A stretch of DNA of 25,204 nucleotides from a virus. Each line of letters starts with the position of its first letter. Positions within the stretch are counted from its first letter, which is position 1. Shown here piece after piece: positions 1 to 25,204 of the stretch. Under the pieces are notes generated by a model. It had not been told where the DNA came from and made no database searches. It saw nothing but the letters and a program-made list of their open reading frames with translations. The translations under genes were made by a program, and so were the position numbers. The stretch is from positions 1-25,204 of the IMG/VR virus record IMGVR_UViG_3300034101_002454. One strand, given 5' to 3'.

Positions 1-57
1 CACTTGTTCACCTATTATGGTTTTATTGTCTTTTTCTCTGGTTAGTTTGTGTGTCAT
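1..57 (-). CDS. Start of an unknown protein, cut by window edge
   Basis: An ATG at 57 opens a reading frame that runs off the left edge after 19 codons. The visible residues start MTHKLTREKDN and are charged. I do not recognise the family from so little sequence. The frame lies 70 bases downstream of the TonB receptor gene on the same strand, so it may be read on from it. The 58-127 gap is AT-rich and I see no clear terminator in it. Confidence 0.45.
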   Translation of the reverse strand, partial: MTHKLTREKDNKTIIGEQV

Positions 58-127
58 AGTCTATTAATTTTTTACAAAAATAGACACACCAATTGACATT
101 TCCAAGCAATAATCAAAAAATATTTTA

Positions 128-2956
128 TTAAAACTTATGACTAACACCCAATGTTAAAGTCACACCAGGATTGACACTATTGAATACTTGTTTCTCAGCT
201 TTATAGGAGTGATAAAAACTTTCAACTTTATCATTAAGAATATTTTGAACTCTAAAATCAATTGATGTATTCTTAATCTTTTGACTCACAGAAAGATTCA
301 ATGAATGAAATGGTTCATCATAAACATCAGGAGATAATCCAGTTCCAACAATGGATAATGTTTGTCCTTTAACATTATAAAACAATCCAACATTCAACCC
401 ATTTTTATCGTTCTTATAAGACAATCCAGTATTGATTACAAATGGTGATTGTCCTGCCATAACTCTTGTGTTATCAATGTTTTCATTTAACCTTTCATAT
501 TGTTTTCTTGCTCGATATTCTGTCTCTGTCATCGTTATTTGTGACTTAACAAGTGTGACATTGGTATTGAAATAAAAGTTCTTTAAAAACGATTTTCTTA
601 ACTCCAATTCCAATCCATACACATCACCATTACCAACATTTCTTGGTTGATATTCAGTTGATGTTTGTTGTTCAGGTATTCTAACAAGTTCAATTGGATT
701 ATTGAAATGTTTATAAAATCCTGATACAGAATAAAAATCATTTTTATTTGATAACTCCCATCTTAAATCCAAATTATCAATATTTGTTGATTTCAAATTT
801 CCATCCCAAGTTCCATTATATGTGAATAACCCACCATTGAATATTCTATTTGTGATTGGGTCTAATATTTGAGCATAAGATAATTCCTTGAATGATGGTC
901 TTGCAATCGTTCTTGAATATGATGTTCTTAGATTTTGTTTTGGTGTTATTGAATATATGATATTTGTTGATGGGAATAGATTTATGGTTTCCATAACTTT
1001 ATCATTAACCAAATTGTTTCCATTCACATCACCATTAGCGTATCTTATATCTCTTCCTGTATGTCTTTGAATGAAGTATTCGGTTCTTAACCCCAAATTA
1101 ATCTTTAACTTATTCTTAATGTTATAATTACCTGAAACATATGCTCCAAGATTATTAACATTTGATGAATATTGATTTGGATTTGGATTCGCATTCCCTG
1201 ATTGGATATATGTTCCATTAACATCAGATGGAAATAAGTTATCTGTATTCATTACAAGATTGGGGTTTGGTGATGCCCAAGATTGTGGTTTTGAAAACAT
1301 CAATTCAAATAACTTGATTTCATAGTTTCTCAATTTATATACGTGAGATAAACCAAAATTCAATTTGAAGTTTTCATATTCTTTATTTATATCAATCTTT
1401 GATTGGTTATTAAATTCACCCAAGTTTCTCCATATCCTTGATGGATTTCCCGCTTCACCAGATGAAAATGAATATGAACCATCATAACTAAATGGTGTCT
1501 TTCTAATGTCAGGGTCAATTGATGATGAATAAGTTGGAGATAATTTCCAATCAATATTCCATTTATTTATTTTATGTTTTCCATTTAATAACAAATTGGT
1601 TAATCCTCTTTGATTGTATTCAAGATGATATGATATTGCTTCATAACCTGATTGTCCAACCGCTGATGAATTGTTATCAATATTAAATTGTCCTACCCTA
1701 CTCTCACCACTTTGTAAATGAACAAAGTTTAATTTGTATTTACTCTTACCTTTAACAAAATTAAAACCAACCAATCCACTTAATTGATTGTTGATTTCCG
1801 ATAACTTTCCATTTTGTTTGGTCGCATATATTAATTCGTTTTGACTATTGTCTGATGACCTTTGGTATTCACCATACTTTACATCAGTATAAAATCTATA
1901 ATCTGTTTTGTGATTAATTGAAATAATATAACCAAAATTATCTTTTGTATTACCATAAGTGAAACCCATTCCATAATCCAACATACTCATATTTTCAGTT
2001 CCACCCAAGGTTGAATTAAGTGATTGTAATGTATTAATTATGTTTTGTTGGTGTTGGGTTGATGTAGTATTATTTAATCTGTTGAATGGAGTTGGGATAT
2101 AACTTCTATTAAGTTCTGTTGGTAGTCTTCGTAATCCTCCATCAAATCCTAATACATCAGTTCCACTACCTTTCTCTGATATAAAGTTTGGATTTAGATT
2201 AACTTGGGGGTTATATCCAATTGAAAATGAAAATGAACCTTGTTTTGATACCGGTATATCTTTTGTTTCAATATTGATTAATCCACCAGTAAAATCTGCT
2301 GGTAGTTCTGAGGTTAAAGTTTTTGATACGACAATATTATTTAATAAATTGGTGGGGAATATATCCATTTGGAGTGAGTTTCTATCAGGATCCAATCCTG
2401 GTATTTCAACCCCATTCATTAATGTCTTTGAGTATCTATCACCCAATCCTCTAACATAAACATATTTCCCATTTTCTATTGATACACCTGTTACACGTTT
2501 ACTTGCTTCAACTGCATTACCATCACCAGTTGATTTCATTTTCTCAGAACTAATACCATCAACCATTGTGACTGATTTCATTTTCATATCAATCAAACCA
2601 ACTTCATTTTTAACAATTCTGTCAGCTGTAATAATAACTTCACCAGTTTCTAATACATTTTCTTTAAGTTCAACATCAGGTATGGTTGTTAATTCACCAA
2701 CCAATACAATATCTTCTTGTATTTCTTTTTTGTAAGAAACATAAGAAAATTCCAAATCAACTGTGTCTTTGTCTGAGTCTAGGGTGAATATACCTTCAAT
2801 GTCTGTTGTTGTTGCAACTGAAGTTCCTTTAATTAAAATTGTAACACCAATTAGAGGTTCTTTTGTGTTTTCATCTACAACTTTACCAATGATTGTAAAT
2901 TGTGAAAAGGATTTAAATGATAATAGGAGTAGTAGGACTAAAAAGATATTTTTCAT
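128..2956 (-). CDS. TonB-dependent outer-membrane receptor, complete
   Basis: The 942-residue protein has the full Bacteroidota TonB-receptor layout. Residues 1-19 form a signal peptide (MKNIF, a leucine run, then FKSFSQ). Residues about 21-100 form a carboxypeptidase-D regulatory-like beta domain (GKVVDENTKEPLIGVTI). A VIITA segment near 106-110 may be the TonB box. The plug domain follows at about 140-235 (YVRGLGDRY, NGVEIPGLDPDR, ADFTGGLINIETKDIP). The rest is beta-barrel strands ending in a C-terminal Phe, as outer-membrane proteins need for insertion. There is no frameshift. Such receptors import large ligands through the outer membrane using TonB/ExbBD energy, and many phages use them as receptors. 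It sits beside a phage-type operon, which is unusual: it could be a cargo gene, a receptor decoy or superinfection-exclusion factor, or mark a prophage or assembly boundary. The ligand cannot be told from sequence. Family call very sure; role unknown. Confidence 0.95.
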   Translation of the reverse strand: MKNIFLVLLLLLSFKSFSQFTIIGKVVDENTKEPLIGVTILIKGTSVATTTDIEGIFTLDSDKDTVDLEFSYVSYKKEIQEDIVLVGELTTIPDVELKENVLETGEVIITADRIVKNEVGLIDMKMKSVTMVDGISSEKMKSTGDGNAVEASKRVTGVSIENGKYVYVRGLGDRYSKTLMNGVEIPGLDPDRNSLQMDIFPTNLLNNIVVSKTLTSELPADFTGGLINIETKDIPVSKQGSFSFSIGYNPQVNLNPNFISEKGSGTDVLGFDGGLRRLPTELNRSYIPTPFNRLNNTTSTQHQQNIINTLQSLNSTLGGTENMSMLDYGMGFTYGNTKDNFGYIISINHKTDYRFYTDVKYGEYQRSSDNSQNELIYATKQNGKLSEINNQLSGLVGFNFVKGKSKYKLNFVHLQSGESRVGQFNIDNNSSAVGQSGYEAISYHLEYNQRGLTNLLLNGKHKINKWNIDWKLSPTYSSSIDPDIRKTPFSYDGSYSFSSGEAGNPSRIWRNLGEFNNQSKIDINKEYENFKLNFGLSHVYKLRNYEIKLFELMFSKPQSWASPNPNLVMNTDNLFPSDVNGTYIQSGNANPNPNQYSSNVNNLGAYVSGNYNIKNKLKINLGLRTEYFIQRHTGRDIRYANGDVNGNNLVNDKVMETINLFPSTNIIYSITPKQNLRTSYSRTIARPSFKELSYAQILDPITNRIFNGGLFTYNGTWDGNLKSTNIDNLDLRWELSNKNDFYSVSGFYKHFNNPIELVRIPEQQTSTEYQPRNVGNGDVYGLELELRKSFLKNFYFNTNVTLVKSQITMTETEYRARKQYERLNENIDNTRVMAGQSPFVINTGLSYKNDKNGLNVGLFYNVKGQTLSIVGTGLSPDVYDEPFHSLNLSVSQKIKNTSIDFRVQNILNDKVESFYHSYKAEKQVFNSVNPGVTLTLGVSHKF

Positions 2957-3017
2957 ACTTATGGTTTTGACAAATCATAAATAGGAAAAATAGTTGATAT
3001 AGTAAAATGTTTTGTAT

Positions 3018-3035
3018 TAACTTATTGTTAAGTTA
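3018..3035 (-). terminator. Weak hairpin after the kinase-like gene
   Basis: A perfect 7-bp AT-rich inverted repeat (TAACTTA, 4-base loop, TAAGTTA) lies immediately after the stop of the kinase-like gene. No clear T-tract follows on the minus strand, so termination would be weak. The gap 2957-3017 must also hold any promoter for the TonB receptor gene. Confidence 0.3.
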
Positions 3036-3881
3036 TTAAAATGCCATTACATCAAAATGGACTAGTTCTCCATTTATTTGTCCAATGTTTTCACCATGCA
3101 AATCTTTTGTTGCAATATCGTTAGCTTCCAACTTCAATAATAATTCTCTGTATTTTTCAATATAGTCTATCAATTCATCATAGGTAATATTTACACTCGA
3201 AACTGGTTTTTCTCTTCTTGGAATGTAATAATTACTCTCGTCTTCATCATCGAATTCTTCATCTTCCTCATCATCTTCATCACTACTATAATAACCACTA
3301 ATACCAATTGGTGGGATTTCATCTTCAGGTTCAGGACTTTCCAATCTATCAACCAAATTATCCAAAAACTCTTCATCATAATCATCCCAAAAATCAGAGT
3401 CAGAATAATTTGCACCCATATAAAACATCGTTGTGTAAATATCTTTTTCTGTTTTTGAAATTGGTTTTGCTTTATCCATTAGAATACCATAAATGTTATA
3501 TTCAGGATAATATTCATAACCATAATAATTTACAATACCAGGTATTTCTTTTCCTACTATTTTTTCAATTCCCTTTATTTCATCTTCGTCTTGGGTAAGT
3601 TTCAATATTTTTGTACCATCAGCTACAAATGCAATTCCATAATATCCTCTACCTGCATATGAAATTTTATTAATTCCAAATTTTTTTGATAAGTCATTAA
3701 CAATATCTTTGATGTCAGCTCCATCAAGTCCTTGTTTTATTTTTTTAATACCTCTTTCGTTTTTAGTTAAAACATCTGTTTTCCAATCTTTTCTTAAATT
3801 TTTAATGTTTCTTATATCACCAAAATTACCTAATTGTTCATTAAGTATTTTATACTGACTTTCACTTATTATTATTTTCAT
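3036..3881 (-). CDS. Protein-kinase-like protein with N-terminal targeting-like segment
   Basis: 281 residues. A glycine-rich loop (GRGYYG, 77-82) is followed by a beta-strand lysine (KILKL, K94). Near the C-terminus comes a catalytic-loop-like KDLHGENIG (D260, H262, N265) and a metal-binding-like FDV (D277). These match the order and spacing of eukaryote-like and bacterial Asp-Leu-His-x-x-Asn kinases. The chain ends four residues after the DFG-like site, so the usual activation segment and C-lobe are missing. A very acidic low-complexity insert lies at about 201-216. Residues 1-15 (MKIIISESQYKILNE) resemble a capsid-targeting propeptide with L-N-E before Q16. The start overlaps the upstream gene's stop as ATGA, so the gene is the last of a coupled operon. 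It may phosphorylate host proteins early in infection or be a pseudokinase. Kinase fold is inferred from motifs only. Confidence 0.6.
   Translation of the reverse strand: MKIIISESQYKILNEQLGNFGDIRNIKNLRKDWKTDVLTKNERGIKKIKQGLDGADIKDIVNDLSKKFGINKISYAGRGYYGIAFVADGTKILKLTQDEDEIKGIEKIVGKEIPGIVNYYGYEYYPEYNIYGILMDKAKPISKTEKDIYTTMFYMGANYSDSDFWDDYDEEFLDNLVDRLESPEPEDEIPPIGISGYYSSDEDDEEDEEFDDEDESNYYIPRREKPVSSVNITYDELIDYIEKYRELLLKLEANDIATKDLHGENIGQINGELVHFDVMAF
3849..3881 (-). repeat. Repeated 33-bp N-terminal coding cassette, copy 1
   Basis: The first 11 codons of the kinase-like gene match the first 11 codons of its upstream neighbour (4514-4546) at 31 of 33 bases. The two mismatches change Ser6 to Thr6. 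The proteins differ completely beyond this segment. Confidence 0.85.
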
Positions 3882-4546
3882 ATAAATAACTTACCTTTAA
3901 CTCCAAATTTATTTTTTATTTCATCTTCACTCATTCCACTATCTTTTAATTCTTTTCCAAGTGGGGTATATTGTAAACCTAAATTACGCCCAACTGAAAT
4001 TAAATTAGGTAATGATTCAATTTTTGAACCCAATAACTCAAGAGTACCAACTTCTTTTAATTCAGGTAATGATTTAATGTTTACATGATTCAATTTAAAT
4101 AAACCATCAACTGAAGTTAAATCAGGTATTGATGTAATTTTACAATTACTATAAATGATTATATTCTTATTTGTACTTACTAACTCATCCAAATCACCAT
4201 CATTTAATCTGAAAAAATGTATTGTTTTCAAATTTGGTAATTTGAATATTAAGTCAATTGTTGTTTTTGATAAGTTATCATACACATTTAAAATAGTCTT
4301 TTTTGTTATTTTTTTCAAATTTATTACATATGGTTTATATTTAAAAAGTTTGAATAATTCTTCATAATTTTCCAATATTGTACTCTGTTTTATCTTAAAA
4401 CCTTTTGCAATTTCAAATGCCATATCAATATTTGTTTCATCAAATGACTCAATTAAGTACATAATCTTTCCAAGTAATTTGTTTTCCTCGGTTTCTTCGT
4501 TTTCAAATATTAGTTTATACTGACTTTCTGTTATTATTATTTTCAT
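3878..4546 (-). CDS. Leucine-rich-repeat-like phage protein with targeting-like N-terminus
   Basis: 222 residues. The C-terminal half carries irregular leucine-rich repeats: LPNLKTI, ITSIPDLTSV, IKSLPELKEV and IESLPNLISV, at about 103-195. This pattern is typical of short protein-binding LRR segments in phage and effector proteins. Residues 1-15 (MKIIITESQYKLIFE) match the start of the next gene almost exactly and end in I-F-E before Asn16, as in a prohead-protease site. No signal peptide or membrane segment is seen. Its start lies one base downstream of the preceding gene's stop, and it overlaps the kinase-like gene by 4 bp (ATGA), so all are probably co-translated. A binding partner cannot be predicted. 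LRR call moderate; function unknown. Confidence 0.7.
   Translation of the reverse strand: MKIIITESQYKLIFENEETEENKLLGKIMYLIESFDETNIDMAFEIAKGFKIKQSTILENYEELFKLFKYKPYVINLKKITKKTILNVYDNLSKTTIDLIFKLPNLKTIHFFRLNDGDLDELVSTNKNIIIYSNCKITSIPDLTSVDGLFKLNHVNIKSLPELKEVGTLELLGSKIESLPNLISVGRNLGLQYTPLGKELKDSGMSEDEIKNKFGVKGKLFI
4514..4546 (-). repeat. Repeated 33-bp N-terminal coding cassette, copy 2
   Basis: This is the partner of the cassette at 3849-3881, with 31 of 33 bases identical. It encodes MKIIITESQYK. Confidence 0.85.
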
Positions 4547-4547
4547 A

Positions 4548-6194
4548 TTATATTTCGTTTAATCTACCCATTAAATTTTCATTATAATCATTTTTATTTA
4601 TATTAGGATTAAAATAGTCTCTGAATCTTGGTTTTGGAAAATCAATACTTCCTTCACTTAATAATTCATTAAATACACAACTAGGATTATCATAACAATT
4701 CTCATAATATTCATCAAGAGTGTCCTCATCCATCTTACGAGTATAATCTTTCAAATCAATTTGTATCTTAATTGTTTCATTACTGAATTCAATAACATTT
4801 CCATATTCTTCTAAAGCTGATTTTAAGGTGTCTCTTAAATGATTAATATATTCATTTATTCCAACATCATTTGCTGCATCAGTGATTGCATTACAAATAT
4901 AATGCTCATCATCATATTGTACTATCTTCTCTTCCAAAGACATATCTTCATCAACCTCATCACCACTTTTACTAATCCATTCGTCAATAATTGACTCAAT
5001 TAATTTTTTATTTTCAGGATTTACAATATCAAATATTGACTCCCAATCATATCCAAAATCCATATCCCAAACTGATTCCCAAATTGAATCGGACATTATT
5101 TGTTCATACCAACTTTCTCTTTCAACCATCTCTTTACCCTCACTATTTTTATATCTACGAGTTGAATAAGTATCACCCTGCAAATATATTCCAAGTTCAT
5201 TTGGTGATAGTTCCAAAACAAATCTTGTTTGGGGAGGTTCAACATCAATAATACCCATCTCACCCAACTTTCTTTTTAAACCTCTTGTATTAAATATTTC
5301 AGGTCTATCGTTATATATTTTTCTAATTGTTGCTTCAGGTAAATCAGATAATTTGAAATCTTGGCTAGAAGCATATTCACTTCCAAAACCTTGGATTAAA
5401 TAATTATCTTCACCTGTAGTATCCCAACTACCTGAAGCATAAAACAATGGTTCAATATATTTGTGATATTCTTCTTTTGGTTTTGAGTTCTTAGGTCCTT
5501 TTAATTGATATAATGTTCCATCAGTATCAATAGCAGCAGTTAAATGACTTCTATTAATCTTATATTTTCCACCAGGTAAAACTTTATCACTTCTTAATGA
5601 ATATAGATAACCATATGAACTTCTTCCACAATGTCCCATTCTTTCGCATTCTTCGGGTGAGTTTTTAACACCAAGGTCAGCCCAATAATATCCTTCACCA
5701 TTTTCATTTCTAAAATCAATTAGGATTGGAGCATTTTCAATATAATTTATGGCACCTTGACCAATATTTAAACTATCGTGCCATTGACTTGATAGTGAAG
5801 CAATTTGTACTATTGATAAATCATCCAAACTACTTTTATTACCATTCAATCCCACTTGAATATAATCCATAATTTCTGATAATACATTTCTAAGTATGTA
5901 TACAGTTAATCGAGAGTTCAATCGATTTTTTGCTGCAGATAAAATATCTTTGTTTGGAACATTAGGTTCAGCTTGACTTTTAGCATCATCATAAAAATGT
6001 TTAAGATATTTGTTGGCCAACCATACAGATAATTTCTTACCTATTTCATCGAATACTTGAGCTAAATCTTCTTTCAATCCCAACTTATCCATTAGAATTT
6101 CTTTTTTGGATTCATTCAACAATCCAAAATTATCATTATATTCCTTTAATAAATTTAGGATTTTTTTGTGGTAATATTTTTCTTTTAATTTCAT
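4548..6194 (-). CDS. PcfJ-like phage protein, third copy of a tandem module
   Basis: 548 residues, a paralogue of both halves of the upstream gene. The N-terminal region (1-150) is helical and includes LLNE|SKKEIL at 25-34, a possible prohead-protease site. The conserved core is EECERMGHCGRSS (181-193), LYSLRS (197-202), SHLTA (216-220), LYQLKGPKNSKP (228-239) and YHKYI (243-247). The order His-Cys-Gly, S-L-R, H-L-T, Q-x-K-G-x-x-N-x-K-P resembles the PcfJ-like domain found in phages and conjugative plasmids, whose biochemical role I cannot state. The C-terminal region (330-548) is acidic and varies between copies. The ATG overlaps the preceding stop by 4 bp, implying translational coupling. 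The invariant Cys and His could be catalytic or metal-binding, which is inference. Confidence 0.7.
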   Translation of the reverse strand: MKLKEKYYHKKILNLLKEYNDNFGLLNESKKEILMDKLGLKEDLAQVFDEIGKKLSVWLANKYLKHFYDDAKSQAEPNVPNKDILSAAKNRLNSRLTVYILRNVLSEIMDYIQVGLNGNKSSLDDLSIVQIASLSSQWHDSLNIGQGAINYIENAPILIDFRNENGEGYYWADLGVKNSPEECERMGHCGRSSYGYLYSLRSDKVLPGGKYKINRSHLTAAIDTDGTLYQLKGPKNSKPKEEYHKYIEPLFYASGSWDTTGEDNYLIQGFGSEYASSQDFKLSDLPEATIRKIYNDRPEIFNTRGLKRKLGEMGIIDVEPPQTRFVLELSPNELGIYLQGDTYSTRRYKNSEGKEMVERESWYEQIMSDSIWESVWDMDFGYDWESIFDIVNPENKKLIESIIDEWISKSGDEVDEDMSLEEKIVQYDDEHYICNAITDAANDVGINEYINHLRDTLKSALEEYGNVIEFSNETIKIQIDLKDYTRKMDEDTLDEYYENCYDNPSCVFNELLSEGSIDFPKPRFRDYFNPNINKNDYNENLMGRLNEI

Positions 6195-9100
6195 AAATGG
6201 TATCTTTCAATATAATTTAAGCTGTCATTTAGTTGTTCATTGAAGTAATCATTGTCAATATCAACTTCATCTATATCAGGTCTTCTCCAATAAGGTTTTG
6301 ATATAATGTCTCTACCAACTAACTCTTTAAATACATCAGAGGTAGAAAAGTCACCATAGTCTTCTTCTATTCCATCATATACTTCAATAACTTCTGGGTC
6401 ATCAATATCAACAAGTTCTCCAATATCACCTTCAATATCAAGACTAATAGCAACTCCATAATCATTCCAAATAACTGAACCATAACCTTCAAGTGTAGTT
6501 AATAAAGATTCTTTTAATTTTCCAATTGCCGAATCAGCTATACTATCACGATAACAATCGTGATAAACTTCGTAAGTATAATTAATAATTAAATTTCTGG
6601 TATCTATTTTTCTTATTAAATTAGCCACTAGTCTTGATATTTGTAAACTCCATTCTGTAATATTTTCAACTTCTTCCAATTGTTTTAATTGTTCTTCAGT
6701 TGGTTTCATCATTTTTAATAATCTTATCATATGTGACCTTAATCCAGCATAAACATTTTCTTTTAAAACTTTTTCTAATGATGGTTCTTTATAACTAGGT
6801 AATGAATATTCTTCACCAATCCATTCATATAACTCATCTATTTTGTTGGGGCCTAAAAGAGCGTGTGATAAGTATGTTTTATTCACCACATGCCTTGAAC
6901 TATAAGGATTACTACTTTGGTTTTTTGTGGTGTAAATTACTTCATCATTATCAATATAATAATGTATAGAATCAAAATCTATTTCCACATAAAAATCTGT
7001 TGGTAATGGTTCAACTTCTATTTCAATTCCCAATTCAGCCATTTTACTTTTTAACCCTCTTGATTTGAATATTTCAGGTCTAATTTCATACAAATCTTTG
7101 AGTGTCTGCATTGGTAAATCTTCTAATTTGAAATCTTGACTAGAAGCATATTCACTTCCAAATTCTTTGATGAAATAATCATCATCTTCATCTTGTAAAT
7201 CAAATAAAGGTAAAATGAATTTATGATATTCTTCTTTTGGTTTTGAGTTCTTAGGTCCTTTTAATTGATATAATATTCCATCATTACTTATTGATGCTGT
7301 TAAATGACTATCATTAACCTTATACTTTCCATCTGGTGTTAATCTATAGCTCCTTAATGAATATAATGACCCAGAAGAACTTCTTCCACAATGTCCCATC
7401 CTTTCACACTCTTCAGTAGAATTATTCGTTTGTAGGTTAACCCAGTAATACCCTACACCATTTTCATTTCTAAAATCAATTAGGATTGGATTGTTTTCAA
7501 TATAATTTATTTTACTATCACCAACATTCAAACTATCGTGCCATTCTTTTGACTTCTCTTTAATTTGTTCAAAAGTTAAATTAACCAAAGACGATTTATT
7601 CCTATTCAATCCATTAATAAAATAATCCATAATTGAATTTAAATCTTGTCTTAATTGTGACGTTGGATTTAATTCTTTTGCCACACGTTCTTTGGGCATA
7701 CTAGTAAGTTTTTGAAAACTATCAATCACTTTATTAGCAAAAAAAGTAGATAACCCACCAGCAATTGAATCAAACATTTGAGCTGTATCAGGTTTTAATC
7801 CAGTTTTGTTAATTAGTATTTCTAATTTTGATTTGGCCTCAGTAAGGGTATCACTATGTTTGGAGTTATAGTCTTTTAATAGTTTTATAATCTTGTTTTG
7901 ATGATAAATTTCATTCATTGATTCCTTTTTAATTATTTCCTCCAACTTATTCAATTCTCTATATAATCTCTTGTTGAATATTTCAACATTAATTTCTATT
8001 TCACTTACACTAGGTTTTTCCCAAATAGGTTTTTCAATTAGGTCACGTTTCACTATCATATCAACAACATTATCCATATAAATCTCCTCAAAATCCTCAT
8101 AAACTTCATTATAAATTTCAATAATTTTTGGGTCATCAATATCAACTATTTCACTAAGGTCGCCCATTATTTTAATGTGACCGTGTAGCGTATCATTGAT
8201 AATTGAACCATAATATTCAAGAGTTTGAATTAACCTTGGATAATAATCTTCATATACTGGTTCAAGTAATGCTTCCCTATATGTTTTAGATATTTCAGTA
8301 CTAATATCACTACCAGCTTCAGTTTGTTTAATTAATATTGGTAATGACACTTGATTGAATTTTAATTTTTCGTCAATTGGAACTTCAATCATAATGATTT
8401 GTCTCATATAATCTTTTAGCTCCTCACTAACATATTTTTCCAAAATATCCTCAGCGTAAATATTGCCGTGAATGTCAATATAATTTTCTAATGATTCATA
8501 ATCACCAGACAAAATAATCTCAGATAAATAAATAGTTTTAGACCAAAAATTACGGACAACATCAAACCCAGATTCATCCCCTTGAATATATTTTCTTATA
8601 TCTTCATATGGAATAGATGTATCAAAATCTGTTGGTAATGGGTCAACTTCGATTTCAATTCCAAATTCAGCCATTTTACTTTGTAGTCTTCTTGATTTGA
8701 ATATTTCAGGTCTTACCCTATATAAATCTTTGAGCGTCTCCATTGGTAAATCTTCCAATTTAAAGTCTTCTTGTGTTTCGTATTCTGTCCCAAAACCTTG
8801 AATCAAATATTCATCATCCTCATTTTTAACATCAAATAATGGTAAAATATATCTATGATATTTTTCACTTGGTTTTGAATTTTTTGGACCTTTTAATTGA
8901 TATAATTTTCCATCATCACCAATTGATGCCGTTAAATGACTTTTATTAACCTTATATTTCCCATTTTGTTGATAACTTCTTAATGAATATAAACTACCTA
9001 AACTACTTCTTCCACAATGACCCATTCTCTCACATTCTTCTTTGGAGTCTTTTGTTCTTAAATCAACCCAATAATATCCATTACCATCTTCATCTCTGAA

Positions 9101-9571
9101 ATCAATTAGGATTGGATTTTTTTCAATATAATTTAAAGAACCTTCACCAATATTTAAACTATCGTGCCATTGTCTTGATTTTGATACAATTTGCTGTATT
9201 GGTAAATCATCCAAACTACTTTTATTACCATTCAATCCAACTTGGATGTAATCCATAATTCCTGGTAATAATCTTCTTAAAGCTGAGGGTGTTATAGTAG
9301 AATTTAAATGATGTTTAGCTACCTCTAGAATGTCTTTATGGGGAACATTAGGTTCAGCTTGTTTTTTTGCATTATCGTAATAAAATTTAAGATATTTGTT
9401 AGCCAACCATACAGATAATTTCTTACCTATTTCATCAAATACTTGAGCCAAGTCTTCATTTAATCCCAACTTATCCATTAGGATTTCCTTCTTGGATTCA
9501 TTCAACAATCCAAACTTATCATTATACTCCTTTAATAATTGTATTATTTTCTTTTGATTAATTAATGACAT
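6191..9571 (-). CDS. Fused double PcfJ-like phage protein
   Basis: I start the gene at the ATG at 9571 (MSLINQKK), giving 1126 residues. The longer in-frame extension to 9646 would run into non-coding AT-rich sequence beside a terminator and gives an unlikely peptide. Module 1 covers residues 1-551 and module 2, starting MNEIYHQNK at 7918, covers 552-1126. Each has the ECERMGHCGRSS, YSLRS, SHLTAS and YQLKGPKNSKP signature and a helical N-terminal part. Module 1 has L-N-E before Ser26 and module 2 has L-T-E before Ala, again like prohead-protease sites. The internal ATG at 7918 might serve as a second start. The fusion may come from a small indel, since another frame meets a stop just before the junction. 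It heads the operon ending at 3036. Function unknown. Confidence 0.7.
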   Translation of the reverse strand: MSLINQKKIIQLLKEYNDKFGLLNESKKEILMDKLGLNEDLAQVFDEIGKKLSVWLANKYLKFYYDNAKKQAEPNVPHKDILEVAKHHLNSTITPSALRRLLPGIMDYIQVGLNGNKSSLDDLPIQQIVSKSRQWHDSLNIGEGSLNYIEKNPILIDFRDEDGNGYYWVDLRTKDSKEECERMGHCGRSSLGSLYSLRSYQQNGKYKVNKSHLTASIGDDGKLYQLKGPKNSKPSEKYHRYILPLFDVKNEDDEYLIQGFGTEYETQEDFKLEDLPMETLKDLYRVRPEIFKSRRLQSKMAEFGIEIEVDPLPTDFDTSIPYEDIRKYIQGDESGFDVVRNFWSKTIYLSEIILSGDYESLENYIDIHGNIYAEDILEKYVSEELKDYMRQIIMIEVPIDEKLKFNQVSLPILIKQTEAGSDISTEISKTYREALLEPVYEDYYPRLIQTLEYYGSIINDTLHGHIKIMGDLSEIVDIDDPKIIEIYNEVYEDFEEIYMDNVVDMIVKRDLIEKPIWEKPSVSEIEINVEIFNKRLYRELNKLEEIIKKESMNEIYHQNKIIKLLKDYNSKHSDTLTEAKSKLEILINKTGLKPDTAQMFDSIAGGLSTFFANKVIDSFQKLTSMPKERVAKELNPTSQLRQDLNSIMDYFINGLNRNKSSLVNLTFEQIKEKSKEWHDSLNVGDSKINYIENNPILIDFRNENGVGYYWVNLQTNNSTEECERMGHCGRSSSGSLYSLRSYRLTPDGKYKVNDSHLTASISNDGILYQLKGPKNSKPKEEYHKFILPLFDLQDEDDDYFIKEFGSEYASSQDFKLEDLPMQTLKDLYEIRPEIFKSRGLKSKMAELGIEIEVEPLPTDFYVEIDFDSIHYYIDNDEVIYTTKNQSSNPYSSRHVVNKTYLSHALLGPNKIDELYEWIGEEYSLPSYKEPSLEKVLKENVYAGLRSHMIRLLKMMKPTEEQLKQLEEVENITEWSLQISRLVANLIRKIDTRNLIINYTYEVYHDCYRDSIADSAIGKLKESLLTTLEGYGSVIWNDYGVAISLDIEGDIGELVDIDDPEVIEVYDGIEEDYGDFSTSDVFKELVGRDIISKPYWRRPDIDEVDIDNDYFNEQLNDSLNYIERYHL

Positions 9572-9630
9572 AATATTTTTTATATAAACTATAAATATTA
9601 AAGATTCTGTCTTTATACCTATTAACCAAC

Positions 9631-9660
9631 AAAAATAAAACCCCACTTTTTATGGTGGGG
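9631..9660 (-). terminator. Rho-independent terminator after the Dps-like gene
   Basis: A 6-bp GC stem (CCCCAC/GTGGGG) with an 8-base loop lies directly after the Dps-like stop codon. T-rich sequence follows on the minus strand. A run of T also follows on the plus strand (9662-9669), so the site may work in both directions. It separates the Dps-like gene from the PcfJ-like operon. Confidence 0.75.
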
Positions 9661-9667
9661 ATTTTTT

Positions 9668-10108
9668 TTATTTCAAGTATTTTAGTTTGTATATTGTTTG
9701 ATTCAAAAGTGTACAGACATTATCAATTTCATTCTGTAACCAACTATCTTTACAACAATCCCTAAGTTTGGTTACTTTATCACAAACATTATGAAAGAAA
9801 GATACAGTTGATTCATTACCTTTATATTCAACTAAAGGATAGTTTTTATAACCTTTAACAATACCATATTTACCTTGATACGATTCTGTAATACTATCTA
9901 TGAGACCAACAATTCCATCATAATAACCTTCTAATGCCTTGTGTTCGGCAAATGATTCAGTTTGAAGGTGAAATGTGTGCGCTTGTGTTCTTGAATGAAA
10001 CAACAATGATATCATTTCAACAAAATCACCTTTATCCGATTCTTGTTCCAGGATTAAACCTCTTTTTTTGGCTTCTTCCATTACGGTTTTTTTAATTTTA
10101 TCTTCCAT
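9668..10108 (-). CDS. Dps/ferritin-like four-helix phage protein
   Basis: 146 residues, helical. H44, H56, D71 and E75 are spaced 12, 15 and 4 apart, the spacing of the ferroxidase ligands in Dps mini-ferritins (E. coli Dps H51, H63, D78, E82). The surrounding sequence (SRTQAHTFHLQTESFAEHKALEG... DSITESYQG, given here in parts) fits helices A and B of that fold. Similar small proteins (DUF5856-like) occur in large phages. It may bind iron, protect DNA from oxidation, or be a structural scaffold built on this fold. L-I-L-E precedes Gln22, so it could also carry a cleavable targeting segment. It is a single-gene unit, with a terminator directly downstream and a TATAAATA box (10116-10123) just before the start. 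Confident in fold, less so in iron chemistry. Confidence 0.65.
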   Translation of the reverse strand: MEDKIKKTVMEEAKKRGLILEQESDKGDFVEMISLLFHSRTQAHTFHLQTESFAEHKALEGYYDGIVGLIDSITESYQGKYGIVKGYKNYPLVEYKGNESTVSFFHNVCDKVTKLRDCCKDSWLQNEIDNVCTLLNQTIYKLKYLK

Positions 10109-10140
10109 ATTTTTTTATTTATAAATATAACAATAAAATG

Positions 10141-10168
10141 AAAAAAGGAGACAATTACGTCTCCTTTT
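10141..10168 (-). terminator. Strong terminator ending the small-gene operon
   Basis: A perfect 10-bp inverted repeat (AAAAGGAGAC/GTCTCCTTTT) has a 6-base loop and is followed by T-rich sequence on the minus strand. It lies 51 bases past the lipoprotein stop. It may also act on the plus strand. Confidence 0.8.
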
Positions 10169-10219
10169 ATAGGACCGATAGAATCGGACTCCACCACCTC
10201 ATTTTTCTAAATAAGGAAA

Positions 10220-10351
10220 CTACTTCTTATGGCAAGAACTATCTTTTTCAACCTTGTGACAGGTTTTATCAACTTTAGTGTAACAAGCTTTCTTTGCTGG
10301 ACAACAAGCTACCATAAGAACTACAAACATACCAAATAAAAACAATTTCAT
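10220..10351 (-). CDS. Tiny Cys/Lys-rich lipoprotein
   Basis: A 43-residue reading frame, MKLFLFGMFVVLMVACCPAK then KKACYTKVDKTCHKVEKDSSCHKK. A basic start and hydrophobic stretch (4-15) lead to a lipobox-like MVAC with Cys16, so signal-peptidase II processing would leave about 28 residues anchored by lipid. The mature part has five cysteines and many lysines. It follows the 91-residue gene by 18 bases and precedes the strong terminator, so it closes that operon. Small phage lipoproteins often block superinfection (the T5 lipoprotein Llp inactivates its TonB-dependent receptor FhuA), but nothing in this sequence proves such a role. A secreted peptide of another kind is possible. Confidence 0.7.
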   Translation of the reverse strand: MKLFLFGMFVVLMVACCPAKKACYTKVDKTCHKVEKDSSCHKK

Positions 10352-10369
10352 ATTCAAGTAATTTAATGT

Positions 10370-10645
10370 TTATTTTGTGACTAGAGCTTCAATCTTTGAT
10401 TTGACAATCTCTGTCATATCATAAGTATTTACATTGGTTGTAATTATTGAATCAACAAGTTTATCATAAGGAATATGTACCAAAAAGTCAACTCCATTGA
10501 AAAATGTTAACGCATTTTTAAGTTCCAAGGATCCTTGTATCATTTTAAGAAACAACTTGAATTGAACATCGTTAATGAAATTCTCGTTAAGGATTGTTCC
10601 AAATTTTTCATTAACAATCTTGATGTTATACATTGTCGTGTTCAT
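10370..10645 (-). CDS. Unknown 91-residue phage protein
   Basis: Starts MNTTMYNIKIVNEKFG and is mixed alpha/beta with no recognised motif, signal or membrane segment. A second in-frame ATG (10633) would trim four residues. Its start overlaps the upstream gene by 20 bp, so translation is probably coupled. It belongs to the small-gene operon that begins at 12023. Unknown function. Confidence 0.65.
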   Translation of the reverse strand: MNTTMYNIKIVNEKFGTILNENFINDVQFKLFLKMIQGSLELKNALTFFNGVDFLVHIPYDKLVDSIITTNVNTYDMTEIVKSKIEALVTK

Positions 10646-10904
10646 TTGTCTGAGTTATTTTATTGTAATTAAATTTACTTGCGAATTCCATTGCGTCTTC
10701 TAAACTATTCCAACACATTTTAGTCCATAAAGAGTTCCAATAAACATCATCTTTTTTTCTGTGGGCTAAAATATACCAGGATAAACCATTTCTTGAAATT
10801 TGTATATGAAAATTATCTTTTCTACAATTCCAGCTTACACTAAGACTAAACTTACCCTCAACTTTTTGATTGAATGTGGTTTTGTTTACAACTTTCTTTT
10901 CCAT
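10626..10904 (-). CDS. Unknown 92-residue Trp-rich phage protein
   Basis: Starts MEKKVVNKTTFNQ. Six tryptophans (for example SWNC, LSWY, VYWNSLWTKMCWNSL) and alternating strands suggest a compact beta-rich fold with a helix at the end (EDAMEFASKFNY). I do not recognise the family. The start overlaps the smpB end by 19 bp, so the two are likely translated together. No signal peptide. Confidence 0.65.
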   Translation of the reverse strand: MEKKVVNKTTFNQKVEGKFSLSVSWNCRKDNFHIQISRNGLSWYILAHRKKDDVYWNSLWTKMCWNSLEDAMEFASKFNYNKITQTNEHDNV

Positions 10905-11302
10905 CCTAATTCTCTATTTAAATCACGTTCTTGAATTGTTTGTCGCTTATCGTGAATCTTCTTCCCTTGTGCCAAAACTATTTCAACTTTAACTAGTCCC
11001 CTATCATTAACATAAATTTTGGTTGGGACAATTGTTAAACCATTAATAAGTTTTGATTTCAATTTATTAAGCTCAGATTTCTTTAATAACAACTTTCTTT
11101 CCCTTTTTGGTTCCCCATTTGGTAAAGATATTGAAATATTTTTAACAAACAATTCTTGGTCTTTGAAATAACAATATGTGTCAGTTAAATTTGCATTTCC
11201 ATTACGGATGGATTTAACTTCCATTCCTGTCAATACAATACCAGCTTGATAGGTTTCAAGGAATGTATATTCAAATTTGGTTTTTCTATTTTCAATATTC
11301 AT
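10886..11302 (-). CDS. smpB: SsrA-binding protein SmpB
   Basis: 138 residues from the ATG at 11302. The longer reading (MMMMKTK from 11323) comes from the upstream gene's acidic tail and is unlikely. The full family signature is present: NRKTKFEY, ETYQAGIVLTGMEVKSIRNG (beta-barrel core), NLTDTY, RKLLLKKSELNKL, GLTIVPTKIY, LVKVEIVLAQGKKIHDKR and the basic C-terminal tail. It is shorter than bacterial SmpB (about 150-160) because the central loop before RKLLL is reduced. SmpB binds tmRNA and guides it into stalled ribosomes for trans-translation. I see no tmRNA gene in this window. In a phage it could support or divert host rescue. It overlaps both neighbours, lying inside an operon of small unknown genes. 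Family call very sure. Confidence 0.93.
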   Translation of the reverse strand: MNIENRKTKFEYTFLETYQAGIVLTGMEVKSIRNGNANLTDTYCYFKDQELFVKNISISLPNGEPKRERKLLLKKSELNKLKSKLINGLTIVPTKIYVNDRGLVKVEIVLAQGKKIHDKRQTIQERDLNRELGWKRKL

Positions 11303-11531
11303 CTTCGTCTTCATCATCATCATATTCTAATTCCCAATTTGCTTCATTGTTTTTGTTTGTGATATATTGTTCCAATTCTTTGGCGACTTCCAAGTATTTT
11401 TCTCTTAACTCGTGGAATTTTTCATCTTTTATTTCTTTGAATGAGGAGTAGTGTTTGAAACAATAATGAAACCCTTCTTCTTTCATTCTGTAATAAACAT
11501 CATTCCAATTTTCTGCTTCTTCTGCTTTCAT
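11292..11531 (-). CDS. Small protein with acidic C-terminal tail
   Basis: 79 residues, starting MKAEEAENWNDVYYRMKEEG. A helical, charged body (EIKDEKFHELREKYLEVAKELEQY region, 31-55) is followed by a tail of Asp and Glu (YDDDEDEDEY). Acidic tails of this kind can mimic nucleic acid or bind basic partners, but that is speculation here. It overlaps smpB by 11 bp. No known family recognised. Confidence 0.65.
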   Translation of the reverse strand: MKAEEAENWNDVYYRMKEEGFHYCFKHYSSFKEIKDEKFHELREKYLEVAKELEQYITNKNNEANWELEYDDDEDEDEY

Positions 11532-11545
11532 AATAATTTTATTTT

Positions 11546-11770
11546 TTAATTCTTAGTTAAATTGGTTTTTATCCAACACCCTATGAATTTAGCTTGTTCA
11601 AGTAATTGTTTTTCAAATTCTTTCGCATCTTCATTTTTAATGAAAACCTTTGCTTGTCTTCGTGTATCATCTGACCATCCCGTTTTTACATACCAAGTTA
11701 CAGTCCAACTTTCAACTTCTGTAACTATTTGTATTTTCTCTTTAGGGAGAAACAATTTTAATAAGTTCAT
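11546..11770 (-). CDS. Unknown 74-residue phage protein
   Basis: Starts MNLLKLFLPKEKIQ. The centre is beta-rich with tryptophans (ESWTVTWYVKTGW), followed by a helix (EDAKEFEKQLLEQAKF). The strand-then-helix pattern recalls the 92-residue gene at 10626-10904 (Trp-rich strands, then a helix with DA-EF), which may hint at distant relation. It lies 14-16 bases from each neighbour in the same operon. Function unknown. Confidence 0.6.
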   Translation of the reverse strand: MNLLKLFLPKEKIQIVTEVESWTVTWYVKTGWSDDTRRQAKVFIKNEDAKEFEKQLLEQAKFIGCWIKTNLTKN

Positions 11771-11786
11771 ATTTTATTTTTTTAAA

Positions 11787-12023
11787 TTATTTTACCAATT
11801 GATAATTTTCATCGTTAATTAATTTCAATACTTTTTTCTCAACAGTGGTGTTCAATGCTGGTTTTCTTGCCATCTCAGTCAAACTTTTAGAAAAGATAAC
11901 CTGATACTTCAATTTGTTGTTATAGTAGTATCTAACAACATAGATGTATTCACCGTTGTCGTTAACAAATAAACCATTGCTTTTTCCTAGTAAAATCTGT
12001 CCCAATGTTTTTTCAGTAGTCAT
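11787..12023 (-). CDS. Unknown 78-residue protein, first gene of the smpB operon
   Basis: I start at the ATG at 12023 (MTTEKTLGQILLG). A longer reading from a TTG at 12089 would translate through the conserved 39-bp element and is rejected. The protein has beta strands (GLFVNDNGEYIYVVRYYYNNKLKYQVIF, in pieces) and a C-terminal helix. No family recognised. It lies directly behind element B, so it is probably the first gene transcribed from it. The operon runs on through smpB to the lipoprotein at 10220. Confidence 0.6.
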   Translation of the reverse strand: MTTEKTLGQILLGKSNGLFVNDNGEYIYVVRYYYNNKLKYQVIFSKSLTEMARKPALNTTVEKKVLKLINDENYQLVK

Positions 12024-12050
12024 ATGATTGTGTTTTTTATTAAGTGATTC

Positions 12051-12089
12051 AATACTATTATAACCAATCAAAAAACCATAAAGTTCCAA
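12051..12089 (-). promoter_or_regulatory. Duplicated 39-bp upstream element, copy B
   Basis: On the minus strand this reads TTGGAACTTTATGGTT, six variable bases, then TTGGTTATAATAGTATT. The other copy at 12889-12927 has the same spacing, and only two bases of the second block differ. It ends 27 bases before the ATG of the smpB operon. TATAAT could serve as a -10 box. I infer a phage promoter or leader element. Confidence 0.65.
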
Positions 12090-12164
12090 GTTTGATTATT
12101 TTTTTTTAGTGTTTTAATTTAAGAAAAAACTACATATATCTGTAATCGTTATAAGTAATAAAAA

Positions 12165-12338
12165 TTACTCAAAATACCCTTGTCCAGAAAACAAAATTTT
12201 TTCACCATCATTACGTTTATAAACAATTTCTCCTGAAATAACATCACTAAGGATGATTGTAACAATTTCATCAAAAATTTCGTTTCCGTAATCAAAAACC
12301 CTAACCATATCACCTCTTTTCAAATTAATATTTTCCAT
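12165..12338 (-). CDS. Unknown 57-residue protein
   Basis: Reads MENINLKRGDMVRVFDYGNE, followed by a beta-rich chain ending SGQGYFE. The LKRGDMVRVFD start and short strands suggest a small beta-barrel (SH3/KOW-like) fold, which is a guess from pattern. It lies 108 bases downstream of the DUF6011-type gene on the same strand. An AT-rich 6-bp hairpin (AGTAAT/ATTACT) overlaps its stop codon and could be a weak terminator. The rest of the downstream gap to element B shows nothing I can name. Confidence 0.6.
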   Translation of the reverse strand: MENINLKRGDMVRVFDYGNEIFDEIVTIILSDVISGEIVYKRNDGEKILFSGQGYFE

Positions 12339-12362
12339 AATCGTAATTTTTACATACTTATA

Positions 12363-12392
12363 ACAACAAATATGTGTAAGTTTTATTGTTGT
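12363..12392. repeat. Inverted repeat upstream of the 57-residue gene
   Basis: ACAACAA and TTGTTGT face each other across 16 bases in the 108-base gap before 12338. It could be an operator half-site pair or a leader hairpin. The rest of the gap is AT-rich, with an orphan copy of AACTCCAATAATTTTT near 12432. Confidence 0.35.
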
Positions 12393-12446
12393 GAATATAA
12401 AGATAAGAAAAGATTTTTAATAAAAACAAAAAACTCCAATAATTTT

Positions 12447-12866
12447 TTATTTACTTGAACAAGTAGGTCCCAAACCTCTTTCAATACTTTGACCATCAGT
12501 CAACACTCTCCCACAACGTAAACAACTACCAGTATGGGAAATTTCAACATTTTCATTCAATAAGTCAAATTTTTCCTCTTCAACTTTGGATAAAACCCAA
12601 GCAATCGCTGTGGCAGTAGGAATGTTAACCACATTTTTTTTATTGTATATTTTACCACTAAAATAAGTTCCAATGCGTTTGAAATTCATATATTCCATCT
12701 CCACACTAATGTGAGTGTACCACTTACCATTGAAAAGGGATCTTGTGATTGTGTAAGTGTATTCCTTGCCGGTTTTAAGTGATTTAATAACAAAAGAAGC
12801 ACCATTGTTATTTTTCTCAGCTTTGAGAACCGAAGTAAGACTTGTTGATGGAATTACGTGTTTCAT
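12447..12866 (-). CDS. DUF6011-type zinc-ribbon phage protein
   Basis: 139 residues from the ATG at 12866 (MKHVIPSTSL). The longer frame to 13037 would translate through a terminator and the 39-bp element A, so I reject it. The C-terminus has CLRCGRVLTDGQSIERGLGPTC, quoted here in two parts: CLRCGRVLTDGQ and SIERGLGPTC. This is the compact Cys-x2-Cys...Gly-x-Gly-Pro-x-Cys motif of DUF6011 domains, common at the ends of phage and actinobacterial proteins. The first 90 residues are beta-rich (SFVIKSLKTGKEYTYTI...KWYTHISVEM, in pieces) and resemble the region that usually precedes this motif. It probably binds zinc; the partner is unknown. It is the first gene behind element A. Confidence 0.75.
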   Translation of the reverse strand: MKHVIPSTSLTSVLKAEKNNNGASFVIKSLKTGKEYTYTITRSLFNGKWYTHISVEMEYMNFKRIGTYFSGKIYNKKNVVNIPTATAIAWVLSKVEEEKFDLLNENVEISHTGSCLRCGRVLTDGQSIERGLGPTCSSK

Positions 12867-12888
12867 ATTTGATATTATTTGTGATGTT

Positions 12889-12927
12889 AATAATAGTATA
12901 ACCAACCCACCAACCATAAAGTTCCAA
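12889..12927 (-). promoter_or_regulatory. Duplicated 39-bp upstream element, copy A
   Basis: Minus strand: TTGGAACTTTATGGTT, six variable bases, then TTGGTTATACTATTATT. It lies between the terminator of the Nudix gene and the ATG at 12866, where a promoter is expected. See copy B at 12051-12089. Confidence 0.65.
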
Positions 12928-12929
12928 CC

Positions 12930-12969
12930 AAATAAAAAAACTCCAATAATTTTTACAATTATCGGAGTT
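12930..12969 (-). terminator. Terminator after the Nudix gene
   Basis: A 13-bp stem (AACTCCGATAATT/AATTATTGGAGTT, one G-U pair) with a 5-base loop is followed by seven T on the minus strand. It lies 65 bases after the Nudix stop and just ahead of element A. Confidence 0.8.
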
Positions 12970-13033
12970 CTATATATTGACCAACATAAGAAAGGGAAGT
13001 TGGGGATTTGTGAAATATAAATATATCGAATTT

Positions 13034-13420
13034 TCAAAAAATCTTATTTATTATAAAAAAAAGTTGATTTTCTACATTATTCGGTAAAGTTTTTTTTGTA
13101 AACCATTTACATTCCTCGTGTTCAAACCCATCCTTAGCCTCATCCAAATCAATATTTATCTTTTTATCAATCTCATATAAGAACAAATAGAACTTCATTC
13201 TTGACCCACCATTCAATGTTGCCACATAATCCAACTTATCAACAATCTGATATCCAGTTTCTTCCCTAAACTCCCTTACAGCACCATCTTGAATATCCTC
13301 ACCTTTCTCCAAATGTCCTCCAGGAACTGACCAAATACCTGGTAAACTCCCTTTCTGACTTCTTTTACATAATAAACAATGATTTTTATATTTTAATAAA
13401 ATACCTGCACAATTTCCCAT
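13034..13420 (-). CDS. Nudix hydrolase
   Basis: 128 residues. The Nudix box is exact: G35-x5-E41-x7-R49-E50-F51-R52-E53-E54-x-G56-Y57. R52, E53 and E54 are the metal-binding helix. Strands before it (GILLKYKNHCLLCKR) and the GSLPGIWSVPGG approach are those of MutT-like and ADP-ribose or (d)NTP pyrophosphohydrolases. Substrate cannot be told. In phages these enzymes clean nucleotide pools, decap RNA or hydrolyse ADP-ribose derivatives. It is transcribed away from the DUF192 gene, with only 26 bases between the two starts. A TATAAATA box lies in that gap on its strand. A terminator follows at 12930-12969. Confidence 0.92.
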   Translation of the reverse strand: MGNCAGILLKYKNHCLLCKRSQKGSLPGIWSVPGGHLEKGEDIQDGAVREFREETGYQIVDKLDYVATLNGGSRMKFYLFLYEIDKKINIDLDEAKDGFEHEECKWFTKKTLPNNVENQLFFIINKIF

Positions 13421-13446
13421 AATGAATTATTATTATATTTATATAT
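13421..13446. promoter_or_regulatory. 26-bp A/T-rich divergent promoter gap
   Basis: Nearly all A/T bases separate the Nudix start (minus) and the DUF192 start (plus). The minus strand carries TATAAATATAAT 12-20 bases before the Nudix ATG. Either both promoters are squeezed into this gap, or the DUF192 gene is transcribed as a near-leaderless message. Confidence 0.45.
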
Positions 13447-13794
13447 ATGAAGTTAAGTATAAATGACAACATTTTCAAGGTAAAAGTTCAAACATCTCCT
13501 GAAGAAACTCAAGAAGGTATGATAAATAAAACCTTTGACAAAACATTCAATGGAATGTTATTTGTAATGAAAAACCAAGAACATGGTTTTTGGATGAAAA
13601 ATTGTATAATCCCCCTAGATATAATCTTTATTGATAATGATGTAATAACCAAAATACATCACAATTGTCCTCCTTGTGAAACAAAAATATGTAAATCATA
13701 CACTGGTGAAGGAAACTTTATACTTGAAGTTAGAGGTGGAACTTGTAAGAAATTAGGGATAAAAAAGGGGGATAATGTATTATTCCCCCTTTAA
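13447..13794 (+). CDS. DUF192 family protein
   Basis: 115 residues. The family core is plain: TSPEETQEGMINK (16-28), NGMLFVM (35-41), GFWMKNCIIPLDIIFID (47-63) and VRGGTC or EVRGGTCKKLGIKKGD near the end. DUF192 is a small beta-rich domain of unknown biochemistry, found in bacteria, archaea and some phages. Bacterial relatives often have a signal peptide; this one has none, so it should act in the cytoplasm. It is one of the few plus-strand genes here. Its stop is only two bases from the stop of the convergent DHH gene, with no terminator between them, so the transcripts should overlap at their 3' ends. Confidence 0.88.
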   Translation: MKLSINDNIFKVKVQTSPEETQEGMINKTFDKTFNGMLFVMKNQEHGFWMKNCIIPLDIIFIDNDVITKIHHNCPPCETKICKSYTGEGNFILEVRGGTCKKLGIKKGDNVLFPL

Positions 13795-13796
13795 TC

Positions 13797-15461
13797 TTAA
13801 CCTCTTATTACTTTATTTATCAAATTCCTAAAATAATTTTCATTTACATTTTCACTTTGTATCATTTGAATTAATCTAGCCTTAAATGATTCCGCAATTC
13901 GTTTAACAAATCCAACATATGGTGTTTCATCTTTCTTAACACCAAATGGATTATATTTGGTTATTTTAACAACAACACCATCTTTAACTTTGACAACACT
14001 TCTCATTGTATCAATATAGTAAGAACCATTATCCAAAGGTTGTTTTTTCCCTCGTTTCATTTTAAATAACGATGTATTAAGTTCTATATTTTCAATAATT
14101 AAATCATTAATATCAACTTTAATAATCTTATCTTCATCATTAGTTTTTTTAGGGGCTTTTTGTTCTTTTTTTGGTGGTCTTTTAGGCCTAACCAAATAAT
14201 TTAAACCTGAAATATTGGTTATGCATCTATGTCCACCACTATTTCTAAGTACAATATCCCAACCATTTATATAAATACCATCTAATATTTCTTTATCTTT
14301 TTCTGATAATTTATTAAAATGTTGATTCATTATATTTTGTAATTCCTCTTCACTTACATCTTGGATTACATAATCATTACCATACAATGCTTTTAAATCT
14401 CTATATGTAAAACCAATTGATTCTTCAGTAAACCCTGGATCACTTTCCGAAATCCATTTTAAAGATGATAGACTAACTTTAATATTTTTAAGTTCAGTTT
14501 CAAATTCACTCAATACTTCATCTTTAACTTCACCTAAATTAACACCTTTCAATGCTCTATCTGTCTTAAATGGATTACAAGATACTTGAACCATACCAAT
14601 TGGAAATGCTGTTATTAAGAAATCACCCTCTGGATTATTAATGAATGGGGTATATCTATCATAAGAACCTTTTCTCCCAATATAACCTAATCCATATTGG
14701 AAGATAATTTTATCTTCAACATCAATGTCTTTATCTGTTTTTCTATCTTCAATATAATCAATTTGATTTTGTAATAATTCTTCAGATTTTTCATCAAAAC
14801 TACCACCAATTAATTCTTTTATTTTCAAATAAAGATTTATTGCGGATGGGGTACATTCCAATACTAATGTTTCCAAAAATTTATCCTTACTTTTGAATGT
14901 CAATAACCATTTATTAACAATAAACATAAGCATAAATCTATTCTTAGCACTAGAATTTTTAAAATTAAAGTTTAGAATATCCTGTGGTGTAATATTATAT
15001 CTAATAAAATCCGCACTATCAATTGTTGATATTGCTTGAATATCAGTTCCATAAAATAAATCGTTTGGGGATATTACATCAGATACTGTTTTAACATTTG
15101 ACCTTGAATGTGAAAATTGTTTTGATTTGGTGAATTCTGCCCCAGCTTGTGTATCGTGGTGGTCGGTATGAATTAAAAACATAGGTTTACCATGTGCAAA
15201 ATCTACCAATACTGGCATAATTTTACCACTAGCATCTGGTTTCTTAATCGCAAATTCTGATGTTCCATATTGTATAACTTCAGCATCTACTGTTTCAATC
15301 CCATATCTTTCCAAATACTTTTTCATAGCTAAAGCCGTAGTAACACCATCCAAATCTTGATGAAAATATATTTTTGCTCCGCCATCTCTATATCGATTAG
15401 CTAAATCTTTTATGTCCCTTATACCACTTTCAATTAAGAGATTTTTTTGTTTTTTAATCAT
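13797..15461 (-). CDS. DHH-family phosphoesterase (RecJ/NrnA-like)
   Basis: 554 residues. Motif I is FHQDLDGV (D36, D38), motif III-like TDHHD gives the D100-H101-H102 triad, TIDSADF has D148, and the DHHA1 substrate loop is SGGHRCITN (G409-G410-H411). These are the Mn-binding and substrate-binding sites of DHH-DHHA1 phosphodiesterases, which degrade short RNA, cyclic dinucleotides, pAp or single-stranded DNA. After a basic Pro/Lys linker (RPKRPPKKEQKAPKK, 425-439) comes a roughly 115-residue extension of unknown role. The chain opens MIKKQKNLLIE before Ser12, a possible prohead-protease site. That is odd for an enzyme of nucleotide turnover and hints at virion packaging. Enzyme family sure; substrate unknown. 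Confidence 0.85.
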   Translation of the reverse strand: MIKKQKNLLIESGIRDIKDLANRYRDGGAKIYFHQDLDGVTTALAMKKYLERYGIETVDAEVIQYGTSEFAIKKPDASGKIMPVLVDFAHGKPMFLIHTDHHDTQAGAEFTKSKQFSHSRSNVKTVSDVISPNDLFYGTDIQAISTIDSADFIRYNITPQDILNFNFKNSSAKNRFMLMFIVNKWLLTFKSKDKFLETLVLECTPSAINLYLKIKELIGGSFDEKSEELLQNQIDYIEDRKTDKDIDVEDKIIFQYGLGYIGRKGSYDRYTPFINNPEGDFLITAFPIGMVQVSCNPFKTDRALKGVNLGEVKDEVLSEFETELKNIKVSLSSLKWISESDPGFTEESIGFTYRDLKALYGNDYVIQDVSEEELQNIMNQHFNKLSEKDKEILDGIYINGWDIVLRNSGGHRCITNISGLNYLVRPKRPPKKEQKAPKKTNDEDKIIKVDINDLIIENIELNTSLFKMKRGKKQPLDNGSYYIDTMRSVVKVKDGVVVKITKYNPFGVKKDETPYVGFVKRIAESFKARLIQMIQSENVNENYFRNLINKVIRG

Positions 15462-15479
15462 TGTTTTTTTTATTTAAAA

Positions 15480-16586
15480 TTATAATCCAACAATAGAGAA
15501 TAACACATTTAATGGGTCGGTATTATTATTCATTTTTGAATCAGAAGTAAAACTTTGAGGGATTAATTTGTTTATTTTATCAAAAACTGAAAATTCCTCA
15601 CTAAAATCCTCGGCAGCTAAATTTTTAGCTAATTCAGTTTGGTCGTATTCTTCCATTTTTTCTTCAAGATTTGGTATTTCTCGTTCCAATTCTTTTGGTC
15701 CTTTAAAATTACCAATATCTAACCAATCCAAAAGACCTAAATACCATTTTGTCCTTTCAATCAAAGAACGCATATTTCGATTGCCATAAAGTTTTACCAA
15801 TGCTCCATCATAATAACGATTCCACCAATTAGGATTTTGAGGTTCATAATCTCTAAAACCTCTATAACGATTTAACTCATTCAATTCTTGAGTCAAAAGT
15901 TTCTTATCAATGTCATTTAATGGTTTAATACCCATTTTTAATGCTTTATCATAATAATCCGAGATTTCTTTAGGTGTTTTAATCTGTTTTGACGCTTTTG
16001 TAAATATATCAGTCCATTCATCAATAGTTGAAACTAGGCCCCCAACAATTGGAATTCTTCTAGCAACTGATTTAACTTGATTTAGATTGTCCATAATTGA
16101 ACCATATATTGTTGATTTGTCAAAATTTTCAACAATATTTTTCATTACCCCTCCATTATCATCAATTAATGTCTTAAATCCTTCTACATCACCAGCATCT
16201 AGAGCGTTTTCCATTTGTTTAACAACATCATCACTAACTCCCAATATATCATCAGCACTAGCTCCAAGTTTAGCACTAGATTTTAATCGTTTCAACGCAA
16301 GTACCGCAGGTTTCGCAACAATATCACCCAAATATGGAAATGCTGAAATCCAAGTTAAATAAGCAAATAATCTATCACCTCTATTCCAATAAATAAATCC
16401 ATTAATTGTATCTGATATTGGTGTGGGGTCAACCCATCCTAAAAAATCTAAAGCACTTTGTACATAATCTAAAAGAGTATCATTAAAACCTTCTTTAATA
16501 AGTTTTTTAGATTTAAGTTTGTTTTTCTCCTCTAAGTATATTTCTTTAACTCTTTGCCTGAATTCTATCTCATTTAATTTTTTCAT
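15480..16586 (-). CDS. Pretoxin-like helical phage protein, candidate virion protein
   Basis: I start at the ATG at 16586 (MKKLNEIEFRQR), giving 368 residues; a longer frame reaches 16613. Residues about 40-95 (LDFLGWVDPTPISDTINGFIYW, split here as LDFLGWVDPTP and ISDTINGFIYW, then GDRLFAYLTWISAFPYLGD) match the pattern of the helical pretoxin segment in polymorphic toxins: a small domain, a short hydrophobic helix pair, then Pro-x-x-Gly-Asp. A similar hydrophobic turn follows at IPIVGGLVSTIDEW. The rest is mostly helical and ends in a low-complexity tail. L-I-K-E precedes Gly24 and L-N-E occurs at 4-6, so a cleavable head-targeting segment is possible. It might insert into membranes during DNA entry; this is inference. 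Confidence 0.55.
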   Translation of the reverse strand: MKKLNEIEFRQRVKEIYLEEKNKLKSKKLIKEGFNDTLLDYVQSALDFLGWVDPTPISDTINGFIYWNRGDRLFAYLTWISAFPYLGDIVAKPAVLALKRLKSSAKLGASADDILGVSDDVVKQMENALDAGDVEGFKTLIDDNGGVMKNIVENFDKSTIYGSIMDNLNQVKSVARRIPIVGGLVSTIDEWTDIFTKASKQIKTPKEISDYYDKALKMGIKPLNDIDKKLLTQELNELNRYRGFRDYEPQNPNWWNRYYDGALVKLYGNRNMRSLIERTKWYLGLLDWLDIGNFKGPKELEREIPNLEEKMEEYDQTELAKNLAAEDFSEEFSVFDKINKLIPQSFTSDSKMNNNTDPLNVLFSIVGL

Positions 16587-16613
16587 ATCTGTTTTATTTA
16601 TAAATATTAACAT

Positions 16614-16642
16614 AAATAAAAAAAAGGTCTTAAATGACCCTT
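16614..16642 (-). terminator. Terminator after the methyltransferase operon
   Basis: A 7-bp stem with one G-U pair (AAGGGTC/GACCTTT) and a 6-base loop begins inside the stop codon of the first methyltransferase. A long T run follows on the minus strand. Confidence 0.75.
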
Positions 16643-17462
16643 ATTTGATATTTTTAAAAATATGTGTAATTACATCTACAGTCCACCCATTCCCAAGTAA
16701 TTTAAACCTTTCGGTGTTTGAGACTCCCCTTGTATAATTTAATGGTATTGTTTGTAATAGTTCACAATCTTGTGGTGTATATTTGTATATCTGACCCAAT
16801 TCATTTTTACAATAAGATGAAATCTGTCCTTTATACATTGATGCTGTTAAACAAGATGCCTTATCTCTATATGACTTAACGACATCCTTTCTTGTTCCCC
16901 TACCATAGAAAGGTAAATCTAAATAGTTTGGATATTTGTCCTTAAATTCTGGAGAGATTACATCACAAATATTTAACCCCAAGTCTTTTGGTTGTGTTAT
17001 ATTTGGGATATTTGTCCAATACAACCTTGGCCTATTTTGGGCTGAAACTAATCTACTATTAATCTTAATTGGTTTGACACCAAGATGTTCAGTGATTACA
17101 TCTTGCCATTCTTCTCTCATTACAACATTTTCAAGTAAAAAGTATTTAGGATTAGTTTCTTTTAATAGTCTAACATACTCAAAGAATAATTTACTCCTTG
17201 GGTCATTGAAATTCAATTGTTTTCCTACCTTTGAGAATCCTTGGCAAGGTGACCCACCTACGAGAAGGTCTATTGGTGGTAAATCACTTCCTTTAATTTC
17301 CGTTATATCACCCAATTGAATTGTGTTGGGGTAATTTTGTTGTGTAACCTTAATTGAACTTTTATCAATCTCGGATGCAAAATACTTATCATATTTTATT
17401 CCAATTCTATTTAGGGCAATTTGACCACAACTTAACCCATCAAACAAACTTAATACATTCAT
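16641..17462 (-). CDS. DNA cytosine-C5 methyltransferase 1
   Basis: 273 residues with all core motifs: I NVLSLFDGLSCGQ (2-14), IV GGSPCQGFS with catalytic C73, VI ENV (111-113), VIII QNRPR (142-146) and X GNGWTVDVI. It transfers methyl from S-adenosylmethionine to C5 of cytosine in a target set by the region between VIII and X. That region (DKYPNYLDLPFYGRGTRKD, about 170-205) differs from the other copies, so it likely has its own target. The start overlaps the preceding gene by 4 bp. It is compact for a Dcm enzyme (usually 320-450), mainly because the target-recognition part is small. Phages use such enzymes to escape host restriction. Confidence 0.92.
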   Translation of the reverse strand: MNVLSLFDGLSCGQIALNRIGIKYDKYFASEIDKSSIKVTQQNYPNTIQLGDITEIKGSDLPPIDLLVGGSPCQGFSKVGKQLNFNDPRSKLFFEYVRLLKETNPKYFLLENVVMREEWQDVITEHLGVKPIKINSRLVSAQNRPRLYWTNIPNITQPKDLGLNICDVISPEFKDKYPNYLDLPFYGRGTRKDVVKSYRDKASCLTASMYKGQISSYCKNELGQIYKYTPQDCELLQTIPLNYTRGVSNTERFKLLGNGWTVDVITHIFKNIK

Positions 17463-18280
17463 AATTTAATATTTTTAAAAATATGTGCAATTACATCAAC
17501 AGTCCAACCATTACCAATCATTTTGTATCTTTCTGTGTTACTAACAACAGATGTATACCCTTCTGGTATTGTTTGTAATTTCTCAAATTCAGTTGGGTTT
17601 AATAATCTACATAAAGTTTTATCCTCGTTGAAGAGATATTGATTTGTGTGACAATTCTTGGTGGTTAAACAATTTGATTTCTCATTCTTAACCCAATTAG
17701 GATTTTTATTTATTCTTTCTTTTGTTCCCCATTTATTATAAAAACATTTTGGTATTTCTCTAAAATTGTCATCAGTTAATACATCTGATAGTTTAATCTT
17801 CTTATCTTCAGGTTGGGTTATGTTGGGAATGTTTGTCCAGTATAATCTGTCTCTGTTTTGACCAGATACTAGATTACTATTAATTCTTATAGGTTCAACA
17901 CCCATTTCCTTTGTGATGATGTCTTCCCATTCTTTTTTCATCTTTACATTTTCAAGTAAAAAATATTTGGGTTGAACTTCATTTAGGACTCTAACAAATT
18001 CCCAAAATAAACCACTCTTTCCATCAAAACCTGTTCTGTTACCTACAGATGAAAAACTTTGACAAGGACTGCCACCAAATAACACATCTATCTTTGGTAA
18101 GTCCGAACCTTTGATTTTATGAATATCACCTAACTGAATTGTGTTAGGGTAGTTGTGTTGAGTTACTTTAATTGCGTGAACATCAATCTCAGAGGCGTAA
18201 TAGTTATCGTAACTAATCCCAACTTTATTTAAAGCGATTTGGCCACAACTTAACCCATCAAAAAGACTTAATACATTCAT
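17459..18280 (-). CDS. DNA cytosine-C5 methyltransferase 2
   Basis: 273 residues, paralogue of its neighbour. The first 70 residues are nearly the same: NVLSLFDGLSCGQ, then EID, VTQHNYPNTIQLGD and IKGSDLP. Catalytic motif GGSPCQSFS (C73), ENV, QNRDR and GNGWTVDVI are intact. The target-recognition region differs (REIPKCFYNKWGTKE and following), pointing to another recognition site. It overlaps neighbours by 4 bp on both sides. No partner restriction endonuclease is seen in the window, so this is an orphan methyltransferase, as is common in phages. Confidence 0.92.
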   Translation of the reverse strand: MNVLSLFDGLSCGQIALNKVGISYDNYYASEIDVHAIKVTQHNYPNTIQLGDIHKIKGSDLPKIDVLFGGSPCQSFSSVGNRTGFDGKSGLFWEFVRVLNEVQPKYFLLENVKMKKEWEDIITKEMGVEPIRINSNLVSGQNRDRLYWTNIPNITQPEDKKIKLSDVLTDDNFREIPKCFYNKWGTKERINKNPNWVKNEKSNCLTTKNCHTNQYLFNEDKTLCRLLNPTEFEKLQTIPEGYTSVVSNTERYKMIGNGWTVDVIAHIFKNIKL

Positions 18281-18639
18281 TTAAACACTTCTATTTTTGC
18301 ATCCATTTTTATTAATTCACTCCAATTACCTTTATAGGTTGTTGCTTTGACTGGTCTATTATCAATCCAATGATATTCTTGACCATCCTTACACCTTGGT
18401 TTATCCATTATTAGTCCGTGGAATTTGAATCCTTTCAATCTTAACCAATCTTCCGTAATATGTCTATCTTTTGATTCTCTTGCGGTAAAAAAAGTTATAA
18501 TGTTTCCTTCATCATACCATTTATTTAACATCAATCTACTTTCTTCAAAGTGTAATGCAAATGGAAATAAATGGGAATCTTCATTGTTAATGTCTTCACA
18601 TATTGTTCCATCAATGTCAATCAAAAAAATCTTATTCAT
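18277..18639 (-). CDS. HAD-superfamily phosphatase-like protein
   Basis: 120 residues. Motif I LIDIDGTI supplies the nucleophile D8 and acid/base D10. Motif II is FFTAR, and a late DNRP may provide the metal-binding aspartate. There is no cap domain, as in the small phage HAD proteins and the phosphatase half of polynucleotide kinases. It sits between two methyltransferases with 4-bp overlaps on each side, so it is co-translated with them. It may act on a sugar phosphate, a nucleotide or a DNA 3' end. Whether it is tied to DNA modification is unclear. Confidence 0.8.
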   Translation of the reverse strand: MNKIFLIDIDGTICEDINNEDSHLFPFALHFEESRLMLNKWYDEGNIITFFTARESKDRHITEDWLRLKGFKFHGLIMDKPRCKDGQEYHWIDNRPVKATTYKGNWSELIKMDAKIEVFK

Positions 18640-19739
18640 AATTCTATGTTTTTAAATATATGTGCAATGACATCAACTGTCCAACCATTACCTAACATTT
18701 TTCTAGCCTGACTATCACTTACAACATTAGTATAACCATCCGGAACTGTCTGTAATCTTTCCATTTCAATTGGATATAGTTTTCTATATTTCCAACTTGG
18801 GTCAACAATAAAATCTAAAGGAGATTCAACGGTTACCAAACAATTTCCTTTACCATTTTTATTTGATACATACATTTTAAATTGTTTACTTCTTGGGGTT
18901 GAATCTTTACCAGTTTCCATTCTTATTTTTCTACGCATTTCTTTTCCCTCATCTGTTCTTGTTTCATAAAAAGAAAAAGGTGCTTCATCGAATAAATCAA
19001 TATGTACTTTTTTACCATTTATTGCATCCAAAATCATTGTACGTTGTTTTCGTTCAATACTATTCCAAGCAGCAGCCCCATTATATGTTGCGGTTAAAGC
19101 ATACGCTTTTTCATCCATAGTCATTCGACTATCAATACAACCATCAACAATAATATCTTTTAATGTAATTCCCTTATCTTCAGGTTGGGTTACATTTGGA
19201 ATATTAGTCCAATATAATCTTCTTCTATTTTGAGCAGAAACTAATGCTGAATTAATTTCAATCGGTTCAACACCCAATACTTCACTAAAGATATTTTGCC
19301 ATTTTTTTAACATTTTAACATTTTCAAGAAGAAAATATTTTGGTTTAACTTCTTTTAATATTCTAACATATTCCCAAAATAAATAAGATTGTCCTTCAAA
19401 TTGAAAGCCTTCTTCTTTTAATTGTAGATATTGTTCTAATGTTAATATTTCAATATCTTCTTTTGTTGACATCCCTTTCATCTTACCAGCAAATGAAAGA
19501 TTTTGACAGGGTGACCCACCACACATCAATGTAATTGTTGGTAAATCAGAACCTTTTATTTTTGTTATATCCCCCAATTGAATCGTGTTAGGATAGTTGT
19601 GTTGGGTTACTTTGATTGCGTGAACATCAATCTCGGAAGCATAATAATTGTCGTATTTTATTCCTACTTTGTTTAATGCTATTTGGCCACAACTCATCCC
19701 ATCGAAAAGTCCCAGAACATTTTTTATCTCCTTTTGCAT
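18636..19739 (-). CDS. DNA cytosine-C5 methyltransferase 3, with altered start
   Basis: 367 residues. Core motifs are intact: NVLGLFDGMSCGQ (7-19), GGSPCQNLS (C78), ENV, QNRRR and GNGWTVDVI. It differs from the two shorter copies by about 95 residues, through an insert after the catalytic loop (KGMSTKEDIEILTLEQYLQL, 84-103 region) and a longer target-recognition region. The start MQKEIK replaces the MN that opens the other copies. It overlaps the end of the GIY-YIG gene by 16 bp. A severed MNVLSLFDG start lies on the far side of that endonuclease, so this gene was probably cut and given a new start. Confidence 0.9.
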   Translation of the reverse strand: MQKEIKNVLGLFDGMSCGQIALNKVGIKYDNYYASEIDVHAIKVTQHNYPNTIQLGDITKIKGSDLPTITLMCGGSPCQNLSFAGKMKGMSTKEDIEILTLEQYLQLKEEGFQFEGQSYLFWEYVRILKEVKPKYFLLENVKMLKKWQNIFSEVLGVEPIEINSALVSAQNRRRLYWTNIPNVTQPEDKGITLKDIIVDGCIDSRMTMDEKAYALTATYNGAAAWNSIERKQRTMILDAINGKKVHIDLFDEAPFSFYETRTDEGKEMRRKIRMETGKDSTPRSKQFKMYVSNKNGKGNCLVTVESPLDFIVDPSWKYRKLYPIEMERLQTVPDGYTNVVSDSQARKMLGNGWTVDVIAHIFKNIEL

Positions 19740-20347
19740 ATATTATTTGTTTTCAGTAATCTATAAACTGTTGGTGTTGATATCTTGTATTTAGATTCCA
19801 AATCTTTGATTTTCATCCCATTTTTGTAATCTTTAACAAATTCTATTTCATCAATTTTTACTCTTAGTTTTTCTCTAACAATACCCTCTCTGTATTTTCC
19901 CCTTTTGACATACCTTTGATTTGTTTGTTTTTCTCGATATTCAGGATTTTGCCATTTTTGTTTTATTGTCTCACTTATTTTTTCACTCCATGTTATTTTT
20001 CTACCCATCATTGTGTTAGAAATTGATTTTTTAACTTCATCAGCCAAAGTTGTTGTATTTCCACCAGTTTGTAAATTATATCCATTCGGAGATAAAGTAT
20101 TATAGTGTTGAATAAAAAAGATTTCTAAATTATTAAGTTCATCTTTGGAAAAGTCCCCACTCACAATTTCACTAATCTCGAAGTTTTCTTTACCATACTT
20201 CCTAATTGCCGAATATAATGCTGAACATTGGTTTTTACAATTAATTTGGGATAAGTGTTTTTTGAATCTAGTTTTCAATGAATTTATTGTTTGTCCAATA
20301 TAAAGTTTACCATTAATTTTGTTTTCAATCTTATAAATGCTTTTCAT
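19724..20347 (-). CDS. GIY-YIG homing endonuclease
   Basis: 207 residues. The N-terminal nuclease has SIY (3-5) and YIG (16-18), R27, H31, E75 and N91 in GYN, the usual catalytic set of the family (the first Gly is Ser). A NUMOD3-like DNA-binding segment follows (KKSISNTMMGRK, SEKISETIKQKWQNPEYREK, about 105-140). A helix-turn-helix-like end (IKDLESKYKISTPTVYRLLK) completes the seg-like layout. Such enzymes cut a host gene and spread by repair. It is a free-standing gene, not in an intron, and is inserted within a methyltransferase gene. Its own start is preceded by ATTTATAATAAAA. Confidence 0.93.
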   Translation of the reverse strand: MKSIYKIENKINGKLYIGQTINSLKTRFKKHLSQINCKNQCSALYSAIRKYGKENFEISEIVSGDFSKDELNNLEIFFIQHYNTLSPNGYNLQTGGNTTTLADEVKKSISNTMMGRKITWSEKISETIKQKWQNPEYREKQTNQRYVKRGKYREGIVREKLRVKIDEIEFVKDYKNGMKIKDLESKYKISTPTVYRLLKTNNICKRR

Positions 20348-20386
20348 ACTTATGTTTTATTATAAATATGTACAGAACAAATAAAA

Positions 20387-20446
20387 TTAATGGTATTTGA
20401 TGGTATTTTTTGAAATTATCCCATCAAAAAGACTCAGTACATTCAT
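20387..20446 (-). pseudogene. Severed start of a cytosine methyltransferase
   Basis: The ATG at 20446 overlaps the DUF3310 stop by 4 bp (ATGA), as the intact methyltransferases do with their neighbours. Its first nine codons read MNVLSLFDG, identical to the start of copies 1 and 2. It then departs into unrelated sequence (IISKNTIKYH, stop). The GIY-YIG endonuclease gene follows 40 bases later, and methyltransferase 3 with NVLGLFDG follows that. I read this as the 5' stump left by insertion of the endonuclease. Confidence 0.8.
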
Positions 20447-20688
20447 TTATTTTCCAATTGATTTATATGATGTTGGAGATAAAACATTGCTTTCTTTAAA
20501 TCTTCCAATTCTTTATTGGGGTCTTTCTTTCCAGCTCTACTAATATATTTTACGGTATTACCCAAAGCAAATCCTAGTTCCCAAGCATCAATCACCTTAA
20601 TTGCTTCGTAAACATTATCGGCTCCCCCATAATGACTAGGGTGATTAACCATTTCTTTATTTTCCCAAGTTTTCATTAAGGTCTCCAT
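20443..20688 (-). CDS. DUF3310 phage protein
   Basis: 81 residues with the classic DUF3310 core: VNHPSHYGG (14-22), IKVIDAW (30-36), GFALGNTVKYISRAGKK (39-55) and L-DLKKAMFYLQH-I. It is widespread in phages. The His-Pro-x-x-Tyr and Lys-Tyr-x-x-Arg motifs are conserved, and its role is unknown, perhaps in nucleotide metabolism. An alternative ATG at 20676 sits after GGAGACCTTA and would give a TAATG junction with the gene before it. I keep the longer form. The downstream stump shows that it once preceded a methyltransferase directly. Confidence 0.9.
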   Translation of the reverse strand: METLMKTWENKEMVNHPSHYGGADNVYEAIKVIDAWELGFALGNTVKYISRAGKKDPNKELEDLKKAMFYLQHHINQLENK

Positions 20689-20882
20689 TTTTGATAAGTT
20701 GTTTTATTTTGTTCAATATTTTCTTCAACATTCTTTTGACTATCAATTAATTTTTCCAAGGTTTCATCAAGTAAACTATTTCCCTTTTCTTTTTCTAAAA
20801 GGTAGTGTGATAATTGAATAATTTTTGTTTCTTTCCAACCTTTTCCATCGGTTAGAGTCATTCTAAGTTTAAGGTTTTCCAT
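20676..20882 (-). CDS. Unknown 68-residue phage protein
   Basis: Begins MENLKLRMTLTDGKGWKETK. A short strand region is followed by long charged helices (SHYLLEKEKGNSLLDETLEKL). No family recognised and no signal or membrane segment. It overlaps the DUF3310 gene by 13 bp, so it is likely the first gene of this cluster. The upstream gap to 20925 is 42 bases of A/T-rich sequence. Confidence 0.6.
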   Translation of the reverse strand: MENLKLRMTLTDGKGWKETKIIQLSHYLLEKEKGNSLLDETLEKLIDSQKNVEENIEQNKTTYQKWRP

Positions 20883-20924
20883 TTTTTTTAAAAAAATATA
20901 TAAAATTTATTTTTACTAATCAAA

Positions 20925-21626
20925 TTATCTTATCGCTAAATTTTTTGTTTGTAATACATATGACATAACCTTTCTCTTGAATAATGGAATTAGGGTTTCT
21001 TCCATTGGTACATCTTTTTCACAATGAAGATAAAAAGAGGGTAACTTATTATCAATTGAATGAATATGTTTTAACAAATCATCCTCAAGTTTTTCCTCAA
21101 TATTGAAGGTGTTATAACCTTTATACTTTCTAATATTGTACTCCCAAATCTTGATTATTTGGTTAGATTTGGTATAGAAATAACCTTTCTTGGATGTTAA
21201 ATTATCTTCATTAAAGATTGATACTATTTCAATTAAATCATACACAACTGTCCATATTGATTTAATAATATCAAAGTAATCTTGGAGTTTGGATAAACTA
21301 TATTGTAATATAGTTTTGAGTTCGTTTAATTCAGTGACTTTGAGTGGGGGTAAATCTTTTGTTTTTAAATCAATAAAAGTTAACTCATCATCATAATTGG
21401 TGAGTTTCTTATCTGTATATAATATTTTATTATTTTTGATGATGTTTTGGACATTTGCAAGATGTAGTGTTATCTCTGTGAACATAGGATAGACTTTCAT
21501 CTCTTCCAATTGTTTGTTCAATTTTTGGAAATAACCTAATAAAACATATTGTTTCTGTTCTGCGTCTATGACTCCATCAAATATCCAATCTGTGTCCATC
21601 ACAAACTTTAATTTATTTTTTCTCAT
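20925..21626 (-). CDS. Unknown 233-residue phage protein
   Basis: Begins MRKNKLKFVMDTDWIFDG. It is largely helical (EQKQYVLLGYFQKLNKQLEEM; LNELKTILQYSLSKLQDYFDI) and has no signal peptide or membrane helix. I do not know a named family. It lacks the L-x-E targeting pattern seen in its upstream neighbour, from which it is separated by 35 bases. Its size and helical content fit a structural or accessory replication protein, but nothing decides between these. Confidence 0.65.
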   Translation of the reverse strand: MRKNKLKFVMDTDWIFDGVIDAEQKQYVLLGYFQKLNKQLEEMKVYPMFTEITLHLANVQNIIKNNKILYTDKKLTNYDDELTFIDLKTKDLPPLKVTELNELKTILQYSLSKLQDYFDIIKSIWTVVYDLIEIVSIFNEDNLTSKKGYFYTKSNQIIKIWEYNIRKYKGYNTFNIEEKLEDDLLKHIHSIDNKLPSFYLHCEKDVPMEETLIPLFKRKVMSYVLQTKNLAIR

Positions 21627-21661
21627 ATCAAAAATATAATTAAAGTTTTTTAAAAAATAAA

Positions 21662-23023
21662 TTAATTTGTTCTTACAACAACAAAATTGTATCTAATACC
21701 ATTAGGTCCTGTTATATAAACATCATCATAACTTCCATCATAACTTGATATTGTACCAATACCATCATGTTCAACAATATCTTCAGCGACTCCTCTAACA
21801 TTAACAAAATATTTGATTCTATCATCCTCACCCATACCTCTTAACCAATCAACAGGGTCTTTCATAGCTCTTCTAACATTTTGACTTACTTTTTCTTCAA
21901 TCATTTCCTCTGTTGGTTCATCATTAGGTTCAATACTATCCAATTCGTTTTGTAATTCTTCTATTTGTTGTTCCAAGTCAGTAATTTCATCTTCCTCTTG
22001 TGTATTTTCTAATTGTTCTTGTAAATCACTTATTTGATTCTCTAAAACTTCTTTTCTTTCCTCTTCTTCATCAGTTAATTCATAATCATCTTGTCTAAAA
22101 TAACTTTCTGGACTTTCTCTTATATCGTTATCATAGAACTCCTCAATATATTCCCTAATACTATTTTCATCAAGGTTGCTCTCTATTAAATGTTGACTTA
22201 TACCATCCAATCCAATATCATCCAATAATGTTTCTGTATTTTCAATTGCAGCTTCATACATATCATCATAAGTTCCAACCATATATTCTTGATTTCTCAA
22301 TCCAATAACTTCAAAATTGTATAATGTTCCATAAGATTTATAATTTGTTGGAATTATATAATATACATCAGCATAGTTCTCTTGTAATTCTTCTATTTCA
22401 TCTTCTATTCTATCTATTTCTTCATACAATTCATCTCTTTCTTCAGAATCTGATTCTAATCCTACTCCTTGTTGAGTAAGCTCTTCTATTCTTTCTAGTT
22501 TATTATTTATTAATTCTTTGGTTTCATTATCCATTTCATCTAGTTTACCCTCACTAACTAAATGGTCAAATAAAGCATTTGCTGCCAATCCTTCTTCATC
22601 AATGCTTGGATTGGTCAAATCCCAATCACCATCTTCTCTTCTTGATTCAGCCCCAGCCAATTTCTTTAATTCAGCTTCTCTAGTTCTTTTAGCTTCAATT
22701 GGTGAGCCATAATCCGAGATGTATCCCTTAACTTGAACTCCCTCAACACTAGAAATATTTGTATCCCTTATATCCAAATTCCCATCAATATAAGCAATAT
22801 TACCCAATGTTTTAATTGGTTTACCACTTAAATTTAAATTACCAGTAACATATAATTTTTTACCTTCAAAGAATTTTGGTTTTAAAGCCGCATTTGAATA
22901 AGATGCCAATTCCAATATATTCAATAGTTCTTCTGGACTTATTTTATAATATTCCTCTTCTTGTTCTTTTATAACTTTAATCAAGTGTTTAAACTGACCT
23001 TGACTTAATATAATTTTTCTCAT
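21662..23023 (-). CDS. Coiled-coil and LRR-like protein with targeting-like N-terminus
   Basis: 453 residues. It opens MRKIILSQGQFKHLIKVIKE before Gln21, ending in I-K-E like the other candidate head-targeting segments. Residues 57-105 hold two or three leucine-rich repeats of the GNLNLSGKPIKTL and GNLDIRDTNISSV kind. Long glutamate-rich coiled coils lie at about 180-225 (EERDELYEEIDRIEDEIEEL) and 320-375 (EEERKEVLENQISDLQEQLE). A beta-rich C-terminal domain (about 390-453) ends FVVVRTN. Acidic overall. Its operon context is a single gene, with a divergent + gene 93 bases away. It may be an internal head or scaffold-like protein; function unknown. Confidence 0.65.
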   Translation of the reverse strand: MRKIILSQGQFKHLIKVIKEQEEEYYKISPEELLNILELASYSNAALKPKFFEGKKLYVTGNLNLSGKPIKTLGNIAYIDGNLDIRDTNISSVEGVQVKGYISDYGSPIEAKRTREAELKKLAGAESRREDGDWDLTNPSIDEEGLAANALFDHLVSEGKLDEMDNETKELINNKLERIEELTQQGVGLESDSEERDELYEEIDRIEDEIEELQENYADVYYIIPTNYKSYGTLYNFEVIGLRNQEYMVGTYDDMYEAAIENTETLLDDIGLDGISQHLIESNLDENSIREYIEEFYDNDIRESPESYFRQDDYELTDEEEERKEVLENQISDLQEQLENTQEEDEITDLEQQIEELQNELDSIEPNDEPTEEMIEEKVSQNVRRAMKDPVDWLRGMGEDDRIKYFVNVRGVAEDIVEHDGIGTISSYDGSYDDVYITGPNGIRYNFVVVRTN

Positions 23024-23078
23024 ATTAATATATATTCAATTATTATTTACATAATATAAATAGTTTAGATATTTATTA

Positions 23079-23093
23079 ATGAATTATATTCAT
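23079..23093. repeat. Small palindrome in divergent promoter region
   Basis: ATGAAT-TAT-ATTCAT forms a perfect 6+3+6 inverted repeat, 24 bases before the plus-strand start at 23117. The gap also holds TATAAATA (23055-23062, plus strand). In A/T-rich DNA this may be chance. Confidence 0.3.
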
Positions 23094-23116
23094 AAAAAAA
23101 ATAAAACTACTATCCA

Positions 23117-23260
23117 ATGGCGTGTGGCTGCAAAAACAAACAACCTCAACAACCTGCCCCTTCAACTTCAACTCCTGTAACACAAACTACTAATCAAACA
23201 AACAACAACATTCAGGAGTCTATCAAAAAAGTTGTAGAAAAATACTACACAAAAAAGTAA
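23117..23260 (+). CDS. Tiny MACGC-start protein
   Basis: 47 residues, MACGCKNKQPQQPAPSTSTP and then a Gln/Thr/Asn-rich stretch ending in a helical, basic tail (IQESIKKVVEKYYTKK). Cys3 and Cys5 follow Met-Ala directly, with no hydrophobic leader, so it is not a lipoprotein. They may bind a metal or form a disulfide. It has its own terminator (23288-23313). No function is known to me. Similar Cys-x-Cys-start peptides seem to recur in phage sequence, which I cite only from memory. Confidence 0.6.
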   Translation: MACGCKNKQPQQPAPSTSTPVTQTTNQTNNNIQESIKKVVEKYYTKK

Positions 23261-23287
23261 GATTTTATTTGGGGAGATTTAATTTAG

Positions 23288-23313
23288 AAGGGGACTATAT
23301 GTCCCTTTTTTTA
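23288..23313 (+). terminator. Terminator after the MACGC gene
   Basis: An 8-bp stem (AAGGGGAC/GTCCCTTT, one G-U pair) with a 5-base loop precedes a T run on the plus strand. The 23261-23364 gap otherwise holds only A/T-rich sequence with TATAAATT, a possible promoter for the next gene. Confidence 0.8.
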
Positions 23314-23364
23314 TTTAACTATTTAATGTATGATTTTTTTTACATATAAATTTAATAAAAAATT

Positions 23365-24189
23365 ATGAAATACATTAATACATTATCAAAAGAGGGGTTG
23401 GTTAATCTCTTTGCGGATTATATAATAAAAAATATTAATCCAATCCATAAATCACGTTTCCAAGTTATTGATTTTAAATCCTTTTTGGTTGTTTATGGTT
23501 CAACATCATCCGATGTTGTTATAGACTTAAATAAACTCAGAGATGAATTCATTGAAGAAAACAAAAAACTATTTGATTTTCTAAATCTAAAAAGTCTCAG
23601 TATCATTGACTTAATTGACTATAGAGAACCAATTAGTCCAAATCAATATTATTTCACATATTATAAAAGTGATAGACCAATATATCACAAAGAAGTCATT
23701 AAAGAAGTTAATAGACAAACAAGTGAATATAACAAAGAGTTTTTAAATAACATCAATTATACAAACAAACTTGAACTTGAATTCTATTCTCCATTCTTAC
23801 CTGACAAGTTGAATACCTTTAATTCAACAAACTTTATGTCTGTCTCTTCATCATTCCCTTATGGTTATAGTCTAAATCTTGGTAGGAGAGAGTTTTATTA
23901 TGGTGAGTATGTCTGTAATCATCTTTTCGATATTTTGGTCACAGATGAGATATTATTCAAATACACAACCGATGTGGTTGATGATGATTTAAATATTGAT
24001 GTTATTTGTGATTCAATTTATTCACATAAAGATATTAAATCATTGGTGTTGGATGTATTCGATTTTAATTTAAATAAATTTTCAAACGAATACTTAAATG
24101 AATTTAATATTGATAGTGATATAAAAAACCAACTAGATTCAAAACCTTGGTTGGTTAAAGATAGAATAAAAGATTTGATATTATTTTAA
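23365..24189 (+). CDS. Unknown 274-residue phage protein
   Basis: Begins MKYINTLSKEGLVNLFADYI. Mixed alpha/beta, rich in Asp, Asn and Tyr, with no signal peptide, membrane helix or known catalytic motif that I can see. The central segment SSSFPYGYSLNLGRREFYYGEYVCNHLFDI, in parts SSSFPYGYSLNLG and RREFYYGEYVCNH, is the most distinctive. It lies between terminators on both sides, so it is a one-gene unit. Confidence 0.65.
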   Translation: MKYINTLSKEGLVNLFADYIIKNINPIHKSRFQVIDFKSFLVVYGSTSSDVVIDLNKLRDEFIEENKKLFDFLNLKSLSIIDLIDYREPISPNQYYFTYYKSDRPIYHKEVIKEVNRQTSEYNKEFLNNINYTNKLELEFYSPFLPDKLNTFNSTNFMSVSSSFPYGYSLNLGRREFYYGEYVCNHLFDILVTDEILFKYTTDVVDDDLNIDVICDSIYSHKDIKSLVLDVFDFNLNKFSNEYLNEFNIDSDIKNQLDSKPWLVKDRIKDLILF

Positions 24190-24192
24190 ATG

Positions 24193-24224
24193 AAAATGTC
24201 CCCTATATTTGGGGACATTTTTTA
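24193..24224. terminator. Bidirectional terminator between convergent genes
   Basis: A perfect 11-bp stem (AAAATGTCCCC/GGGGACATTTT) with a 7-base loop separates the plus gene ending at 24189 and the minus gene ending at 24225. T-rich sequence follows on both strands, longer on the plus strand. Confidence 0.9.
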
Positions 24225-24521
24225 TTACAAAATAAATTTTTTGATTATTTCCAATCCTTCATTCAATTCATTGAAATCAACTTCTGGTGCAAATAACATT
24301 GGTATTGGTTCATCACTTTCACTCTCATCCACCAACATAAATGCTGGAACATAATCTTTTCCTGTTATTTCAACAAACATATCAAATTCATCCGAGTATT
24401 CATTTATATCCCTATCATAGAATTCAATGTTATTTTCTTTTAACATATCTTTGAAGTCTGTACAATGGGGACATCCCTTCATCGTATATAATATGACTAA
24501 CTTATTATCCATTGATGACAT
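24225..24521 (-). CDS. Glutaredoxin-like protein
   Basis: 98 residues. The active site MKGCPHC (C17, C20) follows the first beta strand, and the cis-proline is in YVPA (P59). This is the thioredoxin fold with a CPxC-type glutaredoxin site. It would reduce disulfides, possibly those of a phage or host ribonucleotide reductase. The last third has an acidic loop (DESESDEP) and a helix. It overlaps the thioredoxin gene by 17 bp (8 bp if the ATG at 24512 is used), so the two are co-translated. Confidence 0.88.
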   Translation of the reverse strand: MSSMDNKLVILYTMKGCPHCTDFKDMLKENNIEFYDRDINEYSDEFDMFVEITGKDYVPAFMLVDESESDEPIPMLFAPEVDFNELNEGLEIIKKFIL

Positions 24522-24813
24522 TGTTGATTATTGATTTTAATTCATTCTCAGATAACATACCAGGTTTTGAAAACATTTCAACACCATTACTGAATAGTTT
24601 AGTTGTTGGTACAGCTCTAATACCCAATTGAATGGCATATTCACCATCTTGTTCAACATCCATTATATACATAGGTATATTGGCTGACTCAGATACTTTC
24701 CCAAAAGTGGGTTTATATATCTTACACGGGCCGCACCACGGGGCAGTCCAAGCTACCATAACTGTCTCCCCACCTTCAATTTTTGATTTTAATTCTTCTC
24801 CTGTAATTTCCAT
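24505..24813 (-). CDS. Thioredoxin
   Basis: 102 residues. Contains WTAPWCGPC (C27, C30) and the cis-proline in AVPT (P69), with strands VMVAW and MYIMDVEQD as in canonical thioredoxin. It lies between an unknown 104-residue gene and the glutaredoxin-like gene. Phage thioredoxins supply electrons to ribonucleotide reductase (T4 NrdC) or help replication proteins. Family call sure; partner not known here. Confidence 0.93.
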   Translation of the reverse strand: MEITGEELKSKIEGGETVMVAWTAPWCGPCKIYKPTFGKVSESANIPMYIMDVEQDGEYAIQLGIRAVPTTKLFSNGVEMFSKPGMLSENELKSIINNVING

Positions 24814-24814
24814 T

Positions 24815-25129
24815 TTATTTGTTAAGTTTTATTAAATTATGTAATGTAAACTCCGCAACATTCAATCTATCTGTTGTGGTAAAAATAAATATATCAATAC
24901 CTTCTTCTATGTAAATAAGAATTCCACTTGGGTCATATTCAACCAATTTTTCAAATTCAACTATTTTATTATCAATAACCTTCTTATTGGTAAATATTAA
25001 ATAAGATTTACTTAAAAATTTATCCAAGTTTTCTTTGGATATATTTTCATTTTTTATATATAAAGAAGATGGTATTTGTTTGTATCGTTCTTTAAAAATG
25101 TCTTGTATTTTAGAATGGTGTTTCATCAA
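24815..25129 (-). CDS. Unknown 104-residue phage protein
   Basis: Begins MMKHHSKIQDIFKERYKQIP. The N-terminus is helical and basic; the rest alternates strands and helices (GILIYIEEGIDIFIFTTTDRLN). No family recognised. It sits one base before the thioredoxin gene in the same operon and overlaps the upstream partial gene by 20 bp. A second Met lies directly after the first. Confidence 0.6.
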   Translation of the reverse strand: MMKHHSKIQDIFKERYKQIPSSLYIKNENISKENLDKFLSKSYLIFTNKKVIDNKIVEFEKLVEYDPSGILIYIEEGIDIFIFTTTDRLNVAEFTLHNLIKLNK

Positions 25130-25204
25130 TTTCTAATGTTGGTAATTTTGTTCCTTTAATATCATAAATTTCTCTATTAGAGAAATATAAGGCTTTATTA
25201 ATTG
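25110..25204 (-). CDS. C-terminal end of an unknown protein, cut by window edge
   Basis: An open frame enters from the right edge and ends at a TAA (25110-25112). The visible end reads NKALYFSNREIYDIKGTKL then PTLEIDETPF. It overlaps the next gene by 20 bp, the same kind of overlap used elsewhere in this phage. Another open frame also spans part of this stretch, so the choice is moderately certain. Confidence 0.5.
   Translation of the reverse strand, partial: INKALYFSNREIYDIKGTKLPTLEIDETPF

Follow-up and report, generated by a model that had tools for sequence, protein, structure and literature searches.

The TonB-dependent receptor gene studied here is carried by phages, is intact and is under purifying selection, and with moderate confidence we propose that it would serve a phage-borne outer-membrane system for phosphorus compounds powered by host TonB. 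Its product nests within a clade of bacterial receptors, a partner lipoprotein is encoded in other phage lineages, and the bacterial relatives lie in a phosphate-starvation (Pho) context. Expression of the receptor during infection, its substrate and its benefit to the phage are what we infer. The window analysed is an entire IMG/VR record of 25,204 bp; sequence further to the left was read from longer relatives.

The receptor gene runs from an ATG start to a single stop codon and contains the following features (window coordinates).

128–2956, minus strand: TonB-dependent receptor of 942 aa, an intact open reading frame with CarbopepD_reg_2, Plug, TonB_dep_Rec_b-barrel and OMP_b-brl_3 domains
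2903–2956, minus strand: signal peptide, residues 1–18, MKNIFLVLLLLLSFKSFS followed by QF, recognized by eye rather than by a signal-peptide program
2630–2890, minus strand: N-terminal CarbopepD_reg_2 beta domain, residues 23–109 (Pfam)
2624–2644, minus strand: TonB-box-like GEVIITA, residues 105–111; conserved as GEV[IV]ITA across the four phage lineages, with a similar motif in close bacterial relatives
2315–2578, minus strand: Plug domain, residues 127–214 (Pfam), with motifs RGLGDRYSK and IPGLDPDRN
239–1675, minus strand: beta-barrel, residues 428–906 of the Pfam match
131–133, minus strand: terminal Phe, from the sequence

All four Pfam matches exceeded the curated cut-offs (E-values: CarbopepD_reg_2, 5.8e-16; Plug, 2.5e-9; TonB_dep_Rec_b-barrel, 2.5e-28; OMP_b-brl_3, 3.8e-22), and the arrangement of a TonB box, between the N-terminal domain and the plug, then the Plug and then a beta-barrel is that of a TonB-dependent receptor. 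Most positions of the two plug motifs were invariant or nearly so in a 36-row alignment. The Gln that follows the likely cleavage site of the signal-peptide-like N-terminus matches the Bacteroidetes Q-rule (PMC5837995). A preliminary description of this DNA had read the gene as a complete receptor with signal peptide, N-terminal beta domain, plug, barrel and terminal Phe, resembling its neighbours in strand and A/T-richness. The open reading frame, Pfam matches and sequence bear out the first statement; the shared strand and the GC values (0.29–0.31 for the receptor versus 0.24–0.32 for the neighbours) agree with the second. GC skew was weaker over the receptor than over most other minus-strand genes of the window, which plausibly reflects amino-acid make-up.

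Two narrower class assignments were rejected. The SusC/RagA model TIGR04056 scored 54 bits against a cut-off of 368 and matched the N-terminal part only, so the receptor is not called SusC; its partner is also not SusD. TIGR01782 (TonB-Xanth-Caul) gave 190 bits against a cut-off of 310, and the bacterial relatives likewise fell below this cut-off. The AlphaFold2 model of the receptor was too poor for use (mean pLDDT 49.6).

The receptor was found at 78–90% identity in six other IMG/VR contigs, giving four phage lineages in all: the window, G001, G002 and G003 (with G004–G006). DNA comparison showed that the genes around the receptor are collinear in G001 (64.5 kb), G002 (32 kb) and G003–G006 (98, 77, 66 and 44 kb), the last four being 99.8–100% identical to one another and derived from different samples. 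Two elements directly upstream of the receptor are shared as follows.

3036–3881, minus strand: phage gene of 281 aa, starting MKIIISESQ, next to the receptor in both the window and G001
2973–2987, minus strand: leader TTCCTATTTATGATT, shared by the four phage lineages

A single alignment at 92% identity between window positions 47–3883 and G001 covers the receptor, the junction and the 281-aa gene, and phage genes flank the receptor on both sides in G001, G002 and G003. The six further collinear contigs thus confirm the preliminary placement of the receptor on a phage, beside phage genes. The main alternative named there was a bacterial gene at a prophage edge or a chimeric assembly, a reading that suits a receptor placed at the end of the window. 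However, the junction recurs in independent assemblies, four of them near-identical contigs from different samples; the longer relatives carry phage genes to the left of the receptor, where host genes would have marked it as bacterial; and a relative with an empty site exists. Both the prophage edge and the chimera are therefore excluded for practical purposes.

The lineage contigs match phage families of SbcC/SbcD, thymidylate synthase, endolysin and endonuclease VII, and also encode DnaK, DnaJ and an IMPDH-like enzyme. Phage-type genes of the window comprise smpB, DUF3310, DUF5856, DUF6011, NUDIX, C5 methylase and GIY-YIG genes and a weak DHH match. The families listed for the lineage contigs included neither a terminase nor a capsid gene, as may be the case when only pieces of a very large genome are available; their phage identity therefore rests on the remaining phage genes and on the proteins that they have in common with LR745206. 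Of the 147 G003 proteins, 19 have relatives in this 634-kb megaphage, compared with 5 in bacterial control DNA totalling 0.4 Mb. We did not rely on phrog_2 as a hallmark test; it matched 6 of 30 records but also 11 of 14 control genomes.

A more distant syntenic relative, G339 (86.5 kb), has the genes from both sides of the receptor site, lacks the receptor and the lipoprotein, and keeps a homologue (identified by eye) of the gene directly downstream of the receptor in G001. Because G339 keeps both flanks without the receptor, the receptor is optional cargo in a phage backbone. Taken together, the contigs, the tree, dN/dS and the empty site describe an auxiliary gene, host-derived and fixed in a phage lineage.

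Relatives of the receptor were sought in a sample of 295 genomes, drawn from the class to which a Saprospiraceae MAG belongs; 49 of these genomes had strong matches (best, 57%). The phylogeny against host receptors that the preliminary description had suggested placed the four phage receptors in one clade (100/100), nested in a 100/100 clade with eight bacterial receptors from Bacteroidota; which sister is nearest to the phage clade is uncertain in this tree (86/67). The LR745206 receptor (∼26% identity) lies on a long separate branch, and because it falls apart from the four-lineage clade, phages have probably acquired such receptors at least twice.

Among the phage receptors dN/dS was 0.09–0.21, indicating purifying selection. 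A captured host gene without phage function, carried as a neutral hitch-hiker, would be in keeping with the empty-site relative and with the window and G001, where the lipoprotein is missing from its usual place. Against this, the frame is intact and dN/dS stays at 0.09–0.21 across four lineages that have diverged to 78%, and the receptor has a phage-like GC content of 0.29–0.31 compared with 0.33–0.45 in the closest bacterial loci. Purifying selection largely refutes neutral carriage, which we consider very unlikely.

One part of the receptor has a different history from the rest.

1757–2236, minus strand: mosaic block, residues about 241–400, where identity of the window receptor to G003 equals or exceeds that to G001/G002, whereas over the remainder of the gene it is closer to G001/G002

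Residues 241–300 of the window receptor are 62% identical to G001 and 80% to G003, whereas segments outside 241–420 are 88–100% identical to G001. The discordance of residues about 241–400 with the remainder of the gene suggests recombination between phage lineages. Such mosaicism can occur in exposed parts of receptors, and TonB-dependent receptors commonly serve as phage receptors; both points would suit a role in phage-phage or phage-host conflict, in which the protein might dilute or substitute for the entry receptor, prevent superinfection or label infected cells. Yet purifying selection acts on all of the import machinery, including the TonB box and the plug, which disfavours a plain decoy because a decoy needs no such machinery, and the lipoprotein partner for uptake is encoded by relatives within the lineage. 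As no positive evidence was found for replacement of the entry receptor or for a block on competing phages, two suggestions of the preliminary description, we regard a conflict role as distinctly unlikely.

In bacteria, a gene for a lipoprotein of about 400–450 residues lies directly upstream of the receptor in 30 of 30 loci, and the same arrangement occurs in five further loci (L008–L012). G002 and G003 also encode this lipoprotein (78% mutual identity, dN/dS 0.18), at one conserved place about 16 kb before the receptor in G002 and about 23 kb before it in G003. The corresponding position in the window is as follows.

20883–20924, no strand assigned: lipoprotein site of the G002 and G003 lineages, with the lipoprotein gene absent here

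This place is a short gap in the window, G001 and G339. The 25-kb window and the G001 fragment, both from incomplete genomes, carry no lipoprotein gene at this site or at any other. In LR745206 it ends a few bases before the receptor. The phage lipoprotein matched no Pfam or NCBIfam family; its AlphaFold2 model is confident (pLDDT 88.9), and its closest structural matches are right-handed beta-helices, for instance a family-3 pectate lyase (probability 1.00, with no match at E < 0.001). We found the lipoprotein in 63 IMG/VR contigs; judged by protein content, 28 are members of this lineage and the other 35 are not, and some of the 35 could be bacterial DNA. Of the 31 larger records searched, only 1 had a receptor-like match: on this IMG/VR contig (L133, 5136–9032), a TonB-dependent receptor of another type, 904 aa long, immediately precedes the lipoprotein gene, next to a DUF5856-like gene.

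The bacterial receptor/lipoprotein pairs lie among Pho-type regulatory genes. An OmpR-type, PhoB-like regulator was encoded within one gene of the pair in 12 of 20 bacterial loci, and 14 of the 16 members of this regulator family among 329 genes were immediate neighbours of the pair. A PhoR-like kinase was present in 8 of the 20 loci and a Porin_O_P-type porin in 3. The regulator tested matched PhoB best and the kinase tested matched PnpS and PhoR best, all below the curated cut-offs. One locus (L086) has the order lipoprotein, receptor, PhoB-like, PhoR-like, as in Flavobacterium johnsoniae. In that bacterium, a TonB-dependent transporter, Fjoh_0545 (pf07715, pf13715, pf14905), and the FII lipoprotein Fjoh_0546, which has a pectin-lyase fold, belong to the PhoBR cluster, and both are induced by Pi depletion only, not by Fe or N limitation (fold changes of 8.0 and 9.9 on a log2 scale; PMC8115612). 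The likeness of our receptor to this pair ("PUSIV") consists in the receptor domains, the pectin-lyase-fold lipoprotein and the PhoBR neighbourhood of the bacterial relatives; it was judged by domains, partner and gene order. In contrast to the Fjoh_0545/0546 locus, the phage contigs have no phoBR beside the receptor, and the lipoprotein, when present, is 16–23 kb away. Lidbury et al. only inferred organic phosphorus as the substrate and noted that the lipoprotein may bind glycans; they also reported modest homology of FI–FIII lipoproteins to a low-phosphate lipoprotein of Caulobacter crescentus (PMC8115612). The latter is ElpS, a Proteobacterial surface lipoprotein made under phosphate starvation and released in a T2SS-dependent manner (PMC2996285), and its likeness to our lipoprotein is by way of that report.

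We propose the phosphorus role because of the bacterial partner lipoprotein and the Pho context, which also make feeding of the host during infection the best supported of the three suggestions in the preliminary description. That description had caught the carriage of the receptor but missed both the partner and the phosphate-regulon setting. The infected cell could instead be fed nutrients without phosphorus, such as oligosaccharides, iron complexes or vitamins: TonB-dependent receptors import many substrates, the right-handed beta-helix of the lipoprotein is of the pectate-lyase type and this fold often binds glycans, and Michniewski et al. suggested that the "SusC" of Mar_Mega_1 and LR745206 takes up carbohydrates. 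However, our receptor is not SusC by the curated model, PhoB-like genes stand beside its bacterial relatives in 12 of 20 loci, and the F. johnsoniae pair answers Pi depletion rather than Fe or N limitation. We consider a non-phosphorus substrate unlikely.

For phosphorus uptake, the sequence of events would be as follows. A lineage of large Bacteroidota phages took the receptor gene from a Bacteroidota host and kept it as stable cargo; in bacteria, this receptor type pairs with the beta-helix lipoprotein and is counted among the Pho genes. In the infected cell the transporter would be synthesized from the phage gene and inserted into the outer membrane by host Sec and BAM, and its conserved TonB box would let host TonB-ExbBD drive import. 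The receptor might then import phosphorus-containing compounds, with or without the lipoprotein as a surface binder, and the imported phosphorus could offset the phosphate demand of a large DNA genome.

Possible Pho control was examined upstream of both genes. Many bacterial pairs are preceded by 7-bp repeats at 11-bp steps (TTAACAT-N4-TTAA...), the architecture of a Pho box. Upstream of the window receptor, one element resembles part of such an array.

3014–3031, minus strand: two-repeat element of period 11, TTAACAATAAGTTAATAC, recognized by eye, resembling half of the bacterial Pho-box-like array

As a Pho-box-like half array, TTAACAATAAGTTAATAC is suggestive only. The four-repeat Pho-box model gave p = 0.31 upstream of the window receptor and 0.10–0.46 across the four lineages. 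Over whole contigs, many bacterial sites reached 18–35 bits and phage contigs at best 16, and the regions upstream of the receptors were not among the top matches on phage contigs. Only the G002 lipoprotein site ranked first on its own contig (p = 0.005). Another viral lipoprotein gene (L121, 8001–9275) gave p = 0.003; the 160 bp directly upstream of it hold three to four tandem TTAACAT-like repeats at 11-bp spacing, and of the viral genes considered it is the strongest candidate for control by host PhoB. By eye, the L121 contig has an intein-bearing DNA-polymerase-like gene and a DHFR-like gene. Among viral lipoprotein genes, 11 of 36 had p < 0.05 compared with 15 of 206 intergenic controls, the rows being partly duplicate and not independent. 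A first comparison (p = 2e-10) was rejected, its controls often having coding sequence upstream; fewer lipoprotein sites stood out with intergenic controls and dinucleotide shuffles. That large Bacteroidota phages repeatedly acquired a two-part Pho-regulon importer, in some cases under host PhoB control, as a widespread outer-membrane means of viral phosphorus acquisition, is a tentative extension in which we place slightly less than even confidence.

Phage genes for phosphorus uptake are known mainly as those of cyanophage periplasmic proteins. Cyanophage pstS, the established precedent, is a host-derived gene for phosphorus acquisition, and host PhoBR controls some phage genes (PMC10976474). 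Our receptor resembles it as an auxiliary phage gene taken from the host for proposed phosphorus uptake, and differs in two ways: it is a TonB-dependent transporter of the outer membrane rather than a periplasmic binding protein, and its phages belong to a different bacterial phylum; by analogy, the receptor system would be the outer-membrane counterpart of PstS. The preliminary description had called the cargo unusual. That holds only in part: carriage by a phage is not new, because a putative TonB-dependent receptor ("SusC") was reported in the megaphages Mar_Mega_1 and LR745206 in one sentence in 2021 and read as carbohydrate uptake; the main text of that report does not mention the lipoprotein beside the LR745206 receptor (PMC9723777). 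As in those phages, the receptor here belongs to a very large phage genome, and LR745206 also has the lipoprotein directly upstream, whereas its receptor, ∼26% identical, is on another branch. Relative to the open-access literature, three things appear to be new: the lipoprotein pairing, the Pho link and a separate lineage of phages documented by many genome comparisons. If the phosphorus reading is true, viral manipulation of nutrients extends to another membrane and another phylum, and the megaphage "SusC" would be worth re-reading as phosphate-related. A phage copy under selection also offers a handle on the substrate question of the bacterial pair.

Several other genes of these phages were noted. 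SmpB, the tmRNA partner, is encoded at window positions 10886–11323, is kept in G001, G002 and G003 and has a relative in LR745206; no tmRNA gene was found in the window. Three similar C5-cytosine methylase-like genes lie nearly consecutively at 16641–19739, with a small gene (18277–18639) between them. Positions 4548–9646 hold three tandem units of a large-protein family with GHCGRSS and HLTA motifs, the copy number of which varies between lineages; this repeated family had no Pfam or PHROG match.

Short common N-termini (MKIIITESQY, MKKIVRLTESDLVRLVKRV, MNLKQTIRRILREE) occur on many unrelated phage proteins, for example those encoded at window 3036–3881, 3878–4546 and 21662–23023 (minus strand) and by many G003 genes (L021–L024). 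They were present on 22 of 121 G003 proteins and on 0 of 329 in bacterial control loci, and most have [IL]-x-E early in the sequence. The T4 prohead-protease site follows capsid-targeting sequences, and because [IL]-x-E resembles that site, these N-termini may mark proteins packaged in the virion. Finally, G003 encodes, at 33574–35274 (L021, 13574–15274), a protein with an Ig-like domain and a type IX secretion C-terminal sorting domain, on account of which the phage seems to use the host T9SS.

Follow-up and report, generated by a model that had tools for sequence, protein, structure and literature searches.

We believe it likely that a 39-bp element found before two small genes in this viral DNA is a portable, lineage-specific phage promoter that doubles as the homology for cassette shuffling. 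The element is repeated, is restricted to one locus, is exchanged with another promoter before an orthologous gene and has recombinant arms. The phages that carry it are probably very large phages of Bacteroidota, and, judging from the sequences compared, recombination between copies appears to swap small genes in and out.

A repeated two-box element

The duplicated 39-bp two-box element reported in the initial annotation was recovered as exact copies (0 mismatches) on the minus strand of the window, the whole DNA analysed, a viral fragment of 25,204 bases that makes up an entire IMG/VR record (Table 1). None of 100 dinucleotide-preserving shuffles of the window contained a match, and a chance repeat was rejected on this basis. 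Of 54 families of direct repeats in the window, this one is D18; the longer ones ranked above it lie largely within paralogous coding genes. Box 1 is TTGGAACTTTATGGTT and box 2 is TTGGTTATAnTAnTATT, the latter with a -10-like TATAnT. These box sequences are nearly invariant among copies, while the flanks differ. The N6 of the element was initially taken for a free spacer, but it occurs in few versions only (GTTTGA, GGTGGG and minor variants), which recombine as blocks.

The described placement shortly before an ATG holds for both copies, with gaps of 22 bases (copy 1) and 27 bases (copy 2); over all 16 copies discussed below the distance is 15–27 bases. The element also lies outside coding sequence, as annotated. 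An ATG in box 1 is followed by a stop after three codons (MVV*) in most copies and is absent from one of the 16; in copy 1 it happens to read into the DUF6011 gene. Coding sequence or a uORF was rejected on these grounds.

Table 1. Features of the variable locus and its borders in the window
Feature	Positions	Strand	Remarks
Nudix gene	13034..13420	-	Pfam PF00293, E 3.5e-20; 22 viral loci
Stem-loop terminator AACTCCGATAATTGTAAAAATTATTGGAGTTTTTTT	12934..12969	-	3′ of Nudix gene, directly upstream of element copy 1
Element copy 1	12889..12927	-	B-type left arm, N6 GGTGGG, C-type right half; precedes DUF6011 gene
Cassette gene 1, DUF6011 protein, 139 aa	12447..12866	-	Pfam PF19474, E 2.7e-10
Sigma-A-type promoter remnant	12381..12421	-	TATCTTTA at -7
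Cassette gene 2, 57 aa	12165..12338	-	No family match
Element copy 2	12051..12089	-	A-type left arm AATCAAAC, N6 TTTTGA, D-type right half; precedes smpB-containing operon
fam14, lead gene of smpB operon (MTTEKTLGQ...)	11787..12023	-	Promoter exchanged
fam13 gene	11292..11531	-	Conserved locus border, smpB side
smpB	10886..11323	-	Pfam PF01668, E 4.4e-46; downstream gene of operon behind copy 2

Restriction to one hypervariable locus

Since the window is a viral fragment, the question of genome-wide occurrence was answered through relatives, gathered by an IMG/VR pattern scan and by protein searches with the two lead genes. Six further records bear the element, including the 64.5-kb record G001, in which the search found one copy. 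This gives a total of 16 copies in seven viral records, all at one locus between the Nudix gene and the fam13-smpB operon. Two IMG/VR pattern scans returned no copies outside the locus, and the element is absent from 14 further related records (11–261 kb) and from three huge-phage genomes of 635–735 kb; a genome-wide promoter class was rejected on these results. In a relaxed IMG/VR scan, which returned 44 loci, those outside the known locus had at least six mismatches, were mostly in coding sequence and look like chance. Five matches in bacterial genomes, with 7–10 mismatches, were rejected as chance. Of the early or middle promoter that had been proposed, the promoter role thus stands, on the evidence of promoter exchange at orthologous genes, whereas a genome-wide class does not, the copies being restricted to the locus. 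As these fragments probably cover only a small part of the phage genome, some room for copies elsewhere is left.

The Nudix gene is a conserved border of a hypervariable locus, and the gene content between it and the fam13-smpB border varies from phage to phage. The terminator behind the Nudix gene has a fold of -9.1 kcal/mol (single-strand folding; z -6.1), and 0 of 200 shuffles were as stable. Seven unrelated small gene families stand behind the copies of the element: DUF6011, fam14, fam49, fam50, fam198, fam199 and fam203. The cassette genes, for which a role in host takeover had been suggested, are ORFans or DUFs, and the two that were searched in IMG/VR are ORFans found at this locus only. 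The DUF6011 orthologue is preceded by the element in G000, G004, G005, G006 and G007, while cassette gene 2 has an orthologue in G005 only, among the records compared. The view that the copies lead two operons needs correction: copy 1 serves the single DUF6011 gene, and the next gene has its own sigma-A-like remnant. In G003, which is more distantly related, no cassette occupies the slot, the order being Nudix gene, terminator, canonical sigma-A promoter TACCTTTG and fam13.

The two ends of G001 overlap by 206 bases with one mismatch, but the families listed for 33 of its 110 ORFs include no recognised terminase or capsid gene. The only relatives of the conserved DHH-domain gene of the window in the phage collection are uncultured phages of 635–735 kb. 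The gene content of G001 and these DHH-gene relatives suggest that the window is part of a very large phage. SmpB relatives were found among Prevotella Lak phages and, together with the sigma-A-type promoters of the clade, they point to a Bacteroidota host.

Several other features of the window and its relatives were recorded. A gene for a TonB-dependent outer-membrane receptor, unusual cargo for a phage, lies at 128-2956 (minus strand); it is also present in G004 and in G001 (∼92% nucleotide identity), where the homologue matched CarboxypepD_reg, plug and beta-barrel. Several proteins encoded at 3036-9646 and 21662-23023 (minus strand) begin with MKIII(S/T)ESQYK... or LLKEYNDNFGLLNESKK..., N-termini which we take to resemble the capsid-targeting/processing sequences of T4-type internal head proteins. 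By analogy, these proteins are possibly packaged with the DNA. Three paralogues of the DNA cytosine methyltransferase family lie at 16641-19739 (minus strand), with related copies in G001 and G004–G007. In L116, a related record of 261 kb, six paralogous small genes (MDIQVN...) stand in tandem at 6005-8076.

Exchange of promoters before the same gene

Promoter function of the element is well supported by sequence comparison, since orthologous genes are preceded, at one and the same position, by the element in some records and by a canonical sigma-A promoter in others. In G006 and G008, fam14 has the sigma-A promoter TTATCTTTG / TTATCTTTGTATTCACAACAATAAAACACAATCATATG and the leader AACAATAAAACACAATCATATG; in an outgroup clade (∼75% Nudix identity) it has a related sigma-A promoter, TATCTTTG or TATCTTCG. 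In G000, G001 and G005 the element is joined to the same final leader bases, AATAAAAAACACAATCATATG, and in G007 it occurs with a different leader, common to two different genes elsewhere. With the direction set by the outgroup, the fam14 promoter was probably replaced twice. The old sigma-A promoter is still visible in the window as the remnant of Table 1, where its -7 element is altered to TATCTTTA and a different small gene now follows it; in G006 and G008 the same sequence drives the fam14 orthologue.

The Bacteroidota sigma-A promoter is TTTG/TAnnTTTG (PMC6847099). Under a criterion of TTTG at -33, TAnnTTTG at -7 and a spacing of ∼19–21, the element does not qualify. The 16 copies score 1.0–5.7, compared with a median of 5.2 for shuffled elements and mostly 14.6–18.7 for real sites, in agreement with the initial annotation, which had seen no good match; a disguised sigma-A promoter was rejected by this score. 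Sigma-A-type sites number 9 versus 1.5 within the clade (G002 excluded); an enrichment of 36 versus 2.0 is driven by G002, which lies outside the clade and contributes 27 of the 36 sites. The TATAnT of box 2 resembles the general bacterial -10 consensus. The primary holoenzyme of Bacteroidota makes no use of that consensus (PMC6847099), and from this we infer that the element is read by a phage factor. G001 encodes an RpoD-like sigma factor at 19653-20453 (regions 1.2 and 2; complete 266-aa sequence), relatives of which are common in other phages; it is at most a candidate for the reader. We know of no promoter box that box 1 resembles.

A late-like motif, ATATTTATA, is located upstream of 9571, 10108 and 20347 (minus strand), and also occurs in G001, G003–G006 and G008. 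Upstream of clade genes it has 28 sites versus 1.4 expected from shuffles. Since this late-like motif is separate, the element is probably outside the late class; it would belong to an early or middle class.

Recombinant arms and joints

The left arm (AATCAAAC or TTATTTGG), the N6 (GTTTGA or GGTGGG type) and the right half (ACTATTATTAACAT or AnTATTGAATCACTTAATAA type) of the element occur in all pairwise combinations. By the four-gamete comparison, left arm with N6 and N6 with right half each show all four combinations, which indicates crossovers within box 1 and within box 2. Three arrangements, from different phages, were found 3′ of the DUF6011 gene: an A-arm element directly, a half terminator with a B-arm element, and a half terminator with a sigma-A promoter. 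The positions of the joints vary, some being in the element, some at the leader and some in A-tracts. Recombination at short stretches of common sequence best accounts for the joints. The recombinant arms were taken from metagenome assemblies, which may join short repeats wrongly; the repeat is short (39–70 bp), though, and identical joints were seen in independent samples. G001 also encodes a SbcC/SbcD-like pair.

Proposed mechanism and alternatives

Transcription from the element, its temporal class, the protein that reads it and the pathway of recombination can be put together, as we infer them, in the following way. Box 2 would supply the -10-like TATAnT and box 1, at about -40 to -25, a binding place for an activator or an alternative sigma factor, with the transcript starting ∼15–27 bases ahead of the ATG. 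Each copy, with a short leader, would head a small accessory gene in the slot bounded by the Nudix terminator on one side and the smpB operon on the other. The near-identical copies, A-tracts and terminator halves in this slot would be substrates for recombination within and between phages, by which cassettes could be deleted, inserted or swapped, and an incoming gene would retain a working promoter. A further-reaching proposal is that the element represents a hitherto undescribed class of promoters in huge Bacteroidota phages, recognised by a phage-encoded sigma factor or activator, and that it is also the recombination joint of a dedicated cassette-loading site. We put this forward tentatively, as possible though somewhat doubtful; if it is true, any incoming gene falls under the same phage-specific control.

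It is also conceivable, though unlikely, that the element is a promoter only, of a fixed early or middle class, whose repetition reflects ordinary duplication or insertion with no role in shuffling. The promoter-replacement evidence is independent of shuffling, and the clade has a second repeated promoter-like motif, ATATTTATA. However, the element is limited to one hypervariable locus, where it stands before unrelated genes, and its parts have recombined in all pairwise combinations. We consider it improbable that an 8-bp inverted repeat around box 1, AATCAAAC...GTTTGATT, serves a phage transcription factor as its operator or activator site while the promoter lies elsewhere. This repeat is perfect (8/8) in seven of the 16 copies and 7/8 in copy 2, but it is absent or broken in the other eight, including copy 1, where both boxes are intact. 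Its fold in A-arm copies is no better than that of shuffles (z -1.2), and a functional DNA hairpin was rejected on this result.

The cassette-like layout at one locus would suit a site for site-specific recombination or insertion (integron attC-like, or a transposon end) in place of a promoter. Against such a site, which we regard as very improbable, each gene has the element on its 5′ side, close to the ATG, the joints do not share one crossover point, and the families listed for 33 of the 110 G001 ORFs, an incomplete list, include no recognised recombinase. The ATG of box 1, with M-V-V-stop in most copies, could suggest a translated leader or a 5′ UTR RNA element (uORF, riboregulator). Neither the frame nor the length is kept, however, the ATG is missing from one copy and folding gave no stable conserved structure, so that this explanation is the least probable of all.

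A portable promoter that also provides homology for shuffling would be a concrete joint by which very large phages could gain genes yet keep them under phage control. With it, the promoter-cassette principle of T4-type phages would hold for Bacteroidota phages too, with an unrelated promoter. The locus offers a natural promoter replacement before the same gene, polarised by an outgroup, and the element could be used as a marker for accessory-gene cassettes in metagenomes.

Comparison with known systems

The Bacteroidota sigma-A promoter occupies the same position before the same orthologous gene in relatives, but the sequence of the element does not match it. T4 middle promoters consist of a MotA box near -30 and a sigma70-like -10. 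The element has the same two-box layout of activator box and -10, and differs in box sequence and spacing. An integron attC is a fixed site 3′ of promoterless genes, whereas the element is 5′ of genes and its joints vary.

PeSLs, reportedly the promoter early stem-loop cassettes of T4-type phages, are attributed to Arbiol in 2010 and Comeau in 2014. Two reports describe them as repeated promoter-stem-loop cassettes that mediate modular shuffling (PMC4503421, PMC3950731). The element is similar in that near-identical promoter cassettes stand before small variable genes (here 16 copies and seven gene families), in the apparent shuffling among related phages (here variable content between fixed borders, with recombinant arms) and in the terminator beside the promoter in some copies. 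In contrast to PeSLs, a stem-loop terminator precedes only five of the 16 copies, one of them a half terminator, and the promoter sequence is of another type; on these two points the element is not classed as a PeSL. It is also confined to one locus in the setting of huge Bacteroidota phages. Whereas the early promoter of PeSLs is read by the host primary sigma factor, the element does not score as a primary-sigma promoter of Bacteroidota, the probable host.

In the haloarchaeal virus HGTV-1, a repeated motif with a TATA-box-like region and an inverted repeat lies before many ORFs and has been proposed as both a regulator and a shuffling site (PMC3950731). The likeness to the element, a TATA-like box and an inverted repeat ahead of ORFs, is one of layout; the virus is archaeal and its motif is spread across the left-hand side of the genome, compared with one locus here. 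By analogy, the element may work in the manner of PeSLs, from which it differs in sequence, and of the HGTV-1 motif.
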